Assembly (NCBI RefSeq): GCF_004359195.1 | Contig: NZ_CP037954.1 | Span: 620,001 to 684,000 of the forward strand | DNA from: Chryseobacterium salivictor | GTDB lineage: Bacteria > Bacteroidota > Bacteroidia > Flavobacteriales > Weeksellaceae | Direction: 5' to 3' | DNA length: 64,000 bases | Shown: piece after piece, positions 1-64,000 of the stretch | Position numbering within the stretch: the first letter of the stretch is position 1 | How the letters are laid out: each line of letters opens with the position of its first letter | Program-made: the position numbers and the translations under genes | Notes under the pieces: generated by a model | The model's input: the letters and a program-made list of their open reading frames with translations, nothing else | Database searches by the model: none | Told to the model about the DNA's origin: nothing

Positions 1-122
1 CCTCCTAATGGATAAGCGACATTCGGTTCTAAAAAGATGACGAAGAATTTATAAACTATTACCACGATTCCTAAAAGAACATAGAAAAATCCGGCAACTA
101 TGGAAAGCCAATTAAATATCAT
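1..122 (-). CDS. Partial small membrane protein (N-terminus only)
   Basis: An open frame begins at an ATG on the minus strand (bases 122-120) and runs off the left edge of the window. The visible 40 residues start MIFNWLSIVAGFFYVLLG and form one strongly hydrophobic segment followed by a short FLEPNVAYPLGG stretch, so this looks like an integral membrane protein. It lies downstream of and in the same direction as the exbB-exbD-tonB operon, but a hairpin separates it from tonB. No function can be given; the rest of the gene lies outside the window. Confidence 0.55.
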   Translation of the reverse strand, partial: MIFNWLSIVAGFFYVLLGIVVIVYKFFVIFLEPNVAYPLG

Positions 123-148
123 ATCCCACAAAACTACAAAAAAAATAA

Positions 149-174
149 AAAAGAGAAGCTTTCACTTCTCTTTT
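149..174 (-). terminator. Hairpin terminator after tonB
   Basis: A perfect 10-bp inverted repeat (AAAAGAGAAG / CTTCTCTTTT) with a 6-base loop. On the minus strand it is followed by a T-rich run, as expected for an intrinsic terminator at the end of the exbB-exbD-exbD-tonB transcript. Confidence 0.7.
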
Positions 175-195
175 CTATTCGTATAATTAAAAATC

Positions 196-1035
196 TTATT
201 CGAACTGCATTGTTAGAGGTAATCTGTAACGATATCTTACAGCTTGACCATTAATTTTTGCAGGAGACCATTTATTTTTTACAGACTTCACAGTTCGCAC
301 TGCTTCAGCGTTAAATGTTTTGTTAGGGCCGTCAGCTTTAACATCGGTAATTGAACCATCCCGTTCAACTACGAAAGTAATTGTTGTTTTCACAACACCT
401 TCATCCCCTTCCATTGCTCCGGTATCAAAATTGTTTTGAACACTGGATCTAAACTTGTTAATTCCACCCGGGAATTCAGCTAACTGCTCTACTTCCGTAT
501 AAACCTGCGTTTCTGAAACCTGAGGTTTTACTTCTACCGACTGCACCTTTCCGGTTGATGGAGGCGGTGGCGGCGGTGCATAAGCAGGAGCTTTCACTCC
601 TTCCTGAGCCACAACTCCTGTCGTTGTTTCCAACTGTTTTGAAATTGGCGGCGGTGGTGTCTCTACCTTAGGCGCTTTTACCGGCTCCGGCACTACGTTC
701 TGAATCACCTCAATTTTAGGTTCTTCTTTTGGTGGCGGTGGTGGCGGTGGCGGTGGTTCGTTGGGCGTTTCTATAATTTGCTCCTGTTCCGGAAGAATGT
801 CAATTAAATTGGCATTTACTTCTGTTGTTTCTTTCGCCGTCATTTGTTTTATTTTCATAATTACAAATGGGGTAATTGCGCAAACAAGGAATAAAACCGT
901 TCCGAAGATGAAAGCTTTGGTAAGGACTGATCTATAACTTGTTCTTAAATCAAATGCACCATACGCTTTATTTCTATTTTCAAATACAATCTCATCCAAG
1001 GTAGGAGTCGTATTGTAAGTGTGTTCATCTGCCAT
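196..1035 (-). CDS. tonB: Energy transducer TonB
   Basis: Periplasm-spanning protein that passes proton-motive force from ExbB/ExbD to TonB-dependent outer-membrane receptors such as the SusC proteins in this window. The cytoplasmic N-terminus carries the FENRNKAYGAFDLR stretch typical of Bacteroidota TonB. A single membrane segment lies at about residues 39-60, a proline-rich spacer with a run of nine prolines at about 94-130, and the C-terminal TonB domain (from LAEFPGGINKFR to the end) at about 187-279. At 279 aa it has normal length. It is the last gene of the operon, 30 bp after the second exbD, and is followed by a hairpin terminator. Confidence 0.92.
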   Translation of the reverse strand: MADEHTYNTTPTLDEIVFENRNKAYGAFDLRTSYRSVLTKAFIFGTVLFLVCAITPFVIMKIKQMTAKETTEVNANLIDILPEQEQIIETPNEPPPPPPPPPKEEPKIEVIQNVVPEPVKAPKVETPPPPISKQLETTTGVVAQEGVKAPAYAPPPPPPSTGKVQSVEVKPQVSETQVYTEVEQLAEFPGGINKFRSSVQNNFDTGAMEGDEGVVKTTITFVVERDGSITDVKADGPNKTFNAEAVRTVKSVKNKWSPAKINGQAVRYRYRLPLTMQFE

Positions 1036-1065
1036 TATTCTGTCTTTTAATATTAAACGTATCTT

Positions 1066-1635
1066 CTAGTTGGTCGGTTTAGCAGGAGCAGTTTTTGATT
1101 CCCCTACTTTTTTCTCATAAACAGCTTCTTCCCAAGGTTTAATATCGGTAATACCGTATATTTCATTTTTGGTAATGGCCATTTCATCTAGCATATCTAC
1201 GAAATTTTTATATACTGCATCGTCCGTTGGCTTAATGATCACCGTAAATTTGGCTGGATCTTTTGCTCTGGCTTTTGCCTGCTCGATTACTTTTGTAATC
1301 CCTTCTCTATCAAAAGTAGTTTCATTAAGAGTTGCTTCTGTAAGCTCATCTCTTGATAACTGGTGATAGAAAATCTTATTGTCTTTCCCTAAAATTATTG
1401 AAATAGAGTTTGATAAGTCAATTTCTGTATCAGGTGGTTTTTGGTTTTCTTTCGGTTTTGCCGGAAGACCTAAATCCATCACATTCGGTTTGTTAAAAGT
1501 GGTCACTAACATAAAGAATGTAATCAAAAGGAACGCCAAATCCACCATGGGGGTTAAATCTACGTGGGGTACCTGCTTTTTCGAGCGTACCTTTCCGCCT
1601 TTCCCGCTGTTGTCTTTTACTTGTACTTCTGCCAT
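1066..1635 (-). CDS. exbD: Biopolymer transporter ExbD (second copy)
   Basis: Component of the inner-membrane proton channel that drives TonB. After a short basic N-terminus, residues about 24-46 form the single membrane helix with the family motif VDLTPMVDLAFLLITFFML, including the aspartate expected to carry protons (MVD). The rest (about 140 residues) is the periplasmic domain. It starts 7 bp after the preceding exbD and 30 bp before tonB, so all are probably co-transcribed. Two different ExbD subunits in one operon is common in Bacteroidota, where a heteromeric complex is inferred. Confidence 0.9.
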   Translation of the reverse strand: MAEVQVKDNSGKGGKVRSKKQVPHVDLTPMVDLAFLLITFFMLVTTFNKPNVMDLGLPAKPKENQKPPDTEIDLSNSISIILGKDNKIFYHQLSRDELTEATLNETTFDREGITKVIEQAKARAKDPAKFTVIIKPTDDAVYKNFVDMLDEMAITKNEIYGITDIKPWEEAVYEKKVGESKTAPAKPTN

Positions 1636-1642
1636 TTCTTAA

Positions 1643-2245
1643 TTATTTTGCCACTTCCTGACTTGTTATTAACCAGAATTTCAAGAAATCAATATCTCTC
1701 AATCCTTCAAATAAAGATTTAACTTTAGGATACTCAGTGTCCACATCCCCTTTGATTGCTAATTTGTAATCAGGGTTGATGGCCAAACTTTGTTGTACCC
1801 AATCTATTAACTGTTTATTTGTACTATCCATAGGGATTCCCGTTTTGCTTTTAAAAGCTTTACGGTCTTCCTCTGAAAGATCCAAGAATCCTTTAAGTTG
1901 ATTCATCGGAACTCCAATTGACTGAACATTGGAAAAAGCAACTTTTTCCGGGTCAGTAAATTTCATACCATACTTCTCTCCCATTTTATCCAACAGAGCA
2001 ATTCGCTCGGTTCCGTTTTCAACTGGTGTAAAATAGAATCTTCCGTCCTGTGTGCTCAAAATAGTCATTAAACTCGCATCTGGAAGAAGCTTTTCAGATA
2101 TAGAAGATGGCGTGGTTATCGTCTCGATATCAGGTTTTGCAAACTGAGCCGTGAGGATAAAGAATGTAAGGAGTAGAAACGATACGTCGGTCATCGCCGT
2201 CATATCTACCCTTATATTATGTCTTTTTGGTTTGACTCTCGCCAT
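1643..2245 (-). CDS. exbD: Biopolymer transporter ExbD (first copy)
   Basis: Paralogue of the next gene. A basic N-terminus (MARVKPKRHNIRVDMT) leads into one membrane helix with the ExbD core AMTDVSFLLLTFFILTAQF at about residues 16-35, including the conserved aspartate, then a periplasmic domain to residue 200. It lies 78 bp after exbB and 7 bp before the second exbD. The two ExbD proteins are clearly diverged outside the membrane helix, which argues for distinct roles rather than recent duplication. Confidence 0.9.
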   Translation of the reverse strand: MARVKPKRHNIRVDMTAMTDVSFLLLTFFILTAQFAKPDIETITTPSSISEKLLPDASLMTILSTQDGRFYFTPVENGTERIALLDKMGEKYGMKFTDPEKVAFSNVQSIGVPMNQLKGFLDLSEEDRKAFKSKTGIPMDSTNKQLIDWVQQSLAINPDYKLAIKGDVDTEYPKVKSLFEGLRDIDFLKFWLITSQEVAK

Positions 2246-2323
2246 TGTAAATTATTTTTTATTAAACTTCTGTTTTTTTTGAGATTTTTTGAAATTCAAA
2301 TCATCTCTATCATTGCTGAATTC

Positions 2324-3193
2324 TTAGTGGAATTCGGCAAATGACTGCTGGATTGACATTGCGATTTCGTCAATTTTGAACGTTAATCCGTCAATCTTAG
2401 AAGTAAAATAGTTATAAAGAATAATTGCAACCGCAGATGTACCAATACCTAAAGCAGTATTTACTAACGCTTCAGAAATACCGATTGATAATGCAGCAGA
2501 ATCTGGAGTACCTCCACCAGAACCCAATGCGCTAAATGCTTTAATCATCCCGATTACTGTTCCCAATAGTGCTACCAAAGTTGCTACGGTACCCAAAGTA
2601 GAAAGAATCATCATGTTTTTCTCTAACATTGGCATTTCAAGAGTTGTAGCCTCTTCGATCGATTTGTTAAGTGCTACCATTTTCTGCTCTTTGTTCATGG
2701 TAGTATCATTGGATAATGCTTTGTAGGTGGTTAATCCTTCTTTCACTACATTTCCGATAGATCCTTCCTGTCTGTCGCATTCTTCGATTGCTTCATCAAC
2801 TTTGTTTTGATTCAATAATCTTCTTACAGTTAATACGAAATTATCAACGTCTCCTTTTCCTGTTGCTTTACCTAACACTAAAGCACGTTCGATTGAGAAT
2901 ACGATTACGATAATCATAAAAGAAATAAGAATAGGTACGATTGGTCCTCCCATGTAAATAACTCCCATAAAACCATTACCTGGGTGTAATTCTTTGGTTT
3001 CTAAACCTGAAAAAGCTACAGATGAAAGACCATCAAGCCTTGGGTCAGCTTTAAAATTACCTGGGTTACCTAATACAAAGATGTAAATAGCGATTCCTAT
3101 TAATATAAGAACAGGGATTATTAACGCCGGATTTAAACCTCCTAATTTTTTAGCAACTACTTGCTCCTCGTTGTTTGAAACATTCATTTCCAT
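2324..3193 (-). CDS. exbB: MotA/TolQ/ExbB proton channel family protein
   Basis: First gene of the TonB operon and the membrane scaffold of the ExbB-ExbD proton channel. The protein has an extra N-terminal membrane segment (about residues 23-41), a second at about 78-101, and the MotA/TolQ/ExbB core near the C-terminus, where LEKNMMILSTLGTVATLVAL and the following GTVIGMIKAF stretch mark two helices. At 289 aa it is longer than proteobacterial ExbB because of the N-terminal extension seen in Bacteroidota. No TAnnTTTG -7 box is evident in the 255 bp upstream, so its promoter is unassigned. Confidence 0.9.
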   Translation of the reverse strand: MEMNVSNNEEQVVAKKLGGLNPALIIPVLILIGIAIYIFVLGNPGNFKADPRLDGLSSVAFSGLETKELHPGNGFMGVIYMGGPIVPILISFMIIVIVFSIERALVLGKATGKGDVDNFVLTVRRLLNQNKVDEAIEECDRQEGSIGNVVKEGLTTYKALSNDTTMNKEQKMVALNKSIEEATTLEMPMLEKNMMILSTLGTVATLVALLGTVIGMIKAFSALGSGGGTPDSAALSIGISEALVNTALGIGTSAVAIILYNYFTSKIDGLTFKIDEIAMSIQQSFAEFH

Positions 3194-3448
3194 ACTAAAC
3201 TAAATTATAATTGTTATTTTAAATTTTCGAGTTGTAAAATAAAGTTAAAATATTTAATAATGCAAGTCTTTAAGGATCATTAAATTTAAATTTATGCAAT
3301 GTTACGATACATTAACATTGAATTATTGATAATAATTGAATTAAAAAATGATTATAATTTTCAATTTCAAAAATACCTTTAAAAAATCACACAAATTACA
3401 TGCACTTTTTTATGATTGCACCATAAAAATATTTTTCATTATTTATTT

Positions 3449-6262
3449 TCAGAGAACAATATTAATTATTTTTTTCGGTACAATGATTACTTTTTTTGGA
3501 TTATTTCCCTGTAATTGTTCCATTGTCCGATTATCAGCTAAAACTATTTCCTGAATTTCAGGTACTGATAACTCTGCGGAAAGACTTAATTTAAATCTCA
3601 TCTTCCCATTAAAACTCACCGGATATTCGATTTCATCTTCTATCAAAAACTTTTCTTCAAATTTGGGGAAAGGCGCAAACTCGATCGACCCGGTATGTCC
3701 TAATTTGCTCCACAACTCCTCTGCAACATGTGGAGCATACGGCGAAACAATAATTGCTAAAGATTCCAGGATATTTCTTTTATTGGTTTTCAGCTTCTGC
3801 AATTCGTTTACCGCAATCATAAACTGCGAAACTGAGGTGTTAAATGAAAAATTATCAATATCCGACACCACTTTTTTAATTAGTGTATGCAGGATTTTAT
3901 ATTCCTGTTTTGATGGTTCATCCTCTGAAACTTCGAAATCATCTCCATTAAAATAAAGGTTATAGAACTTTTTCAAAAATCCGTAAACCCCACTTAAGCC
4001 TTGGGTATTCCACGGTTTTGACTGCTCCAACGGACCAAGGAACATTTCATACAAACGCAGACAGTCTGCGCCATATTCGTCACAAATATCATCGGGATTT
4101 ACGACGTTGTATTTGGATTTGGACATTTTTTCGACCTCGCGTTCGCAAATGTATTTCCCATCTTCTAAGATAAATTCAGCATCAGCGTATTCTGGACGCC
4201 AGTTATTAAATTTCTCTGTATCGAGTTCATCGGTTCCTCCTTTTAATAAAGAAACATCAACATGGATTTTTTGAACCTGGTAATCTTTTGCTAAACCTTT
4301 AGAAACAAATTGGTTCGTTCCATCAATTCTTAAAACATACGCGCTCATCCCCAAAATCATTCCCTGATTAATCAGTTTTTTAAACGGTTCTTCATGATCA
4401 ATGTAACCACGGTCTTTCATAAACATATTCCAGAAACGGGAATACAGTAAATGTCCGGTGGCGTGTTCGCTTCCGCCAATATACAGATCGACCTGTCCCC
4501 AATAATCTGAAAGATTTTTATCGGTAAAGACTTCTTCGTTTTTAGGATCCATATATCTTAAGAAATACCATGAACTTCCTGCCCAACCCGGCATCGTGGA
4601 TAATTCTAAAGGAAAAACCTTTTCATCGTCGATCAGATCAGTCGAAACAATTTTCTGATTTGCTTCATCCCAGGCGAAATTTTTAGCGTTTCCTAAAGGT
4701 GGATCACCATCTTCAGTTGGAAGATATTTCTCAACGTCAGGTAATTCCAACGGCAACGCTGAAACCGGCAAAGTGTACGGCATTCCCTCTTTATAATAAA
4801 CAGGAACCGGTTCTCCCCAATATCTCTGGCGGGAAAAAATCGCATCCCGCTGTCGGTAATTGGTTGTCCTATGACCGATATTTCTCTTTTCAATCTCAGA
4901 GATAATTAATGATTTAGCGTCATCATATTTTAATCCATTTAAAAATTCTGAATTCACACAAACAGAATCTTTCGAATCAAAAGACTCTTCCTGAATATCA
5001 TTGTCATTTTCAATAACATTAATGATCGTCAAACCGAATTTTTTCGCAAAACGGTGATCGCGTTCGTCATGTGCAGGAACAGCCATTACCGCGCCTGTTC
5101 CATAACCCATCAACACATAATCAGAAATATAAACCGGCATCTCCTGATTGGTAAACGGATTCAAAGCATAACTTCCGGTGAATGCACCACTCACATTCTT
5201 CACGTCAGACATTCGGTCCCGCTCCGTTTTCTTAGAAGTCTGTTCGATATAATTTTCAACCTCTTCTTTTTGACTTTCTATCGTTAAGCTTTTAACCAAA
5301 GGATTCTCAGGTGCCAAAACCATAAAGGTTGCCCCGAAAATCGTATCTGGACGCGTGGTGAAAACGGAGATTTTTTCTGCAGAATCTTCAACACCGAAAG
5401 TCACCTGCGCACCCTGAGATTTTCCGATCCAGTATTCCTGCGCATCTTTCAGCGGTTGGGGCCAATCCAAAGAATTTAAACCTTGCAGTAATCTTTCAGA
5501 ATAGGCAGTGATTCTCATGCTCCACTGCATCATTTTCTTTTGAAAAACAGGAAAACCACCTCTTTCAGATTTCCCATCTTTTATCTCATCATTCGCCAAA
5601 ACAGTTCCTAAACCCGGACACCAATTTACAGTAGTTTCTGCACGGTAAGCTAAACGGTAGTTTAACAAAATATCCTGTTGATCCAGCTCAGAAGCACTTT
5701 TCCATTCTTCTGCAGTGAAATCTAACTGATCGTTTTGAACCGCTGATAAATTTTGAGTTCCGTGGTTTTCGAAATGACGAATCAATTCTTTAATATCTTC
5801 TGCTTTATCAGTCGTTTTATTATACCAGGAATCGAAAAGCTGAAGAAAAATCCATTGTGTCCACTTATAAAAAGAAGAATCTGAAGTTCTCACTTCTCTG
5901 CTCCAATCAAATGAAAAACCGATTTTACGCATTTGCTGTTCGTACCGCGTGATATTTTCTTCCGTTGTTACCGCAGGATGCTGACCGGTTTGTATCGCAT
6001 ATTGTTCCGCCGGAAGTCCAAAGGAATCGTAACCAATCGGATGCAGGACATTATAACCCTGATGCCTTTTATATCTCGCATAAATATCTGACGCGATATA
6101 ACCCAGCGGATGACCAACATGTAAACCCGCACCGGAAGGATAAGGAAACATATCCAAAACATAAAATTTCGGTTTATCAGTTGTATTTTCAGTTTTATAG
6201 GTTTGATTTTCTTCCCAGAATTTCTGCCACTTTTTGTCGATGGATTGATGGTCGTAAAACAT
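3449..6262 (-). CDS. leuS: Leucine--tRNA ligase
   Basis: Class I aminoacyl-tRNA synthetase that charges tRNA-Leu in the cytoplasm. The HIGH signature appears as HVGH within GLHVGHPLGY (near residue 48) and the KMSKS signature as EKMSKSKYN in the C-terminal half. An editing (CP1) domain lies between them, with DERDHRFAKKFG-type sequence. The family-typical N-terminus YDHQSIDKKWQKFW supports the chosen ATG. At 937 aa it is of normal length. It is monocistronic and divergent from the glycosyltransferase gene, with a TAAATTTG -7 box upstream. Confidence 0.97.
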   Translation of the reverse strand: MFYDHQSIDKKWQKFWEENQTYKTENTTDKPKFYVLDMFPYPSGAGLHVGHPLGYIASDIYARYKRHQGYNVLHPIGYDSFGLPAEQYAIQTGQHPAVTTEENITRYEQQMRKIGFSFDWSREVRTSDSSFYKWTQWIFLQLFDSWYNKTTDKAEDIKELIRHFENHGTQNLSAVQNDQLDFTAEEWKSASELDQQDILLNYRLAYRAETTVNWCPGLGTVLANDEIKDGKSERGGFPVFQKKMMQWSMRITAYSERLLQGLNSLDWPQPLKDAQEYWIGKSQGAQVTFGVEDSAEKISVFTTRPDTIFGATFMVLAPENPLVKSLTIESQKEEVENYIEQTSKKTERDRMSDVKNVSGAFTGSYALNPFTNQEMPVYISDYVLMGYGTGAVMAVPAHDERDHRFAKKFGLTIINVIENDNDIQEESFDSKDSVCVNSEFLNGLKYDDAKSLIISEIEKRNIGHRTTNYRQRDAIFSRQRYWGEPVPVYYKEGMPYTLPVSALPLELPDVEKYLPTEDGDPPLGNAKNFAWDEANQKIVSTDLIDDEKVFPLELSTMPGWAGSSWYFLRYMDPKNEEVFTDKNLSDYWGQVDLYIGGSEHATGHLLYSRFWNMFMKDRGYIDHEEPFKKLINQGMILGMSAYVLRIDGTNQFVSKGLAKDYQVQKIHVDVSLLKGGTDELDTEKFNNWRPEYADAEFILEDGKYICEREVEKMSKSKYNVVNPDDICDEYGADCLRLYEMFLGPLEQSKPWNTQGLSGVYGFLKKFYNLYFNGDDFEVSEDEPSKQEYKILHTLIKKVVSDIDNFSFNTSVSQFMIAVNELQKLKTNKRNILESLAIIVSPYAPHVAEELWSKLGHTGSIEFAPFPKFEEKFLIEDEIEYPVSFNGKMRFKLSLSAELSVPEIQEIVLADNRTMEQLQGNNPKKVIIVPKKIINIVL

Positions 6263-6283
6263 TTCTTGATTTTAATTAAGTCA

Positions 6284-6291
6284 CAAATTTA
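6284..6291 (-). promoter_or_regulatory. Bacteroidota-type -7 box for leuS
   Basis: On the minus strand this reads TAAATTTG, an exact match to the Bacteroidota -7 consensus TAnnTTTG, 22 bases upstream of the leuS ATG. A second match points the other way 38 bp further on, so this is a divergent promoter pair. Confidence 0.55.
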
Positions 6292-6329
6292 AGGTTTTGA
6301 AATGAATTTCTGAATGAAACTAATTATCG

Positions 6330-6337
6330 TAAATTTG
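6330..6337 (+). promoter_or_regulatory. Bacteroidota-type -7 box for the glycosyltransferase gene
   Basis: TAAATTTG matches TAnnTTTG and lies 21 bases before the ATG at 6359. It is the plus-strand partner of the leuS promoter. Confidence 0.5.
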
Positions 6338-6358
6338 AACCTTAAACTTTAAAACACA

Positions 6359-7111
6359 ATGCCCGAAGTTTCCATCATTACGCCCTGCTATAATTCTGCA
6401 AATTTCTTAGAAGAAACCATTCAGTCGGTGCTCAATCAAAAATTCACTGATTGGGAATGGTTGGTCACAGATGATTGTTCTTCGGATGATTCTGTGAAAA
6501 TAATCAAGAAAATTAATGATTCGCGAATTACCCTGACGGTCGCAGAAAGAAATGGTGGCGCTGGTCATGCCCGAAATTTATCTCTGGAAAAAGCCACAGG
6601 AAAATTCATTACTTTTTTAGATGCTGATGATTATTGGGAACCCGACTTTTTAGAGGAAATGGTTTCGTTTATGAAAAAAGAAAAAGCCGAACTCGCCTAT
6701 TCCAATTATGCGAGATGTGATAAGAGTTTAAATCCAAAAATAGCAGATTTTCAGGCAGACAAAGAGGTTACTTTTGATAACCTGTTAAAAACCTGTCGCT
6801 TATCTTTATTAAGTTCCATGTACGATTCTGAAAGAGTAGGCAAAGAATATTTCCCGGCTGGAAGCAAACGGGAAGATCATGTCATGTGGCTGAATTTATT
6901 AAAGAAAATTCCGGTCGGAAAACCATTGCCGAAAACCATGGCAAAATACAGAATGCACGCAAGCAGCATTTCCAGAAAAAAGACCAACATTATGAAAGAC
7001 CAGTATTTGGTGTATAAAGATTATATGCATTTTTCTACCTTAAAATCCTGGTATTACACGGCGAATTGGGCATTAAACGGATTTATGAAATACTCTAAAT
7101 TTTTTAATTAA
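6359..7111 (+). CDS. Family 2 glycosyltransferase
   Basis: Predicted GT-A fold sugar transferase that uses a nucleotide-sugar donor. The N-terminus has the classical GT2 start VSIITPCYNSANFLEETIQS, then DDCSSDDS, and a DxD-type metal/donor site in TFLDADDYW near residue 88. No membrane anchor is evident, and at 250 aa it is a compact single-domain enzyme. The acceptor is unknown; nearby waaA makes an envelope-glycan role plausible, but that is inference. Its stop codon overlaps the next start by one base (TAATG), suggesting translational coupling. Confidence 0.88.
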   Translation: MPEVSIITPCYNSANFLEETIQSVLNQKFTDWEWLVTDDCSSDDSVKIIKKINDSRITLTVAERNGGAGHARNLSLEKATGKFITFLDADDYWEPDFLEEMVSFMKKEKAELAYSNYARCDKSLNPKIADFQADKEVTFDNLLKTCRLSLLSSMYDSERVGKEYFPAGSKREDHVMWLNLLKKIPVGKPLPKTMAKYRMHASSISRKKTNIMKDQYLVYKDYMHFSTLKSWYYTANWALNGFMKYSKFFN

Positions 7112-7722
7112 TGGAATATTCAAAAGAATTTAAAGAAGCGATTTCAAATTTCACCTCTCAGGAAAAAGATAAATTGATTATCCGTTTGCTTAAAAAAGAC
7201 AGGATTTTATCGCACCGGCTTTATTTCGAACTCATCGATCCGGAAACTGCCGATGACAAGAGAAATCAAATGGAATCTCTCATCAAAAATGAAGTTTCGG
7301 TTGCCGTGAAAAAATTCGGACGAACCAAATATTTCCTGCCAGCGATTCGAAAAGTGAGCGCAAAAATAACAGAACATGTTAAGATTACAACGGATAAATT
7401 CGGCGAAGTTTCTTTAACGCTTTTATTAGTGAGTGAAACATTAAAACAAGCCCCAAAAACCGGTGATCACTACAAATTATATATTTATCTCCTTAATAAA
7501 ATATTCCGTTCTTTTGTTTTAACTAAAAAATTAGATCCTGATTATTATTTAGATTTACGGGAAATTTTTGAAGAAGTTCATCAGCAAATTGTAAAAAATA
7601 AAAGCCTGGAAGATCTCACGTTGCACAACGGATTATTTCTAAGTTGGTTCGATCCTGAAAACATTCCTGACCACATTGATTTAATTCTGAAAGGAATCAA
7701 GGCAGAAGGATTATTGCGCTGA
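7111..7722 (+). CDS. Hypothetical protein, DUF6155-like
   Basis: A 203-aa soluble protein with no signal peptide or membrane segment. It is rich in Lys, Glu and Leu and looks all-helical. The N-terminus (MEYSKEFKEAISNFTSQEKD, then IIRLLKKD) resembles the DUF6155 family of Bacteroidota as I remember it; this needs a profile search. It shares one base with the end of the glycosyltransferase gene, so the two are probably one transcript. No catalytic motif is visible and no function is proposed. Confidence 0.6.
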   Translation: MEYSKEFKEAISNFTSQEKDKLIIRLLKKDRILSHRLYFELIDPETADDKRNQMESLIKNEVSVAVKKFGRTKYFLPAIRKVSAKITEHVKITTDKFGEVSLTLLLVSETLKQAPKTGDHYKLYIYLLNKIFRSFVLTKKLDPDYYLDLREIFEEVHQQIVKNKSLEDLTLHNGLFLSWFDPENIPDHIDLILKGIKAEGLLR

Positions 7723-7735
7723 GAAAAATTTTACG

Positions 7736-8986
7736 CTATTGTTTAAGCTGATGCTTTTTCACAATCTGTTCAAGAATAATTTCGGAAGCTATTGGCTGTT
7801 CTTCAATAAAATTCCGGGCATTATTTCCCATCTTTTTTAAACCGGCATCATCTTTTAACAAACCTAATAAATAAGGAGCGGCAAAAAATTCGTCTTCAAA
7901 AGATTGCCCACCGTTTCTGGCAATAAGCTCGTCAGCTTCCGGATTTTTCGTGTATTGATTTCCGAAGAAAACGGGAATTCCGAAAGTGGCTGCTTCTAAA
8001 ATATTGTGAAGCCCTTTTGAATGAAAACCACCGCCAACCACTGCTAAATCACCGTAAGAATACAATTTGGAAAGCAGTCCGATACAATCGATAATCAGCA
8101 CTTTTACATTTAAGAAGCGTACAGATTCTTTGTCGGTAATCTGGGAATAAAGAATCGCCGCCGGAAATAATGTTTTCAAATGAGCGACCCTTTTTAAATC
8201 GTGAGGTGCGATAATTATCTTCACGTCTTTATTTTTTGCAGCGATAATTTCTGCCAGCCGTTCTTCCGCCTCCCAGGAACTTCCAAAGATAACCGTTTTG
8301 TGACCTTGCGTAAACTCGCCGATAAAATCCACCGAATTATCTCTCTCGCGCAGCTTGCGAACCCTGTCGTACCGGGTATCTCCTGTGGTCATCGAATTAC
8401 TCAAGCCAATTCCCTTCGCCAGCGCAGTTGAATGTCTGGTTTGATGGAAAAAGAAATCCACATTTTTTTTCAGCTGTTTTGCAAACCAACCTCCATAGAC
8501 TTTAAAGAAAATTTGTGTTTCATAAAACAACGCCGAGACAACGTATATTTCTGCTCCCTGCTTTTTCAGTTCTTCTAAAAGATGATACCAATAATCATAT
8601 TTTACGGTAAAGAAAATAGCTGTTTTAAAATTTGAAGTAAACTCTTTCACCCATTTCTCGGTATCGAAAGGAAGATAACAAATCACGTCGGCAACCGTAT
8701 CTTTTTTAATGAGATTCTCGTAACCCGATGGTGAGAAAAAGGTAATTAAAATTTTATGATCAGGATATTGATCCTTCAATTTTTCCAGGACAGGAAGTCC
8801 CTGTTCATATTCTCCCAAACTCGCGGCATGCATCCAGATTACGTGATCTTCCGGAGAGAATTCAGCCTTCACCAAATCACAACTCTGCCTTCTTCCGGCC
8901 AAACCTTTTTTTAATTTATAATTAAAAACGGCTCCAATTCTCATGAAGGAAATCAGCAAACGGATGAAAAGGTTGTAAAAAAACAT
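7736..8986 (-). CDS. waaA: 3-deoxy-D-manno-octulosonic acid (Kdo) transferase
   Basis: Membrane-associated GT-B enzyme that adds Kdo from CMP-Kdo to lipid A precursor in LPS synthesis. An N-terminal hydrophobic anchor (FFYNLFIRLLISFM) is followed by the Kdo-transferase N-domain with VIWMHAASLGEYEQG, in which the conserved acidic residue of the family sits (SLGE). The C-terminal donor domain has the GGGFHSKGLHNILEAATFG block (about residues 310-330). At 416 aa it has normal length. It overlaps the stop of the upstream membrane-protein gene by one base, so the two are likely co-translated. Confidence 0.9.
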   Translation of the reverse strand: MFFYNLFIRLLISFMRIGAVFNYKLKKGLAGRRQSCDLVKAEFSPEDHVIWMHAASLGEYEQGLPVLEKLKDQYPDHKILITFFSPSGYENLIKKDTVADVICYLPFDTEKWVKEFTSNFKTAIFFTVKYDYWYHLLEELKKQGAEIYVVSALFYETQIFFKVYGGWFAKQLKKNVDFFFHQTRHSTALAKGIGLSNSMTTGDTRYDRVRKLRERDNSVDFIGEFTQGHKTVIFGSSWEAEERLAEIIAAKNKDVKIIIAPHDLKRVAHLKTLFPAAILYSQITDKESVRFLNVKVLIIDCIGLLSKLYSYGDLAVVGGGFHSKGLHNILEAATFGIPVFFGNQYTKNPEADELIARNGGQSFEDEFFAAPYLLGLLKDDAGLKKMGNNARNFIEEQPIASEIILEQIVKKHQLKQ

Positions 8987-9471
8987 TAATGGGTAAGGTT
9001 TTGCGAACCGGTTCTTTTAGCAATCCGAACAGAGTAAGCCACCATGGTGATTACTCCTAAAAAAAGAACAACGATCAGATAATTGTTAATTGGGCTTAAA
9101 GCATCATTTTCGCCTAATCCGATAGAGACACTTTCGTAAGTAATGACGGTCAAAAGCAACATAACTATCAGCTGGAAAACGCTCAGTGTTCTCTCTGCCT
9201 TTCGGGTCTTCTTTTTATTGTTTTTAGGCATTTTCAGAAAAAGAGAATTGATGATTTTCGTGAGATAAAAATTCAGTAAATAAATAAAAGAAGCAACTGC
9301 CGCGAAAAGCCAGATCAGTATCCGAGGCACAAAAAAGCTCGGTTTTTCATCCCATCCTAAACGCACAGGAACTGACACAGGCAAACTTCGGAAATTCATA
9401 AAAATATAATCCCAGATAAAAATCAACAGACAAAAAGCGATAATTTGCAGATAAAAGGGTAGTTTTTTCAT
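8986..9471 (-). CDS. Four-helix integral membrane protein of unknown function
   Basis: A 161-aa protein with about four hydrophobic segments (residues about 5-25, 48-70, 98-118 and 130-150) and a basic loop around residues 80-95 (KMPKNNKKKTRKAER). The stretch LPVSVPVRLGWDEKPS in the first loop resembles the DUF1648 domain found in SdpI-like proteins, as recalled rather than searched. The stop codon overlaps the waaA start by one base (TAATG), so it may be transcribed with waaA. No function can be assigned. Confidence 0.6.
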   Translation of the reverse strand: MKKLPFYLQIIAFCLLIFIWDYIFMNFRSLPVSVPVRLGWDEKPSFFVPRILIWLFAAVASFIYLLNFYLTKIINSLFLKMPKNNKKKTRKAERTLSVFQLIVMLLLTVITYESVSIGLGENDALSPINNYLIVVLFLGVITMVAYSVRIAKRTGSQNLTH

Positions 9472-9520
9472 GATGATTAAAAATAAATAGCGAGCCCTAA
9501 ATTAAGCATTATATTTTTTT

Positions 9521-10231
9521 TTAAAAAATACTGCGCAAAAACCGAAGTTTATGGGTGTGTTTATTCAATTCTTTATTAAAAATCCCGGTGGAATCCAGCG
9601 AGTCGATTCTCACCTTTCCGTAGGCATGAATTATTTCCTGATTATCGAGCATCATTCCAACGTGAGAAATTTTTCCTTCTGCATCTTCAAAAAAGGCTAA
9701 ATCTCCGGGTTTACTTTCTTCGACGAAACTCAAGACCTCGCCTATTTCCGATTGATGTTGAGCTTCTCTTGGAAGAAAAATTCCGTGAACTTTATAAATG
9801 AGCTGTACAAATCCGCTGCAATCGATACCGAAAAAACTTCTGCCACTCCAGAGAAAAGGTACATTTAGGAATTGCTTAGCCGTTTCCGAAATAGTTCCGA
9901 CCTTTAAGAATGAACGTTCCGCTTTTTCAGAATTCACTTCACTCCCTATCGACAGCAGGATTGCACCTTGCGAAGTGTTATACATCTGAATGGTATTCAG
10001 TACCAGTTCCGTCTTTCTTTCAAGGAAATATTCTTCGGAAATCTCACAAATCTGCTGTGCATCAATCCAACCTTCATAACCATCAAAATCCATTTTTACT
10101 TTGACGAACTTTCCTGTACTTTCAAGAATATCAAACGTTTCGCCGTAAAGAAGCTGCGAAGTCATTTCTGACTGATGAGATTGTTCTGCGCGGATTGCCG
10201 CCACCGAAACCGTACAAATTCCTTTGTTCAT
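9521..10231 (-). CDS. NlpC/P60 family cysteine peptidase with SH3-like N-terminus
   Basis: Predicted C40 peptidase of the type that cleaves peptidoglycan stem peptides. Residues about 1-70 form an SH3-like region (LLYGETFDILES, then VKVKMDFDGYEGWID). The C-terminal NlpC/P60 domain has the catalytic Cys in FFGIDCSGFVQL (about residue 139) and the His in KISHVGMML (about 190), with a polar third residue expected in the following IIHAYG segment. No obvious signal peptide is seen at the N-terminus, so its export route is unclear. It lies 16 bp after the O-methyltransferase gene in the same direction. Confidence 0.88.
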   Translation of the reverse strand: MNKGICTVSVAAIRAEQSHQSEMTSQLLYGETFDILESTGKFVKVKMDFDGYEGWIDAQQICEISEEYFLERKTELVLNTIQMYNTSQGAILLSIGSEVNSEKAERSFLKVGTISETAKQFLNVPFLWSGRSFFGIDCSGFVQLIYKVHGIFLPREAQHQSEIGEVLSFVEESKPGDLAFFEDAEGKISHVGMMLDNQEIIHAYGKVRIDSLDSTGIFNKELNKHTHKLRFLRSIF

Positions 10232-10247
10232 CGTTATTCCTAAAGTT

Positions 10248-10895
10248 TTATTTTTTTCTGATTAAGTGAAGTCCGTCCCGCAAAGGTAAAATAACATTTT
10301 CGAAATTCTCCTCTTTTGAAACCATGTCATTCAGTTCTTTTATTATTTGCGTTGATTTTTGTTTTGGATGCTCTTCTAAAACCTTTCCATACCACAATAC
10401 ATTATCAAAAAGAATAACTGCACCGCTTTTGATTTTGGGTTTTATTAAATTGAAATACTCAACATAATTTTCTTTGTCAGCATCGATGAAAACAAAGTCA
10501 AATATCTCCTCTGTTTCTTCTAAAAAAACTTTGGCATCTTTTAACTGAAAATCGATCTGATCTGCAAATTCACTTTCATTAAAATATTTCCTGGGTAAAT
10601 AGGCCAATTCTTCATTAATGTCTAAAGTGGTTATTTTCCCTTCTTTTGATAAACCTTCGGCTAAACACAAAGTCGCATAACCGGTAAAAGTTCCTATTTC
10701 CAGAATATTTTTCGGCTGCAACATCTTCGACAAAAGCGCCAGAAATCTTCCCTGCAGATAACCGGAAATCATGTGCGGCTGCGTCGTTTTCTGGAAAGTT
10801 TCTTTTCGTAATCTTTTCAGAATATCGGGTTCTGCCGAGGTGTGATTTTCTAAATAGCGGTCCATTTCGGGACAATTTTCTTCAAAAAAACTCAT
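10248..10895 (-). CDS. SAM-dependent O-methyltransferase (COMT-like)
   Basis: Class I methyltransferase of the metal-dependent catechol/caffeoyl-CoA type. Motif I for SAM binding is ILEIGTFTGYATLCLAEGL (about residues 62-80). The FDFVFIDADKENYVEYF block (about 128-144) carries the aspartate that in this family helps bind metal and SAM, followed by the FDNVLWYGKV segment. At 215 aa it has the usual length and is cytoplasmic. The substrate is unknown. It is 16 bp upstream of the NlpC/P60 gene and probably co-transcribed with it. Confidence 0.88.
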   Translation of the reverse strand: MSFFEENCPEMDRYLENHTSAEPDILKRLRKETFQKTTQPHMISGYLQGRFLALLSKMLQPKNILEIGTFTGYATLCLAEGLSKEGKITTLDINEELAYLPRKYFNESEFADQIDFQLKDAKVFLEETEEIFDFVFIDADKENYVEYFNLIKPKIKSGAVILFDNVLWYGKVLEEHPKQKSTQIIKELNDMVSKEENFENVILPLRDGLHLIRKK

Positions 10896-10935
10896 TGGGT
10901 ATTAATTTAAGTCAAATTTAAGCATTTAAAATAAA

Positions 10936-10968
10936 AGCGCTGTTAGAGCTTCAACCTCTAACAGCGCT
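10936..10968 (-). terminator. Strong hairpin terminator after the OmpA-like gene
   Basis: A perfect 13-bp inverted repeat (AGCGCTGTTAGAG / CTCTAACAGCGCT) with a 7-base loop, followed on the minus strand by TTTTATTTT. It ends the OmpA-like transcript and may insulate the methyltransferase gene. Confidence 0.8.
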
Positions 10969-10990
10969 AAAAATATATCCTGAAATTTGT

Positions 10991-11827
10991 TTAGTTTTTC
11001 ACTGGAGCAATATCCATTAACTTCATAAATTCATCTAATTTAGGCATGATGATAATTTCTGTTCTTCTGTTCTCCGCTCTTCCGGAAACAGATGCGTTGG
11101 TGGTTTTCGGGTTGTACTCGCTTCGTCCGCCAGCCGTAATTCTCGCTGGATTAACGCCGAATCTTGTCTGAAGAACTTTCGCCATTGATGTTGCTCTCAA
11201 CGCTGATAAATCCCAGTTGTCTTTTGGTAAATTATTAGAACTCAACGGAACATTATCGGTATTTCCTTCGATCAATACAGAATAAGTATCGTAATCGTTA
11301 ATCACTTTCGCGACTTTTCCTAACACATCCTGTGCGGCAGGTAAAATGTTATAATCTCCCGTTTTGTACAACATATTGTCAGACAGAGAAATCATGACCA
11401 CTCCTTTTAAAACCTTCACCTGAACATCGTTATCTGCGATATTATCCAAAGAACGTTTTAATTTATTAGACAAAGCCAAGTTCAAACTGTCGTTTTTAGA
11501 ATTGGTAGAAATTAATTGCTTGATGTATTTGTTAGAAGAATTGATCTCTCCAATTAATTTATCAATATTCGCAGAACCTTTTCCACTATTTGATAAACAC
11601 GCATCGAGGGAAGATTTCAAAGCATCGTTTTGTCCTTTTAGCAAAGCATTTTCGCTTGCCAGACCGGAATTAACACCTTTCAAATCCTGAATCTCACGTT
11701 GTCTCTCACCAACATTGGTAATACACTGGTTGTAATTTGTATTCAATGCATCAAACTGCTTCTTGCTTACACAAGAAGTCATCAATAATGCCATTCCCAG
11801 AACGGCTCCTATTTTTCCAATATTCAT
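10991..11827 (-). CDS. OmpA/MotB-type peptidoglycan-binding lipoprotein
   Basis: Predicted outer-membrane lipoprotein anchored to peptidoglycan. A signal peptide ends in the lipobox MTSC (Cys about residue 19). Residues about 25-135 form a heptad-rich, probably coiled-coil stalk. The C-terminal OmpA domain (about 145-265) has the peptidoglycan-binding pattern VLIEGNTDNVPL, then NWDLSALRATSMAK and GRAENRRTEIII. At 278 aa it matches the flavobacterial family. A TATTTTTG -7 box lies upstream, divergent from the tilS promoter, and a strong hairpin follows the gene. Confidence 0.9.
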   Translation of the reverse strand: MNIGKIGAVLGMALLMTSCVSKKQFDALNTNYNQCITNVGERQREIQDLKGVNSGLASENALLKGQNDALKSSLDACLSNSGKGSANIDKLIGEINSSNKYIKQLISTNSKNDSLNLALSNKLKRSLDNIADNDVQVKVLKGVVMISLSDNMLYKTGDYNILPAAQDVLGKVAKVINDYDTYSVLIEGNTDNVPLSSNNLPKDNWDLSALRATSMAKVLQTRFGVNPARITAGGRSEYNPKTTNASVSGRAENRRTEIIIMPKLDEFMKLMDIAPVKN

Positions 11828-11846
11828 AATAATCTTTTTGTTCGTC

Positions 11847-11854
11847 CAAAAATA
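11847..11854 (-). promoter_or_regulatory. -7 box for the OmpA-like gene
   Basis: Reads TATTTTTG on the minus strand (consensus TAnnTTTG), 20 bases before the ATG. It forms a divergent pair with the tilS box at 11880. Confidence 0.5.
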
Positions 11855-11879
11855 GAGAATTCAATTTGAACAGAAGAAT

Positions 11880-11887
11880 TATCTTTG
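11880..11887 (+). promoter_or_regulatory. -7 box for tilS
   Basis: TATCTTTG matches TAnnTTTG and sits 29 bases before the TTG start of tilS. Confidence 0.5.
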
Positions 11888-11916
11888 CTAAATATTCCTT
11901 AAAAAATCCTTAAAAA

Positions 11917-13218
11917 TTGGTTAACTCAAAGACTTTTCAGCATGCTTTGGAAGAAATCTCCGCTGATTACCGGAATGCAAATTTTCTACTTGCAGTTAGT
12001 GGTGGCGCTGATTCTATGGTATTGCTTCATTTATTTAAATCAACGGATTTAACATTGCAAGTCGCTCATATTAACTATAAACTCCGTGGAAGCGATTCTG
12101 ATGAAGACCAGAAGTTAGTACAGGAGTTTTGTAAAAAACACACGATTCCGTTTCATCTATATCAAGTTTCCGAAAAAGACAACCAACCCAAAAATTCGAT
12201 ACAGGATTGGGCGAGAACCATTCGGTATGATTTCTTTCGGAAAATTCAGCAGGATCAAAAACTGGACTTTATTGTCACCGCACATCATCTGAATGACCAA
12301 CTGGAAACTTTCATCATCAATCTTTCAAAAGCATCCGGAATTAAAGGATTAAGTGGAATTCCTGCGAATGAAAACAAAATTCTGAGACCGCTGCTTGGTT
12401 TTTCTAAACAGGAAATTTATGATTTTGCTAAAGAAAATAAGATTGAATTCCGGGAAGATTTATCCAATCAAAAAAATGATTATTTAAGGAATAAAATCCG
12501 CAACGAAATCGTGCCGCACCTGCTGAAAGTCAATGAAAATTTTTTGGAAAACTTTGGAAAGAGCATTTCATATCTCAATCAATCCAAAAATTTCATTGAA
12601 GAACAAATTTCAGGGATCGAAAAAGAAATTATCATCCATCAGGAGGATTATTTAATAATGAAGAAAGATCTCTTTTTTAATCAAAGTAATTTTGTCCGGT
12701 TTGAAATCCTGCGAAAATATGGTTTTAATGAAGGTGAAGAAATTGAAAAAATCCGAAAAGCAAAAACCGGTAAGAATTTTATTTCCAGTGAATATCAGCT
12801 CACCATCGACCGTAAAATCTTGATTTTAAAAAAGATTGCGGATGAAATTGAAACAGAGGATAAGGAAGAAATTATTTTGACTTTAAATGATGAAAATCAA
12901 ATCCTGATTCCCGACCTGGTTCTTTCAGAAATTAAAGAATTAGGAAAAATGGAATGGAAATTTGATGCTGAAAAAATCCTGTTTCCTTTAAAGTTAAGAC
13001 GAAAAAAGGATGGCGATTTATTCTTTCCAATAGGAATGATAGGCAAAAAGAAGATCTCAAAATTTTTTAAGGATGAAAAAATCCCTATTTTAGCCCAGCA
13101 AAAAATCTGGCTTTTGTGCGACGGTGAAGATCGTATATTAGGAGTGCTCCCGTTGCGCCAGGACAGAAGATTTGTAGCATCTAAAGAAAGTCCAGAAATC
13201 ATAAAAGTAAAATCATAG
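11917..13218 (+). CDS. tilS: tRNA(Ile)-lysidine synthetase
   Basis: Cytoplasmic enzyme that converts C34 of the CAU-anticodon tRNA-Ile to lysidine, so that it reads AUA. The ATP-pyrophosphatase loop SGGADSMVLLH lies at about residues 27-38, followed by VAHINYKLRG and the TAHHLNDQLET motif. The C-terminal TilS domain ends with KKISKFFKDEKIP and ILGVLPL. The start is a TTG: a TAA stop lies in frame just two codons upstream, and the next ATG is inside the PP-loop, so no other start keeps the N-terminus. At 433 aa it has normal length. The stop is 41 bp from the preferred dsbD ATG. Confidence 0.92.
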   Translation: MVNSKTFQHALEEISADYRNANFLLAVSGGADSMVLLHLFKSTDLTLQVAHINYKLRGSDSDEDQKLVQEFCKKHTIPFHLYQVSEKDNQPKNSIQDWARTIRYDFFRKIQQDQKLDFIVTAHHLNDQLETFIINLSKASGIKGLSGIPANENKILRPLLGFSKQEIYDFAKENKIEFREDLSNQKNDYLRNKIRNEIVPHLLKVNENFLENFGKSISYLNQSKNFIEEQISGIEKEIIIHQEDYLIMKKDLFFNQSNFVRFEILRKYGFNEGEEIEKIRKAKTGKNFISSEYQLTIDRKILILKKIADEIETEDKEEIILTLNDENQILIPDLVLSEIKELGKMEWKFDAEKILFPLKLRRKKDGDLFFPIGMIGKKKISKFFKDEKIPILAQQKIWLLCDGEDRILGVLPLRQDRRFVASKESPEIIKVKS

Positions 13219-13259
13219 TGTCCGGTAAAGCAAGCGGACCGCAAAAAAGTAAAGTGAAA

Positions 13260-15329
13260 ATGAAATTTAAAAATTGGTTTATCCTCATCGTCCTTTTCCT
13301 TTTTCAAGGAATTAGCGCACAAATAAAAGATCCTGTAAAATTCAAATACCAAATTAATTCATTACCAAACAATGAATATGAAGCCGTTTTAACCGCCACG
13401 ATTGATAAAAACTGGCACATTTATTCCAAAGATTTGCCACCAGATTCCGGGATTCCTACCGAAATGAAACTCAGTTCCAAAGACGGGATCAACCTCATCG
13501 GGAAAGTCGCAGAAGTGGGTAAAAAGCATGATGAATTTTCGGAAGCTTTCGGCGCTCAAATCGTTTATTATTCTGACAAGGTTTTATTTAAACAGAAATT
13601 CAGCCTTAAAAATAATGCAAAACCGGCAAATGTTGTTGCTGAAATCACCTATCAAACCTGTGATGACCGCGTTTGTCTGGCACCGAATACTTTAGAATTC
13701 GAGCAGAAAGTAATTCCCATTGCGGCTACCGAAACAGTAAGTACAACCGAAGAAATCACCGCGACGGCCATTACCGGCGAAAATAAAGACAGCATCCGAA
13801 CCATTGAAATTCAGGAAACAACAATTACTACTCCAATTCCTGCAGTTCAGGAAGGTTTAAAAGTAGCCTCTATTGATTTCGCCAATCCGCAAACAGATTG
13901 TGGAATTGTTCAGGAAAAAAATTCAGAAAATTTCTGGACGTATCTGCTATTAGGATTTTTCGGCGGATTGATCGCTTTGTTGACTCCATGTGTTTTTCCG
14001 ATGATTCCTCTGACGGTTTCTTTCTTCACCAAAGGATCGAAAGACAAAGCAAAAGGGAAAAGAGATGCCTTTATTTACGGATTTTTCATCCTCTTGATTT
14101 TTGTATTACTAAGTGTTCCGTTTCATATTATTGACGGAATTGCCGGAAATGTTTTCAATCAAATTTCCACAAGTGTTTGGTTGAATATTGTATTCTTCAT
14201 CATATTTCTGTTTTTCGCCGGAAGTTTCTTCGGCTATTACGACATTACATTACCGAGTTCGATTGCCAACAAATCTTCGAAAGCAGAAGATGCAGGCGGA
14301 ATTATCGGAATCTTTTTCATGGCTTTAACGTTGGTCATTGTTTCATTTTCATGTACGGGACCCATTTTAGGAAGTTTATTGGGAAGTTCTCTTACCGGTT
14401 CGGCAAATATTCCTATGTTACTGACTTTTGCTCTTGCAGGATTTGGATTTTCATGGGCAATCGTTTTTGGATTGCTGGCTTTGTTTCCACAGGCTTTGCA
14501 AAGTTTACCAAAATCTGGAGGTTGGATGAATACGGTGAAAGTTGTTTTAGGTTTCATCGAATTAGGACTGGCTTTAAAATTCTTATCAAAAGCAGATTTG
14601 GTTTCCAAAACATTCTTCCTGAAAAGAGAATTATTTATTGTGATCTGGATTCTGATTTCGATTGGTTTAGTTCTTTATTTATTCGGGAAAATCAAATTTC
14701 CACATGATGATAAAAAAGCTAAAATTTCGATGACCAGAAAAGTGATCGGCGTTTTAGGAATCGGATTTATCATCTATTTAATTCAGGGATTATTTCCCGG
14801 AGAAAGACCGAAGCTGCAATACCTGAGTGGAATTTTGCCTCCAATCAATGTGAGTTATCTCCATGATGAAAAAGACGGGATTTTAGGAATGCATCCGGAA
14901 CATGATTATTTCAAAGCCATTGAAATTGCGAAAAAAGAAAACAAACCCTTGTTGATCGACTTTACAGGTTACGGTTGTGAAAACTGCCGTAAAATGGAGG
15001 AATTCGTCTGGAGCGAACCGGATATTTTACCGATTTTACAAAACGAAGTAATATTAGCCTCTTTATATGTTGATGATAAAGAAGCGCTTCCAGAAAACGA
15101 GCAAACCTCGGTTGACATGGGCAACGGACAAAAGAAAAAAGTGAAAACGATTGGTGACAAATGGAGTTTGTTCCAGCAGATCAACTTTAATAATAATTCC
15201 CAGCCGCACTATGTTTTGGTAACACCGGACGGAAAAGTAATCAATACGCCCGTTTCCGGATATATGCCAAAAGAGGATTTCAAAGCCTTCCTGGAGTGCG
15301 GGATTGCTTATTTTAAGACGAAGAGATGA
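13260..15329 (+). CDS. dsbD: Protein-disulfide reductase DsbD
   Basis: Inner-membrane protein that carries electrons from cytoplasmic thioredoxin to periplasmic disulfide proteins. From the chosen ATG it has a signal peptide (MKFKNWFILIVLFLFQGISA), an N-terminal DsbD-alpha domain with the Cys pair in TCDDRVCLAP, and an eight-helix core with the paired cysteines in LLTPCVFPMIPL and SFSCTGPILG. A C-terminal thioredoxin-like domain follows, with CxxC in GYGCENCRKME. A GTG at 13218 would add 14 polar residues before the signal peptide, so the ATG at 13260 (689 aa) is preferred. It is followed by a bidirectional terminator. Confidence 0.92.
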   Translation: MKFKNWFILIVLFLFQGISAQIKDPVKFKYQINSLPNNEYEAVLTATIDKNWHIYSKDLPPDSGIPTEMKLSSKDGINLIGKVAEVGKKHDEFSEAFGAQIVYYSDKVLFKQKFSLKNNAKPANVVAEITYQTCDDRVCLAPNTLEFEQKVIPIAATETVSTTEEITATAITGENKDSIRTIEIQETTITTPIPAVQEGLKVASIDFANPQTDCGIVQEKNSENFWTYLLLGFFGGLIALLTPCVFPMIPLTVSFFTKGSKDKAKGKRDAFIYGFFILLIFVLLSVPFHIIDGIAGNVFNQISTSVWLNIVFFIIFLFFAGSFFGYYDITLPSSIANKSSKAEDAGGIIGIFFMALTLVIVSFSCTGPILGSLLGSSLTGSANIPMLLTFALAGFGFSWAIVFGLLALFPQALQSLPKSGGWMNTVKVVLGFIELGLALKFLSKADLVSKTFFLKRELFIVIWILISIGLVLYLFGKIKFPHDDKKAKISMTRKVIGVLGIGFIIYLIQGLFPGERPKLQYLSGILPPINVSYLHDEKDGILGMHPEHDYFKAIEIAKKENKPLLIDFTGYGCENCRKMEEFVWSEPDILPILQNEVILASLYVDDKEALPENEQTSVDMGNGQKKKVKTIGDKWSLFQQINFNNNSQPHYVLVTPDGKVINTPVSGYMPKEDFKAFLECGIAYFKTKR

Positions 15330-15379
15330 TAGCCTTATAGAGAATAGACGAAGAGACAATAGATTTTAGTTTTGATATA

Positions 15380-15410
15380 AAAATAACCGGCAGTGATTGC
15401 CGGTTATTTT
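15380..15410. terminator. Bidirectional terminator between dsbD and the zeta-like operon
   Basis: A 12-13 bp inverted repeat (AAAATAACCGGC / GCCGGTTATTTT) has T runs on both strands. It serves the convergent dsbD and zeta-like transcripts. Confidence 0.8.
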
Positions 15411-15441
15411 TATGGTTAAGATTTTAAAATCAACTCTGAAG

Positions 15442-15588
15442 TTATGGTTTTATTTTCACTATTTTATCATCTTTAATAACCACAATTTCACCATTATTTT
15501 TTCTTTTCAGTTCAATCATTTTATCATACGCTTTTTCAAGCCCTTTTATGATTTTATTCTTTCGTTGAATTTTATCTTGTTTTGTCAT
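15442..15588 (-). CDS. 48-aa basic protein overlapping the zeta-like gene
   Basis: This ORF is short but convincing. An ATG at 15588-15586 lies inside the last codons of the zeta-like gene, overlapping it by 17 bp, and the frame runs to TAA at 15442. The product begins MTKQDKIQRKNKIIKG, continues with a predicted helix (LEKAYDKMIELKRKN), and ends in a beta-like segment GEIVVIKDDKIVKIKP. It is highly charged and has no membrane segment. The overlap suggests translational coupling. It could be an antitoxin-like partner of the P-loop protein, although it does not look like the classical epsilon antitoxin. Function is inferred only from position. Confidence 0.6.
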   Translation of the reverse strand: MTKQDKIQRKNKIIKGLEKAYDKMIELKRKNNGEIVVIKDDKIVKIKP

Positions 15589-16159
15589 GATATTTTTTTA
15601 AGGTGTTAAATTTTTCTTGATGAACGATAAAAACATTTTCGTCCCCATATTTCTCAGCAATTAAGTGATGGCTTCCTTCTGAATTATCAAAAATTAGAAC
15701 CTGGTCAACAATTGAAAGATAAATATCAAATAAGTTTTTAATGCCGTTCAAATACCTTCTCTCAATAACTTCAGGCGGAATATTATGCCCTCCTTCCTTT
15801 ACTCTTAATTTTACCCGCTCTTTTGCCAAGTCCGGATTTTTAAGCCAGAAGAAAAGTAAAATCGTGTTATATCCCTGTTGTTTTGCTTTTAAAATTTTTT
15901 GTTTATATGTTCTCGTTGCTAGAGTTGTTTCAAATGCGAAATTTTCCTCATTGTTAAAGAGCTCATCTATTCGCTTCAGCATAATTCTACCGGCTTCAAA
16001 AGCAACTTTTTCAGGCTGAAATGGCGACAACCCTTTTGCTATTTCATCGGCGTTCACAAATTCTTTACAATCAAGGATTTCAGGTAAAATAGTAAAAGAC
16101 GCTGTGGTTTTTCCAGCACCATTACAACCAGCAATTATATAAAGATTTTTCTCACTCAT
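15572..16159 (-). CDS. Zeta-toxin-family P-loop kinase-like protein
   Basis: A 195-aa P-loop protein with the Walker A motif IIAGCNGAGKTT at about residues 7-18, an acidic helix around FVNADEIAKGL, and ETTLATRTYKQKILKAKQQG. This is the arrangement of the zeta toxin/AAA_33 family, whose toxins phosphorylate UDP-N-acetylglucosamine. Many chromosomal members of this size have no proven toxicity. The gene ends in a 17-bp overlap with a 48-aa ORF. A TA role is inference; a small-molecule kinase role is the main alternative. Confidence 0.75.
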   Translation of the reverse strand: MSEKNLYIIAGCNGAGKTTASFTILPEILDCKEFVNADEIAKGLSPFQPEKVAFEAGRIMLKRIDELFNNEENFAFETTLATRTYKQKILKAKQQGYNTILLFFWLKNPDLAKERVKLRVKEGGHNIPPEVIERRYLNGIKNLFDIYLSIVDQVLIFDNSEGSHHLIAEKYGDENVFIVHQEKFNTLKKYHDKTR

Positions 16160-16190
16160 TAATACAAATTTACGCTAAAAGATCTTGCAA

Positions 16191-16904
16191 TCATTTATTT
16201 TCTTCCTTTTCTAATTTTGCGATCAGTAAAGATTTTATTTTCGTAAAAGCATAATCTTTTGCTTCGGCGAAAGAAACATGATACAACCGCTCAAAATTCT
16301 TCAGATGTTCGGGAAAAGATTTCAAAAGCCTGTCATAGTAAGAGTCCAAGACAGCATCATTGGGCATTTCAAAATTAATTCTGAGCTGAAATCTTCTTAA
16401 CAAAGCAATATCGATAATTTCGGCGTGATTGCTAGCGGCGATAAGCATAGCATTGGCCGGATAATAATCGATGAGCTGAATAATCGTATTGACCAGTCTT
16501 CGCATTTCGCCAACATCTTTATCATCGCTTCCTCTTTCCTTACCGATCTGGTCGAATTCATCCAGGAAAAGAACTGCTTTTTCCCGGGCAGCTTTATCGA
16601 AAACCTGTTTCAGATTCTGTGAAGTCTCCCCAATTCTGGAACAGACCACATTACTCAGGTTCAAAATCATGATAGGCTTTCCGAGTGCGTGAGCGATGGC
16701 TTTTGCGGTCGTGGTTTTTCCGCAGCCGGAATGTCCCTGCAGTAGAATTTTGTTATTCACCGGCAAACCGTATTTGGTAAGTTCGTCAACATATCTGTGT
16801 TCTTTGATGAGTTGCTGAATATTTTGGTGATTGTATTTATTCAGGAAAACATCTTCTAAAGAAACGGCTTCTCTGTCATTGATAATAAGGTCGAATACAT
16901 TCAT
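16191..16904 (-). CDS. Stand-alone AAA ATPase
   Basis: A 237-aa single-domain AAA+ ATPase. Walker A is LLQGHSGCGKTTTAKAIAHA (about residues 54-73), Walker B is VLFLDEFDQIG (about 111-121), sensor 1 is MLIAASNHAE, and an arginine-finger-like LLRRFQLRINF block follows. The N-terminal part before the ATPase is only about 50 residues (YNHQNIQQLIKEHRYVDELTKYG), and no protease, nuclease or membrane domain is attached, so a partner must give specificity. It lies 31 bp upstream of the zeta-like gene in the same direction and may be co-transcribed with it. Confidence 0.8.
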   Translation of the reverse strand: MNVFDLIINDREAVSLEDVFLNKYNHQNIQQLIKEHRYVDELTKYGLPVNNKILLQGHSGCGKTTTAKAIAHALGKPIMILNLSNVVCSRIGETSQNLKQVFDKAAREKAVLFLDEFDQIGKERGSDDKDVGEMRRLVNTIIQLIDYYPANAMLIAASNHAEIIDIALLRRFQLRINFEMPNDAVLDSYYDRLLKSFPEHLKNFERLYHVSFAEAKDYAFTKIKSLLIAKLEKEENK

Positions 16905-16971
16905 GATTGCTGATTTCTAAGTGCAAATTTAGGGAAGATTTGGGAAATTAATGATTTGAAGAAATCAAAAT

Positions 16972-17811
16972 CTATGGATAAAAAATCGCCATATTCAAAT
17001 TAATAGGATTATTATATTTTTTGATAATATTTCTCAATCGATCGTTCACTTCCCTACTATTTGAAGAATTGACAATTGTTCCATCGTTCAGATAAAATTC
17101 ATTATTACTGGAATTTCCTGTTCCGTTTTTTATAAAATTCACAGGAGATTCATAATATTTTAATTTTGCACTTTTATACTTTTCCCAAGTTACGGGAACA
17201 CTCATTTGATGCGCTATTTCAAGATATTGATTTCCTGCCGGTTCTTTTATTTTTTCCGATTTTGCTAAAGAAAATTTATAATTGTTTTTATCGTCCGAAA
17301 TCTCGGTAATTAATCCCGGCAGGCCATGAAATTTATAAGGTCCTTCCTGAAAAGGGAATTCTGTAGTAAACCACGCAATCCAATTTCTACCTCCCCAAGT
17401 TGTGGTGGCTTTTTGAAGTATTAAATCTTTGACCAACTTTTTATCGGTGCTTAGTTTCCAGATTTGGGAATCTTTTGTTTGCAATCCGAGAATTGTATTT
17501 TCTAGCAAATCGTATTCGCTGAAATCTGAACTTCCTTTTTGATGTTTGACAATGGTGGAAGTATTCAGTTTCATCTCTTTGGGAAAAGGAATATTATTTG
17601 CGACCAAGGAATCTGCAATAAAATAATCTCTCGTGTAGTAAAGAACTTCATTCCCGGTAATATCTAAATGGTAGTTTTCTTTGGTGGTCAGGTTCATGGT
17701 AGAATCTTTTTTGTACTCAACATCATAAATAAATCGGTGAGTTTGCGCATTACCATAAACACTGCAAAGTATGATCAAAAAAATAAAATTAGTTTTCATC
17801 TGCTTTATCAT
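16972..17811 (-). CDS. GLPGLI family exported protein
   Basis: A 279-aa exported protein with an N-terminal signal peptide (IFLIILCSVYGNAQ) and the diagnostic motif FHGLPGLITEIS near residue 165. The family is common in Bacteroidetes and has no known biochemical activity. The start overlaps the end of the upstream carboxypeptidase-regulatory gene by 23 bp; an internal ATG four codons later would still overlap. The GLPGLI and carboxypeptidase-like genes therefore form a tightly coupled pair. Confidence 0.85.
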   Translation of the reverse strand: MIKQMKTNFIFLIILCSVYGNAQTHRFIYDVEYKKDSTMNLTTKENYHLDITGNEVLYYTRDYFIADSLVANNIPFPKEMKLNTSTIVKHQKGSSDFSEYDLLENTILGLQTKDSQIWKLSTDKKLVKDLILQKATTTWGGRNWIAWFTTEFPFQEGPYKFHGLPGLITEISDDKNNYKFSLAKSEKIKEPAGNQYLEIAHQMSVPVTWEKYKSAKLKYYESPVNFIKNGTGNSSNNEFYLNDGTIVNSSNSREVNDRLRNIIKKYNNPINLNMAIFYP

Positions 17812-18955
17812 TTATAAAGTTTAATTCTTCCTCGCTTAAATTCACAAGCCCTTTGTCATCACTAATCTTCATGTTTTTCCAGAAATAACCGTTAATATCA
17901 ACTGGATTCTGAACGCCACGTTCTTCAGTCGGTTTAAAACTTTTGAAAATGATATCTCTGGCATTCCGATATTCAAAAACTTTATCACCCATTGCATATT
18001 TAATACCCTCGTATCTAATGCTTATTTTGGAAGGCACGTATTTTTCTCCGCTTTTATAAAATTCAAAAATATAAGTTCCATCCGGCGACTGGCGTTGGTA
18101 TTCAAAACCATCTTCATCTTTAAAAACCTCCAGACTGGCATTACTCTGCTTAAAATTCATTTCGAATAAAGTAATTACCTTATCTGCTTTGTTATATCTG
18201 AACGTTCCAGTATAAGTGATGTTGTCAGTCATTTTAATTTTATAAGAAATTTCCTGTTCGAATTCATTTTCGTAAAGTAGTTTACCGGAGGTTACCGCAT
18301 TTTTATTTTTACTGCGTCGCATCATATAAAAAAGTTCATAGTCAAAAAACATACTTCCGACAGGTTGATGACTTACCTTTTGTGGTTTTACTTTAATATT
18401 AAAGTCATTGTTTTCCAATTTTAAATATCTCAAGGTGTCAATTTGTAATTGCACAAAATTTTTATGCTTCCCATTAAATGCTTCTTTCGCATTATATTGT
18501 CCATCTCGGGTCCAAAATTTCCCGTCTGCTACCACCAATAATTTCATTTTATTATTTTCAAATCTTTTTTGAGAATAAGTGACATCAAAGATGGCGGGCT
18601 TATCATAATATCTGTTTGTATAATTTTTGGAAACATCTGTAAAAATCTTTTTGATGTCAACCGAAACTATTTTCACCTCATCTATATCATTGTAAAGCGG
18701 TTTTAGTTTTATACTTGATTGAAATTTGGAGGTTTTCAAGGTTTCATATCCGGTGAAAGAAACTTCAAATTGTTTCGCATCTTTCGGAAGCGAAATAGAA
18801 CCATCATCATTAGAATAGAAAATCTGATCTGCCAGAATAATTCTCACATTGGGAATTGCCTTACCTGTTTCAGCATCCTCGATTTTGACTTTTTTAAGAG
18901 TTTGAGAATTGAGTATTGAAAAAGAAAATACAAAAAAAAGTAAAATTTGCTTCAT
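17789..18955 (-). CDS. Exported carboxypeptidase-like regulatory-domain protein
   Basis: A 388-aa secreted or outer-membrane-associated protein. A signal peptide (ILLFFVFSFSILNSQ) precedes a CarboxypepD_reg-like/CNA-B-like beta-sandwich (about residues 20-90, with IEDAETGKAIPNVRIILAD and FEVSFTGYETLKTSKF). The remainder (about 95-388) is beta-rich with no recognised motif. This N-terminal module is the one found at the front of many SusC proteins but is used here without a beta-barrel. It overlaps the downstream GLPGLI gene by 23 bp. Confidence 0.75.
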   Translation of the reverse strand: MKQILLFFVFSFSILNSQTLKKVKIEDAETGKAIPNVRIILADQIFYSNDDGSISLPKDAKQFEVSFTGYETLKTSKFQSSIKLKPLYNDIDEVKIVSVDIKKIFTDVSKNYTNRYYDKPAIFDVTYSQKRFENNKMKLLVVADGKFWTRDGQYNAKEAFNGKHKNFVQLQIDTLRYLKLENNDFNIKVKPQKVSHQPVGSMFFDYELFYMMRRSKNKNAVTSGKLLYENEFEQEISYKIKMTDNITYTGTFRYNKADKVITLFEMNFKQSNASLEVFKDEDGFEYQRQSPDGTYIFEFYKSGEKYVPSKISIRYEGIKYAMGDKVFEYRNARDIIFKSFKPTEERGVQNPVDINGYFWKNMKISDDKGLVNLSEEELNFINDKADEN

Positions 18956-19307
18956 AAAATAAGTTTGTTAGTGGAACATTTAAAGTTCGTCTAAAATTAT
19001 ATTAATTTTGAATACAAAAGTGATAAGGAAAAGATAAATTTTCGGAGATTTAGTTAATTATTACTAATTAATAAGCACTATAAAATCATTACTGTTAAAA
19101 ACACCAAAAAGAAATTTCTAAATAAAAAATAACCAACACAAAAATGCAGGTTATTTTGAAAATATAACTGAAAATTATTTTAGCCCGGATTGAGCGGGTT
19201 TGTCTGAGCTCTTTTTCTGCGGTTCCTGAACCGCAGAAAAAAGCGAGCCGTGAAAGCCGGACCGAATTTCATAAGTAGCAAAAATCCTGTTGCTCCTAAA
19301 AAACAAA
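18956..19307. other. 352-bp intergenic region with a palindromic element
   Basis: No ORF of note. The first 180 bases are AT-rich and should hold the promoter of the carboxypeptidase-like gene. The second half contains the GC-richer inverted-repeat element listed separately, placed at the 3' side of the 168-aa lipoprotein gene, so it may act on that transcript. Confidence 0.6.
19181..19262. repeat. Palindromic intergenic element, flavobacterial REP/structured-RNA type
   Basis: A GC-rich island in AT-rich DNA. It opens with TAGCCCGGATTGAGCGGG and closes with GAGCCGTGAAAGCCGG, with a central near-perfect hairpin: CTTTTTCTGCGGTT at 19211-19224 pairs with AACCGCAGAAAAAAG at 19229-19243 around a CCTG loop. 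The conserved-looking flanks around a variable hairpin recall a dispersed element (start TAGCCC-GATTG-AGCGG, end GAAAGC-GG) that I remember from many Chryseobacterium and Flavobacterium genomes, possibly the Flavo-1 RNA motif. The identification is from memory. It could also act as a terminator for the downstream lipoprotein gene. Confidence 0.6.
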
Positions 19308-19814
19308 TTAATTAGTAATCGGAAGACTGCTGAATCCAATCGAAGTTTTCACTGAAATATCGGAAGTAGGCGATTGCTTCAATACATACACCAACCGCTG
19401 CTGAACGCTGCCCGATTTCATCATACGGTCTAAAGTAGCCGAAGTGCTTACATCCAGCGAAAGTGAGCTTCCAACATTATCCGGAATATCTTCCCGTGAG
19501 GCAACCAACACTTCATTGCTGCCATTATTAGAAAGATACACTTTCACCGATTTGAAAAGCCCGACACTGGTATTTGAATTTACAGAAAGGGTGGCATTGG
19601 AAACGCGGATATCTTTTACATTAGCTCCCGCTCCCGTTAACTGATTAATACTTTGCGCCGCAGAAATACTGGATAATGTAGTGTTTGCCGGAGATCCCGA
19701 AGTGACCAAAACCGTTGCATTATACGGAAAGGTATTCTGCAAAATCGAAGAAACAGTGGAACAACTCGCGAGAGTCGCAGTGGCAACAATCGCAGATAAA
19801 AAAATATTTTTCAT
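19308..19814 (-). CDS. Hypothetical lipoprotein
   Basis: A 168-aa exported protein with signal peptide and lipobox (ATATLASC, Cys about residue 18). The mature part is Ser/Thr/Asn-rich and beta-predicted, with no cysteines and no catalytic motif (for example PYNATVLVTSGSPANTTLSS). It is probably an envelope lipoprotein. Neighbouring genes do not suggest a function. The palindromic element lies just after its stop codon. Confidence 0.65.
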   Translation of the reverse strand: MKNIFLSAIVATATLASCSTVSSILQNTFPYNATVLVTSGSPANTTLSSISAAQSINQLTGAGANVKDIRVSNATLSVNSNTSVGLFKSVKVYLSNNGSNEVLVASREDIPDNVGSSLSLDVSTSATLDRMMKSGSVQQRLVYVLKQSPTSDISVKTSIGFSSLPITN

Positions 19815-19912
19815 AACTGTAGTAATTTAATTAATTTCTCATATCCAGAAATTGTACCAAGTCTTTCTTTTAACAAAATCTTAACGGTAGGCGGAAAATA
19901 TTTTGAAAGTGA

Positions 19913-20443
19913 TTATTCTAAATTTACGGTGAATTTTCCTTTGGCTTCACCTGACGCCATATTGCTTTTCCCAATGATGAGCCAGATTTCTCCTTTTTCT
20001 TTGATATCATATTTTATTTCTCTGCCGAAAGGACCGTCATAATGGCCGTTCGCCAATTTAATTTGGTTAAAACGGATGTTCATATCAGAATTTTCCGGAC
20101 TTATTTTTCCGATGAGTTGTCTTCGGTTAAAATCCCGGATTTTCACAACCATCTGCTGATTTTCAGTGGTGAATTCATCGGAAAGCAGTATTGGAAGTTG
20201 ATCAGCATTAATGGTCTGAATAATTTTATTCCCGCCAACCGTTCTTTCTGTTTTGAATGACTCTTTTAGGGCGTTGTTTTCGTCAATAGAAACAATTCCG
20301 TTTGCGGCGGAGTCCATTTTATTATGAATAGCCTTTTGCTCTGAAACAATGACAGAATCATTATCTACGGTATTTTCCGATACTACTTCCTTTTTCTGAC
20401 ACGACATGATTATTAAGGGAAGGATTGCAAGAATTTTTTTCAT
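19913..20443 (-). CDS. Hypothetical lipoprotein
   Basis: A 176-aa protein with a short signal peptide and lipobox LIIMSC (Cys at residue 15), followed by an acidic linker (about 16-55) and a compact C-terminal beta-rich domain of about 100 residues (VVKIRDFNRRQLIGKISPEN, then EIWLIIGKSNMASGEAKGK). It lies 98 bp upstream of the other small lipoprotein in the same direction, so co-expression is possible. No family is recognised. Confidence 0.65.
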   Translation of the reverse strand: MKKILAILPLIIMSCQKKEVVSENTVDNDSVIVSEQKAIHNKMDSAANGIVSIDENNALKESFKTERTVGGNKIIQTINADQLPILLSDEFTTENQQMVVKIRDFNRRQLIGKISPENSDMNIRFNQIKLANGHYDGPFGREIKYDIKEKGEIWLIIGKSNMASGEAKGKFTVNLE

Positions 20444-20983
20444 TGATTTTATTTTAAAGATTCGTGAAAGAGCGTTTTGGGAAAGAAATGTTTTTTCCCA
20501 TTATATTTTTAATTTGGTTAAAATCTCTTTTTCCTAATGTTGATCGTACTTTTCATCTGTATAATTCAGCAATTGTCTTTCATTAGAATCAAAACCTGCC
20601 GAGGAAAATTGAACTCAGAACCATATTATTTGGATTGGTTATTTCGGACAGTTAATAAAACAACGAGCCAAAATTGTTCCATAATAAAACCAACATTTGA
20701 CTGATTACAAGGCATTCTTATTACTATTAATTTTGGATATGGGACTGAATATTTAGAAAAACCATAATTCACCACGATTAAGATAAAGCTGCAAAATCGC
20801 ACGCGCAAAGTCTTTAAATCAATTCAAACAATCTTTTACCTTGCTAAAAACCGCCTTTTCTAAATCCTCTGAGAGAATTCCTGATACTCAAAACCCTGTT
20901 ACTTCCTCACTTTCATTTAATCTTACCGCTGATGAAATTCAGACAGTCGCTAAAAATAATTACCTTTGTAGTCAATAAAAAAA
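20444..20983. other. 540-bp intergenic region
   Basis: Separates the divergent lipoprotein and PspC-like genes. I see no supported gene in it; a 60-codon minus-strand frame at 20626-20808 has non-coding-like composition and no start context. The only clear signal is the TACCTTTG box at the right end. Confidence 0.5.
20961..20968 (+). promoter_or_regulatory. -7 box for the PspC-like gene
   Basis: TACCTTTG, an exact TAnnTTTG match 15 bases before the ATG. No good -33 TTTG is visible. Confidence 0.5.
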
Positions 20984-21205
20984 ATGCTGAATAATTTAAG
21001 ACATAAAATGGAAAGACAATGGTTTGGAGTGCTCACAAGAATGGGCGCCAAACTGGGAATTCCGGTTTCTAAACTTCGGGTATTTTTTATCTACTCCACT
21101 TTTGCAACTGCGGGCGTTTTCTTTCTCATTTATTTGGGTTTAGCCTTTACCCTGTGGATTAAGGATATGTTTATCACCCGACGGCCAAACGTTTTTGATT
21201 TATAA
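20984..21205 (+). CDS. Small PspC-domain-like membrane protein
   Basis: A 73-aa protein with a short basic amphipathic N-terminus (MLNNLRHKMERQWFGVLTRM), a segment MGAKLGIPVSKLRVFFIYST that fits the PspC pattern, and one membrane helix (about residues 33-54). PspC proteins elsewhere take part in phage-shock-type membrane stress responses. Annotation pipelines often call these short forms PspC family transcriptional regulators, but no DNA-binding domain is visible here. The gene is monocistronic or leads into the GNAT gene 41 bp later. Confidence 0.65.
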   Translation: MLNNLRHKMERQWFGVLTRMGAKLGIPVSKLRVFFIYSTFATAGVFFLIYLGLAFTLWIKDMFITRRPNVFDL

Positions 21206-21246
21206 TAATACGAATTCCACGAATTTTCACAAATGAAACGAATACG

Positions 21247-21759
21247 ATGATTTGGTTTGAAGAATTGCAGATGCGTAAAAAACTTTCGAGAATTTATGCG
21301 GCTTACGAAAGCACTTTTCCGGAAGACGAACGAAGAGAGCAGAAACAATTTCTCGCTTTATTAGAAAATCCTGACTGTTTTATTTTCGCCGTAAAAAACG
21401 ATGATGATTTTGTCGGTTATTTAATTCTTTGGAAATTAGAAAATTCCTGTTTTTTGGAACATTTCGAAGTCTTTGAAGAATACCGAAATCTGAAATTAGG
21501 TTCGCAGATTTTAGCAGAATTAAAGGAAAAATTTGGCAATATCGTTTTAGAATCTGAACCGAATTCTTTAGGTGAAATGGCTGAAAGAAGAATTAATTTT
21601 TACATCAGAAATGGTTTCTCGGTTATTTCGCAGGATTATATCCAACCGAGTTACGGGATTGGCAAGAATTCAATCAATTTATTTTTGCTGAGTAATTTTG
21701 CCGTGGAAAACGTGAAGAAAATTGAAGAAGAACTGCTTTCTAAAGTTTATCAGTTGTAA
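21247..21759 (+). CDS. GNAT family N-acetyltransferase
   Basis: A 170-aa acetyl-CoA-dependent acyltransferase. The motif-A region is EHFEVFEEYRNLKLGSQILAELKEKFG (quoted in part; about residues 73-100), whose RNLKLGSQ segment occupies the place of the acetyl-CoA pyrophosphate loop. NFYIRNGFSVISQDYIQPSY is the usual C-terminal part. The acceptor is unknown. The nearest families are small-molecule or ribosomal-protein acetyltransferases, which cannot be separated by eye. Confidence 0.82.
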   Translation: MIWFEELQMRKKLSRIYAAYESTFPEDERREQKQFLALLENPDCFIFAVKNDDDFVGYLILWKLENSCFLEHFEVFEEYRNLKLGSQILAELKEKFGNIVLESEPNSLGEMAERRINFYIRNGFSVISQDYIQPSYGIGKNSINLFLLSNFAVENVKKIEEELLSKVYQL

Positions 21760-21810
21760 AAAAAAGTGATAAAGCTTTTTGTAGAAATACAACTTTAGCA
21801 AAATAAAACA

Positions 21811-22542
21811 TTAATCAACCTCATATTCCAGCTTAATTGTAATACGCGCCTCCTTGTCTTTGGACGAAGTATTAAACGTCCCGCCATAAGAATATTCTTC
21901 CGTGGAATTGGGTGCGGTGATTTGGGTAACACCCATCGTAGCTCTTTTTAAATGTCCCAATTTTGAACCGGAATTTTCGGCGATTTTTTCTGCGCGCTGT
22001 TTGGCATCTTTTGTGGCATCGGCAATCATCTGCTGTTTGACGTCGGCCAATTTGGTGTAGAAATAATTCGGTGGAGAAGAAGTAAATTCGATTCCCAAAT
22101 TGATAATTTCGGTAATGTTTCGCGAAAGATTTTCGATTTTCGCCACCTCTTTGCTGTTGATAGAAACAGTTTGTGAAAGTTGGTAACCTGCAAAAGTCTG
22201 ATGACTGGATCCATTAGAATCATTGGTATAAGTGAATTGCTTCTGAATATCTACGGCCGAAAAAACCATCTTATCTTTCGGAATTCCTTTGGACACCAAA
22301 TAATTTTCAATGATCTTTTTATCGTTTGCCAATTCGTCGTAAGCGGATTTGAGTTCGAAACTGTTACGGGAAAAATTTCCGCTCCAGGTAATAAGGTCTG
22401 AGGTAAATTTATTACTTCCCAATCCGGTAACAGAAATGGTATTATCCGCTCTATTTCTATTTTTAATGGCGCTGCCTAAAAACGCAAGACCGATGATGAA
22501 ACCTGCTGCCGCAATGGCGATGGCGATAATGTTTTTATTCAT
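21811..22542 (-). CDS. SIMPL domain (DUF541) protein
   Basis: A 243-aa protein with an N-terminal membrane anchor or signal (residues about 5-25, IIAIAIAAAGFIIGLAFLGS) followed by a SIMPL/DUF541 domain. The family pattern is seen in ISVTGLGSNKFTSDLITWSG, in the repeated coiled-coil-like helices around residues 60-75 and 160-190 (MIADATKDAKQRAEKIAENSG), and in a terminal RITIKLEYEV strand. Family members form periplasmic or membrane-bound oligomers, often linked to stress tolerance. No operon partner is seen. Confidence 0.85.
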   Translation of the reverse strand: MNKNIIAIAIAAAGFIIGLAFLGSAIKNRNRADNTISVTGLGSNKFTSDLITWSGNFSRNSFELKSAYDELANDKKIIENYLVSKGIPKDKMVFSAVDIQKQFTYTNDSNGSSHQTFAGYQLSQTVSINSKEVAKIENLSRNITEIINLGIEFTSSPPNYFYTKLADVKQQMIADATKDAKQRAEKIAENSGSKLGHLKRATMGVTQITAPNSTEEYSYGGTFNTSSKDKEARITIKLEYEVD

Positions 22543-22671
22543 AACGAAGTATTTTTATGATTGCGTTTCGCAGTTTGTTTAATGAAGTTTAAAGGTAGGA
22601 ATAAATTATTTTACTTTTTCACAAAATAACTCAGCATAAAAAAGCATTTTAAGGGAACAATCATCATTTGC

Positions 22672-23436
22672 TTATCTGTTTAAATATTGCGGAAGCGTTT
22701 CTTCTAAAAGGAAAAGTACTTTTGATAAATTTCCTGCTTTAATCAATTTGCTGATTTCAGGTTTAATTCCGATGGAGAACTGAAGGAATTCTGCTGTCTT
22801 TTCGCCAGGAATTTCCATTTTGGTAAAATATTCATCGCCTACTTTTCCCCTAATCCATGAAATATTATCCTGAAGATCTTCATACTTATATAGCTGTCTC
22901 ATTCTTCTGCCATCACCTGAAATATTTTTATATAAAGTATTTAGATTTAAATTACTTGCAGCAAAAGCCAAAACCCCTACTTTTTCAATGGTCGGAGGCG
23001 GGGTTTCTCTTGGTTTCTCAGGCGGTCCCGGAACGCCGACTTCTCTTTGAAGCTGTGCGACTTTATCAAATTTATTTAAATTTCCCGTATCATGATTCAG
23101 ATCACCGGTCAATCGAACAGCCGGAATTTTCACTTCTTCAATTTCCTGAACACTCCGAATAAGTACAATAGAAAATGAACTGTAAAAACTCTGCGAATTC
23201 ACTATTGCAGAGCCTCTTTCAAAACCCTGTCTGATGAACCGCAATTCGTCACTTACAGAAGCTTCGATGGTAAATTCACCGTTGAAATTGGTAAACACTT
23301 CTTTTTCTGTTTTCATATTAAAAACCATCACTGCCACAAGCGGATTTTGCTCTTCATCGGCAACTGTTCCCGAAACTTTCTGAGAAAATAATGAGGTGGA
23401 AAAAGAGAGGGCAAGCAATAAAATAATTCTAACCAT
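22672..23436 (-). CDS. Exported carboxypeptidase-like regulatory-domain protein, paralogue 2
   Basis: A 254-aa exported protein: signal peptide (RIILLLALSFSTSLFSQ), then a CarboxypepD_reg-like beta-sandwich (about residues 18-100; VSGTVADEEQNPLVAVMVFN and FNGEFTIEASVSDELRF). A proline-rich linker (PGPPEKPRETPPP, about 137-150) and an unclassified helical C-terminus follow. It is a clear paralogue of the gene directly upstream, with which it shares a stop/start overlap (TAATG), so the pair are co-translated and probably arose by tandem duplication. Confidence 0.75.
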   Translation of the reverse strand: MVRIILLLALSFSTSLFSQKVSGTVADEEQNPLVAVMVFNMKTEKEVFTNFNGEFTIEASVSDELRFIRQGFERGSAIVNSQSFYSSFSIVLIRSVQEIEEVKIPAVRLTGDLNHDTGNLNKFDKVAQLQREVGVPGPPEKPRETPPPTIEKVGVLAFAASNLNLNTLYKNISGDGRRMRQLYKYEDLQDNISWIRGKVGDEYFTKMEIPGEKTAEFLQFSIGIKPEISKLIKAGNLSKVLFLLEETLPQYLNR

Positions 23437-24233
23437 TAAGAACCTACTTTGTGGGTTTTGATATACTCTTTGTAGGCTAATTTCATAAGCATATCAATGG
23501 CCGAAACATCAAAATTCTTACGGTACAGTTTTGCCAAAGAATAATTCTGATCGGCATAGATGAGAAAGCGGTCGATTTGTTCTTCGTCCCAGCCTTTGGA
23601 AGTATAGAAACTTAAATCAACGGTGTTTTTTACGCGGCGATAAAACTCCTGGGTTTCTGCATAATTCGCTGTAGTTATAGGCGGCGTTTTTGCTTTCCTG
23701 ATTAATCCGACTACCGCAGAAGCAATCCCTAAAACATTTACCTGTCCTGCATTATAATTCGGTGCCGCAAAAGCGGATGGAGTCGAAAGTTTCGGCGCTA
23801 CTTCAGTCGGCGGTGTCCTCATATACGATTTCATATCTGAATTTAAAGCGACCACTTTCTTTGGTGGATCTAAAGCCTTAATATCTTTCTTTAAATTTCC
23901 GGTTGCCTGAAAAGTCAGGTCAATTTCTGCAATCTCGTAAGGTGATTTTGTGAGGACGATATTTAAAGGTGCGAGGAAATTCTGCGCTGAAATTTTAGAA
24001 GAGTTTCTGTCGTAACCACTTTTTATAAAACGGAGTTCATCGGTTTGTTTCGCTGCAATCATAAAGTTTCCGTCTTTATCAGACAATACTTTTTCATCGG
24101 TTCGAGTATTAAAAATAACGACACTTTGCAAAGCAGTATTGAATTCGGAACTTACTTTTCCAATAATATATTCTTGCGAAAAGAACGACACCGAAAAGCT
24201 GAAAAATAAAAGAAAAAGTAGTTTTGTTTTCAT
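23436..24233 (-). CDS. Exported carboxypeptidase-like regulatory-domain protein, paralogue 1
   Basis: A 265-aa exported protein laid out like its downstream neighbour: signal peptide (LLFLLFFSFSVSFFSQ), beta-sandwich (IIGKVSSEFNTALQSVVIFN, DKDGNFMIAAKQTDELRFIK) and a C-terminal helical region (RFLIYADQNYSLAKLYRKNF). Shared landmarks such as DELRFI and the closing SxxIVL segment show they are paralogues, but the C-terminal halves have diverged. The last base overlaps the next start. Function unknown; a role in envelope assembly would be guesswork. Confidence 0.75.
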   Translation of the reverse strand: MKTKLLFLLFFSFSVSFFSQEYIIGKVSSEFNTALQSVVIFNTRTDEKVLSDKDGNFMIAAKQTDELRFIKSGYDRNSSKISAQNFLAPLNIVLTKSPYEIAEIDLTFQATGNLKKDIKALDPPKKVVALNSDMKSYMRTPPTEVAPKLSTPSAFAAPNYNAGQVNVLGIASAVVGLIRKAKTPPITTANYAETQEFYRRVKNTVDLSFYTSKGWDEEQIDRFLIYADQNYSLAKLYRKNFDVSAIDMLMKLAYKEYIKTHKVGS

Positions 24234-24692
24234 TCCGTATATTTTAGTAAAAGTAATCTGATATGGGATTGGTTTGATGTTTTTATTTTCAGATCGAGGA
24301 AAGTTTAACCAGCTTTAACGGGTTTTATGATTTTTTTAGAATTGTATATTTCTTTTTTGTTAAAATTTGTAATGAAATTTTCTCACGATTTTCGAAACAG
24401 GACTAATTTCAGGACAATTATGGAGATTTGAACGCAGAACCATCTGCATTGCATAAAAAATTGCGAAAAAGTTTCTTCTTTGCTTAAAGATTGAAGTGAA
24501 AATCTTTTTTCGTGTTGGTTTCTTTTTCAGTGCAGTGAGTTGGCATCGGAAAAATAAACGATAACGGATCCACCTGAACGGATAAGATCGACAATTTGAG
24601 ATAGGGACTTAGAGTGCGGAATGAAATATACGTTTTGAAATAAATATTATTCTGGAATAAATTTTGCTTATCTTTGTTGTCTTATAAACATT
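24234..24692. other. 459-bp intergenic region upstream of ssrA
   Basis: Contains the promoter of the carboxypeptidase-like gene pair (minus) and of ssrA (plus). I see no ORF or strong hairpin. The only supported site is the ssrA -7 box at 24669. Confidence 0.5.
24669..24676 (+). promoter_or_regulatory. -7 box of the tmRNA gene
   Basis: TATCTTTG (TAnnTTTG consensus) ends 16 bases before the mature tmRNA 5' end. A TTTTG sequence near 24633 is too far away to be a normal -33 box. Confidence 0.55.
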
Positions 24693-25088
24693 GGGGTTGA
24701 CTGGTTTCGACAGCAAGATCAATGGGTAAGGTTGCATGCAGAGAACCGTGACGCGATCTCTTTAATCCCTTGTCACAAAATTTTAACTGGCGACCAAGAG
24801 TTTGCTCTTGCAGCTTAATCCGAATTACAGTAGGATTCAGCGCTCTCCCGAAGATAGTAAGGAGGCAAGATGTCTCTCAAATGCTTCGTTCTGCGGCGTT
24901 TGATTTCGAGGCATAGCAATGCGGAAATAAGTTCTGAGAAACTTCGGCTCAGGATCGAAAACCAAAGAAGTTAAGTTGAAAATTGGGTGTCTGTGCTCTG
25001 TTTTCAGTCGAAAATTAATTGCAGAATAAGCATGTAGAAGTCTTATGTATTGCTTGTTTGGACGAGGGTTCGAATCCCTCCAACTCCA
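24693..25088 (+). ncRNA. ssrA: Transfer-messenger RNA
   Basis: A complete tmRNA of about 396 nt. The 5' end GGGGTTGACTGGTTTCGACA is the near-universal tmRNA start. The 3' tRNA-like part has the T-arm GAGGGTTCGAATCCCTC and the acceptor strand CAACTCC-A, which pairs over 7 bp (one G-U) with the 5' GGGGTTG. The CCA end is not encoded. The tag frame starts at GGC (24789) and reads GDQEFALAA then TAA (24816-24818), probably after the Ala supplied by the tmRNA itself. It rescues stalled ribosomes with SmpB and marks products for proteolysis. Its 3' end is the insertion site of the mobile element. Confidence 0.97.
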
Positions 25089-25094
25089 CTTAAA
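25075..25094 (+). repeat. attL: left copy of the 20-bp core
   Basis: Covers the 3' half of the T-stem, the acceptor strand and six bases beyond the discriminator of ssrA. It is identical to 32244-32263; the next base differs (C at 25095, A at 32264). Confidence 0.9.
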
Positions 25095-25096
25095 CT

Positions 25097-25130
25097 AAAA
25101 TAACTCATTGTAAATCAGTGAGTTATTTTT
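25097..25130 (+). terminator. Element-borne terminator for ssrA
   Basis: Hairpin with arms AAAATAACTCATTG (25097-25110) and CAGTGAGTTATTTT (25116-25129), one G-U wobble, followed by T residues. It starts two bases inside the left end of the element and so replaces the native ssrA terminator, which was displaced to the right end by the insertion. Confidence 0.75.
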
Positions 25131-25133
25131 TAT

Positions 25134-25155
25134 TTAGTCAGTATTTAGTCAGTAT
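25134..25155 (+). repeat. Left pair of 11-bp integrase arm-type repeats
   Basis: Two perfect tandem copies of TTAGTCAGTAT (25134-25144 and 25145-25155), 40 bp inside attL. The same 11-mer occurs three times near the right end, in the same orientation. Matching repeats at both ends of an element close to the core sites are the expected layout for tyrosine-integrase arm sites. Confidence 0.75.
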
Positions 25156-25206
25156 CTTTTAATTTCAACTTTTTTCTACCTTTTTACGGTTTCCGAAAAC
25201 TCCACA

Positions 25207-25234
25207 AAAAAACTCACTAAATTTACAGTGAGTC
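25207..25234 (-). terminator. Terminator of the leftmost element gene
   Basis: ACTCACT / AGTGAGT hairpin with an 8-base loop. On the minus strand it is followed by seven T residues. It ends transcription through the element before it reaches ssrA in the antisense direction. Confidence 0.7.
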
Positions 25235-25263
25235 ATTTTGTAATTAGGGCAATATCTTTTAAA

Positions 25264-25827
25264 CTACCAATTTTCCGACTTTGCAGAACTGCCATTTAAA
25301 ATATACTCCTTTAAAGAACTATTAAGACCGTCAAAAAAGGGCGGTAAGTTATGTAACTGTTTATAAACCCCTTTTAACTCACCTTTTTTATTATAAACCG
25401 TTGGGCCGGTCTGCTCTAAGTTATACCATCCTGCAGCAACATATGCTCCAATTCGAGGTCTGTAGTAATTAAGATTAATTACAGAAAATTTATATCTATC
25501 GTCCTTTACATAAATTTCTATTTCGTACTTAATTTTAATACAATCGAAAATAAATTTGTTGTCCGGGTTTTGGCACATTACCTCTGCAGATACACCATCA
25601 AATCTAACATAGTCATTAACTACAGACCCCTTTAACACATAGTCAGGGTTTTTATAGGTCTTTTGCAACCATTCGTTTACTTTCGTGTAAATTTCTGCAG
25701 CGGAATGCCCCGGAATAACTGTTACAACATATTCAGAAAGTCCCTTTTCTTTTGAAAAGTCAAATTTTTCCTGCCCAAAAACCGTAGATGAAAGAATTAC
25801 GGTAAAAAATAAAATCAGTTTTATCAT
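25264..25827 (-). CDS. Exported DUF4468-like protein carried by the element
   Basis: A 187-aa protein with a signal peptide (IKLILFFTVILSSTVFGQ). The mature part reads YVVTVIPGHSAAEIYTKVNE with a following WLQKTY, the layout of the DUF4468 (TBP-like fold) domain found in many Bacteroidota exported proteins; the call is from memory. It is the last gene of the element, next to attL. An exported cargo protein is unusual among the otherwise replication-type genes, so it may benefit the host or have been picked up. Confidence 0.55.
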   Translation of the reverse strand: MIKLILFFTVILSSTVFGQEKFDFSKEKGLSEYVVTVIPGHSAAEIYTKVNEWLQKTYKNPDYVLKGSVVNDYVRFDGVSAEVMCQNPDNKFIFDCIKIKYEIEIYVKDDRYKFSVINLNYYRPRIGAYVAAGWYNLEQTGPTVYNKKGELKGVYKQLHNLPPFFDGLNSSLKEYILNGSSAKSENW

Positions 25828-25877
25828 ATCTTTATGTTTATATCAAATCTAATAAAAAAACCGGGAACGGATCCCAT

Positions 25878-26477
25878 TTATTTTTTAAAACTCTTAAACA
25901 ATTTCAAATACTCATCTGCATTAAATTTATTTTCGTTTTCCTGCAGTTTCTTACTGATCCGGGCAAAACGTTTTGTCACCTTACCGTTATAATACTGTTT
26001 GAAATACTTACTGTATAATTCAGTATAAAGTTTATCATTAAAATCCTTTGCAAATATTCTGTTCCATTCCCTCCACTTTTTAGATTCTAATTGTTTCTCA
26101 TACATTAAACCCGGTAAGGCGGAACGGTGTTTGAAATATCCATTTATCAAATGTAGTTTTCTGCAGACCTTACCAGTATAAGGGCAAACAAAAAACCAAA
26201 TTAAACCTTTGCCGAGGTTAGACGGGCGTGTTATTAGTTCAATATCATATTTTATCTTTTCGGTATTGTTGAAAGTATAATCTACAGTTAAACTTCCGTT
26301 GGTGTCCCCTGTTACCACTTTAATACTAATACTGTTTTTAGTTCCGTTTGATGACGTCCAAATAATGGAACCCGTTTTAGTCTGATCAGGTTTTATATAT
26401 TCGTGTTTCGATAAAAAAGAAATATCAAAACTTTTTAAATCGTTTACCGTTGTCGGAAAGTTTCCCCATCTGCCCAT
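25878..26477 (-). CDS. Element protein with a WFFVCPYTGKVCRKLHL block
   Basis: A 199-aa soluble protein starting MGRWGNFPTTVNDLKSFDIS. The middle has FFVCPYTGKVCRKLHLINGYF and the later LPGLMYEKQLESKKW, which resemble a widespread small protein family of proteobacterial phages and islands, in which a WFLCP...G.R..KLY segment is followed by a CR.CY.L.Y.SQ segment. The second Cys pair of that family is missing here (HRSALPGLMYEKQ), so if it was zinc-binding the site is reduced to two cysteines. The C-terminus is Lys-rich and helical. Function unknown. Confidence 0.6.
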   Translation of the reverse strand: MGRWGNFPTTVNDLKSFDISFLSKHEYIKPDQTKTGSIIWTSSNGTKNSISIKVVTGDTNGSLTVDYTFNNTEKIKYDIELITRPSNLGKGLIWFFVCPYTGKVCRKLHLINGYFKHRSALPGLMYEKQLESKKWREWNRIFAKDFNDKLYTELYSKYFKQYYNGKVTKRFARISKKLQENENKFNADEYLKLFKSFKK

Positions 26478-26561
26478 AATATGTAATTTATTTGAATGTT
26501 AGTTTTTATAAAGTTTCCCAGCTCTGAAATAATAACCTAAATTATTAGAGAAAACGGGATT

Positions 26562-26795
26562 TTAATCTTTGTTCCTGTAAAGTGTTGTTATATCAAATAA
26601 CGGCTGTTCTACAGTCAAACTTTCTTTGCTCTCAATACTTTTTAAGGTAGGCAAAACAAACCGGGTAATTTCTAATATAAACTTAATACGGTCTTTGGGT
26701 TCCAGTTCCTGCAAATCCTTTGCTAATTGATCAAAATTATCTGTTAAGATACTTTGGAACCTTTCCCGGATTCCGTTAGTTTTTTCATCATCCAT
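26562..26795 (-). CDS. 77-aa element protein with an EPKDRIKF motif
   Basis: A small acidic helical protein. The core ELEPKDRIKFILEITRF followed by VLPTLKS matches my memory of a short protein pattern common in Bacteroidota phages and mobile elements (EPKDR followed by a hydrophobic helix ending in P-K). No function is known to me. It lies 13 bp after the 99-aa gene and 84 bp before the 199-aa gene, in one transcription unit. Confidence 0.6.
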   Translation of the reverse strand: MDDEKTNGIRERFQSILTDNFDQLAKDLQELEPKDRIKFILEITRFVLPTLKSIESKESLTVEQPLFDITTLYRNKD

Positions 26796-26808
26796 TTTTA
26801 AGGGCTCT

Positions 26809-27108
26809 TTATCTAGATTGTGAAAGTTTTATTAAACCCGCAATAAAATTTGCAGTACTGTCTATTTCGTCCGGTGTTTCGATATTGTATTCTCTGCAAA
26901 GGAATTTAAAAGTAAAATAGTATTCCAATAATTCGTCAAATTCTGTAAGTTCCATAAATTCCGCTCCGTCCACCTCATCGGGTAACACTCCGTTAATGCC
27001 TATCTTATCCATTATTTGCCTCTGCAGCTGGTCACAAAAAATGATAAAATCGTTTTCAGTCAGGACAAATCTGTTTTCATCGTTTTTAGAAAATCTGAAA
27101 TAATTCAT
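26809..27108 (-). CDS. 99-aa acidic element protein
   Basis: Small acidic protein (MNYFRFSKNDENRFVLTEND; EFMELTEFDELLEYYFTFKF) predicted as helical and rich in aromatic residues. It lies 11 bp downstream of the replication-initiator-like gene and 13 bp upstream of the 77-aa gene, so the three form a tight operon. It could be a replication accessory factor by position. No family is recognised. Confidence 0.6.
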   Translation of the reverse strand: MNYFRFSKNDENRFVLTENDFIIFCDQLQRQIMDKIGINGVLPDEVDGAEFMELTEFDELLEYYFTFKFLCREYNIETPDEIDSTANFIAGLIKLSQSR

Positions 27109-27119
27109 AATTAATATTT

Positions 27120-28379
27120 TTAGTTAAAATTAAATTGTAATTGTTGTTTAGGATAATTCCTCTGTTCAAATTTTTTCCGGTTGTGTATCTCATTAAAAAA
27201 CTTATTCCGTACGTTGTGCGCTATGTAATAAAACTGATCAGGCAAACCTAAACCCCATTTATCAAAAGTTAAATATTTTTCTTTTAATCGTTGGTAAGTT
27301 TCAGGCTCCGTTTCACTGTAATATTTCAAACCTGCAGAACATATAAATTCACTGCCTTTTTTCTGCATTGAAATATTAAGTTTGGTTACTTCACAAAGTC
27401 GGACTGTTTCCCGTTGGTTGGGTGTGTTAGATTCCATCTTTACTATAGGTGGAAACTGCACAAGGGCTTTGGGTGAAATTGGGGCGGTCTGCAGTTCGGT
27501 GTGTGCCAGTGTTCCGGTTGCTGAAATCGTGGAAACTGCACAAATTTTTAACTGATCCAATTTATCCGAAATCCTTTTATAGATGAGGTTTTGCAGTCCT
27601 TTTTCACCTAACATTTTGTAATATTTCTTTTTAGTGTTTACAAAGGTGTTCCGGTGGTTATTTTCCAGTATTTCTAACCAAAAATCAGTATTACAAAACC
27701 GTTTCCCTTTTTTCGTCCGTTTATCAAAAATTAAAACGTTATTCCATTCTGATAATAATACTTTTAATAATACGCTGTAGGTGGTCGGTTTTAGCAAATC
27801 TGAAAGGGTTTCAATGCCTTTTGATAACAAGTATTTACTTTGTCGGGTTTTGCCCTCAAATCTCATTAAATTAGGTTGTGCATATTCAGGATAATTAAGA
27901 GTTTTATTATATGCCTTTACTCCGAAATAAGACGTTCCGGCAAAATAACATTCTGCCAAATCCGGATATTTAATAAATTGGTTTTTATTGTGAAACCGTA
28001 ACCATTTCACCACCTCCGAAACATTGCCGGGCGTTTCAAAATTAACTCCAAATTCGAGGTTATTAATATAACAGTCATCAGGAACCAAACCGAACCGGGA
28101 AACAAGATTTTCGAGCGTATTAATGCAGTCATTTACTGTAAAATCGTTGGCATTATGCAAACCATTATTAAAAAGTTTGTGCAAACTCCCGGAAACCTCC
28201 AATTTATTTGGGTGTTTAGACAAAATCAGATTTACATACTGTCTATTATCTACAGTTCTAATTTCACCAGTATTTTTATTTACAAAACTATGCTCACTCT
28301 TATAAACCAAATCTGAATGGCTCCAAATTCTTTTAATCAGATCAGTATTTTTTATTTCAAATTTGATATAATCTAACAT
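27120..28379 (-). CDS. Replication-initiator-like protein (phage gene II/X type)
   Basis: A 419-aa protein whose N-terminal half reads like Bacteroidota phage/plasmid replication proteins of the gene II/X family: KLEVSGSLHKLFNNGLHNAND (quoted in part), INNLEFGVNFETP, VKAYNKTLNYP and NLMRFEGKTRQSKYLLSKGI. Proteins of this type nick the double-strand origin for rolling-circle replication; candidate nucleophilic Tyr residues include the one in RQSKYL. The C-terminal part has no clear domain. The call is by eye. A 91-bp structured leader precedes it, and the small operon downstream follows closely. Confidence 0.55.
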   Translation of the reverse strand: MLDYIKFEIKNTDLIKRIWSHSDLVYKSEHSFVNKNTGEIRTVDNRQYVNLILSKHPNKLEVSGSLHKLFNNGLHNANDFTVNDCINTLENLVSRFGLVPDDCYINNLEFGVNFETPGNVSEVVKWLRFHNKNQFIKYPDLAECYFAGTSYFGVKAYNKTLNYPEYAQPNLMRFEGKTRQSKYLLSKGIETLSDLLKPTTYSVLLKVLLSEWNNVLIFDKRTKKGKRFCNTDFWLEILENNHRNTFVNTKKKYYKMLGEKGLQNLIYKRISDKLDQLKICAVSTISATGTLAHTELQTAPISPKALVQFPPIVKMESNTPNQRETVRLCEVTKLNISMQKKGSEFICSAGLKYYSETEPETYQRLKEKYLTFDKWGLGLPDQFYYIAHNVRNKFFNEIHNRKKFEQRNYPKQQLQFNFN

Positions 28380-28470
28380 TGTTTAGTATCTTTGTTTTGA
28401 CAAATGGTTTACCAGTTGCTAGGTTTGAACACCTAAAGGGAATGCAGTTTTGCACTCCTTTTTTTGGGCT
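28380..28470 (-). promoter_or_regulatory. Structured leader or candidate origin upstream of the Rep-like gene
   Basis: The 91-bp gap holds two hairpins on the minus strand. One is GGAGTGCA-AAAC-TGCATTCC (8 bp with one G-U; about 28438-28457). The other is TAGGT-GTTCAA-ACCTA directly after it (about 28419-28435). Runs of T and A flank them. On the plus strand the first hairpin is followed by seven T residues, so it could terminate plus-strand transcripts; on the minus strand it may be a regulatory leader or a replication origin. Confidence 0.45.
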
Positions 28471-28872
28471 CTAAAAATTATTGATGAGGTGCTGTATTAA
28501 TCGGTTCCGGTAATCGGGGTTTCCTTTTGGATAGAATTGTTTACAGACTATTAAAACCATCGTTTCCCAGTCGTCGCGTACATATACCAATATTAAAGAT
28601 TTAACGTTATTAACGGGCAAATCTGAATAATAGAAATTAGGCGTTCCCGTTGGTCTTAATCCGGCTAAATTGCATTTAGTCCAGTTGTTGGTGTTCCGGA
28701 TTCTTAAAAGGTTTTCGGCTCCGGTAATGGAATTAAAACCGTTATTCTTTTCGGTGCGGATCAGATCAGGCAAAAGACCGGTGCGGTCTGCAGAATTTAA
28801 AACATATTGCCGGAATGTCTTTTTTACGGTGTCTATTCCGTAAACCAGTTTATAAGTGTCAGGTGTGAACAT
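28471..28872 (-). CDS. Hypothetical element protein
   Basis: A 133-aa soluble protein (MFTPDTYKLVYGIDTVKKTF at the start). Its centre (NNWTKCNLAGLRPTGTPNFY, then VKSLILVYVRDDWETMVLIV) suggests an alpha/beta domain. No family is recognised. It lies 11 bp after the HTH gene and before the structured leader of the Rep-like gene, so it may belong to the control or replication module. Confidence 0.55.
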   Translation of the reverse strand: MFTPDTYKLVYGIDTVKKTFRQYVLNSADRTGLLPDLIRTEKNNGFNSITGAENLLRIRNTNNWTKCNLAGLRPTGTPNFYYSDLPVNNVKSLILVYVRDDWETMVLIVCKQFYPKGNPDYRNRLIQHLINNF

Positions 28873-28883
28873 TGCAATAAATA

Positions 28884-29162
28884 TTAATCGTTAATAATCA
28901 TTGCGTTTTCAATCTCATCTAACCGGTAATAAACCCGGGAACCCAGTTTGTAACTTTTGATAATGTTACGTTTTCGGTATTCGTGAATAGTGGGTTTTGT
29001 AATGCTGAACCGTTCGCAAATTTGATCTGCAGTATAGTAGCGGTTCGGCTCATTGTCTTTGAAAGACTGTTGTAAATCATTCAGTAAGGCGGTCTTAACT
29101 CTACTTACTAATTCGTTTAGAAAATTATCGGGCGTTATGCCGACGAAATTAATTGTTTCCAT
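28884..29162 (-). CDS. Helix-turn-helix (excisionase/MerR-type) regulator
   Basis: From the preferred ATG at 29162 the protein has 92 aa; an upstream in-frame start at 29201 would add 13 residues running through the operator-like dyad. The C-terminal half is a typical winged HTH of the excisionase/DNA-binding family: YYTADQICERFSITKPTIHE then KLGSRVYYRLDEIENAM. Such proteins act as directionality factors or repressors in integrative elements. A 9-bp dyad sits immediately upstream of the start, consistent with autoregulation. Confidence 0.75.
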   Translation of the reverse strand: METINFVGITPDNFLNELVSRVKTALLNDLQQSFKDNEPNRYYTADQICERFSITKPTIHEYRKRNIIKSYKLGSRVYYRLDEIENAMIIND

Positions 29163-29164
29163 AA

Positions 29165-29198
29165 TATCAGATTTAATTTTGTTTCGTTTAATCTGATA
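29165..29198 (-). promoter_or_regulatory. Dyad next to the HTH gene start
   Basis: TATCAGATT (29165-29173) and AATCTGATA (29190-29198) are perfect inverted repeats 16 bases apart, just upstream of the preferred ATG. Two CTAAGTA copies (29209 and 29221) and the palindrome TAAGTATACTTA (29222-29233) lie further upstream. Together they look like operator sites. Confidence 0.5.
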
Positions 29199-29267
29199 CA
29201 AAGGTTTCCTAAGTAATTTGCTAAGTATACTTATTTTTAATTGACTGAAATAAAAAAGACAAACTGT

Positions 29268-30005
29268 TTAGTTTGCCTTATCTTTTATTTTGAATTTGTT
29301 ATAAATTTCGTTTGCCCTTTCTTTTGTTTTATAACTATAATAGGGACTATTTCTATGAGTAGGTTCGGAACGTATGAGATAATTACAATATCCCGTTAAA
29401 GTTCCTTTTTGGTTATCTATCCCCGTTATGGCTCCCAGTATTTCGGCTAAATGAGTGGCATTGTCTGAATAGTCTAATTTACCAGTAAGAAAATTAATAA
29501 TTCCCAGTTTGTCAAGTACTATTAACTTTTCTTTTGGTGAAAGTTCGTTTTTACCGGAATAGTCGTTTGCAGAACTGTCCGAGGGCTCCGATGACGTAAT
29601 ACTTGAAATCTTTAATCTAATTAATTCGCTATTTATAAACTGTATAATTTCTTCAGTATTTACTTGCCAGAACATATAAATTGCATACCAGTTAGCCTTA
29701 CAAACTTCACTCAATAATTTTTTTTCGTTAGTATTAGGATCTATTTCTGGATTATCTTTTACGAAGCCCTGCAATAAAGTTTGGTTAATCTCAATATTGT
29801 ACATCATCCGATTACGACCTTCTTCACCCAGAAAGTCTTCTTCGTTTTGTTCCAATCCTTCTGAAGTTTCTCTATAAAGCTGTCGCAGTCCCTCCAAATA
29901 CTCTCTGTAAGATTCGATACCAGAGTTTTCAAAATCTGTCAGATAATTTAGTTTGAAAGCGGATAAACTATAGTAAGTTCCTGATTCCATAATTACGGTT
30001 TGCAT
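29268..30005 (-). CDS. Hypothetical element protein
   Basis: A 245-aa acidic protein with a helical N-terminal part (SYREYLEGLRQLYRETSEG, EEDFLGEEGRNRMMYNIEIN). After a Ser-rich linker (about 133-150) comes a C-terminal domain of about 90 residues (LSPKEKLIVLDKLGIINFLT, then HLAEILGAITGIDNQKGTLT). The C-terminal domain looks like a small helical module that recurs in Bacteroidota mobile-element proteins, but I cannot name it. It lies 26 bp after the antitoxin-like gene. Confidence 0.55.
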   Translation of the reverse strand: MQTVIMESGTYYSLSAFKLNYLTDFENSGIESYREYLEGLRQLYRETSEGLEQNEEDFLGEEGRNRMMYNIEINQTLLQGFVKDNPEIDPNTNEKKLLSEVCKANWYAIYMFWQVNTEEIIQFINSELIRLKISSITSSEPSDSSANDYSGKNELSPKEKLIVLDKLGIINFLTGKLDYSDNATHLAEILGAITGIDNQKGTLTGYCNYLIRSEPTHRNSPYYSYKTKERANEIYNKFKIKDKAN

Positions 30006-30031
30006 GTTTCCTACGTGAGTTTATATCCAAT

Positions 30032-30346
30032 TTATATCAACTTCATTTTTAACCCCAGCGCATTAATAATCTGTATAAAGTTAGAAATCTGCAGATCGGT
30101 TTTGCCCTGTTCTATTTTGGCTATGTATGCCCTTTCTTTGCCTATTTTATCGGCTAACTCCTGTTGGGTCAGTTTCTTTTCTTTCCGGGTTTCCTTTATC
30201 AGCTCACCATAATAAAAAGATAATGCCTTTGCGCTGAAATCTTCCCGGTCAGGTGTTCCCACTTTACCAAACTTTTTATCTAAATAATCGTTTGCGGTGG
30301 GTAATTCTCTTTTTATTCTTTCTAAATCTAATTTCGGTCTTTCCAT
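30032..30346 (-). CDS. HigA-like antitoxin (XRE HTH)
   Basis: A 104-aa protein with a C-terminal XRE-type helix-turn-helix: KKLTQQELADKIGKERAYIA followed by IEQGKTDLQISNF, at about residues 58-92. The N-terminal half is a likely toxin-binding region. It overlaps the end of the toxin-like gene by 19 bp, in the toxin-first order typical of higBA. Its role is to neutralise the toxin and repress the operon. Confidence 0.75.
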   Translation of the reverse strand: MERPKLDLERIKRELPTANDYLDKKFGKVGTPDREDFSAKALSFYYGELIKETRKEKKLTQQELADKIGKERAYIAKIEQGKTDLQISNFIQIINALGLKMKLI

Positions 30347-30666
30347 TGCTCTAAAATTTTAAGTGCCTTTTTTATTTGTTTGTCGTAATCCTTTGTAGAT
30401 TTTTTAATAAACCCCGAAATCAATAATATGTTTTTGGCTTCAATAATATTTTCGTGATCTATTGCAAAAGTCAAAATCCTATATTCATTATTAATTTGCA
30501 GCCTAATTTCATAAAGATTCTCATTAGTCAATTTCTTTACAAAATTCGACGTTAAAACCTTTTGGGTCTGAATTAGATCATAGATATAACTGATTTTATC
30601 CTGCAGCTTCTCATCTGCCTGATCAAAAAATTCATCATATTCCTGGGTTCGGTATATTTCTCTCAT
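30328..30666 (-). CDS. RelE/HigB-like toxin
   Basis: A 112-aa protein from the ATG at 30666 (MREIYRTQEYDEFFDQADEK). It matches the RelE/HigB group that includes FVKKLTNENLYEIRLQINNE and YRILTFAIDHENIIEAKNIL. Such toxins cleave ribosome-bound mRNA. A TTG start at 30681 is possible but adds five residues without support. A TATCTTTG box ends only two bases before the ATG, so its promoter may lie further upstream or the mRNA could be nearly leaderless. Probable role: stabilises the element. Confidence 0.75.
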   Translation of the reverse strand: MREIYRTQEYDEFFDQADEKLQDKISYIYDLIQTQKVLTSNFVKKLTNENLYEIRLQINNEYRILTFAIDHENIIEAKNILLISGFIKKSTKDYDKQIKKALKILEQWKDRN

Positions 30667-30714
30667 ACAAAGATAATGCAAATGTAATTAATTAATTACA
30701 ATTTATGTTTTAAT

Positions 30715-32043
30715 TTAGTTGGCGGTTTTGGTTTCGGGGGCGGTTTCGGTTTCGTCTATTTGTTGGGCGGTTTTCCAGTATTGCAGTATTTCTTTTGACT
30801 GATCGTTAAAATCCTTACCAATATAATTTAAAAATTCCTTTTCGGTTTTGTGTCCGGTTACTGCCATAATGATGGGCGTGGGAACCTTAATATAATTGTG
30901 GGTTGCAAAACTCCGTCTGCAGACGTGAGAAGAAATAATTTCACAAATAGGATATTGACCGTAAATAAATCTTTTATTAATTGCATCGTATTTTTTACCA
31001 AAGTCCATTCGGTTAATTTGTGCCTTTTTTGCTATGGTTCGCAAATGGTTGTTAAAGATTGTTTTTGCACTCTCAATATTATCAGAGAATATGGGCGGAA
31101 ATTGTCCGTTCCTTTTTTCGATTATCTTTTTTACTTCGTCGTGCATCGGGATTAAAACCCCGTTTTTGGTCTTTTGTTGGTGTAGGTTAATGAATGTATG
31201 CCCGTCTATATTGGTGAACATTTTGGGTGTCATTGTGAGCAAATCAGACGCTCTTTGCCCGGTATAAAATCCAATAATTAACCAGTCTTTGGCTGTTTCT
31301 AAATTGGTCTCTAAAAAAGTAAGTTTCTGTATGGTCTGCAGTTCCGTTTCTGTAATAAATATGGTGGGCGTTTCGGTGGTGTAACCTTTAATTTCATCAA
31401 TATTTTTATTGACTTCAATATTTAAGGTTTTGGCGTGGTTAATAATGGTTTTAGGATATTTTATATAACGTCCTATTGTTCCTTTAGCTATTCCCTGCCC
31501 CTCTAAAAACAGTTCAAATTTATTAGATACTGATACGTCCCAGTCAGATACTTTTAACCGTTGGTTTTGGGTTTTTAGAAAGTCTTTTATTTTACCAATA
31601 ATGGTAATTTGTTTTTTAGTGGTGGCGTCTGCAATTCTTTTGCCCCGGTTTTTGCGGAATGGCAAAACATCTGTTTTATAATAATCTAAATAGTTATCCA
31701 AAAAATCCAACTGAACCAAACGACGTCCACCGGTATAATGGGCGGTTAATATTTCATCTAACCAAATACCGTTAATTATTTCGGTGTCGTTCCGTTTTCG
31801 GTATTGCTCCAAAACAAAAGATTCAATTTTGATCAGGTTTTTTTTCACCTCATCAATATGTTTTAAGGTGGTTTTTTCTGCAGACTGAATATTTTTAGGT
31901 TTCCCCGTCTTTGGGTTCCAGTAATCCGGGTTTATGGTTTCCCGGGTTTTGCGTTTAAATGATTCCTTTGCAGAAATTGAAAGACGAGCGTAAATAGGGG
32001 CATTTTCCCCTTTTGACTGTAGAATAAATTTTATAGTTGCCAT
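30715..32043 (-). CDS. int: Tyrosine-type site-specific integrase
   Basis: Integrase that recombines the element with ssrA. From the ATG at 32043 it is 442 aa; the alternative TTG at 32061 would lie very close to the start point of the predicted promoter. It has an N-terminal arm-binding region (MATIKFILQSKGENAPIYAR), a SAM-like core-binding domain (about 100-200) and the catalytic domain with the Arg in GQRASDLLT, Lys in HQQKTKNG, HxxR as HVCRRSFATH, His in VTGHKTEKEF and the nucleophile Tyr in FLNYIGKDF. All family residues are present, so it should be active. Confidence 0.93.
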   Translation of the reverse strand: MATIKFILQSKGENAPIYARLSISAKESFKRKTRETINPDYWNPKTGKPKNIQSAEKTTLKHIDEVKKNLIKIESFVLEQYRKRNDTEIINGIWLDEILTAHYTGGRRLVQLDFLDNYLDYYKTDVLPFRKNRGKRIADATTKKQITIIGKIKDFLKTQNQRLKVSDWDVSVSNKFELFLEGQGIAKGTIGRYIKYPKTIINHAKTLNIEVNKNIDEIKGYTTETPTIFITETELQTIQKLTFLETNLETAKDWLIIGFYTGQRASDLLTMTPKMFTNIDGHTFINLHQQKTKNGVLIPMHDEVKKIIEKRNGQFPPIFSDNIESAKTIFNNHLRTIAKKAQINRMDFGKKYDAINKRFIYGQYPICEIISSHVCRRSFATHNYIKVPTPIIMAVTGHKTEKEFLNYIGKDFNDQSKEILQYWKTAQQIDETETAPETKTAN

Positions 32044-32063
32044 AATTGTTAGTTTGAACAAAT

Positions 32064-32071
32064 CAAAGATA
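32064..32071 (-). promoter_or_regulatory. -7 box of the integrase gene
   Basis: Reads TATCTTTG on the minus strand, ending 21 bases before the ATG. The three arm-type repeats start 5 bp upstream of it and cover the place of the -33 element. Confidence 0.55.
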
Positions 32072-32075
32072 CAAC

Positions 32076-32108
32076 TTAGTCAGTATCTAGTCAGTATCTA
32101 GTCAGTAT
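32076..32108 (+). repeat. Right triplet of 11-bp integrase arm-type repeats
   Basis: Tandem TTAGTCAGTAT, CTAGTCAGTAT, CTAGTCAGTAT (32076-32086, 32087-32097, 32098-32108), the same 11-mer as at the left end. They lie directly upstream of the integrase -7 box. Confidence 0.75.
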
Positions 32109-32243
32109 ATTTTAAACCTATTTAAACTTATCTTACTACTCATCATATTTAATTAGCCCTTAAAACCCCATTAAATAAGGGTTTCCACTACTTAGGTAAA
32201 AAATAGAAAATCGGTTGAATTAAGGTAAATTAAGGATTTATAG

Positions 32244-32263
32244 TCCCTCCAACTCCACTTAAA
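32244..32263 (+). repeat. attR: right copy of the 20-bp core
   Basis: Identical to the ssrA 3' end at 25075-25094. It is a fragment only; no tRNA-like domain precedes it. Confidence 0.9.
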
Positions 32264-32294
32264 AACCTGTAAATCTATGATTTACAGGTTTTTT
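32261..32294 (+). terminator. Displaced native ssrA terminator
   Basis: AAACCTGTAAATC-TAT-GATTTACAGGT hairpin followed by a long T run, directly after attR. Before insertion it would have followed the ssrA end directly, so it is probably the original ssrA terminator. Confidence 0.7.
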
Positions 32295-32818
32295 TTTAAA
32301 AGTGCTAATCTTTTACTGCACAAAAGAAACCCAATACAAACTTGCCGATGTAACCAAGACCAAATGGGAATATTTACACGTTCAAAAACAAACACTACTG
32401 CACAGATGATTTTCGAACGCTTCAAAGGAGAGATACCCTCCGATATCGTAGCACATACAAACAATTTGCGGATAAATATTGGCTCGAAGGAGGAGCTTTT
32501 ATACCGCAGGCTCCTCTTTTCCGTCAGTCTATTTTAATTCAATTTGAAAAGACAAATAATGTAAAAATACTACTTTTACCATAATGCTTGCCCACATTTT
32601 AGAGATACAAAATGATTAAGGACAAAAAAAAATAATCCCCGACACGAATTCGTATCTGGGATTATTTTTTTTTGACTTTTCAAACAGCATTATTGAGCAG
32701 TCTTAAGCGTCGCAATTTTTTCTTTTTATAAGGTTTAAACGAACATATTTTGACGTTGCAAAAAACATTTCGGTAAACTTTGAAGAAAAATGACTGCCGC
32801 TCTTTAAAGGAGTAACTC
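32295..32818. other. 524-bp intergenic region with weak decayed coding signal
   Basis: Right flank of the mobile element. Reading frames around 32320-32520 give plausible peptide stretches in two frames (for example CTKETQYKLADVTKTKWEYL, then FERFKGEIPSDIVAHTNN in another), which may be the remains of a broken gene, but I cannot name it. A strong hairpin lies at 32624-32673. Confidence 0.35.
32624..32673. terminator. Strong bidirectional terminator
   Basis: 16-base arms (AAAAAAAAATAATCCC / GGGATTATTTTTTTTT) around an inner ACGAATTCGT palindrome. The T runs on both strands fit termination of the BspA-like transcript (minus) and of anything reading rightwards. Confidence 0.75.
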
Positions 32819-34414
32819 TTATTCCTTCACAATCTTTTTGCTGATCACTTTGCCTTCTTTCGTAGTGGCAGAAATAAGGTAAACGCCTTTAGCTAGATGG
32901 GCAACATCCGCTGTCTTTACAGAGGCTGCAATTCCTTTTACCATTCGCCCCGTAAGGTCTGTTATCTTAATATTAGATACTTCTTCCGAGAAATGAAGCC
33001 TGTCTTTTACCGGATTTGGGTAGAGCTTCACATTTTTTTCGCCAAGGTCTGTTACAGATAAGGTGCCGTTACAGGTGCTGTCATAGGCATCTCCATAGAT
33101 ATTCCAGCCTTTGCCGCCTTGGACTGCAGATTTTGTAAGAAAGTCTCTGTATACCTTTCCCTCTTTGCCGTATTTTAATCCTGGTGGATTAAAGGTTCTG
33201 CCAATGGGTGTATCACTGTTTTCCGCCCATCCTTTCAGAGTTTTACTGTAATTTTCGCAGTTTAATCCCGCAGAAGATAAAAGTCCAGTTAAATTCACAT
33301 CTTTATTTAAAGTCCAGCTGCCGAGGTTCTGGTTAAAAACGGTAGCGCCATTAAACATATCACTCATATTATATACATTTACCGTATTCCATCTGCCAAG
33401 ATTCTGGTTGAAATTTTTAGCTCCTTTAAACATAGCGCTCATATTGTTCACAGCAGCGGTATTCCAATTGCCAATATCTTGGTTGAAAGCGGTAGCTGCG
33501 GTAAACATATCGCTCATTAATGTAACTTTTCCGGTGTCCCAATTTCCGATGTTTTGGTTGAAGGCCGTAGCTCCATAAAACATAGCGTCCATATAGATAA
33601 CTTTAGAGGTATTCCAATTTCCGATGTCCTGGTTGAATTTAGTTGCTCTAGCAAACATTCCAGACATATTGAGAACATTAGTAGTATTCCAACTTCCGAT
33701 ATTCTGGTTAAAAGAATAAGCTAATCTGAACATAGAGCCCATATTAGTAACGTTATATGTATTCCAACTCCCGATGTCTTGATTAAAAACGGAAGCTTCA
33801 TTAAACATACTGGACATATTGGTAACATTCGCAGTGCTCCAACTTCCGATATCCTGATTGAAAGCTTTAGCTCCATAAAACATGGAGCCCATGTCGACAA
33901 CATTTCCTGTATTCCAACTGTTGGCATTGGGAATAGTGGTTATTGATGAACATCCGTAAAACATTTCCCTCATACTTAAAACCGCAATAAAATTAGGGAC
34001 ATCTGTGGCCGTTATTTTCAGTTTGGAACACTCGCTGAACATGCCGGATAAATAAAGGTTCCATGTTTGAGGTCCCCACTGCTGCAGCTCGGTAAACTTG
34101 TTTTTTACATCAGCCGGTATATCCTTGTTACCGAAATCAAATTTGAAAGAATAATTTAGAATAGGAGTTATCGTTACAATATATTCCCCTATGGACGGTA
34201 ATTGTATAATATTAACACTGGAATGACAGGTTCCGCTTCCCGTAACCGAGGCATTATTAGCTTTTACATAAGTATAATTAAAACTGCCTTTTGAGGCAAT
34301 GGTAATTTCTTTGGAATTATCGTTGTTGGCGTTCGTATTCCACTTGGTGATGATCTGTGCGTCGATCCAAACCATGGTCATAAATAAAAAACTGAAAAGT
34401 AATGTTTTCCTCAT
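32819..34414 (-). CDS. BspA-like (DUF285) repeat surface protein with T9SS sorting tail
   Basis: A 531-aa secreted protein: signal peptide (residues 1-19, LLFSFLFMTMVWIDAQ), a beta domain, then about nine tandem 25-residue DUF285/BspA-type repeats (about residues 163-385, pattern NxDIGSWNTxNVTNMSxMF then A-FNQ). A Por-secretion (T9SS type A) C-terminal domain follows at about 463-531 (VKLYPNPVKDRLHF, GVYLISATTKEGK). It is expected at the cell surface, and such repeats often mediate adhesion. It is divergent from the broken TPR-HTH regulator. Confidence 0.88.
   Translation of the reverse strand: MRKTLLFSFLFMTMVWIDAQIITKWNTNANNDNSKEITIASKGSFNYTYVKANNASVTGSGTCHSSVNIIQLPSIGEYIVTITPILNYSFKFDFGNKDIPADVKNKFTELQQWGPQTWNLYLSGMFSECSKLKITATDVPNFIAVLSMREMFYGCSSITTIPNANSWNTGNVVDMGSMFYGAKAFNQDIGSWSTANVTNMSSMFNEASVFNQDIGSWNTYNVTNMGSMFRLAYSFNQNIGSWNTTNVLNMSGMFARATKFNQDIGNWNTSKVIYMDAMFYGATAFNQNIGNWDTGKVTLMSDMFTAATAFNQDIGNWNTAAVNNMSAMFKGAKNFNQNLGRWNTVNVYNMSDMFNGATVFNQNLGSWTLNKDVNLTGLLSSAGLNCENYSKTLKGWAENSDTPIGRTFNPPGLKYGKEGKVYRDFLTKSAVQGGKGWNIYGDAYDSTCNGTLSVTDLGEKNVKLYPNPVKDRLHFSEEVSNIKITDLTGRMVKGIAASVKTADVAHLAKGVYLISATTKEGKVISKKIVKE
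33260..33928 (-). repeat. 75-bp tandem coding repeats of the BspA-like gene
   Basis: About nine diverged 75-bp units encode the 25-residue DUF285 repeats. No two units look identical at DNA level, so the array is old rather than recently expanded. Confidence 0.7.
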
Positions 34415-34788
34415 AGCATTGATAATAAAAATTTTGTGTTAATAAATAAGGGATCTATGTAAAATTGTGTTTTTAATTTTTTTATTTTAAGTCCATCTTT
34501 CGATGATTTAAAAAACTGACATTTTTCGGAATATCTTCTGGAACATTCATTTTCTGAATCAGCGCACAAAACTAGATATCACTCTTTATAAAACATAAAA
34601 CAGAGCGTTACAAAAGCGTTACAAAACATAAAAAAATGAAAACCAATACAATGCAGCACACGAAAATAGGTTCGAAATAATTTTATGCTGACTTTTCTGT
34701 AATATTCACTGAAGTGGCGTTAATTGTTTTCTTAAAACTTATCTTTGTCTGTCATATTCATGAGAAACTTCTACAACTTCACTAAAAA
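34415..34788. other. 374-bp divergent intergenic region
   Basis: Promoter region between the BspA-like gene (minus) and the TPR regulator (plus). A TATCTTTG -7 box for the regulator is at 34740-34747. No ORF or strong hairpin is seen. Confidence 0.5.
34740..34747 (+). promoter_or_regulatory. -7 box of the TPR regulator gene
   Basis: TATCTTTG, a TAnnTTTG match 41 bases before the ATG. Confidence 0.5.
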
Positions 34789-36078
34789 ATGACAAGGCCT
34801 GCAAAGATTTTATTTTTAAGTTTACTCTGTTTTTTTCTTCCGTCCGGCATTTTTGCCCAGCATCAAAAACTTCTTGATTCTCTGGAACGTCTTTCGCCCA
34901 TCGAGAGGCAGAGGGTTATTTATGGATATGCAGAGTCCAAAGCTGATGAGTTGAATCCAAAAGAAAAGCGTCTGATCTTTTTTGAGCAGATCCGGAAGTT
35001 TGCAGTTCAGAAAAAAGACCGGGACCTGCTCCTGCATCTTCAGTTGATGAAAAGAAAACAAAGCGAAGTCATGGATTTTCCCAGAGCAGAACGGGAACAG
35101 AAATGCAGAGCATGTATAGAAAAGCATAAAGATTCCGGCGATTTGCTTTTTCGGGCATTTTGCCACCACGAGCTGGGACAGATTTTGTTTCAGAACCAAG
35201 ACTACGCTCAGGCTTTTGATCATGATCTGAAAGCTTTGGAAATCTATAAGAAAATAGGGTACCAGAACGTTCCCAACATCGGAAAAATTCTTCACGAGAT
35301 TGCCTTGCATCACTACTTTTTTCAGGATTATGAAGAAGTGATAAAACTGATGCGGATTTCGCTCCGTTTTCCCCCGTTCAGCGAAAGCCTGGATATCCAG
35401 CGTTACAATAATCTGGGAATGTCTTACATGAATCTCAAAATGAATGATAAAGCCAGATATTTTCTGAACAGAGCCATTATTGCGGCCAACCAATATCAAA
35501 ATGAGGTATGGAAAGGGATACTATATGGCAACATGGGAAATTTGTATTTTAAGGAAGAAAAATACAATTCGGCTTTGGTCTATTACCGCCGGAATTTCGA
35601 ATTAAACAAAAACGAAAGCAGGCACTCAACGGTAAAGATCAATTCACATAGTAATATGGCAAAAGCGCATCTTGCTTTGGGTAACATCGCTCAGTCAGAT
35701 CAATTTTTGAAAATGGTGGAAAATTCTCTGAATATACTGCAGACCGACCCTTCTTATAATGGTGCAAAGCACGTGGGAGAACGCCAGCAAATAGAAAATG
35801 CTAAGAAATTATACTTCGAGACCAAAATAAATTACCTGAAAAAAACTGGCGGTTTCCCGGAAGCGGTGAAATATCAGGACAGTCTGATGAACCTCCACAA
35901 AGATATCGATGCAAAATACAACGCTGCAGTAGGAAAAATGGCATCCCATAGGTTGACCATCCGAAACAAAGAGTTGCAGCTTGCTCACAAAGAACAGGAA
36001 AAATTAAAACAGAGGCTGATATACTCAACTTTGATTCTTCTGGTTTTGGTTATGGGAGGTATTGGCTACTTCAACTAA
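34789..36078 (+). CDS. N-terminal fragment: secreted/anchored TPR protein
   Basis: A 429-aa product up to the internal stop: an N-terminal signal, a TPR array (YNNLGMSYMNLKMNDKARYF, YGNMGNLYFKEEKYNSALVY), a helical linker and a terminal membrane helix (IYSTLILLVLVMGGIGYF). If translated it would be a membrane-anchored TPR sensor lacking an output domain. TPR modules bind proteins or peptides, so the lost HTH half suggests a signalling defect. Confidence 0.8.
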   Translation: MTRPAKILFLSLLCFFLPSGIFAQHQKLLDSLERLSPIERQRVIYGYAESKADELNPKEKRLIFFEQIRKFAVQKKDRDLLLHLQLMKRKQSEVMDFPRAEREQKCRACIEKHKDSGDLLFRAFCHHELGQILFQNQDYAQAFDHDLKALEIYKKIGYQNVPNIGKILHEIALHHYFFQDYEEVIKLMRISLRFPPFSESLDIQRYNNLGMSYMNLKMNDKARYFLNRAIIAANQYQNEVWKGILYGNMGNLYFKEEKYNSALVYYRRNFELNKNESRHSTVKINSHSNMAKAHLALGNIAQSDQFLKMVENSLNILQTDPSYNGAKHVGERQQIENAKKLYFETKINYLKKTGGFPEAVKYQDSLMNLHKDIDAKYNAAVGKMASHRLTIRNKELQLAHKEQEKLKQRLIYSTLILLVLVMGGIGYFN

Positions 36079-36144
36079 TACAAATCCCGACAAAAAAAGA
36101 AACGCCAAAACGCAAGGCTTATCGCAGAGAGCAGAATCTCGGTT

Positions 36145-36624
36145 TTGGAGAAACAAAAGGTTCAACAGCAACTGGCACATACGAAAAAGGAAATCAATCA
36201 CTTTGTTTCCAGAATCAATGAGCAAAACCAGATGGTTTCCAATTTTGAAACAAAACTGGAAAAACTAAAGAATCTGAAAAACGACGAGCAAAGAAATATC
36301 CGTGAAAAACTGGATAAAATGAAAAAAGTAAAAATCCTGACCGATGAAGACTGGATCGGCTTTCAGAATAATTTCGATGCCATTTTTCCTGATTTCACAG
36401 ATATTTTAAAAGGCAACTCGCCGGATATGACCGCTTCCGAAATGAGATATCTGATGTTGATAAAACTCAAGTTTTCTCATAAAGAAATGGCCCGGGCTTT
36501 AGGGGTTTCCGATAATGCGATACGGGTAACCTGGAGCCGTGTCCGCAAAAGACTTAACGGAACTTTAGAGGATACCCCTGAGGATTTGATAAAAAGATTA
36601 TTTACAAGAGAAAATGCAGTGTAG
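36145..36624 (+). CDS. C-terminal fragment: coiled coil and HTH
   Basis: In-frame remainder of the split regulator. The TTG at 36145 is only a nominal start; the open frame already begins after the TAA at 36079. It holds a coiled coil (about residues 1-60) and a LuxR/sigma-4-like HTH near the C-terminus. Whether it is translated alone is unknown; no -7 box is seen immediately upstream. Confidence 0.6.
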   Translation: MEKQKVQQQLAHTKKEINHFVSRINEQNQMVSNFETKLEKLKNLKNDEQRNIREKLDKMKKVKILTDEDWIGFQNNFDAIFPDFTDILKGNSPDMTASEMRYLMLIKLKFSHKEMARALGVSDNAIRVTWSRVRKRLNGTLEDTPEDLIKRLFTRENAV

Positions 36625-36762
36625 AAGAGCTGAATAAAACAGCTGATTTGACATATAGGTAAGCAGAGAATAGCGTACCCATTAATCACAAACAACATTT
36701 CATCATTATTTTAACTGTTTGTCCATAGTATTAGTCATTACAAAACCCAGAGATAAACGGAC

Positions 36763-36873
36763 TCAGATGTTCACCTTCGAACGTTGCGCAAACTTACTGT
36801 TATCCTGAGGTACGACTAAGTCATATAAATCAGAATAGGCACTTAATTGAATTTTTTGCTGTTGTAATAACAT
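36763..36873 (-). pseudogene. IS1182-family transposase N-terminal remnant
   Basis: The minus-strand frame from the ATG at 36873 reads MLLQQQKIQLSAYSDLYDLV followed by VPQDN. This is very close to the start of flavobacterial IS1182-type transposases as I remember them (QQKIQLSAY-LYD-IIPKDN). After the DN the frame leaves the family and hits TGA at 36763. Only about 25 codons remain, so this is a trace of a deleted insertion sequence. Confidence 0.55.
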
Positions 36874-36908
36874 AGGTGAATCGCCGTTAATCAGTATTAA
36901 ATATACGA

Positions 36909-36946
36909 AAAAAAGAGCGTAAACTCTTCTGTTTACACTCTTTTTT
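36909..36946. terminator. Terminator after pckA
   Basis: AAAAAAGAGCGTAAAC / GTTTACACTCTTTTTT hairpin with one mismatch and a 7-base loop; T runs on both sides. It serves pckA (minus strand). Confidence 0.7.
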
Positions 36947-37035
36947 AATTATAAATAAATCCAATTTTTGAAGAGACTTTTTCAGTGGCCTCCCTTTTGG
37001 TCGGGGGAATCTCTATATAAAATAATTTATTAATT

Positions 37036-38640
37036 CTAAAGTTGCGGTCCTGCTTCTACTAATCTTCTCGCCTCATCATTATCACAATATTGTTCGAAGT
37101 TTTTGATGTAACGCGCTGCCAGATCTTTCGCTTTAACCTCCCATTCAGAAGCGCTTGCGTAAGTTGATCGTGGGTCCAGGATCCCTTCTGAAACATTTGG
37201 CAATGCAGTAGGGATTTGCAAATTCATTACAGGAATTGTTATTTTTCCTGCATTGTCGATTGATCCATCAATAATAGCATCGATGATTGCACGGGTGTCT
37301 TTCAAAGAGATTCTTTTTCCAGTTCCGTTCCAGCCGGTGTTTACCAAATAAGCTTTTGCACCGTGTTCTTTCATTTTCCCGATTAAGGTTTTAGAATACA
37401 TGGTCGGGTGCAACGTTAAGAATGCCTCACCAAATGCCGGAGAAAATGATGGTTCCGGTTCTGTAATCCCTCTTTCTGTGCCCGCTAATTTTGAGGTATA
37501 TCCACAAAGGAAATGGTATTGTGCCTGATCTTCGTCTAATACAGAAACCGGCGGCAATACTCCAAATGCGTCTGCTGACAAATAAACAATCTTCTTAGCA
37601 TGTCCTGCTTTTGATGGCAATACAATTTTGCTGATATGATAAATCGGGTAAGAAACTCTGGTGTTTTCGGTAATTGAATTATCGGTGTAATCTGCCTCTC
37701 CATACTCGTTAACGACCACATTTTCCAACAGAGAATCTCTTCTGATCGCTTTGAAAATATCCGGTTCTTTGTCTTCTGAAAGGTCGATTACTTTTGCATA
37801 ACAACCGCCTTCAAAGTTGAAAACTCCGTTGTCGTCCCAGCCATGCTCATCGTCACCAATCAAATATCTTTTTGGATCTGCAGAAAGCGTTGTTTTACCG
37901 GTTCCTGAAAGACCGAAGAACAAAGCAACATCTCCTTCTTCACCCACATTTGCAGAACAATGCATCGATGCCATTCCTTTTAGCGGAAGGTAATAATTCA
38001 TAATGGCAAACATGCCTTTCTTCATTTCTCCTCCGTACCATGTTCCGCCGATAATCTGTATTCTTTCGGTCAGATTGAACATCACGAAATTCTCAGAATT
38101 CAATCCCTGTTCTTTCCAGTTTGGATTGGTTGTTTTAGAACCGTTCATCACGATGAAATCCGGCTCGCCGAAATTTTCCAATTCAAAGTTAGAAGGACGG
38201 ATAAACATATTGGTCACGAAATGGGCCTGCCATGCAACCTCCATAATGAAACGGACTTTCAGTCTTGTATCAGGATTGGTGCCGCAAAATGCATCAACCA
38301 CATATATTTTTTTGGACGAAGACAATTGCTTCAAAACCAAATCCTTACAACTTTCAAAAATTTGCGGAGTGGTTGGTAAGTTGACTTTACCATCCCAATG
38401 AATGGTATCTTTGCTTACATCGTCTTTTACAATAAAACGGTCTTTCGGTGAACGTCCGGTAAAGACACCGGTTTTTACAGCCACAGCTCCAGATTTGGTC
38501 ACGGCACCTTTTTCGAAACCCGCATTTTTGCAGGACATTTCCGCAGTGTACAATTCTTCGTAGCTCGGATTATAAGATACTTCTTCGTAACCGGTAATCC
38601 CGAGATTATGGAGTTGTTGGATGATTTTAATGTTCTTCAT
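37036..38640 (-). CDS. pckA: Phosphoenolpyruvate carboxykinase (ATP)
   Basis: Gluconeogenic enzyme converting oxaloacetate and ATP to phosphoenolpyruvate, ADP and CO2 in the cytoplasm. The kinase P-loop is [16 protein letters not shown] (about residues 246-261), the metal site follows in [20 protein letters not shown], and the substrate region is [10 protein letters not shown] (about 58-67). At 534 aa it has normal length for the ATP-dependent family. It is monocistronic, with a TAAATTTG -7 box upstream and a hairpin terminator. Confidence 0.96.
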
Positions 38641-38674
38641 AATGTCTTTATATTTCTGATTTTTTATTACAACA

Positions 38675-38682
38675 CAAATTTA
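38675..38682 (-). promoter_or_regulatory. -7 box for pckA
   Basis: TAAATTTG on the minus strand, 35 bases before the pckA ATG. Confidence 0.5.
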
Positions 38683-38768
38683 ATCATTAATAGGTTTAAT
38701 GATGTTTTAAAAATAATGATATTCATCAGAATCTGCAAGAAATTTTAAAATTAGCAAATGATTGATTT

Positions 38769-39665
38769 TCAGTAAATTAAATCTTCAAACGCAAAGACAG
38801 TGGAAAAACCCTTTCCCCGAAAATAATCCTCAAAACCTAAAAACTTTGAACTCATTACAAAATCTCCACCCCAAGCTCCTAGGCTTTTCACGAAACCGGG
38901 GCAGTTTTCGAAATGCTTTTCTTTTACCGTTTCAATTCCGAGGAAGTCGCTCAATTTACTTTCGTGTAAGATCATTAAATCTGAAAAATTTTCTAAAGAT
39001 TTCGCCTCTAAAACCTGATGCGTAATTTGCGAAAATTCTTCAATAAGCTCAGCTGATTTTTCTCTGGACCGATAGAGATTAATCCCTTCCCGGCTGTTTT
39101 GCTTTTGGTTGAGATGAATGAAAATTAAATCCTTTTTAAAATCGGGATCAAAATCGATTTTCTGAATAATCCTTTCAGGTTGATTTTGGTAGAGAATTGC
39201 AGACTTTTCCTGTGCCACCGCTATATCGTAACCGCTTCCTCCCAAACAGGATTCATTGAGTCGGAAAGCGTCGACTGCTGCCCATTGTGCCAAATTATTC
39301 ATTAAAGTAGAACTGCTCCCCAAACCGAAATTCGCTGGAAACTGTAAATCCGTCTTTATAGAATAAGAAGTGTTACTCTTTAATTTAGAAGCAGAAAGTT
39401 CTTTAACTTTCATTAAAACCTTTAAAATAAATTCGGCTGACCCGGGAATATTCGTATTGAGCACGGTTCCGTTACGATAATCCAAAGTTGCATTCAGCCA
39501 GGGTTTGCCCTGATGAAGTGCTGTCCAATGAACTAATGATCTGCCATCGGGGTTTTCTGAAACAAAAAACTCCTGCCCCCATTTTGTAGGAAGAGCAAGA
39601 GCCAAGGCGCCATCGAGGACGACATATTCAGACGTGAGCAATAATTTTCCGTGGGAAAAAATCAT
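38769..39665 (-). CDS. GYDIA family GHMP kinase
   Basis: A 298-aa member of the GHMP kinase superfamily. The ATP-binding glycine/serine motif is ANFGLGSSSTLMNNLA (about residues 111-126), and the name-giving GSGYDIAVAQ block is at about 143-152, both in normal position. The exact substrate is not known for this subgroup; mevalonate-pathway kinases are the nearest characterised relatives. It lies 13 bp downstream of fabD in the same direction, so they are likely co-transcribed. Confidence 0.87.
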   Translation of the reverse strand: MIFSHGKLLLTSEYVVLDGALALALPTKWGQEFFVSENPDGRSLVHWTALHQGKPWLNATLDYRNGTVLNTNIPGSAEFILKVLMKVKELSASKLKSNTSYSIKTDLQFPANFGLGSSSTLMNNLAQWAAVDAFRLNESCLGGSGYDIAVAQEKSAILYQNQPERIIQKIDFDPDFKKDLIFIHLNQKQNSREGINLYRSREKSAELIEEFSQITHQVLEAKSLENFSDLMILHESKLSDFLGIETVKEKHFENCPGFVKSLGAWGGDFVMSSKFLGFEDYFRGKGFSTVFAFEDLIY

Positions 39666-39678
39666 ACCCGTGTTTTTT

Positions 39679-40557
39679 TTAAATGGCAGAAGAAACTTCT
39701 ACGGTATTATTAATTTTTTTAATTAATCCCTGCAAAGTTTTTCCAGGACCCACTTCCACGAAAGAAGTCGCCCCTCTTTGAATCATATTCTGTACAGACT
39801 GCGTCCATTTTACCGGTCCCGTTAACTGTGCAATCAGATTAAGTTTAATTTCATCAGGATCAGTCACTGCGGTTGTAGTGATGTTTTGGTAAACCGGCAT
39901 TGTCGGTTTGTAAAATTTGGTATTGTGAATGGCTTCAGCTAATTTTTCCTGTGCAGGCTTCATCAAAGGGGAATGAAAAGCGCCGTTTACTGGAAGCATT
40001 AAGGCACGTTTTGCACCCGCATTTTTCATGTTTTGGCAAGCCAGTTCTACCGCCGCAGTTTCACCTGAAATCACCAGTTGTCCGGGACAGTTGTAATTGG
40101 CAGGAACCACGATTCCGGGAGTTTCTTCACAGATTTTTTCCACAAGATCATCAGCAAGACCGAGGATCGCTGCCATGGAACTTGGGTTGGCGTCACACGC
40201 TTCCTGCATTGCTTTTGCACGCGTAGAAACCAACTTCAAACCGTCTTCAAAACTTAAAACTCCGTTGGCCACCAACGCAGAAAATTCGCCCAAAGAATGG
40301 CCGGCAACCATTTCCGGCGCCACGCCGTTCAGGGCAGTTTTCAGAGCAGCAACAGAGTAGATGAATATCGCAGGCTGCGTAACTTCGGTTTTTTTCAGAT
40401 CTTCTTCTGAACCATTAAACATGACCGAAAGAATATCGAATCCTAAAATTTTATTGGCAGAATCCATCAAATCTTTGATGTCTTTACGGGATTCATATAA
40501 TTCTTTTCCCATCCCGACATATTGTGAACCTTGTCCAGGAAATACAAGTGCTTTCAT
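39679..40557 (-). CDS. fabD: ACP S-malonyltransferase
   Basis: Transfers malonyl from malonyl-CoA to acyl carrier protein in fatty-acid synthesis. The N-terminal FPGQGSQYVGMGKELYE, the nucleophile elbow GHSLGEFSAL with the active Ser (about residue 90), and the later VNGAFHSPLMKPAQEKL with the catalytic His (about 197) are all intact. At 292 aa it is of normal length. The Arg that binds the malonyl carboxylate is expected in the STRAKAMQE segment. Confidence 0.95.
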   Translation of the reverse strand: MKALVFPGQGSQYVGMGKELYESRKDIKDLMDSANKILGFDILSVMFNGSEEDLKKTEVTQPAIFIYSVAALKTALNGVAPEMVAGHSLGEFSALVANGVLSFEDGLKLVSTRAKAMQEACDANPSSMAAILGLADDLVEKICEETPGIVVPANYNCPGQLVISGETAAVELACQNMKNAGAKRALMLPVNGAFHSPLMKPAQEKLAEAIHNTKFYKPTMPVYQNITTTAVTDPDEIKLNLIAQLTGPVKWTQSVQNMIQRGATSFVEVGPGKTLQGLIKKINNTVEVSSAI

Positions 40558-40613
40558 AAAGTTATTTACAGATATATTTGGCTTAAAATAATTTTTATCA
40601 CCAGTGTTTTTTA

Positions 40614-42554
40614 TTAATTAGGAATCAACCGTATCACGCGGTATCCTTTGTTGACGTATGCTCCGTTTTTTGTTTTTTCAAATTCAAACTTTGTAGCCAA
40701 TTGTGTTTGCACTTTATTCATTTGTTTGAAAATTTCTCCTTTTTTATTCTCGCGGCTCAACATATCATTGACGACATCAAAACCGATGACCGCGTATTTT
40801 GAGGGGGTTTTACAATATTTCTTTTTGTAAGCTTCCAGAATTTGTTTTTCGAAAACGCCGTCGGTATCTATTTTCCGGTCCATTATATATACCAGATTAC
40901 TTTGGCTCAATTCATCTATCTTTTTCTCAAACATTGGAGAATAGTACATGCTGAAGGATTTCAGTCCATCGACTTCTTTGGAAAGAGCAATCATTCTGTT
41001 GGCAAATGCATCTCCGGCATCATCATTTTTATTTGCTAAAATGGCAATAACAGGTGCTGGTTTTCCGGTCATCATATTTTGATCAGGCTGAATATCGGCG
41101 GCCGATTTTACCAAAATAATATTTGCGTTTTTTAAATTCTTTTTCAGATTGGTTTCCAGATACTTTGCATAGGTTTGATCTGCGTCTGCAACAATATAGA
41201 TTTTCTGATCCGAGAAGGCATCTTTTACTTCCTTCACAATTCGGTCTGCATACACGAAATCACTTGTTTCAATAATGATCAGATTCTGGTAAGACCACAG
41301 ATCTTCTGAATTTGCAAAAGGTGCTACTACAGGTATTTTGCTGCTTTTCACATAATCCAGAACCTGTAACACATTGGATTTAAAAAACGGGCCGATAATT
41401 AAATCAGTATTATCTCTATTGATTTGGGTTAAAGAATTTATAAAACTTTTCTCGTTGCCGGCATCAATTATCTTGACATCCAAGCTTTTACCACTTTTTG
41501 TATTTTGCTCAATGGCTAATTTTGCACCAGCGAGAAAGTCCAGAGACAAAGTTCTGTATTTCGAATCATTGCTGTCAAAACCAAAAGGAAGCATAATTAC
41601 AACATTCAGCGCATTTCCGGATTTCTTAACATAGGCAGAATCCAATTTCTTAATTTTCAAAACCATTCCGGATTTCAAACCTTGCGATAAGTTCGGGTTC
41701 AAAGACAATAAATCATCCAGTGTGATTCCGAATTTATTCAAAATCCCGAATACGGTATCACCTGCCTGAACGGTATAAGTAACATAATCATCCGCAACCG
41801 ATGTTGTAGAATAAGTTGGCGCGGAAGCGCTCTGTGAAACGGCCGTCGTTTGCACTTCTGACTTTTCCTGTTCAGAAGACCCCATTCCTTTTACCTGAAT
41901 AACATCACCAGGCTGCAGCCCTTTTTCTTCCAAACCTGGATTCAACGCGAAAAGTTCCTTTTGATTTAAATTAAATTTGCGGGATAATTTATAGTAATTG
42001 TCTTTTGGCTGAACGGTATAAGCGTTTTCGTCATTTGCTGCAACTGTAACGGCGGCAGGAGTTTTTTCAGGTTCGGGATCTGGTTGTGAAACCGTTTTTG
42101 CAGGTTCCGCTACTGCAACAGCACCTTGCTGAGCATCACCAAATTTCTGAATATTGGCTAATGGTAAAGTTACTTCGTCACCGATTTTCAGGTGGGAATC
42201 CAGTTCAGGATTCAGGGTTCTTAACTCGGTTTCGGAAATCTGATATTGCTTGGTAATCCCGTAAATCGTTTGCTTCGGTTTCAGGATGATTTTTCCTAAT
42301 TTAGCGGCAGATGATACAGCTTTTTGCGGTGTCGATACGGCAGTTGCAGCCGACCTGTTAATCACCAAAATATCGCCGACCGATACTTTACCGTCTTTTG
42401 AACTGGGATTTAATTTCACCAAATCATCAACGGTCATGGCATATCTTTTCGCGATATTATAAGGAGTATCTCCCTTCACCACGGTATGGGTTTTCTGGGC
42501 AGACAAACCTGCTATTGCTGTGAGACCAGCTAAAATAAAAAACTTTTTGATCAT
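40614..42554 (-). CDS. LysM-repeat protein with periplasmic-binding (PBP1) domain
   Basis: A 646-aa exported protein: signal peptide (residues 1-19), four LysM modules (about 22-66, 90-132, 179-222 and 259-302; for example THTVVKGDTPYNIAKRYAM) joined by Ser/Pro/Glu-rich linkers, and a C-terminal type 1 periplasmic-binding-like domain (about 315-646). LysM modules bind peptidoglycan. PBP1-type domains in such proteins resemble ABC-transporter binding proteins or LpoA-like activators of cell-wall synthases. It is a periplasmic, wall-bound protein; the ligand is unknown. Confidence 0.85.
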   Translation of the reverse strand: MIKKFFILAGLTAIAGLSAQKTHTVVKGDTPYNIAKRYAMTVDDLVKLNPSSKDGKVSVGDILVINRSAATAVSTPQKAVSSAAKLGKIILKPKQTIYGITKQYQISETELRTLNPELDSHLKIGDEVTLPLANIQKFGDAQQGAVAVAEPAKTVSQPDPEPEKTPAAVTVAANDENAYTVQPKDNYYKLSRKFNLNQKELFALNPGLEEKGLQPGDVIQVKGMGSSEQEKSEVQTTAVSQSASAPTYSTTSVADDYVTYTVQAGDTVFGILNKFGITLDDLLSLNPNLSQGLKSGMVLKIKKLDSAYVKKSGNALNVVIMLPFGFDSNDSKYRTLSLDFLAGAKLAIEQNTKSGKSLDVKIIDAGNEKSFINSLTQINRDNTDLIIGPFFKSNVLQVLDYVKSSKIPVVAPFANSEDLWSYQNLIIIETSDFVYADRIVKEVKDAFSDQKIYIVADADQTYAKYLETNLKKNLKNANIILVKSAADIQPDQNMMTGKPAPVIAILANKNDDAGDAFANRMIALSKEVDGLKSFSMYYSPMFEKKIDELSQSNLVYIMDRKIDTDGVFEKQILEAYKKKYCKTPSKYAVIGFDVVNDMLSRENKKGEIFKQMNKVQTQLATKFEFEKTKNGAYVNKGYRVIRLIPN

Positions 42555-42590
42555 CTTGTAGAAAATATTTACAAAAATACTGCTTTAAAA

Positions 42591-44177
42591 TTAAATAGTA
42601 AAAATTATTAATTCTGAGTTTTCAACCTCCAATGCGTCATAACAATTATGAAGCCACTCATTGCCAAAGTCTGAGTAGAATACAGAAAAATTATAAGTCC
42701 TTTCCTGCCAGGTGTTTCCCGGATGAATCTTGAGGAACAAATTTTCTAAGCGTTCCAGTTTTTCCCTGTGTTTGATTTTCTCGGCGCGGAGCAGTCTTTT
42801 TTTCATTCGGTCAAAAGATTTCAACTGTCGGGTCTGTTCGGCTTCCACCAGATTCGCAAAGGTTTTCTCGGTTGATCCTGCTTTTGCTTTCAAACGGATG
42901 AACTGGTCTTTTAACTGCGTTTCCTGTTGATTTAACAAGGGTAGAATTTCATTGTCGTTTAATAAAATATGCTTGGTGACGGCCGCAAAATTTCTGAAAA
43001 AATCATTAATTTTCAAACCTAAATTTTCAGCCTTCGAAACCGTTTTTTCAGCAATCATCAACATAGAATTTCTTGGAATAAGGATCGGGAACGGGAGGCC
43101 GAGTTTTTCAAAATAATCCCGCAGTTCCAGCCAATACATGATTTCGGCATTCCCACCGACGTAGGCAATATTGGGCAAAATGGTTTCCTGATACACCGGC
43201 CGCATCAAAGCATTCGGGCTAAACCGTTCCGGATGATTTTCTAATTCGTTTAAAATTCCCTCTTTACTAAAAGATATGTCTTTATCAACGAGAACAAATT
43301 GGTCATGTTCAAAAGCAATCCTGTCCCGTGTTTCTGAAAGATAAAACAGATTAATCTCGCGCGGATTGACCTGAACCTTTCCGTATTTTCCGCTTAAGAA
43401 ATCAACCGTACTTTTTGTGGTTTCAAATAAATTTTGGTTCAGCAGTTCATCCCTGAAAACCGTTTTCATTTCCCTTTTCAATTTCGCTTCATCTCCATCA
43501 AGAACCAATAAACCGTAGTCCGCAAAAAGTTCGTGCACGATAATTCTGGTTGCTTGTGAAAGTGTATTTCCTTTTTTATAGGCGCGCTTTAACAATAAAA
43601 TGAGTTCAGTCCCGAAAACCGAATCTTTGAATTCTTCTTCAAACTGAGCAATAAAAAAGTCATCTTCCACCATAATTCTGCCGACTGCGCCCCCTGATTT
43701 TGCTTTGGTTTCGTAATAATTATTTTCCGTTTTGAAATGATTGATTTCTTCAAAATCATGATCTTCCGAAGCCAGCCAAAATAAAGGGACGAAATTCTTA
43801 GCCGGAAATTTTGCGTTTAAAAACTCCGCCAATTTAATGGTCTGTAAAATTTTATAAATAAAGAAAACCGGACCGGTAAAAAGGTTTAACTGATGACCGG
43901 TTGTGACGGTGAAAGTTTCTTCTAATGCTAAATGCTTCAGATTAGATTGCTGTTTTTCCGACTGTGGAAAATCGGCATATTGATTTTGTAAAACTTCGCA
44001 AAGCACTTTCCTTTTCCCCGAAGAGAAAGATTTCTCTTTTTGTAGAAACTGCTTTTCAATATTTTCAAGGTTAAAAAACTGCGGTTCGAAACCGGCAATT
44101 TTTTGCGTCAGAAAATCTTTAATAAGCAAAGGAATGCCCTCAATTTCTAAAAAAGGAATGTTGGTTAGTTTTTTCAC
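42591..44177 (-). CDS. bshC: Bacillithiol biosynthesis cysteine-adding enzyme BshC
   Basis: Last enzyme of bacillithiol synthesis, adding cysteine to glucosaminyl-malate. The family signature is visible in VTTGHQLNLFTGPVFFIYKI and FWLASEDHDFEEINHF (about residues 94-160), and the long C-terminal coiled coil (about 400-490, RLKAKAGSTEKTFANLVEAE) is characteristic. At 528 aa it has normal length. It begins 9 bp after the porin-like gene, so the two may be co-transcribed. BshA and BshB are not in this window. Confidence 0.92.
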   Translation of the reverse strand: MKKLTNIPFLEIEGIPLLIKDFLTQKIAGFEPQFFNLENIEKQFLQKEKSFSSGKRKVLCEVLQNQYADFPQSEKQQSNLKHLALEETFTVTTGHQLNLFTGPVFFIYKILQTIKLAEFLNAKFPAKNFVPLFWLASEDHDFEEINHFKTENNYYETKAKSGGAVGRIMVEDDFFIAQFEEEFKDSVFGTELILLLKRAYKKGNTLSQATRIIVHELFADYGLLVLDGDEAKLKREMKTVFRDELLNQNLFETTKSTVDFLSGKYGKVQVNPREINLFYLSETRDRIAFEHDQFVLVDKDISFSKEGILNELENHPERFSPNALMRPVYQETILPNIAYVGGNAEIMYWLELRDYFEKLGLPFPILIPRNSMLMIAEKTVSKAENLGLKINDFFRNFAAVTKHILLNDNEILPLLNQQETQLKDQFIRLKAKAGSTEKTFANLVEAEQTRQLKSFDRMKKRLLRAEKIKHREKLERLENLFLKIHPGNTWQERTYNFSVFYSDFGNEWLHNCYDALEVENSELIIFTI

Positions 44178-44186
44178 AATTATTTT

Positions 44187-46115
44187 TTAACTAAATAAAT
44201 ACCATACAATTCCCAGATTCAACCGGAAATCATACAACGGATAATAAGGTGCGGTAAATGATTTATTCTTCATAAAGGTAGTGTTGAGGTGCTGCGCTTC
44301 GATGAAGAAAAACATTCTTTTCACTTTCATATTAAAATAAACATCGGCAATTGGCTGCCCACCAATCGCGTACGAATTTTCATTAGGCAAAATAAATTCA
44401 TTCAGCACCGGGAAAAATTCACGGGAGGCAAACTTTGAAAAATAATAAACTTTAACTCCGGTCTGAATTTCGGCAGCGTTTTTAAATGCTTTGGTCTGGT
44501 AAAAAAGATTGGCTCTTCCGACAAAATTCGGCATCGGCAAAAGTTCTTTATTATTGATCGCAGATTGGAAAAGCACTTTCGGATTGAGATGGAATTTACC
44601 ATAAGAAAATGTTGCGTCGCCACCGATCTGGGAAATATTTACCGAGGAAGAACTCTGCTGTGGAAATGCTTCTGCATTCAAATAAGTATAATTATCGATT
44701 CTGAAATAATTGGCAAAAACACTGCTTTTAAACCATTTCAAATTCAGGTCACCACCAATTTCGGTAATGCTTTGGTTTTTCGGGTCTGCAAAATAATAAT
44801 TAAATTTTTTATAAACCGAAGGATTGAGCAGCAAATTAAAACTTGGTGAAGCCGACTGGAAGTTCACTTTTGCATTGACGAAATAATCGGGAATGGGTTC
44901 AAACCGCACCACGTTTTGAGAACGGATAAAACTGCCGAATTCTTTTCCGGTAGAGAATTCCAGATTTGAATTTAGTGCTATTTTATCCCAAAGTTTCACC
45001 ACCAGATTTCCGACAGCACCAATTCTGTTTTCCGAAATTTCCTGAGGAAAACCCAAAGCAGCCGGAAAAGGCGTACCAACTCCCAGTTTGATCATTTGAT
45101 GGCGAACTCCTGCATCCAACTTAAAGTTTTCTTTATCAAAAAGAATGCTTACCGTATTGCTCAAATTTTTTGAATATTTTTTTAAAGAGGCCGGATAATC
45201 ATCCAACTCTAAAGGATCGCTGAAGTAATAGCGCTCCGGCGAAGATTGATTATAATAATATTTATTCGTCTGACTGAAAATGGTATGCCGGATTTTAAAC
45301 GGAAATTTTTCTGAATTGAAAGGTTTAAATTCATGGCTGAAATAATAGCGCCGGTACGCAAACTGCGAATTGGAACCGCTCAGGTTAACCTGCAGATTTT
45401 CGCGGTTGTTAAAGTCGGAATTTCCATTGAGAAACAAATCCAGATCGGCGATTCCACCATTCTCCTGATTGTTGACGTTCTGATGAATAAAATGCGCAAA
45501 GGCTTCGTATTTGCCGTTTTTTGAAAGGTAGTGTCCGGAAAACAGGACTTCATTATTGGCAGCCAAAGAGTTGAGATAATGGCCTTGTGAGCGAAGTCCG
45601 GTATATTCTACGGCGAAGTTGAATTCTCTGCCGATATTTTGGGTGTAGGTGGATTGCAGAACCGCTCCATTCCGCACCGAATTGTGGTAAATAAATGAGG
45701 CGGTTGGTGTTTTTACATCATAATACCTGATCTCCTTAATTCCTTTAATAAAATAAGATTTATTGGCCGGAAGCAGCGACAGGTTTTGCTCCGTATCTAC
45801 TTCGAATACCAAAGGATTAAATCCTGAACCGACATTGGCGAACTGAACTTTGCCGAAATTATCCCGGTTATTGTATTGAGAAAATATAAAAGTTTTGTCG
45901 TGGGTAAAAACCGTATCGAAGATTTTCTTCTCCGAGAACTGTGTTCTGTAGGTATAATCGTAAATGGTTGGTTTAAAAATTTTCAGCGAATCTTTGAATC
46001 CCGAATCGATCACTAAGGTGTCACCGGGTTTCACACGGTTAGAGTCAGTTTTGTTAACAATCTGTGCATTCAGGTTATAACTAAAAAGGAATATGCAGAA
46101 AAGGATGAATCTCAT
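44187..46115 (-). CDS. Putative outer-membrane porin
   Basis: A 642-aa protein with a signal peptide (FILFCIFLFSYNLNAQ) and a strongly beta-rich body with alternating aromatic residues and many Tyr/Phe-ended strands, finishing in a strand ending with Phe-Ser (LNLGIVWYLFS), as expected for outer-membrane barrels. It matches the putative-porin family of Bacteroidota by general appearance. The substrate is unknown. It is 9 bp upstream of bshC. The early region (VDTEQNLSLLPANKSYFIKG) is a plug-like or periplasmic part. Confidence 0.78.
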   Translation of the reverse strand: MRFILFCIFLFSYNLNAQIVNKTDSNRVKPGDTLVIDSGFKDSLKIFKPTIYDYTYRTQFSEKKIFDTVFTHDKTFIFSQYNNRDNFGKVQFANVGSGFNPLVFEVDTEQNLSLLPANKSYFIKGIKEIRYYDVKTPTASFIYHNSVRNGAVLQSTYTQNIGREFNFAVEYTGLRSQGHYLNSLAANNEVLFSGHYLSKNGKYEAFAHFIHQNVNNQENGGIADLDLFLNGNSDFNNRENLQVNLSGSNSQFAYRRYYFSHEFKPFNSEKFPFKIRHTIFSQTNKYYYNQSSPERYYFSDPLELDDYPASLKKYSKNLSNTVSILFDKENFKLDAGVRHQMIKLGVGTPFPAALGFPQEISENRIGAVGNLVVKLWDKIALNSNLEFSTGKEFGSFIRSQNVVRFEPIPDYFVNAKVNFQSASPSFNLLLNPSVYKKFNYYFADPKNQSITEIGGDLNLKWFKSSVFANYFRIDNYTYLNAEAFPQQSSSSVNISQIGGDATFSYGKFHLNPKVLFQSAINNKELLPMPNFVGRANLFYQTKAFKNAAEIQTGVKVYYFSKFASREFFPVLNEFILPNENSYAIGGQPIADVYFNMKVKRMFFFIEAQHLNTTFMKNKSFTAPYYPLYDFRLNLGIVWYLFS

Positions 46116-46217
46116 TCTATTTGTTTGGTGTACAAATGTAAGAAATATGGGGAAATAAAAAAGGGAGGTGAATTTGACGACCTTTCAGAATAAATAACAA
46201 TCATTTGCCGTTTCCTA

Positions 46218-46247
46218 TTAGAAACAAATCATTATATTTGTTTCTAA
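46218..46247 (+). promoter_or_regulatory. 12-6-12 perfect dyad covering a promoter
   Basis: TTAGAAACAAAT (46218-46229) and ATTTGTTTCTAA (46236-46247) are perfect inverted repeats with a 6-base spacer. The right arm contains most of a TATATTTG -7 box (46233-46240). The site sits 17 bases before the ATG at 46264 and looks like an operator for a dimeric regulator. Confidence 0.6.
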
Positions 46248-46263
46248 CAACAATTACTTAAAA

Positions 46264-46959
46264 ATGAAAAAGACACTCTTATTACTTCTGTTTCCTATAG
46301 TATATAACGCACAAGTTATGACTGATGTATCTGTCTTCAATAATTCAAATGGAAGTGTTTTCGATGTTAAAAACACCAATTTTAAATCATACGAAGGCAT
46401 TGATGGCTCCCCATATATTGATGAAGCATTTTCAATTATCAAAATTAAAGGATATAACGAAGTCCTCCCTCCGGTAAGGTATAATGCATACGAGGATGAA
46501 ATGGAATTCAAAATTGACAATCAATTAAATTATGTTCAAAAAGTACCAGAAATGAACTTTACTTTTTTGAACAGTGCTAAAAAATATGCCCTGAAAAACT
46601 ATACCCTAGAGGGAATTACCACCAATGGATGGCTTGTAGAACTTGTCCAGGAAGATGGTCCTTTTAAGCTTTATAAAAAAGAAAGGGTCCAAATAGTAGA
46701 GTACAATAATAATACAACTAACACGTACTTGAAGCAGAAAAACCCTTATTTTGAGAAGACAAAGGATCTCCTTATTCTGTTTGATGGGCATAATTACATT
46801 AAGTTTCCTAAAAACTCAAAAGAATTTAAGTTATGGGTGGATAATAAAGGGATAGATTCTGCTTTAAAAAGTTCTGAAGATTATTTCAGGAAGAATAAAA
46901 TTAACTTCAGCAAGGATTCTGATCTTGTCAATTTGGTAATGTATATGAATACTTTATAA
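46264..46959 (+). CDS. Exported protein of unknown function
   Basis: A 231-aa protein with a signal peptide (MKKTLLLLLFPIVYNAQV, cleavage near residue 17). The mature part is charged and mixed alpha/beta (RYNAYEDEMEFKIDNQLNYV, GWLVELVQEDGPFKLYKKER) with no cysteines and no known motif. It is monocistronic, has a dyad-covered promoter and its own terminator, and is followed directly by the IS256 element. The isolated, tightly controlled setting suggests a regulated secreted protein, but the role is unknown. Confidence 0.65.
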   Translation: MKKTLLLLLFPIVYNAQVMTDVSVFNNSNGSVFDVKNTNFKSYEGIDGSPYIDEAFSIIKIKGYNEVLPPVRYNAYEDEMEFKIDNQLNYVQKVPEMNFTFLNSAKKYALKNYTLEGITTNGWLVELVQEDGPFKLYKKERVQIVEYNNNTTNTYLKQKNPYFEKTKDLLILFDGHNYIKFPKNSKEFKLWVDNKGIDSALKSSEDYFRKNKINFSKDSDLVNLVMYMNTL

Positions 46960-47008
46960 AACATTTTGGCGCAGGTAATTCCAAAATTAGGAAATTGGGC
47001 AACACTTT

Positions 47009-47035
47009 AAATTATTGAAAAACTTTCAATAATTT
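47009..47035 (+). terminator. Terminator of the exported-protein gene
   Basis: Perfect 12-bp hairpin AAATTATTGAAA / TTTCAATAATTT with a 3-base loop, followed by T residues. Confidence 0.75.
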
Positions 47036-47114
47036 TTTTTGTTTTTTTATTATAGTCTGAAATAGAACTTTGTTTTAAAATTAAGGTAGTGTCTTAAAAA
47101 GTGTGTAAAAAAAA

Positions 47115-47148
<34 letters not shown>

Positions 47149-47149
<1 letters not shown>

Positions 47150-47218
47150 ATTTGGTTTAGAAATGTGGGTAACTTTAAGCGAAGCGTAAAAAAGTTATCC
47201 ATATTTCTAAATCAAACC
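47149..47218. repeat. Long hairpin at the transposase 3' end
   Basis: 28-base arms (47149-47176 and 47191-47218) match with four mismatches around a 14-base loop. The right arm covers the transposase stop codon region (stop at 47212). It may act as a transposase terminator or block read-through from outside. Confidence 0.7.
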
Positions 47219-48393
47219 GCTACTTCTATTGTTTGCTTTTTTTTAAGTTCCTCTATTTCTCGAAACGCTGTTACTGGATAACTGTAAGATTTATATTCTT
47301 TTTCCATCGCAACAGAACCCATTAAAAAAAGTATTGATTCTGGACTAGGCATCGCTCCACGCATTTTTAAAACCCTTTTGTAATCCCTGTTCAAGCGCTC
47401 GATCCAGTTCGTTGTATAAATCATTCGCTGGATCGAGGGTGGATAATTTAAGTAGGTAAAATAAGCGATGTTTCGCTCGTTTGAGAACGATTTCAAACTT
47501 GAATAACTTTTTTGGTACTTCTCTACAAAACTACACAAATTTTTAAATGCTTCTACAGCAGTGATACTTTTTGTTTCAATAGCAAATATTTCCAGTAGTT
47601 CTTTACCAATTTCCAGTCTTTTTGTACGTGGAAAAACTGCTAATATATTCCGTTTGATATGCACCACACAAAGCTGATGTGAAGCATTGGGAAAGGATTC
47701 TGCAATCGCATTCTCAATTGAAGTCAAACCATCTGAAGCAATTAATCCAACACTTTGTACACCTCTTTCTTTTAGGGATTCCAGTTCCATTTGCCACAAT
47801 GTAGCACCTTCTGTTGGATGATTGACAATACTCAGAACTTCTCTTGATCCGTCTTCTTTGATCCCCAAAATCGTGTAATAACCTTCTTTACTAACTGATT
47901 TGTCTCTTCGTGTATGTACAAAAGTAGCATCAATGTAAAGTACCAAATAATGTGATTCTAATTTTCGTTTTAGCCAAATATCAACTTCCTCACGACTATC
48001 TTTCATCAGATAACTAATCTGCTGTTTGCTGTATTCTTTGCCATAAATCTCTTCGTATACATCGCTAACCTGCTCCGTGGTTAAGCCACGACGATATAAA
48101 CTGAAAATTAATTTGCGGCGTTCTTCATCTTCGTTGCGAAGTACATTTAATAAAACTGGATAAAATGTACCATTTCTTGTTCTTGGTACTTTTAAAATCA
48201 TCTCTTTGCCAAATCCCCTGGCTTTTCTCTCCCGGTATCCATTGCAATAGTCTCCTTCATTCTCCTGCTGATGAAGATGTCTTTCACTTTTCATAAAAGC
48301 ATTTAAGGTTAATTGCATCAATAAGTTGCTCCCATTTTCAGAATTTGCGACATTTAATAATAAATCCGAAATTTGTTCTTGTGTAAAGTTCAT
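47212..48393 (-). CDS. IS256 family transposase
   Basis: A 393-aa DDE transposase. The catalytic residues are visible as LYIDATFVHTRRDKS (D), GLIASDGLTSIENAI (D) and TNWIERLNRDYKRVL (E). The N-terminal region has the IS256 domain (GEDYCNGYRERKARGFGKE-like, here EGDYCNGYRERKARG) with mutator-type RRRGLTTEQVSDVYEE-like sequence (YRRGLTTEQVSDV). It seems intact and full-length, hence potentially active. Confidence 0.95.
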   Translation of the reverse strand: MNFTQEQISDLLLNVANSENGSNLLMQLTLNAFMKSERHLHQQENEGDYCNGYRERKARGFGKEMILKVPRTRNGTFYPVLLNVLRNEDEERRKLIFSLYRRGLTTEQVSDVYEEIYGKEYSKQQISYLMKDSREEVDIWLKRKLESHYLVLYIDATFVHTRRDKSVSKEGYYTILGIKEDGSREVLSIVNHPTEGATLWQMELESLKERGVQSVGLIASDGLTSIENAIAESFPNASHQLCVVHIKRNILAVFPRTKRLEIGKELLEIFAIETKSITAVEAFKNLCSFVEKYQKSYSSLKSFSNERNIAYFTYLNYPPSIQRMIYTTNWIERLNRDYKRVLKMRGAMPSPESILFLMGSVAMEKEYKSYSYPVTAFREIEELKKKQTIEVAV

Positions 48394-48589
48394 AAGTCTG
48401 TACGTTTATTTGTTGTAATTTAAAAATACAACTTTTTACTTTACACACTTTTTTAGTACAGTATCTCCTATGGTATTATCAAGTCGCCTTAATATTTTTT
48501 TGGATTTTTCTGAGCAGCACAAAAGAACCAGATGAATCATTCGCACTCTGCATAGATCGAATACTACAATATTTAATTATTACATAAAA

Positions 48590-48616
48590 AAAGGCTCTCA
48601 AATTTTGAGAGCCTTT
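48590..48616 (-). terminator. Terminator of the first susCD operon
   Basis: AAAGGCTCTCAAA / TTTTGAGAGCCTTT hairpin (near-perfect, almost loopless), just after the susD stop, with T-rich sequence on the minus strand. Confidence 0.75.
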
Positions 48617-48635
48617 CAAATTCACATTGAATTAT

Positions 48636-50060
48636 TTAGTTATCATAACCTGGATTTGAAACTACAGGAGTTCCGGAAATATCAGTTTCTGATCTAGGAA
48701 TTGGGAAAGCCAATTGGTTAATATTTATACTAGCAGGTTTGAATGAAGTATCACCCCATCTCAATTGATCCCACTGTCTGAATCCTTCACCAAGTAATTC
48801 TTTTCTTCTTTCTACCTTAATCATGTTAAGATTAACGGAAGTTATCGCATCCAATTGTTCCTGAACTGAAGTTACCGTAGTACCCACAGTTATTGGTCCT
48901 AATCTATTGGCTAAAATTTCTTTGTAATATTTTAGTGCTTTTGCAGGATCTCCACCGTTTAATTCAGCTTCAGCTCCATTTAAAAGTACTTCTTCATATC
49001 GGATCATTTTAATATTATCCGCCCCAGTTCTATTTAAATATTTACCTCTGGTACTGTAAGAAAGATAATTTACTCCACTCACTTTGCTTACCAGATTTCT
49101 TCTAATATCATTAGTTGCATACAATGCCAAGGTTGATTCATATACCACCAAATTTTTGTATCCGTTGTAGCTTAGAATCTGGTTGTAGGAACTTGTAGAA
49201 AGAGAAGAATCAGTCCCTACTTCCAATTCGAAAATTGAGTTAGGAGCAGCCCCTCTTAATGTAAAATCAAAAGATGGCTGATAAAGATCCCTTGCCACAA
49301 CGCTGTATTTACCATACAACTCATTGGTTAATGTTCTTACTTTGGCATAGTCTCCTTTGTAAAGATAAAATCTAGACATTAACACTTTTAAGGCGTTAAT
49401 TGAAAGCTCTGTCTTATTTGACGGAGTATCATTTGCTACTTTCGCTGTCATTACTGCCAAAGCTTTATTGAAATCTGCTTCGATTTGAACTTCAGTCTGT
49501 GCAATAGTACTTCTCGCTTGCAGAGCTTTAGGATCATACTTCGTTGGTGTTACCACTCCAAGGGGACCACCCGTATATTTCTGACCATAAAGTCTTAACA
49601 AATCAAAGAAACCCTGTGCTCTGAGCGCATAAGCCTGTCCTTGGTAATACTCCGCTTTTGCAACGTCAGCTGCGGTACCTGTCAACTTAGCTAAATCAGT
49701 ATTAATTACAATATTTGTTTTACCCACCATCGTATAAATTTGATTATACGTATCTCTAGCGTAAGCATCACTAGAAGTCATGTTATATTGTCTCACACTA
49801 TTAAAGTAGCCACTTCCGCCATTACTAAACATTTCATCCGAACGGATTTCTCCAAATGCAAGGTAGTCACGTCCATAATACGTAGCTGATCTCATTGATA
49901 CGTAAGCTCCTCTCACAAAAGATTGGATTTCCTGTACTGTCTTTAGATCCGATTGAATAACTGACTGTTGAAATTCTCTTTCAACAAAGTCATTACTACA
50001 AGATGTTGCTGCTGTTAATACCCCGAGAGATATAACACCTATTTTTAATATATTTTTCAT
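48636..50060 (-). CDS. RagB/SusD family outer-membrane lipoprotein (operon 1)
   Basis: Surface glycan- or nutrient-binding partner of the upstream SusC. The lipoprotein signal ends in ATSCSND (Cys about residue 21). The body has the SusD TPR-like helices (AYALRAQGFFDLLRLYGQKY, about residues 145-165) and the C-terminal SusD signature RRKELLGEGFRQWDQLRWGD (about 420-440). At 474 aa it is normal. It lies 12 bp after susC. Substrate unknown; no enzyme genes are next to it. Confidence 0.92.
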   Translation of the reverse strand: MKNILKIGVISLGVLTAATSCSNDFVEREFQQSVIQSDLKTVQEIQSFVRGAYVSMRSATYYGRDYLAFGEIRSDEMFSNGGSGYFNSVRQYNMTSSDAYARDTYNQIYTMVGKTNIVINTDLAKLTGTAADVAKAEYYQGQAYALRAQGFFDLLRLYGQKYTGGPLGVVTPTKYDPKALQARSTIAQTEVQIEADFNKALAVMTAKVANDTPSNKTELSINALKVLMSRFYLYKGDYAKVRTLTNELYGKYSVVARDLYQPSFDFTLRGAAPNSIFELEVGTDSSLSTSSYNQILSYNGYKNLVVYESTLALYATNDIRRNLVSKVSGVNYLSYSTRGKYLNRTGADNIKMIRYEEVLLNGAEAELNGGDPAKALKYYKEILANRLGPITVGTTVTSVQEQLDAITSVNLNMIKVERRKELLGEGFRQWDQLRWGDTSFKPASININQLAFPIPRSETDISGTPVVSNPGYDN

Positions 50061-50072
50061 TTTTTTTATCTT

Positions 50073-52925
50073 TTAAAAGCTTAAATTAACACCAAATAAA
50101 AATGATTTAAGAATTGGTAGCCCTAAATTTGACGCTCCAGAAAGGTTAATCTCAGGGTCAAATTTCAATCTATCATCAAAGGTATGTGTCCAAGCGTTAT
50201 TCGCCATTACATAAATTTGTGCACCTGTTAGACCTGTTCCGTTCAACAACTTATTTTCAAACGAATAAGAGAACTTCGCATTGCTTAATCTGATATAATC
50301 AGAATCATATAAGACACGGTCTGATACTCTGTAAGAATTCTTATTTCCGTAATAATACATTGGTTTTGGATTGGCTGCAGTTGTATTTTCCGGAGTCCAG
50401 TAGTTCCCCATTACATCTGCATATCCTGGGTAGTAATCGGAGTAATATCCATCAGAATACAAGTACGAAGCCCAGTCATCAAGAATCTTTCCTCCAAATC
50501 CATAGGTAAATTGTAGGTCTAATGCAAATCCTTTGTAGCTCATTTTTGTATTAAGTCCACCGTAAAGATTACTCAACATCGATCCTTGAACTGCTTGTTT
50601 AGCGGCAAAATAATCGTTTGTAGTTTCGCCACCTACGCCATCTTTGAACCATAATGGATCTCCGTTTGCAGCATCTACACCAGCCCATTTTCTAAGATAC
50701 CAAGTTCTTACACCTTCACCAACTCTCAGGGTAGTTGTTCCACCATTCACATCACCTCCATAGAGTTCTGTAATTTCGTTTTTCAAAGTTGAGAGATTGA
50801 ATCCTAAATCCCATGAGAATTCGTTTCTATCACCTCTAAATATATCTGCATTCAACGCAAATTCAAAACCTTCGTTAACCAAAGTACCAATATTATCTAC
50901 GTACGAGGTAAGACCTTGTGATCCTGATAACGGCAGGTTATAAATCAAATCTTTTGTTTTCTTGTTAAAATATTCAGCAGATAAGGTAACTCTGTTATTC
51001 CAAAAACCTAAATCTAATCCTATGTTTAATGGATTAACTGTTTCCCATGACAGATTTGGATTATATAGTCCTGAATACCCACCTGCAGCAAAATCATTAT
51101 AGTTGCTAGTAAATGAGTAAAGAGCATAAGGATTCGCACTAACTTGGTTTCCTAGTTTACCATATGAAGCTCTGAATTTCATCTGAGAAATCATATTGAT
51201 GTTTTTGATGTAGTCAATTTTAGCAAGGTCTAGACCAACCCCAGCAGACCAGAAATTACCTGCTTTCTTTTCAGGAACAAATTGAGAGAGAACATCTCTT
51301 CTAAATGAAGCATCTATCAAGAACAATCTTTTATAGTCATAGTGTCCTGTTACCGCATAACCATATCTTGAACTGTTACCTTTTGTACCTTCGTAACCAT
51401 AAGGAACGATAAAGTTAGATAATGTTTCAAGCGTTGGTGTTCCTACAGTAATTCCCGTAGCTGCTAAAAATTTATTATCGGTTTTATAGGCTTCTTGAAT
51501 TAAAGTAGCACCGACATTATGTACTCCAAATTTACGATTCCAATCCAAGATGTTTTGAACGTTGAAATTAAAATACCTGTTATTTGATGTTCTTTGGTAA
51601 CCACCGTAGGTGTAGCCATCTCCGTGCAATGGGTTCCAATATGTATCTTCTTCGATATTGATATACTCCGGAGAGAAGACAAATTTATAAGTTAAATCCT
51701 TGAAAATTTCATACTCAACTCCTAAATTAGCATACGCTCTTAAAGTTCCTGCTTTTGAATAATTCTTTTCTTGGAGGTATGGAATATTGTATAATCCATT
51801 AGAAAGTCGTGAGTTACTTGCTGCCCAATACCATGATCCGTCATCGTTTTTAGTTCTGTCGGTAGGTCTGTTAAAATATTGCGCTAAAATAGGGTTTGAA
51901 AAAGCACCACCCTGACTTAAAGTTTTCAAATTTGAATGAGAAACCTGAAAATCACTTGTCACTTTTAATTTATCAGTTGCCTGATATCCAACTTTTGTTG
52001 TAAATGCCAATCTGCTGAATGCAGAATTTTTAACAATACTTTCTTGACTAAAATAATTCGCAGAGGTATAATACGTTAATTTATCATTTCCTCCAGACAT
52101 GTTGAAGTCAACATTTTGCTGATATCCTGTCTTTTGGGTCTCTCTTCTCCAGTCAGTATCATTAGTGGAAGTGAAGATATTTTGCAGATCAGCACCTTCT
52201 CCGCCCGCTTCCAAAAAAGTATAAACTTCACCAATGTTTGCGAAGGTTTGCCCCCAAGACGGTGTTGCATTATAAGTATTCATTACTGACTGTGCCAAAT
52301 ACTCTCTCCATTGAGCTGTATTGAAAGCTTTGTGCCCTTCAATAGCCCTCTCGTTCATACCTGTGTTCATTGAAAGGTTAAATCTCGCCTTTCCTTTTTT
52401 GCCTGATTTTGTGGTAATAATAATTACCCCAGCTCCTGCATCAGCACCATAAACGGCAGTAGAAACTGCATCTTTCAGCACTGTAATATTTTCAATATCA
52501 TCAGGGTTCATACTTGCCAAAATATTAGCTGTCGTATTTCCCGTAGTTAAATCCCCCGAAGCAACTCTCACACCATCCACCACATAGATAGGAGACACTA
52601 CTCCATTAATAGACGACACTCCTCTAACACGTACGCTGGCCATACCTCCAGGCTGGCCCGAAGAACTTCCTGTTTGCACACCAGTTACTCTACCTTGCAG
52701 CATTTTATCTACAGAAGCAACCGGAACATCTTTAATCTTGTCTGCCCGCATAGTACTTGCTGATCCGGTCATTTCCTGAACAGTTCTTTTCTGTCCAAAA
52801 CCCACAACCACAACCTCTTCAATGTCGCTCACTTTTACAGTGTCTGAAGTAGTCTGTGCTGAAGCCATAATAGCCCCAACAAAAAACATGGCTCCAACGC
52901 TCAATGTTTGTAATTTCAAATTCAT
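50073..52925 (-). CDS. SusC/RagA TonB-dependent outer-membrane receptor (operon 1)
   Basis: A 950-aa TonB-linked beta-barrel importer. A signal peptide (MNLKLQTLSVGAMFFVGAIM, then ASAQ) is followed by the TonB-box-like DIEEVVVVGFGQKR and the plug domain (VDKMLQGRVTGVQTGSSSGQ to IIITTKSGKKG, about residues 65-185); the barrel ends in an aromatic strand (FLFGVNLSF). The N-terminal carboxypeptidase-regulatory domain typical of many SusC proteins is absent. It shares its promoter dyad with the other two susC genes. Pairing with SusD suggests glycan or oligopeptide uptake. Confidence 0.93.
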   Translation of the reverse strand: MNLKLQTLSVGAMFFVGAIMASAQTTSDTVKVSDIEEVVVVGFGQKRTVQEMTGSASTMRADKIKDVPVASVDKMLQGRVTGVQTGSSSGQPGGMASVRVRGVSSINGVVSPIYVVDGVRVASGDLTTGNTTANILASMNPDDIENITVLKDAVSTAVYGADAGAGVIIITTKSGKKGKARFNLSMNTGMNERAIEGHKAFNTAQWREYLAQSVMNTYNATPSWGQTFANIGEVYTFLEAGGEGADLQNIFTSTNDTDWRRETQKTGYQQNVDFNMSGGNDKLTYYTSANYFSQESIVKNSAFSRLAFTTKVGYQATDKLKVTSDFQVSHSNLKTLSQGGAFSNPILAQYFNRPTDRTKNDDGSWYWAASNSRLSNGLYNIPYLQEKNYSKAGTLRAYANLGVEYEIFKDLTYKFVFSPEYINIEEDTYWNPLHGDGYTYGGYQRTSNNRYFNFNVQNILDWNRKFGVHNVGATLIQEAYKTDNKFLAATGITVGTPTLETLSNFIVPYGYEGTKGNSSRYGYAVTGHYDYKRLFLIDASFRRDVLSQFVPEKKAGNFWSAGVGLDLAKIDYIKNINMISQMKFRASYGKLGNQVSANPYALYSFTSNYNDFAAGGYSGLYNPNLSWETVNPLNIGLDLGFWNNRVTLSAEYFNKKTKDLIYNLPLSGSQGLTSYVDNIGTLVNEGFEFALNADIFRGDRNEFSWDLGFNLSTLKNEITELYGGDVNGGTTTLRVGEGVRTWYLRKWAGVDAANGDPLWFKDGVGGETTNDYFAAKQAVQGSMLSNLYGGLNTKMSYKGFALDLQFTYGFGGKILDDWASYLYSDGYYSDYYPGYADVMGNYWTPENTTAANPKPMYYYGNKNSYRVSDRVLYDSDYIRLSNAKFSYSFENKLLNGTGLTGAQIYVMANNAWTHTFDDRLKFDPEINLSGASNLGLPILKSFLFGVNLSF

Positions 52926-52958
52926 ATTAACACATTTTTAATATTTAAGCTACAAATA

Positions 52959-52976
52959 TGTTAATTATATTTAACA
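52959..52976 (-). promoter_or_regulatory. Shared susC promoter dyad, copy 1
   Basis: TGTTAA-N6-TTAACA perfect dyad, overlapped at its gene-proximal end by a CATATTTG -7-like box. The same dyad lies about 33 bases upstream of all three susC ATGs. Confidence 0.6.
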
Positions 52977-53035
52977 TAACCAAATTAAATATATGATTCA
53001 CATTATATGAAAACCCTTCGGGAATTATTATAAAT

Positions 53036-53117
53036 TTATCATTATTATGTCCTAATGATAAAAATACTACCACTCTATGCTTTTTTAAGATATTTATGAT
53101 AATTTTATCATAAATAT
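53036..53117. promoter_or_regulatory. Pair of TTATCAT/ATGATAA palindromes upstream of susC 1
   Basis: First dyad: TTATCATTA (53036-53044) / TAATGATAA (53053-53061), 8-base spacer. Second dyad: ATATTTATGATAA (53090-53102) / TTATCATAAATAT (53105-53117), 2-base spacer. Both contain TTATCAT and ATGATAA, so one regulator could bind both. Confidence 0.5.
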
Positions 53118-53240
53118 TTGATAAATTTTGTTTCCTCAGCATTTATTGAAAACTTTAAACTTAGTTTCCACAGGAAAGCACGAGGGTAAGGATTACTTAC
53201 AAATTTGGATTGAAAGTTTTGATAACGATAAACATAAAAA

Positions 53241-53260
53241 AACCGCCATTGCTGGCGGTT
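53241..53260 (-). terminator. Terminator of the second susCD operon
   Basis: AACCGCCA / TGGCGGTT hairpin with TTGC loop, followed on the minus strand by a T run. A nearly identical terminator ends operon 3 (58013-58034). Confidence 0.75.
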
Positions 53261-53313
53261 TCTCTTATTGAAAAAATTCTATTGAAGATTTACTGTATCT
53301 TTCAGATTAGCTT

Positions 53314-54825
53314 TTATAAATCATTTTGCTTCACCAATCCTTTAGAAGCATCAATTTCACCTTGTGGTATCAACCATGTCCATCTTTTGTCTCCTGCAGG
53401 AACAGTAAGCAAGTTGTTTGTTACAGCGGAGACCTGATTGGTACCCGTTCTGTCTAAAGGTAAGTTCAATCTTTTGAGATCTAGGAATCTGAAACCTTCC
53501 CCCCAAAGCTCCAGTCTTCTGCTATTAAGGATCTCATCGACATAAGCTTGACCGGTTGTGGTAGCGCCAGCATAAGAAGGGTTTCTATTTTTCTCGAATT
53601 CGTTAAAAACGATCTTAGATTGTGCCTCTTTATTATCTCTAGCCAAAGCTTCTGCTTCAATCAAGTACATTTCTGCTGCTCTCATGAATGGAATATCTCC
53701 TAAACTTGTATTATTATCAATCGCGCCAGATGAGTTTGTTGATAAGAATTTCTGAGAAGTGTAAGGCACTTTCAAATAAGTTGAAGGCAAATTAAGAGCT
53801 GTATGAGCGCCCGTCGGGTCAATAACTTGAGTTCTCACATCTGTAGTTGCAAACTTAGCGTACAATAAATTGTTCACTACTTTTGGAGCCTGACGAATCT
53901 GAGATGAGTTATAATTTCTAGACATATATGCCATAAAGTTTCCAAAATAATCAGAAGTGGTATCTAAAGGCTTATATCCCCATAACCATTCAGTATTATC
54001 ATAACTATTGAATCCTTTTTTATAATCAGCATTCGTCATTAATGCAAAACCAGCTCTCGCTTCTTTGGCATAAGTAGCCGCCTGTGAATATTTCCCTTGA
54101 GTTAAAGCTACTCTAGCCATCAAACCTTTTACAACGCTCGCATTAAAATGCGATTTATTTGTCCTTGCTTTACCAGAAAGCAATCCAAATGATGAAGTAA
54201 GATCATTATTGATAGAAGTATAAACTTCTTCTAATGACGCTCTAGGAATTGCTTCGAACTCTAGATCTAACCTTAACGGAACTCCCATTTGAGTATTATT
54301 ACCACCAGCAACATATCTATTTGCATAAATTTGAGAAAGCATGTAGTAAGAGAATGCTCTAAATGCATAAGCTTCACCCATTAATTTATCTTTAACAGCC
54401 TGATCACCTGCAACTGCTGGAGTTTTAAGGATTACGATATTGGCCATTCTGATCTGCTCATAATAGAAATCGTAAGGGTAAAATAAGTTTCCAGAGTTTG
54501 CATTGGCATTATCCAACCATCTGATTGTACTCACATACCAGTTTGGACCGGCAGCAGGGAAAATTAAATCCTCACCCATGACGTCCATATAAATCATAAT
54601 TCCGGTATTCCCGTTCTGACCCTGACTAGAGTTTTGTCTTAAATACATATTTCTATGCATTCCGTTAATAATAGTACTTATATTCTCGATAGAACCAGAA
54701 GCCAACTGCTCACTTACAGAATCTGTTGGACCTGTTTCCAAATAATCTCTGTCGCATGATGAAACCATGCTCAATACTACTGAAGCAGCAGCAAATAAGA
54801 TTGTTTTTTTATTAATAAATTTCAT
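53314..54825 (-). CDS. RagB/SusD family outer-membrane lipoprotein (operon 2)
   Basis: A 503-aa SusD partner. Lipobox SMVSSCDRDY (Cys about residue 24). SusD helices are seen in GEAYAFRAFSYYMLSQIYAN, and the C-terminal signature RRLELWGEGFRFLDLKRLNL is complete (about residues 436-456). It starts 11 bp after its susC. The substrate is unknown; sequence differs clearly from the SusD proteins of operons 1 and 3, so the three operons bind different ligands or have diverged long ago. Confidence 0.92.
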   Translation of the reverse strand: MKFINKKTILFAAASVVLSMVSSCDRDYLETGPTDSVSEQLASGSIENISTIINGMHRNMYLRQNSSQGQNGNTGIMIYMDVMGEDLIFPAAGPNWYVSTIRWLDNANANSGNLFYPYDFYYEQIRMANIVILKTPAVAGDQAVKDKLMGEAYAFRAFSYYMLSQIYANRYVAGGNNTQMGVPLRLDLEFEAIPRASLEEVYTSINNDLTSSFGLLSGKARTNKSHFNASVVKGLMARVALTQGKYSQAATYAKEARAGFALMTNADYKKGFNSYDNTEWLWGYKPLDTTSDYFGNFMAYMSRNYNSSQIRQAPKVVNNLLYAKFATTDVRTQVIDPTGAHTALNLPSTYLKVPYTSQKFLSTNSSGAIDNNTSLGDIPFMRAAEMYLIEAEALARDNKEAQSKIVFNEFEKNRNPSYAGATTTGQAYVDEILNSRRLELWGEGFRFLDLKRLNLPLDRTGTNQVSAVTNNLLTVPAGDKRWTWLIPQGEIDASKGLVKQNDL

Positions 54826-54836
54826 TTTTCGATTTT

Positions 54837-57770
54837 TTAAAAAGTTGTACTTAATCCAAAAGTAATAATTCTGGCACTAGAGTATCTAGGGTTTACAGTT
54901 CCGTTAAATGATTGGTAAGGCTCTAATCCCTGTCTTTTACTTGACAACCAGAGATTTTCACCACTTACAAATAGTTTCAGACTGTTTATTCCTACATTTT
55001 TCACTACATCTTTATTGAAGTTATATCCCAATGAAGCATTCCTCAACATCACATAACTTGCATCCACCAACCATCGGGAAGATCCTGCATTAGCTTCAAC
55101 TGCTGTAACTGAATTAAGTACCGGCACATCTGTTATTTGACCTGGAGTCGTCCATCTGTCTAACAAATCTACGTGTGCTGCTCCACCTTGTAGGTAAGAT
55201 ACCATTAGGCCTGCATAGTTCGTATCATAGATTTTACCACCAAACTGATAGTTAAATGCTGCTGACAACTCAAAATTCTTAACATTTAAAGTAGTAGAAA
55301 TATTCCCGAAGAAATCTGGAATTGCAGAACCTTGGTACTCATATTTAGCTTTTGCTTGTTTTGTTGTTACAAGCGTGCCATTCACGGTTCTAACATCTGC
55401 CGCTTTTAAATCCGGATATAAAGTCTGATCTAAGACATACAATGCTGCTCCATCACTAGAATCTACTCCATACCAAGTTTTCAGCCAGAACGCATACAGG
55501 TCTTTCCCCACCATCAATTTCTTACTTCCGTTAATAATTGACTCCTGTGGAAGTTTAGTAATCTCATTTTTGTAAGAGGTACCATAAGCATTAACGGTCC
55601 ATTTTACATTTTGGTTTTTGATTACATCTACACCGATTGTGAGCTCATATCCTTTATTGGTAACATTACCAACATTGGTCTGGATACTGTTTCCAGGAAT
55701 ACCAGGATTCAAAGGAGTTGGAACAGGGAAAAGAAGATCTCTTGTTTCTGAGTTATAGTATTCTATCGTCCCTCTTACGCGTCTGTTAAATAATTCAAAC
55801 TCCAAAGCGATATCTGACTGGGCTTTAGTTTCCCAGGAAATAGATGGATCCGCTACATTTGACAAAATAACTCCCGGTTCCGTACCATTATTATACCCTA
55901 AATCGAATACAGATTGGTAAGGATACCATGAAGATAAAGCATCGTTTCCTACTTCACCGTAAGACCCTCTTAATTTTAAGAGATTAATCGCTTTAATATT
56001 GCTGATGAAATTTTCTTTAGACATCACCCAACCTGCACCGGCAGACCAGAATGAAGCCCATCTAACATCTGTTGCGAATCTAGAAGAAGCATCCCATCTG
56101 ATAGATCCTTCTAATAAATATTTCTCAGAGAAGTTATATTTTAAGCTACCAAACCAGCTTTCTTTTGTTCTGGTGTCAATTTGAGAATTGATGCTTGTAT
56201 TGTCTACAAATCCACCAAATTCATACGCTCCAGCGACACTTTGGTTTCTTTTATAACCATATAAATAATCACGTAAAAAAGCACTGTTTTCATGACCTGC
56301 AAGAGCAGTAAAAGCATGATTACCAAAAGACTTGTCATACGTTAAAACTTGATTAAAAGTATAATCACGGTTAAAATAAGCAGTTCTTGAAGCAGACCCA
56401 ACACCGATAGCATCACCTATAAAAGTATTGGTAAAGATTTTATTAAGAGTTCCCCTATAGTTATATGCACCATTAGTTCTGAAGGTTAATTCAGGAAGTA
56501 ATTTCATTTCTGCATATACATTTCCTTGGGCATTATAAGTATTAGTGGTGTTATTATTTAATAATGTTTCCCAAACGATGTTACGTCCTGATGCTGCATC
56601 CGGACCTCTCATTGCACCGGCATCATAAAGCACTTCTCCATCTGGACCGTACATTCTTTCCCCGGTTACCGGATCATGCTGGTATGGGCTATAAATAGGC
56701 CCCATCCGTCTTGTCCAGGAATATGGATTAATAAAAGAAGAACTGCTGTCGACACCATCTACGGCATTACCGCCACTACTTACCGAAGCATTTAAGCTTG
56801 TTCCTAATTTCAACCAAGATTTAACTTGAGAATCAGCGTTAAGACGCAATCCGATTCTTTCGAAGTCTGATTTAGTAATATATCCTTCCTCTTTTAAATA
56901 ACTCAAAGAAGAAAAGTAAGTACTTTTATCATTACCACCTGTAAAGCTTAAGTTGTGATCCTGCCTAACTCCAACACCAATTAGAGGTTCCGCCCAGTCA
57001 AAATCATTGTATTTCAGTTGTGCATTAGGATTTAAAACCCCGTCTACAACTAACGTACTATTTGGTACGTTAAAAACATTAGTTTTTAAGTTTCCTGTTA
57101 TCAAGTTAGCAGAAGCCCAGGCGTTTGAGGCTGCAATACCTTCAGCTGGAGTTGACGTTCTTCTACCATTTCTCATTGCCTCCCAAGCTAACACATAATA
57201 ATCAGCAGGACCCACTCTGTCGTATTCTTTAATAAATCTACTGCTAATACCAGTACTGGTATTCAAAGTTATTTTTGAAGAATTTTTCTTACCTCTTTTA
57301 GTGGTAATCATAATTACTCCATTCGCAGCAGATGAACCATATAGTGAAGTCGACGCCGCATCTTTCAATACGTTCAAACTTTCAATATCGTTAGGATTAA
57401 TCGAATTCAAGTTTCCCGGAAAAGGAACACCATCTACAATAATTAAAGGCTCATTTGAAACTGAATAAGATCCCGTTCCTCTAATTCTAATAGAAATCCC
57501 ATCACCTGGTTGCCCACTACCGGAAGCAACTTGAATACCAGCACCAGCTCCGTCTAAAGCTTGCAGCACATTTGAAATTGGACGCTCCTCAATCTCTTTA
57601 GCACCAACCTGTACGTTTGCTCCTGTCAAAGTAGACTTTTTCTGAACACCATATGCAACAACTACAACCTCTTCGATATTCTGAGTTTTGGTTGAGTCCT
57701 TTTGCGCCATAACTGCCTGTCCTGTAAAAAACAAAACCCCGGCAGTTAAAACTTTTAATTTCACATTCAT
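54837..57770 (-). CDS. SusC/RagA TonB-dependent outer-membrane receptor (operon 2)
   Basis: A 977-aa TonB-linked receptor. The signal peptide is MNVKLKVLTAGVLFFTGQAV, then MAQ, close to that of operon 3. Then come NIEEVVVVAYGVQKKSTLTG and the plug (RPISNVLQALDGAGAGIQVA to MITTKRGKKNSS, about 55-170). The barrel ends with ITFGLSTTF. As in the others, the carboxypeptidase-regulatory N-domain is missing. It shares the promoter dyad. Confidence 0.93.
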   Translation of the reverse strand: MNVKLKVLTAGVLFFTGQAVMAQKDSTKTQNIEEVVVVAYGVQKKSTLTGANVQVGAKEIEERPISNVLQALDGAGAGIQVASGSGQPGDGISIRIRGTGSYSVSNEPLIIVDGVPFPGNLNSINPNDIESLNVLKDAASTSLYGSSAANGVIMITTKRGKKNSSKITLNTSTGISSRFIKEYDRVGPADYYVLAWEAMRNGRRTSTPAEGIAASNAWASANLITGNLKTNVFNVPNSTLVVDGVLNPNAQLKYNDFDWAEPLIGVGVRQDHNLSFTGGNDKSTYFSSLSYLKEEGYITKSDFERIGLRLNADSQVKSWLKLGTSLNASVSSGGNAVDGVDSSSSFINPYSWTRRMGPIYSPYQHDPVTGERMYGPDGEVLYDAGAMRGPDAASGRNIVWETLLNNNTTNTYNAQGNVYAEMKLLPELTFRTNGAYNYRGTLNKIFTNTFIGDAIGVGSASRTAYFNRDYTFNQVLTYDKSFGNHAFTALAGHENSAFLRDYLYGYKRNQSVAGAYEFGGFVDNTSINSQIDTRTKESWFGSLKYNFSEKYLLEGSIRWDASSRFATDVRWASFWSAGAGWVMSKENFISNIKAINLLKLRGSYGEVGNDALSSWYPYQSVFDLGYNNGTEPGVILSNVADPSISWETKAQSDIALEFELFNRRVRGTIEYYNSETRDLLFPVPTPLNPGIPGNSIQTNVGNVTNKGYELTIGVDVIKNQNVKWTVNAYGTSYKNEITKLPQESIINGSKKLMVGKDLYAFWLKTWYGVDSSDGAALYVLDQTLYPDLKAADVRTVNGTLVTTKQAKAKYEYQGSAIPDFFGNISTTLNVKNFELSAAFNYQFGGKIYDTNYAGLMVSYLQGGAAHVDLLDRWTTPGQITDVPVLNSVTAVEANAGSSRWLVDASYVMLRNASLGYNFNKDVVKNVGINSLKLFVSGENLWLSSKRQGLEPYQSFNGTVNPRYSSARIITFGLSTTF

Positions 57771-57802
57771 ATTAACACATTTTAATATTTAAGATGCAAA
57801 TA

Positions 57803-57820
57803 TGTTAATTAGTTTTAACA
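57803..57820 (-). promoter_or_regulatory. Shared susC promoter dyad, copy 2
   Basis: TGTTAA-AACTAA-TTAACA on the minus strand, with the same CATATTTG box position relative to the susC start as copies 1 and 3. Confidence 0.6.
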
Positions 57821-57867
57821 TGAGCAATAGAGAATTTCATTTTCTACTATAATAGTGTCCATTTATA

Positions 57868-57920
57868 TGTATATTTTGAGTATTAAAAACACATTATGCA
57901 TTTAATATTCAAAATATACA
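57868..57920. promoter_or_regulatory. Large palindrome upstream of susC 2
   Basis: 20-base arms (TGTATATTTTGAGTATTAAA at 57868-57887 and its inverted copy at 57901-57920) with a single mismatch and a 13-base loop. It lies about 100 bases upstream of the susC ATG. Confidence 0.55.
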
Positions 57921-58012
57921 CTCTTTAAGTAATTTTTAATCCATTCAAGCTCGCCTTTTTAATAATGTAATATTTAAAAAAAACATTATTTAGAATAATT
58001 ATAAACATAAAA

Positions 58013-58034
58013 AAACCGCCATTGCTGGCGGTTT
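58013..58034 (-). terminator. Terminator of the third susCD operon
   Basis: AAACCGCCA / TGGCGGTTT hairpin with TTGC loop. It shares over 20 bases of context with the operon 2 terminator (AACATAAAAAAACCGCCATT), suggesting a duplicated segment. Confidence 0.75.
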
Positions 58035-58081
58035 CTTTTGAAAAAATACATTTGATATTTCTTATCAAAATCTGACTTTAA

Positions 58082-59689
58082 TTAATAACCTGGATTTTGC
58101 TGAGCAGCCAAAACAGGATTAGCACTCGTTTCCAATGTTGGGATTGGCCATACATATTTATGATCAGCATAAGGAATAGCCGGGACATCAGTAGTTTTAT
58201 AAACATATGGAGTTCCGATTTGGTAATCCGCATAGGTTGGATTCTGACCATTTCTGTATTTCGCCGGAATTCCAACTGCTGGCGTAAGAGCATCCTGCTG
58301 TAATCTATGGATGGTGTTCCACCTCAATCCCTCTGCCAGGAATTCGATTCTTCTTTCCAGTAACACTGCATTTACAGCCGCCGCTGGTGTTGTGAAAGCA
58401 ACATACTGCTCTGTTGCAGGATTTGTTAGAGATCGGTTTCTCACCGAATTCAGGTCTGCCAAATACGTAGCATCACCCAACCTTGCCTTAGCCTCAGCTC
58501 TGTTCAGCAGAACTTCTGCATATCTTAAAAGCGGTGAAGCATCCGTCAAAGTACTTGTATCCTTGTATTTATTCGACAGCAGAAATGACGGTTGCGAAGG
58601 CTGAGTAGGAGTACCAGCAGTCATTACAGTTTTTACTAGATTGGCACCTCTTCGTTTATCTGTTGCCAGCCATGATGGCTGATTCCAGATTACAGGGCTG
58701 ATTGCGATTAAAGCTCTACCATTATATTGTGAAGCCAAAGCACCATTTACACTTGGATTGTTGGTTGCAGAATTTTCCAAAGAGAAAATACTTTCAGTAT
58801 TACCGTAATTGTTAGCAAAAGGAGTATTCGGATCCGCAGTCAGTGTATAAAGACCATTTAATTTATTGGCTTCTTCAATGACTTTCGGATAATCCGCTTT
58901 GCTTAAATACACTCTTGTTTTTAATGCAATCGCTGCCTCTTTAGTTGCGTATACTATGGCGTTTTTAGCAGATCTTGCCGCCTTAGAAGTCATCAACGTT
59001 TCTGCCTTATCTAAATCCGCTAAAAGCTGCGTGTAATTCGCGGCTACAGTTCCTCTTGGAAGACTTGCATTCTCTTCAATAGTTGGCAAAGAGTTGCTTG
59101 CTTTCAACCTATAAGGAACCCCAAGGTGCGATGCATCTGCAGTATGTTTATAAGGCCGCGCAAAGAAGTTAAGCAATTCATAATGACTGAATGCCCTAAA
59201 AAACAAAGCCTGTCCGATATAATCATTCCCTTCTGCTTCCGGAATAACTCCACTCTGAATAGCCTTGGTAACGCCTTCGATCACAAGATTAGCCCTGTTA
59301 ACTAGCCTGTAAGTATCTACCCAGTAGTACACGGTATTTAATGCCCCTGAAGGATCCCAAGTCCCTGTATAAGTTATTGCATAGAAAGAAGCTGTATTCA
59401 CCATATCTTCGCCCCTCATGTCGTTTTGCTGAAAATAAGCGGCACCAAAAGGATAACCCCTACCTGCGGATGATGGATTTGCGTTATTATACTGCCCGAT
59501 TGCCGCTGCCTGATACATCCCATTCACCGAGAGGATGATGTTTTCTTTGGAGCTGAAAGCCACCTCTTCACTAATCTGATTATGAGGTGTAAGTTCCATA
59601 ATATTCTCCCTGTTACAGCCGGTGAGAGTGAACGCAGCAACTGCCAGTGACAAAAAATACTTTTTTGTTTTGATATTTTTGATATTCAT
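58082..59689 (-). CDS. RagB/SusD family outer-membrane lipoprotein (operon 3)
   Basis: A 535-aa SusD partner with lipobox TLTGCNREN (Cys about residue 25), helices IGQALFFRAFSHYELLNFFA, and the C-terminal signature LERRIEFLAEGLRWNTIHRL (about residues 430-450). It lies 11 bp after susC. It ends in a conserved-looking AQQNPGY tail. Substrate unknown. Confidence 0.92.
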   Translation of the reverse strand: MNIKNIKTKKYFLSLAVAAFTLTGCNRENIMELTPHNQISEEVAFSSKENIILSVNGMYQAAAIGQYNNANPSSAGRGYPFGAAYFQQNDMRGEDMVNTASFYAITYTGTWDPSGALNTVYYWVDTYRLVNRANLVIEGVTKAIQSGVIPEAEGNDYIGQALFFRAFSHYELLNFFARPYKHTADASHLGVPYRLKASNSLPTIEENASLPRGTVAANYTQLLADLDKAETLMTSKAARSAKNAIVYATKEAAIALKTRVYLSKADYPKVIEEANKLNGLYTLTADPNTPFANNYGNTESIFSLENSATNNPSVNGALASQYNGRALIAISPVIWNQPSWLATDKRRGANLVKTVMTAGTPTQPSQPSFLLSNKYKDTSTLTDASPLLRYAEVLLNRAEAKARLGDATYLADLNSVRNRSLTNPATEQYVAFTTPAAAVNAVLLERRIEFLAEGLRWNTIHRLQQDALTPAVGIPAKYRNGQNPTYADYQIGTPYVYKTTDVPAIPYADHKYVWPIPTLETSANPVLAAQQNPGY

Positions 59690-59700
59690 ATTAATAATTT

Positions 59701-62580
59701 TTAGAAAGTTGCATTAATTCCGAAGGAAATTGTTCTTTGTCTTGGTACTGCATTATAATCCATTCCCAGATTTTCCATCTCAGGATCAATCCCTTTATAA
59801 TTGGTAAACATTATTGCATTCTGCACAACGCCATAAATCCTAAACTTAGTTAGATTGATACTGGACAGCATTGCAGGATCTAAGGAATAACCGAGGGTAA
59901 TGTTATCAATTTTCACGAAGTCACCCTTCTCCACAAATCTAGAAGTAGCCTGGCCATTTAAATTAATGAAATTTCCTCTACCTCCATGTAATTTCGGAGT
60001 CCAACCATCTCCAGGATTGCTGGCACTTTGCCATCTTCCTAAGATTTCAGATCCGTTGTTATAAAAGTCCTGGTTGAGCAATTCTCTTCTTGTAACATTA
60101 AAAATATTATTTCCCCCGCTAAATCTTGCCATTACACTAAAATCAAATCTCTTATATTGTAATGTCGTATTCACAGAACCAAAATAGGTTGGAAGCGTAT
60201 TCCCTAATATTTGTCTATCATCATTTGTCAATGAAGAAGCGGTTCCCAGGTTACCTGGATTGGTAGGATCAAATAAATAATAGCCCTGATTGGCAATATT
60301 CGCCTGCACCAAAGAACCATCAGCTTTATAGTACACCGGATTACCGTTTGCTGCATTCACTCCCCAATATTTATATCCGTAAAGGGATCTTAAAGATTCT
60401 CCTTCTCTGATAAGATAAGCGGTTTCGCCGTTTTGGGATTGAATAATATCCTTACCATCTACCAAACCTGTAACTTTATTATCCATTAAAGTCAAATTAC
60501 CTCCAATACTCCATTTCAGATTTTCATTTTTTAAGATATCAGCGTTCGCGGAAAATTCGAAACCACGATTCTCCATACTTCCAATATTTTTATTGACCGA
60601 ATTACCCGGAACCCCTAAAGAAGGCGATAATGGTACTGCAAGAATTAACCCGTCATTCTCATTAACAAAATAATCAGCACTAAATGTAATTCTGTTTTTC
60701 AATAATCCAAAGTCTGCACCTAAGTTTTTCTTTGTATTTGTTTCCCATTTAAGCTGATCATTCCCTGCCTGCGAGTAGCCAATACCATTATAATCAGCAT
60801 ATTTAAAACTATTATACAATCCTAAATATGGATAATTTCCAATATCGGTATTTCCCACTTTTCCATAAGATGCCCTCAGTTTCAATTCAGAAAGCGTGTT
60901 AAGATCCTTCATAAAACCTTCATTTGAAACTGTCCATCCCAAGGAAACTCCTGGGAAATTACCCCATTTATTCGCCGTTGGTAAAGAAGACAAACCATCT
61001 CTTCTGATTGTTCCCTGAACAAAGTATTTATTCGCAAAATTATAGCTCAATCTTGCAGCATAAGAAATTAGACCGTTCTCCGTAGCACCTCCACCGGAAT
61101 ATTGAGTTGCATATGAACCAGAAATCACCCCTACATCACCAAAGAAATCAGAGGACAATCCCTGACCATCAGCAAAAAAACTGTTTGTTTTCTGCTTTTG
61201 GTATTCATTAACCAAAACCACATTTAAGTTATGTGATCCAAATGTTTTGTTAAAGTTCAGGATATTTTGAATATTCCACCGATCAAGGTTCAGGTAATTA
61301 TTATCGATATACCCTCCTCTTGAAAAACCGTCACCGTGAACCCTATTCCAATAGAGAAACCCGGTAGTGACAGAACGGTCTTTACTTACTTGCAGTTTGT
61401 AATCTAACCAGTCAGTAATTTTCACATCTCCCGCTATACTCCCAATAAATCTGGAAAGATCAGAAGTGTATTTATTATTATTCACAACATAAGCGATGTT
61501 TGTAAGATCACTGGTAATTGGGATTAAGTTATCCCATTGACCAACTCTGCTTACGGTGCCTTGCGTATAAATATTATAACCAGTAGGTGTTCTGGTATCA
61601 TATATCGGTGTATTAGGCAATTGACGCACTGCACTAAACATTGCTCCGGAAATTGAATTATATCCATTATTCAATCCTTTATAAGATGTTTCCGAGTAGG
61701 CAAAATTAGTACTGAGTTTAAACCAATCTGTAACCTTTTGATCGGCGTTCATTCTCAGTGAAATTCTCTCCATGGCATTTGGGGTAATCACCCCTTCCTG
61801 CTTTGTATATCCTAGAGATGCGTAATAGTTACCCTTTCCGAGCCCACCAGTCATCGACAAGAAATGATCGGTCTGCGTACCTGCTCTAAGCACCGCTTTT
61901 TGCCAATCAGTATTATAATCGCTTCCTTTAGCCCATACTGTTCCAGCTGCTTTTGCTTTTTCATTAGAAATTGTCAAGAAGTCGGGAGTCTCCAGTAGAT
62001 CCAATTTCTTCACTACACTTGCTACACTGAACATGTTATTATAAGATACCGTAAATTTTCCGTTTTTCCCTTTTTTTGTAGTAATCAAGACAACCCCATT
62101 AGCGGCGCGAGAGCCGTAAATTGCAGTTGCTGCCCCATCTTTCAGCACGGTCATCGATTCAATATCAGCGGGATTAATATCCGCCAATGCATTGGTGTAA
62201 GTATTCCCGCCACCGGTATCGCCGGCAAAAATAGGAACTCCATCAACCACATATAATGGCGATGTACCAGACGTTATCGTATTCACCCCCCGAATACGCA
62301 CTGTTGGCGCTCTGCCAATATCGCCTGAGCTACTTACCACCTGTACGCCCGATGCCCGACCCGCTAATTGCGCTTCGAACGTAGGAGTATTCAAATTGGC
62401 GATATCACTTCCTTTCACGGTTGTAATAGAGGAAGTTACATCTGCCTTCTTTTGGGTCCCATAGCCGACTACAACAACCTCCTCAATATTTTGAGTTTTA
62501 GTTGAGTCCTGCTGTGCCACTAACGCCTGTCCTGTAAAAAACAAAACACCTGCGGTCAAAATTCTTAATTTCACATTCAT
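59701..62580 (-). CDS. SusC/RagA TonB-dependent outer-membrane receptor (operon 3)
   Basis: A 959-aa TonB-linked receptor: signal peptide MNVKLRILTAGVLFFTGQAL, then VAQ; TonB-box-like NIEEVVVVGYGTQKKADVTS; plug from FEAQLAGRASGVQVVSSSGD to LITTKKGKNGKF (about residues 65-180); barrel to the final ISFGINATF. Its N-terminal 40 residues are almost the same as in operon 2, showing common descent. It shares the promoter dyad and has in addition a TTGTGA-N6-TCACAA site upstream. Confidence 0.93.
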   Translation of the reverse strand: MNVKLRILTAGVLFFTGQALVAQQDSTKTQNIEEVVVVGYGTQKKADVTSSITTVKGSDIANLNTPTFEAQLAGRASGVQVVSSSGDIGRAPTVRIRGVNTITSGTSPLYVVDGVPIFAGDTGGGNTYTNALADINPADIESMTVLKDGAATAIYGSRAANGVVLITTKKGKNGKFTVSYNNMFSVASVVKKLDLLETPDFLTISNEKAKAAGTVWAKGSDYNTDWQKAVLRAGTQTDHFLSMTGGLGKGNYYASLGYTKQEGVITPNAMERISLRMNADQKVTDWFKLSTNFAYSETSYKGLNNGYNSISGAMFSAVRQLPNTPIYDTRTPTGYNIYTQGTVSRVGQWDNLIPITSDLTNIAYVVNNNKYTSDLSRFIGSIAGDVKITDWLDYKLQVSKDRSVTTGFLYWNRVHGDGFSRGGYIDNNYLNLDRWNIQNILNFNKTFGSHNLNVVLVNEYQKQKTNSFFADGQGLSSDFFGDVGVISGSYATQYSGGGATENGLISYAARLSYNFANKYFVQGTIRRDGLSSLPTANKWGNFPGVSLGWTVSNEGFMKDLNTLSELKLRASYGKVGNTDIGNYPYLGLYNSFKYADYNGIGYSQAGNDQLKWETNTKKNLGADFGLLKNRITFSADYFVNENDGLILAVPLSPSLGVPGNSVNKNIGSMENRGFEFSANADILKNENLKWSIGGNLTLMDNKVTGLVDGKDIIQSQNGETAYLIREGESLRSLYGYKYWGVNAANGNPVYYKADGSLVQANIANQGYYLFDPTNPGNLGTASSLTNDDRQILGNTLPTYFGSVNTTLQYKRFDFSVMARFSGGNNIFNVTRRELLNQDFYNNGSEILGRWQSASNPGDGWTPKLHGGRGNFINLNGQATSRFVEKGDFVKIDNITLGYSLDPAMLSSINLTKFRIYGVVQNAIMFTNYKGIDPEMENLGMDYNAVPRQRTISFGINATF

Positions 62581-62612
62581 ATTAACATATTTTAATATTT
62601 AATTGGCAAATA

Positions 62613-62630
62613 TGTTAATAAAATTTAACA
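62613..62630 (-). promoter_or_regulatory. Shared susC promoter dyad, copy 3
   Basis: TGTTAA-ATTTTA-TTAACA perfect dyad on the minus strand, overlapping by two bases the CATATTTG -7-like box at 62607-62614. Confidence 0.6.
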
Positions 62631-62644
62631 TCAGCAATACCCTT

Positions 62645-62662
62645 TTGTGAAGTTTATCACAA
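62645..62662. promoter_or_regulatory. CRP-like palindrome TTGTGA-N6-TCACAA
   Basis: A perfect 6-6-6 palindrome identical to the classical CRP/FNR-family consensus half-sites (TGTGA-N6-TCACA). It lies about 35 bases upstream of the -7 box of susC 3. A Crp/Fnr-type regulator is a reasonable guess, but no such gene is in the window. Confidence 0.5.
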
Positions 62663-63080
62663 TAACTTAAATTAACAACCTATAAAACATCATTTTACTA
62701 AATTAATAACAGATATCGCATTGTATATTAAATTTCAACTAAAAAATATCAATTTTTATCAACACAAAAATATTACATCAAACGCTAATCTATATCCATT
62801 CTAAATAATTACCCATCAATAATGTTATTTTGTTGTAAAAAACAATAAAATATTTAGCTTTTCGTTTAAATTTAACACCCATAATAAGACAGCAATGATA
62901 AATTGAAAATAACGATTATCAGAAAATCTTATGATCATCCACATTTTAAAAACATTAAATATACAGGAACAGGGATCCTCAAAAAAAATAATATAGTAAA
63001 ACACAGTACTTTAAATTTTCACAGGATTCTTTTCGGGAGTTGAAAAGCTAACTTTTGACCATAGCCCTTTAACATCATTC

Positions 63081-63146
63081 TCATGAACTCCTCATGAACT
63101 ATCCATGAAGTATCCATGAAGCATCTATGGAGCATCCATGAAGCAA
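63081..63146. repeat. Six 11-bp tandem repeats
   Basis: Units are TCATGAACTCC, TCATGAACTAT, CCATGAAGTAT, CCATGAAGCAT, CTATGGAGCAT and CCATGAAGCAA: exactly 6 x 11 bp with mostly one to three changes between neighbours. The period is one DNA helical turn, so a protein could bind all units on one face. It lies about 205 bp beyond the infB stop, and 500 bp upstream of susC 3. Confidence 0.75.
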
Positions 63147-63311
63147 TATTGTGCGTGACCCGTCCTAAAATAATTATACAGATTAATAGATAAATCCTGA
63201 TATCACTATTTCAGGGCAAGACACTCGAACCCATTCTGAAATAGCCGATACAAATCATCTAGGCACTTTAGAAGTTTCTTCTTGACCTAAAAATATCTTT
63301 CTTAAAACAAA

Positions 63312-63336
63312 AAAACCTGCTAAGCTAGCAGGTTTT
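63312..63336 (-). terminator. Terminator of infB
   Basis: AAAACCTGCT / AGCAGGTTTT hairpin with a 5-base loop, followed by T residues on the minus strand, 17 bases after the infB stop. Confidence 0.78.
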
Positions 63337-63352
63337 AAATATATTTAAAGAA

Positions 63353-64000
63353 TTACTTTAATTTTTTCTTTACAGAAATCTCTTCGTAAACTTCCAGAAT
63401 ATCGCCAACTTCAATATCATTGTAGCCTTTAATATTCAGACCACATTCGTAGCCTTTGGTTACTTCTTTTACATCGTCTTTGAAACGTTTCAAACTTTCA
63501 AGTTCTCCATCGAATTTTACGATACCGTCGCGTAACAAACGAATTTTCGAGTTTCGGGTTACTTTTCCGGTAAGAACCATACATCCTGCAATAGATCCTA
63601 CTTTCGAAATTTTGAACACTTCACGGATTTCTACGTTCCCGATTACCTGTTCTTTTATTTCTGGTGAAAGCATTCCTTCCATCGCTTCTTTTACCTCGTC
63701 AATTGCCTTATAGATAACTGAATAGGTTCTGATCTCGATTTCTTCTTTGTCAGCCAGTTCTTTTGCATTAACACCTGCTCTCACATTAAAGCCGATCATA
63801 ATTGCATCTGAAGCCGCTGCTAATAAAACATCTGATTCAGTAATCTGACCTACTCCCTGGTGAATAATTTTCACGCTGATTTCCTCGGTAGATAAACTTT
63901 GAAGCTGATCTGAAAGTGCTTCTACAGAACCATCCACGTCCCCTTTCAGGATAATGTTCAATTCTTTGAAGTCTCCTAACGCAATACGTCTTCCTAATTC
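63353..64000 (-). CDS. infB: Translation initiation factor IF-2 (C-terminal part)
   Basis: GTPase that places initiator tRNA on the 30S subunit. Only the last 216 codons are in the window; the frame is open to the right edge. Visible parts are [34 protein letters not shown], and the domain with [20 protein letters not shown] then [20 protein letters not shown] and the closing [20 protein letters not shown]. These are the C1 and C2 domains (fMet-tRNA binding). The TTG at 63961 is an internal Leu codon ([11 protein letters not shown]), not a start. Confidence 0.95.

Follow-up and report, generated by a model that had tools for sequence, protein, structure and literature searches.

Control of SusCD uptake has been worked out mainly for Bacteroides loci that carry a dedicated local regulator. 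SusR and HTCS proteins are of this kind; they likewise govern susCD operons, but their genes lie in or next to the locus, whereas in the locus described here one dyad (TGTTAA-N6-TTAACA) serves three operons with divergent SusC proteins, and a scan of eight ORFs between 47212 and 63961 detected no regulator family. Of the ORFs scanned, the nearest one resembling a regulator lies at 36145-36624, with a match below the Pfam cut-off. In the CRP/FNR family, FNR binds TTGAT-N4-ATCAA and CRP binds TGTGA-N6-TCACA, half-site spacings with which TTAA-N6-TTAA would agree; the half-site GTTAA differs.

The Crp/Fnr-like master regulator Cur (BT4338) of Bacteroides recognizes wwwTATGTTnTAnAACATAwww, with fusA2 and araM among its targets, according to the accessible parts of three reports (PMC6989115, PMC3878776, PMC10294740). 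As described there, the Cur site is, like the dyad, a palindrome with ATGTT/AACAT ends that occurs at several targets, carbohydrate utilization genes included. However, the half-sites of the Cur site TATGTTnTAnAACATA are 4 bases apart as opposed to 10 here, and the dyad at susC lies within the core promoter; the Bacteroides Cur site was rejected as a candidate on account of this spacing, despite its similar half-site. The susCD genes of PUS (phosphate utilization) in Flavobacterium respond to low phosphate with PhoBR, so that SusCD is tied to phosphate genes there as it is to pit here; the word “motif” is absent from the accessible text of that report (PMC8115612), whereas the site here is an inverted repeat, and neither a phosphatase nor a pst gene was recognized at the dyad sites read. 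The available part of the work on Elizabethkingia BioL describes EMSA probes that were palindromic sequences of ~50 bp at bio genes (PMC12915131), their letters not being given there; the letters of the Bacteroides AraR site, likewise a candidate for the dyad that was set aside, are absent from the part available of PMC4666351. Among the matches listed by the literature search, to which most subscription papers were closed, there was no account of the dyad.

An autoregulated CRP/FNR gene was also rejected as a candidate: none of the 46 loci read (from a set of 50, taking the most central ORF in each, which may be a different gene in L253 at least) had a dyad with at most one mismatch in the 220 bases upstream of the ORF. 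That set includes 7 of the 8 such genes of this genome, which has eight cNMP-domain matches.

Three Dyads in the susC Promoters

The window, that is, the whole 64,000-nt stretch analysed, carries three susCD operons on the minus strand, assigned by ORF listing and domain scan: susC1 (50073..52925, a TonB-dependent receptor plug domain protein) with susD1 (48636..50060), susC2 (54837..57770) with susD2 (53314..54825), and susC3 (59701..62580) with susD3 (58082..59689). The slot is preceded upstream by infB, the 3′ part of which, as listed by the ORF tool, was identified by domain scan at 63353..63961 on the minus strand. At E 0.001 the three SusC proteins show the Plug domain alone, without an extra N-terminal signalling domain, and no FecR-like neighbour was found among the eight ORFs beside the operons; neither of the features expected of ECF sigma/anti-sigma control is thus apparent in the sequences of these SusC proteins and their surroundings. 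No Rfam family exceeded its gathering score between 46000 and 64000.

Exact copies of the dyad, each a candidate operator read on the minus strand, occur in the window at 52959-52976 (operon 1), 57803-57820 (operon 2) and 62613-62630 (operon 3), one per susC promoter, which confirms the identity of the three promoters in this element that the initial annotation had noted. The distance to the ATG, given there as 33-34 bases, is 33 for susC1 and 32 for both susC2 and susC3. The half-sites are the same in all three copies and the plus-strand spacers differ (TTATAT at 52959, TTAGTT at 57803 and TAAAAT at 62613). Pattern scanning of the whole 3.14 Mb genome returned only these three exact dyads, against one match to the reversed control pattern, so that in its exact form the dyad does not stand at unrelated genes elsewhere in this genome; 100 dinucleotide shuffles of the window yielded 2 exact dyads in total, compared with 3 in the real window, which is more than expected by chance. 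When TATTTG was added and up to three mismatches were allowed, the genome gave 6 forward and 12 reverse matches versus 6 and 4 for the control, the next best match after the three being at 597249 with two mismatches, and the bare dyad at two mismatches is not significantly enriched in the window (10 versus 9.1 expected). Ten SusC proteins exceed the family cut-off in the genome, 3 of which have the exact dyad.

Promoter Architecture

Promoters of the Bacteroidota sigma-A type have a -33 element, TTG, separated by about 20 bases from the -7 element. The dyad occupies such a gap, between TTG and CATATTTG, which are the presumed -33 and -7 elements. In operon 1 these are TTTG at 52981..52984 and CATATTTG at 52953..52960, the latter overlapping the dyad by 2 bases; the corresponding positions are 57825..57827 (TTG) and 57797..57804 in operon 2, and 62635..62637 (TTG) and 62607..62614 in operon 3, all on the minus strand. 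Both CATATTTG and the similar leader that had been claimed for each dyad were seen on this strand, which encodes the three susC genes; the leader reads TTAAATATTAAAA...TGTTAAT-ATG and forms in susC1 an AT-rich stretch (52926..52952) that is conserved in the alignment. The -7 consensus given in the accessible part of PMC9723704 is TAnnTTTG, from which CATATTTG differs once, at the first base.

The same arrangement recurs in an array set of 25 loci, all of which include infB and which, having been chosen for holding an exact dyad, favour conserved copies (L081, L082 and L091, lacking susC, were left out). At all 46 exact dyads of this set TTG stands 3-4 bases before the dyad and TTTG in register behind it, with CATATTTG itself at 45, and the distance from TTG to the -7 octamer is 20 bases in 40 cases and 19 in 6. 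By sequence, the presumed elements therefore have the characteristics of a Bacteroidota sigma-A promoter.

Conservation in the Genus and the Family

Among 45 susC 5′ ends, drawn from 25 genus genomes and selected by the TTAAT-ATG leader in a way that favours conserved copies, the dyad is exact in 42 and has one mismatch in 3. Change per site is far lower in the half-sites than in the spacer, both for promoters within one SusC lineage (0.0066 versus 0.351; 138 pairs) and for those between lineages (0.0116 versus 0.432; 852 pairs). The exact dyad is present in 35 of 36 genus genomes (91 sites versus 22 control sites), G023 being without one, and 56 sites in the same 36 genomes have TATTTG behind the dyad.

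Across the family, the dyad followed by TATTTG was found in 195 of 296 sampled genomes, with 0 in the control columns, and none of the genomes from 15 other families in the order sample had it. It precedes an MN-type SusC open frame by 32-39 bases in all 30 family loci read (3 from one genus and 27 from another), and the 10 frames scanned behind it all contain the Plug domain. An MNVKL-type susC of another genus (L298 in G170) has a decayed site only; the comparison covering it left out 2 of 28 SusC proteins, for which there was no locus. Judged from these distributions, the dyad is more than an AT-rich habit.

Sites before exbB-tonB and DUF47-pit

A fourth dyad with one mismatch (TGTTAATGTATCGTAACA, minus strand, 3300..3317) was located by pattern scan 106 bases before exbB; it was absent from the initial annotation. 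The exbB gene (2324..3193, MotA_ExbB in the domain scan) heads an operon on the same strand with two exbD genes (1643-2245 and 1066-1635, both with ExbD over the Pfam cut-off) and tonB (196-1035, TonB_C over the cut-off). A dyad with at most one mismatch precedes exbB in 24 of the 30 genus loci read, compared with 8 of 900 shuffles, and one with at most two mismatches lies at 106-113 bases in 26 of them (shuffles 84 of 900, counted anywhere in the 170 bases), the site being out of place or absent in 4. Before the DUF47-pit operon, a site with at most two mismatches was seen 61-65 bases from the ATG in all 30 loci read. It has to be noted that 6 of 36 DUF47 matches and 5 of 35 exbB matches were left out for want of a given locus.

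In this genome both sites carry one mismatch, and a control dyad gives 6 one-mismatch matches in 0.70 Mb, so both rest on their conservation in relatives. The extended form AATGTTAA-N6-TTAACATT gave 11 sites in 120 family genomes (7 at pit and 1 at exbB) and 1 for the control; DUF47 itself was detected in 1 of 31 genomes of another family of the order at E 1e-30. Because its positions before exbB and pit are fixed but different, a core promoter or sigma-factor element was rejected as the identity of the dyad.

Proposed Model and Alternatives

We propose, with a probability of roughly 0.7, that the dyad serves as operator for a single putative dimeric regulator common to the bacterial family. 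The suggestion in the initial annotation that a single regulator controls all three susC promoters is upheld as the best inference, because exact copies occur in the genome at these promoters alone, and the dyad is kept in many SusC lineages and recurs at exbB-tonB and pit; susCD, exbB-tonB and pit would then probably be under its joint control. Since the dyad fills the presumed -33/-7 gap of a housekeeping promoter, a dimer bound there should exclude RNA polymerase, and if the dyad is an operator, repression of susCD is the somewhat favoured direction, with release of the dyad by the regulator opening susCD. The same protein would also bind before exbB-exbD-exbD-tonB, the power source of SusC transport, and before the DUF47-pit phosphate-transport operon, further upstream in both cases, and may activate or repress there. 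The signal is probably nutrient state.

The position of the dyad between the presumed -33 and -7 elements would also suit an activator working in the manner of MerR, which would bend or untwist the spacer and turn on susCD from inside the promoter. The first-base deviation of CATATTTG from TAnnTTTG, a trait of promoters needing help, as well as the greater distance of the exbB and pit sites from the start codon, where activators often bind, would fit this. We nevertheless regard it as unlikely, since TTG-N19/20-CATATTTG is of ordinary length relative to the consensus spacing, so that untwisting is not needed, and the different positions at pit and exbB are ill-suited to a MerR-type mechanism. 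Less likely still is that the dyad binds no protein and belongs to a strong, conserved AT-rich core promoter and leader of one susC class; conservation does continue into TATTTG and the leader, and almost every promoter compared has a spacer of A and T, but despite spacer drift G and C persist close to the dyad ends (41 of 44 and 44 of 44), and exbB and pit have kept the dyad at distances of their own.

The initial annotation had also considered that the promoters were copied along with the operons, citing the near identity of the SusC2 and SusC3 signal peptides. That likeness is real (85% over residues 1-40) but local, identity falling to 30.8% beyond residue 60, a pattern suggesting that the 5′ end was converted or constrained and not that the operon was duplicated. 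Identity is not high along the whole operon: SusC1-3 are 30.8-34.7% identical over their full length, SusD1-3 are 28.4-32.2% identical, and identity 200 bases further upstream is ~50%. For each of SusC1, SusC2 and SusC3, other species of the genus encode relatives with a body identity of 50% or more whose dyad is identical or almost so. Recent duplication of the operons thus lacks support, and the idea that the promoters are copies from such an event is very improbable. Its weaker form, in which 5′ ends are converted within a genome, may apply; 5′ codons within a genome are slightly closer than in shuffles (9 of 2000 reach the value), but for the promoters the effect is not clear (233 of 2000).

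More speculatively, promoter, leader and signal-peptide codons may together act as a standard socket in one fixed position, infB-[susCD]1-3-porin-bshC, in which SusCD bodies of at least 11 lineages would have been swapped behind a constant 5′ module. This module would anchor recombination and place newcomers at once under the family-wide putative regulator, which would likewise govern the energy supply through TonB-ExbBD and the import of phosphate.

One bacterial family appears to share a single operator between divergent SusCD pairs and the TonB motor behind them. The dyad provides a defined bait for finding the regulator, and the shared operator a clear model of how existing control can take in a newly acquired transporter.

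Other Occurrences of the Dyad

Counting against the operator model, of 62 exact dyads in the genus stretches and the window, 7 lie outside susC, pit, exbB and fadL or at no gene, one of them (L106) inside a gene. Single exact dyads were seen before fadL in L081 and L082 (Pfam Toluene_X for L081), and also at a TonB-receptor-like gene (L098), a GltP/DctA-like gene (L101) and an acyl-CoA ligase gene (L103).

Dyad Sites at the susC Genes

The initial annotation described an identical TGTTAA-N6-TTAACA dyad in the promoters of all three susC genes, and this was confirmed at 52959, 57803, and 62613, with half-sites that are identical across the three copies and spacers that differ. All three genes lie on the minus strand, with 33, 32, and 32 bases between dyad and ATG, so that the distance of 33-34 bases originally given holds at one susC and is too long at two. 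The exact dyad occurs three times in the window vs twice in total over 100 dinucleotide shuffles, and these are the only copies in the whole genome (3.14 Mb, one contig), where the reversed control is found once. With up to two mismatches the window holds 10 dyads vs 9.1 by chance, so that only a near-exact dyad is informative. Joined to TATTTG and with up to three mismatches, the dyad gives 18 genome matches vs 10 control matches; the closest match after the three susC copies has two mismatches. Ten SusC genes of the genome exceed the TIGR04056 cut-off, and the three dyad-bearing ones are the same three that carry an MN[VL]KL-type signal peptide.

Within the genus, the exact dyad is present in 35 of 36 genomes (91 sites in total vs 22 control sites), often serially and approximately 4.8 kb apart. 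In the stretches around these dyads, the slot that holds the susCD cassettes between infB and porin10 is fixed in position; infB is present in all 25 array loci (24 fetched from relatives and the window), and porin10 is in view in 21. In relatives, porin10 and infB are 4.8 to 14.7 kb apart, a range consistent with one to three cassettes; in the window, where there is also an IS element, the distance is 17.2 kb. TTTG stands in register behind all 46 exact dyads of the array loci and CATATTTG behind 45, with TTG 4 bases ahead of the dyad in 40 and 3 bases in 6. The 45 slot SusC chosen by a TTAAT-ATG leader form 11 lineages at 50% body identity, with an exact dyad at 42 and one mismatch at 3, and of 44 promoters chosen more loosely by signal peptide, 40 carry the exact dyad, 3 have one mismatch, and 1 has two; exact copies are favored in these counts from array loci because the loci were fetched for holding at least one exact dyad. 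Near the dyad ends, a G is kept in 41/44 and a C in 44/44 promoters. Half-sites differ by 0.0066 per site between promoters of the same lineage (138 pairs) and by 0.0116 between lineages (852 pairs), the spacers by 0.351 and 0.432, respectively.

One slot susC with an intact dyad (L077 near 11646-11760, genome G009) has ATA in place of the ATG start of the others, and another (L087 4849-7881, G013) is split between two ORFs, the first of which is preceded by a one-mismatch dyad, and is probably a decaying cassette. As at the susC starts, TTAAT directly precedes the ATG of susD3 (window 58082-59689) and of its orthologue in L076. A Mutator-type (Transposase_mut) transposase (window 47212-48393, minus strand) lies immediately 3′ of susD1, separating the last susCD cassette from the porin; none was seen at the same place among the relatives' slot loci listed.

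Origin of the Three Promoters

That the promoters had been copied along with their operons, as was alternatively suggested, is contradicted, as far as recent duplication goes, by full-length identities of 30.8-34.7% for SusC1-3 and 28.4-32.2% for SusD1-3, and by the 200 bases further upstream, which are approximately 50% alike; the three operons are old paralogues. The near-identity of the SusC2 and SusC3 signal peptides (85% over residues 1-40) stands; its use in support of duplication fails, as identity drops to 30.8% beyond residue 60. Compared across lineages, 5′ codons are 0.725 alike within a genome (28 pairs) vs 0.714 between genomes (824 pairs), a within-genome value reached by 9/2000 shuffles; for the promoters, 0.788 within vs 0.781 between (reached by 233/2000) is no clear difference. 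Together, this is weak evidence that 5′ ends are converted locally within genomes.

Sites at exbB, pit, and Other Genes

An operon of the window encodes, by Pfam, ExbB, ExbD, ExbD, and TonB, all above cut-off, and has a one-mismatch dyad ahead of exbB at 3300-3317. Among 30 genus exbB loci read (of 35 matches), 24 have an upstream dyad with at most one mismatch, and 26 have one with at most two mismatches 106-113 bases upstream, four having no site in place; shuffles gave 8/900 with at most one mismatch and 84/900 with at most two at any position in the 170 bases. At the DUF47-pit operon, candidate sites 61-65 bases from the ATG were found in 30/30 loci read (of 36 matches), of which 4 are exact, 23 have one mismatch, and 3 have two; their second half is mostly TTAATA. 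The DUF47 gene of C. salivictor was confirmed by Pfam, and the transporter behind it, scanned in one relative, gave a PitA match under the NCBIfam cut-off.

The extended palindrome AATGTTAA-N6-TTAACATT has 11 sites in 10 of 120 family genomes (control, 1); pit accounts for 7 of these, a fadL gene for 2, and exbB for 1, with 1 elsewhere, the genes being named by N-termini and three checked by Pfam. Across 0.70 Mb, largely fetched for having an exact dyad, there are 62 exact dyads: 46 at susC (three assigned on reading), 4 at pit, 3 at exbB, 2 at fadL, and 7 others, one intragenic. A single one-mismatch site means little, since the same 0.70 Mb has 7 such dyad matches (3 susC, 1 exbB, 3 others) vs 6 for the control dyad; for these sites it is conserved position that counts. 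In two species, a FadL-type outer-membrane protein gene is immediately preceded by an exact extended dyad (L081 9358, L082 9630), and single exact dyads precede GltP/DctA-like (L101), acyl-CoA ligase (L103), and TonB-receptor-like (L098) genes.

Conservation beyond the Genus

TGTTAA-N6-TTAACATATTTG is found in 195 of 296 sampled family genomes and 12 of 33 genera, with zero in the control columns. All 30 loci read, of which 27 are from genus g21 and 3 from g12, have this sequence 32-39 bases upstream of an open frame whose start is of the MN SusC type; of these frames, 10/10 scanned contain a Plug domain. Of 52 family loci, 25 have infB nearby; the 52 include three SusC loci from two genomes, and one of these three has an exact dyad. 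At order level, 55/395 sampled genomes match, every one inside the family, and the 15 other families sampled gave no match. Across two genomes from other genera, 28 SusC exceed the cut-off, and among the 26 upstream regions read, L297 has an exact dyad in place, L298 (an MNVKL-type SusC gene) a decayed site, and L308 (a SusC of other type) a one-mismatch match 69 bases upstream; a further SusC over cut-off in genome G170, with no locus of its own, begins immediately after the exact dyad in L115.

Promoter Architecture and the Proposed Regulator

A −33 element TTG and a usual −33/−7 spacing are known promoter features. At susC, the dyad is framed by TTG-N20 or N19-CATATTTG, and the part of PMC9723704 available gives the −7 consensus of Flavobacterium psychrophilum as TAnnTTTG. 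In this presumed core promoter, the dyad thus fills the spacer and shares two bases with the −7 octamer.

The best inference is that the dyad is the operator of a regulon, with a set of candidate sites wider than that first noticed: the single regulator proposed for the three operons is retained, and its sites would extend to exbB and pit. Fixed half-sites around a free spacer of fixed length point to a dimeric DNA-binding protein. At susC, such a dimer would cover the core promoter, which favors repression there; the pit and exbB sites stand further from the start codon.

The half-site spacing of TTAA-N6-TTAA would fit that of CRP/FNR-type regulators. The C. salivictor genome has eight cNMP-domain matches; of 46 loci read for CRP/FNR-type genes, 7 of the genome's own 8 included, none has an upstream dyad that is exact or one mismatch away. 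The Bacteroides Cur consensus, wwwTATGTTnTAnAACATAwww in the parts available of PMC6989115 and PMC3878776, has a similar half-site but a spacing 6 bases shorter. A link between SusCD and phosphate is known from Flavobacterium (PMC8115612), in the available text of which the word "motif" does not appear, and no report of the TGTTAA-N6-TTAACA dyad was found among the literature matches listed.

Elsewhere in the window, a TPR protein that ends in a membrane-like segment (34789-36078, plus strand) is followed in frame, across one in-frame stop, by a weak sigma70-r4 match (36145-36624, plus strand), apparently a single membrane-bound regulator gene (34789-36624) split by the stop codon. A phage-integrase-family ORF (30715-32061) adjoins a DUF285 surface protein (32819-34414) that carries a T9SS sorting tail, and 30715-34414 is a possible mobile island.
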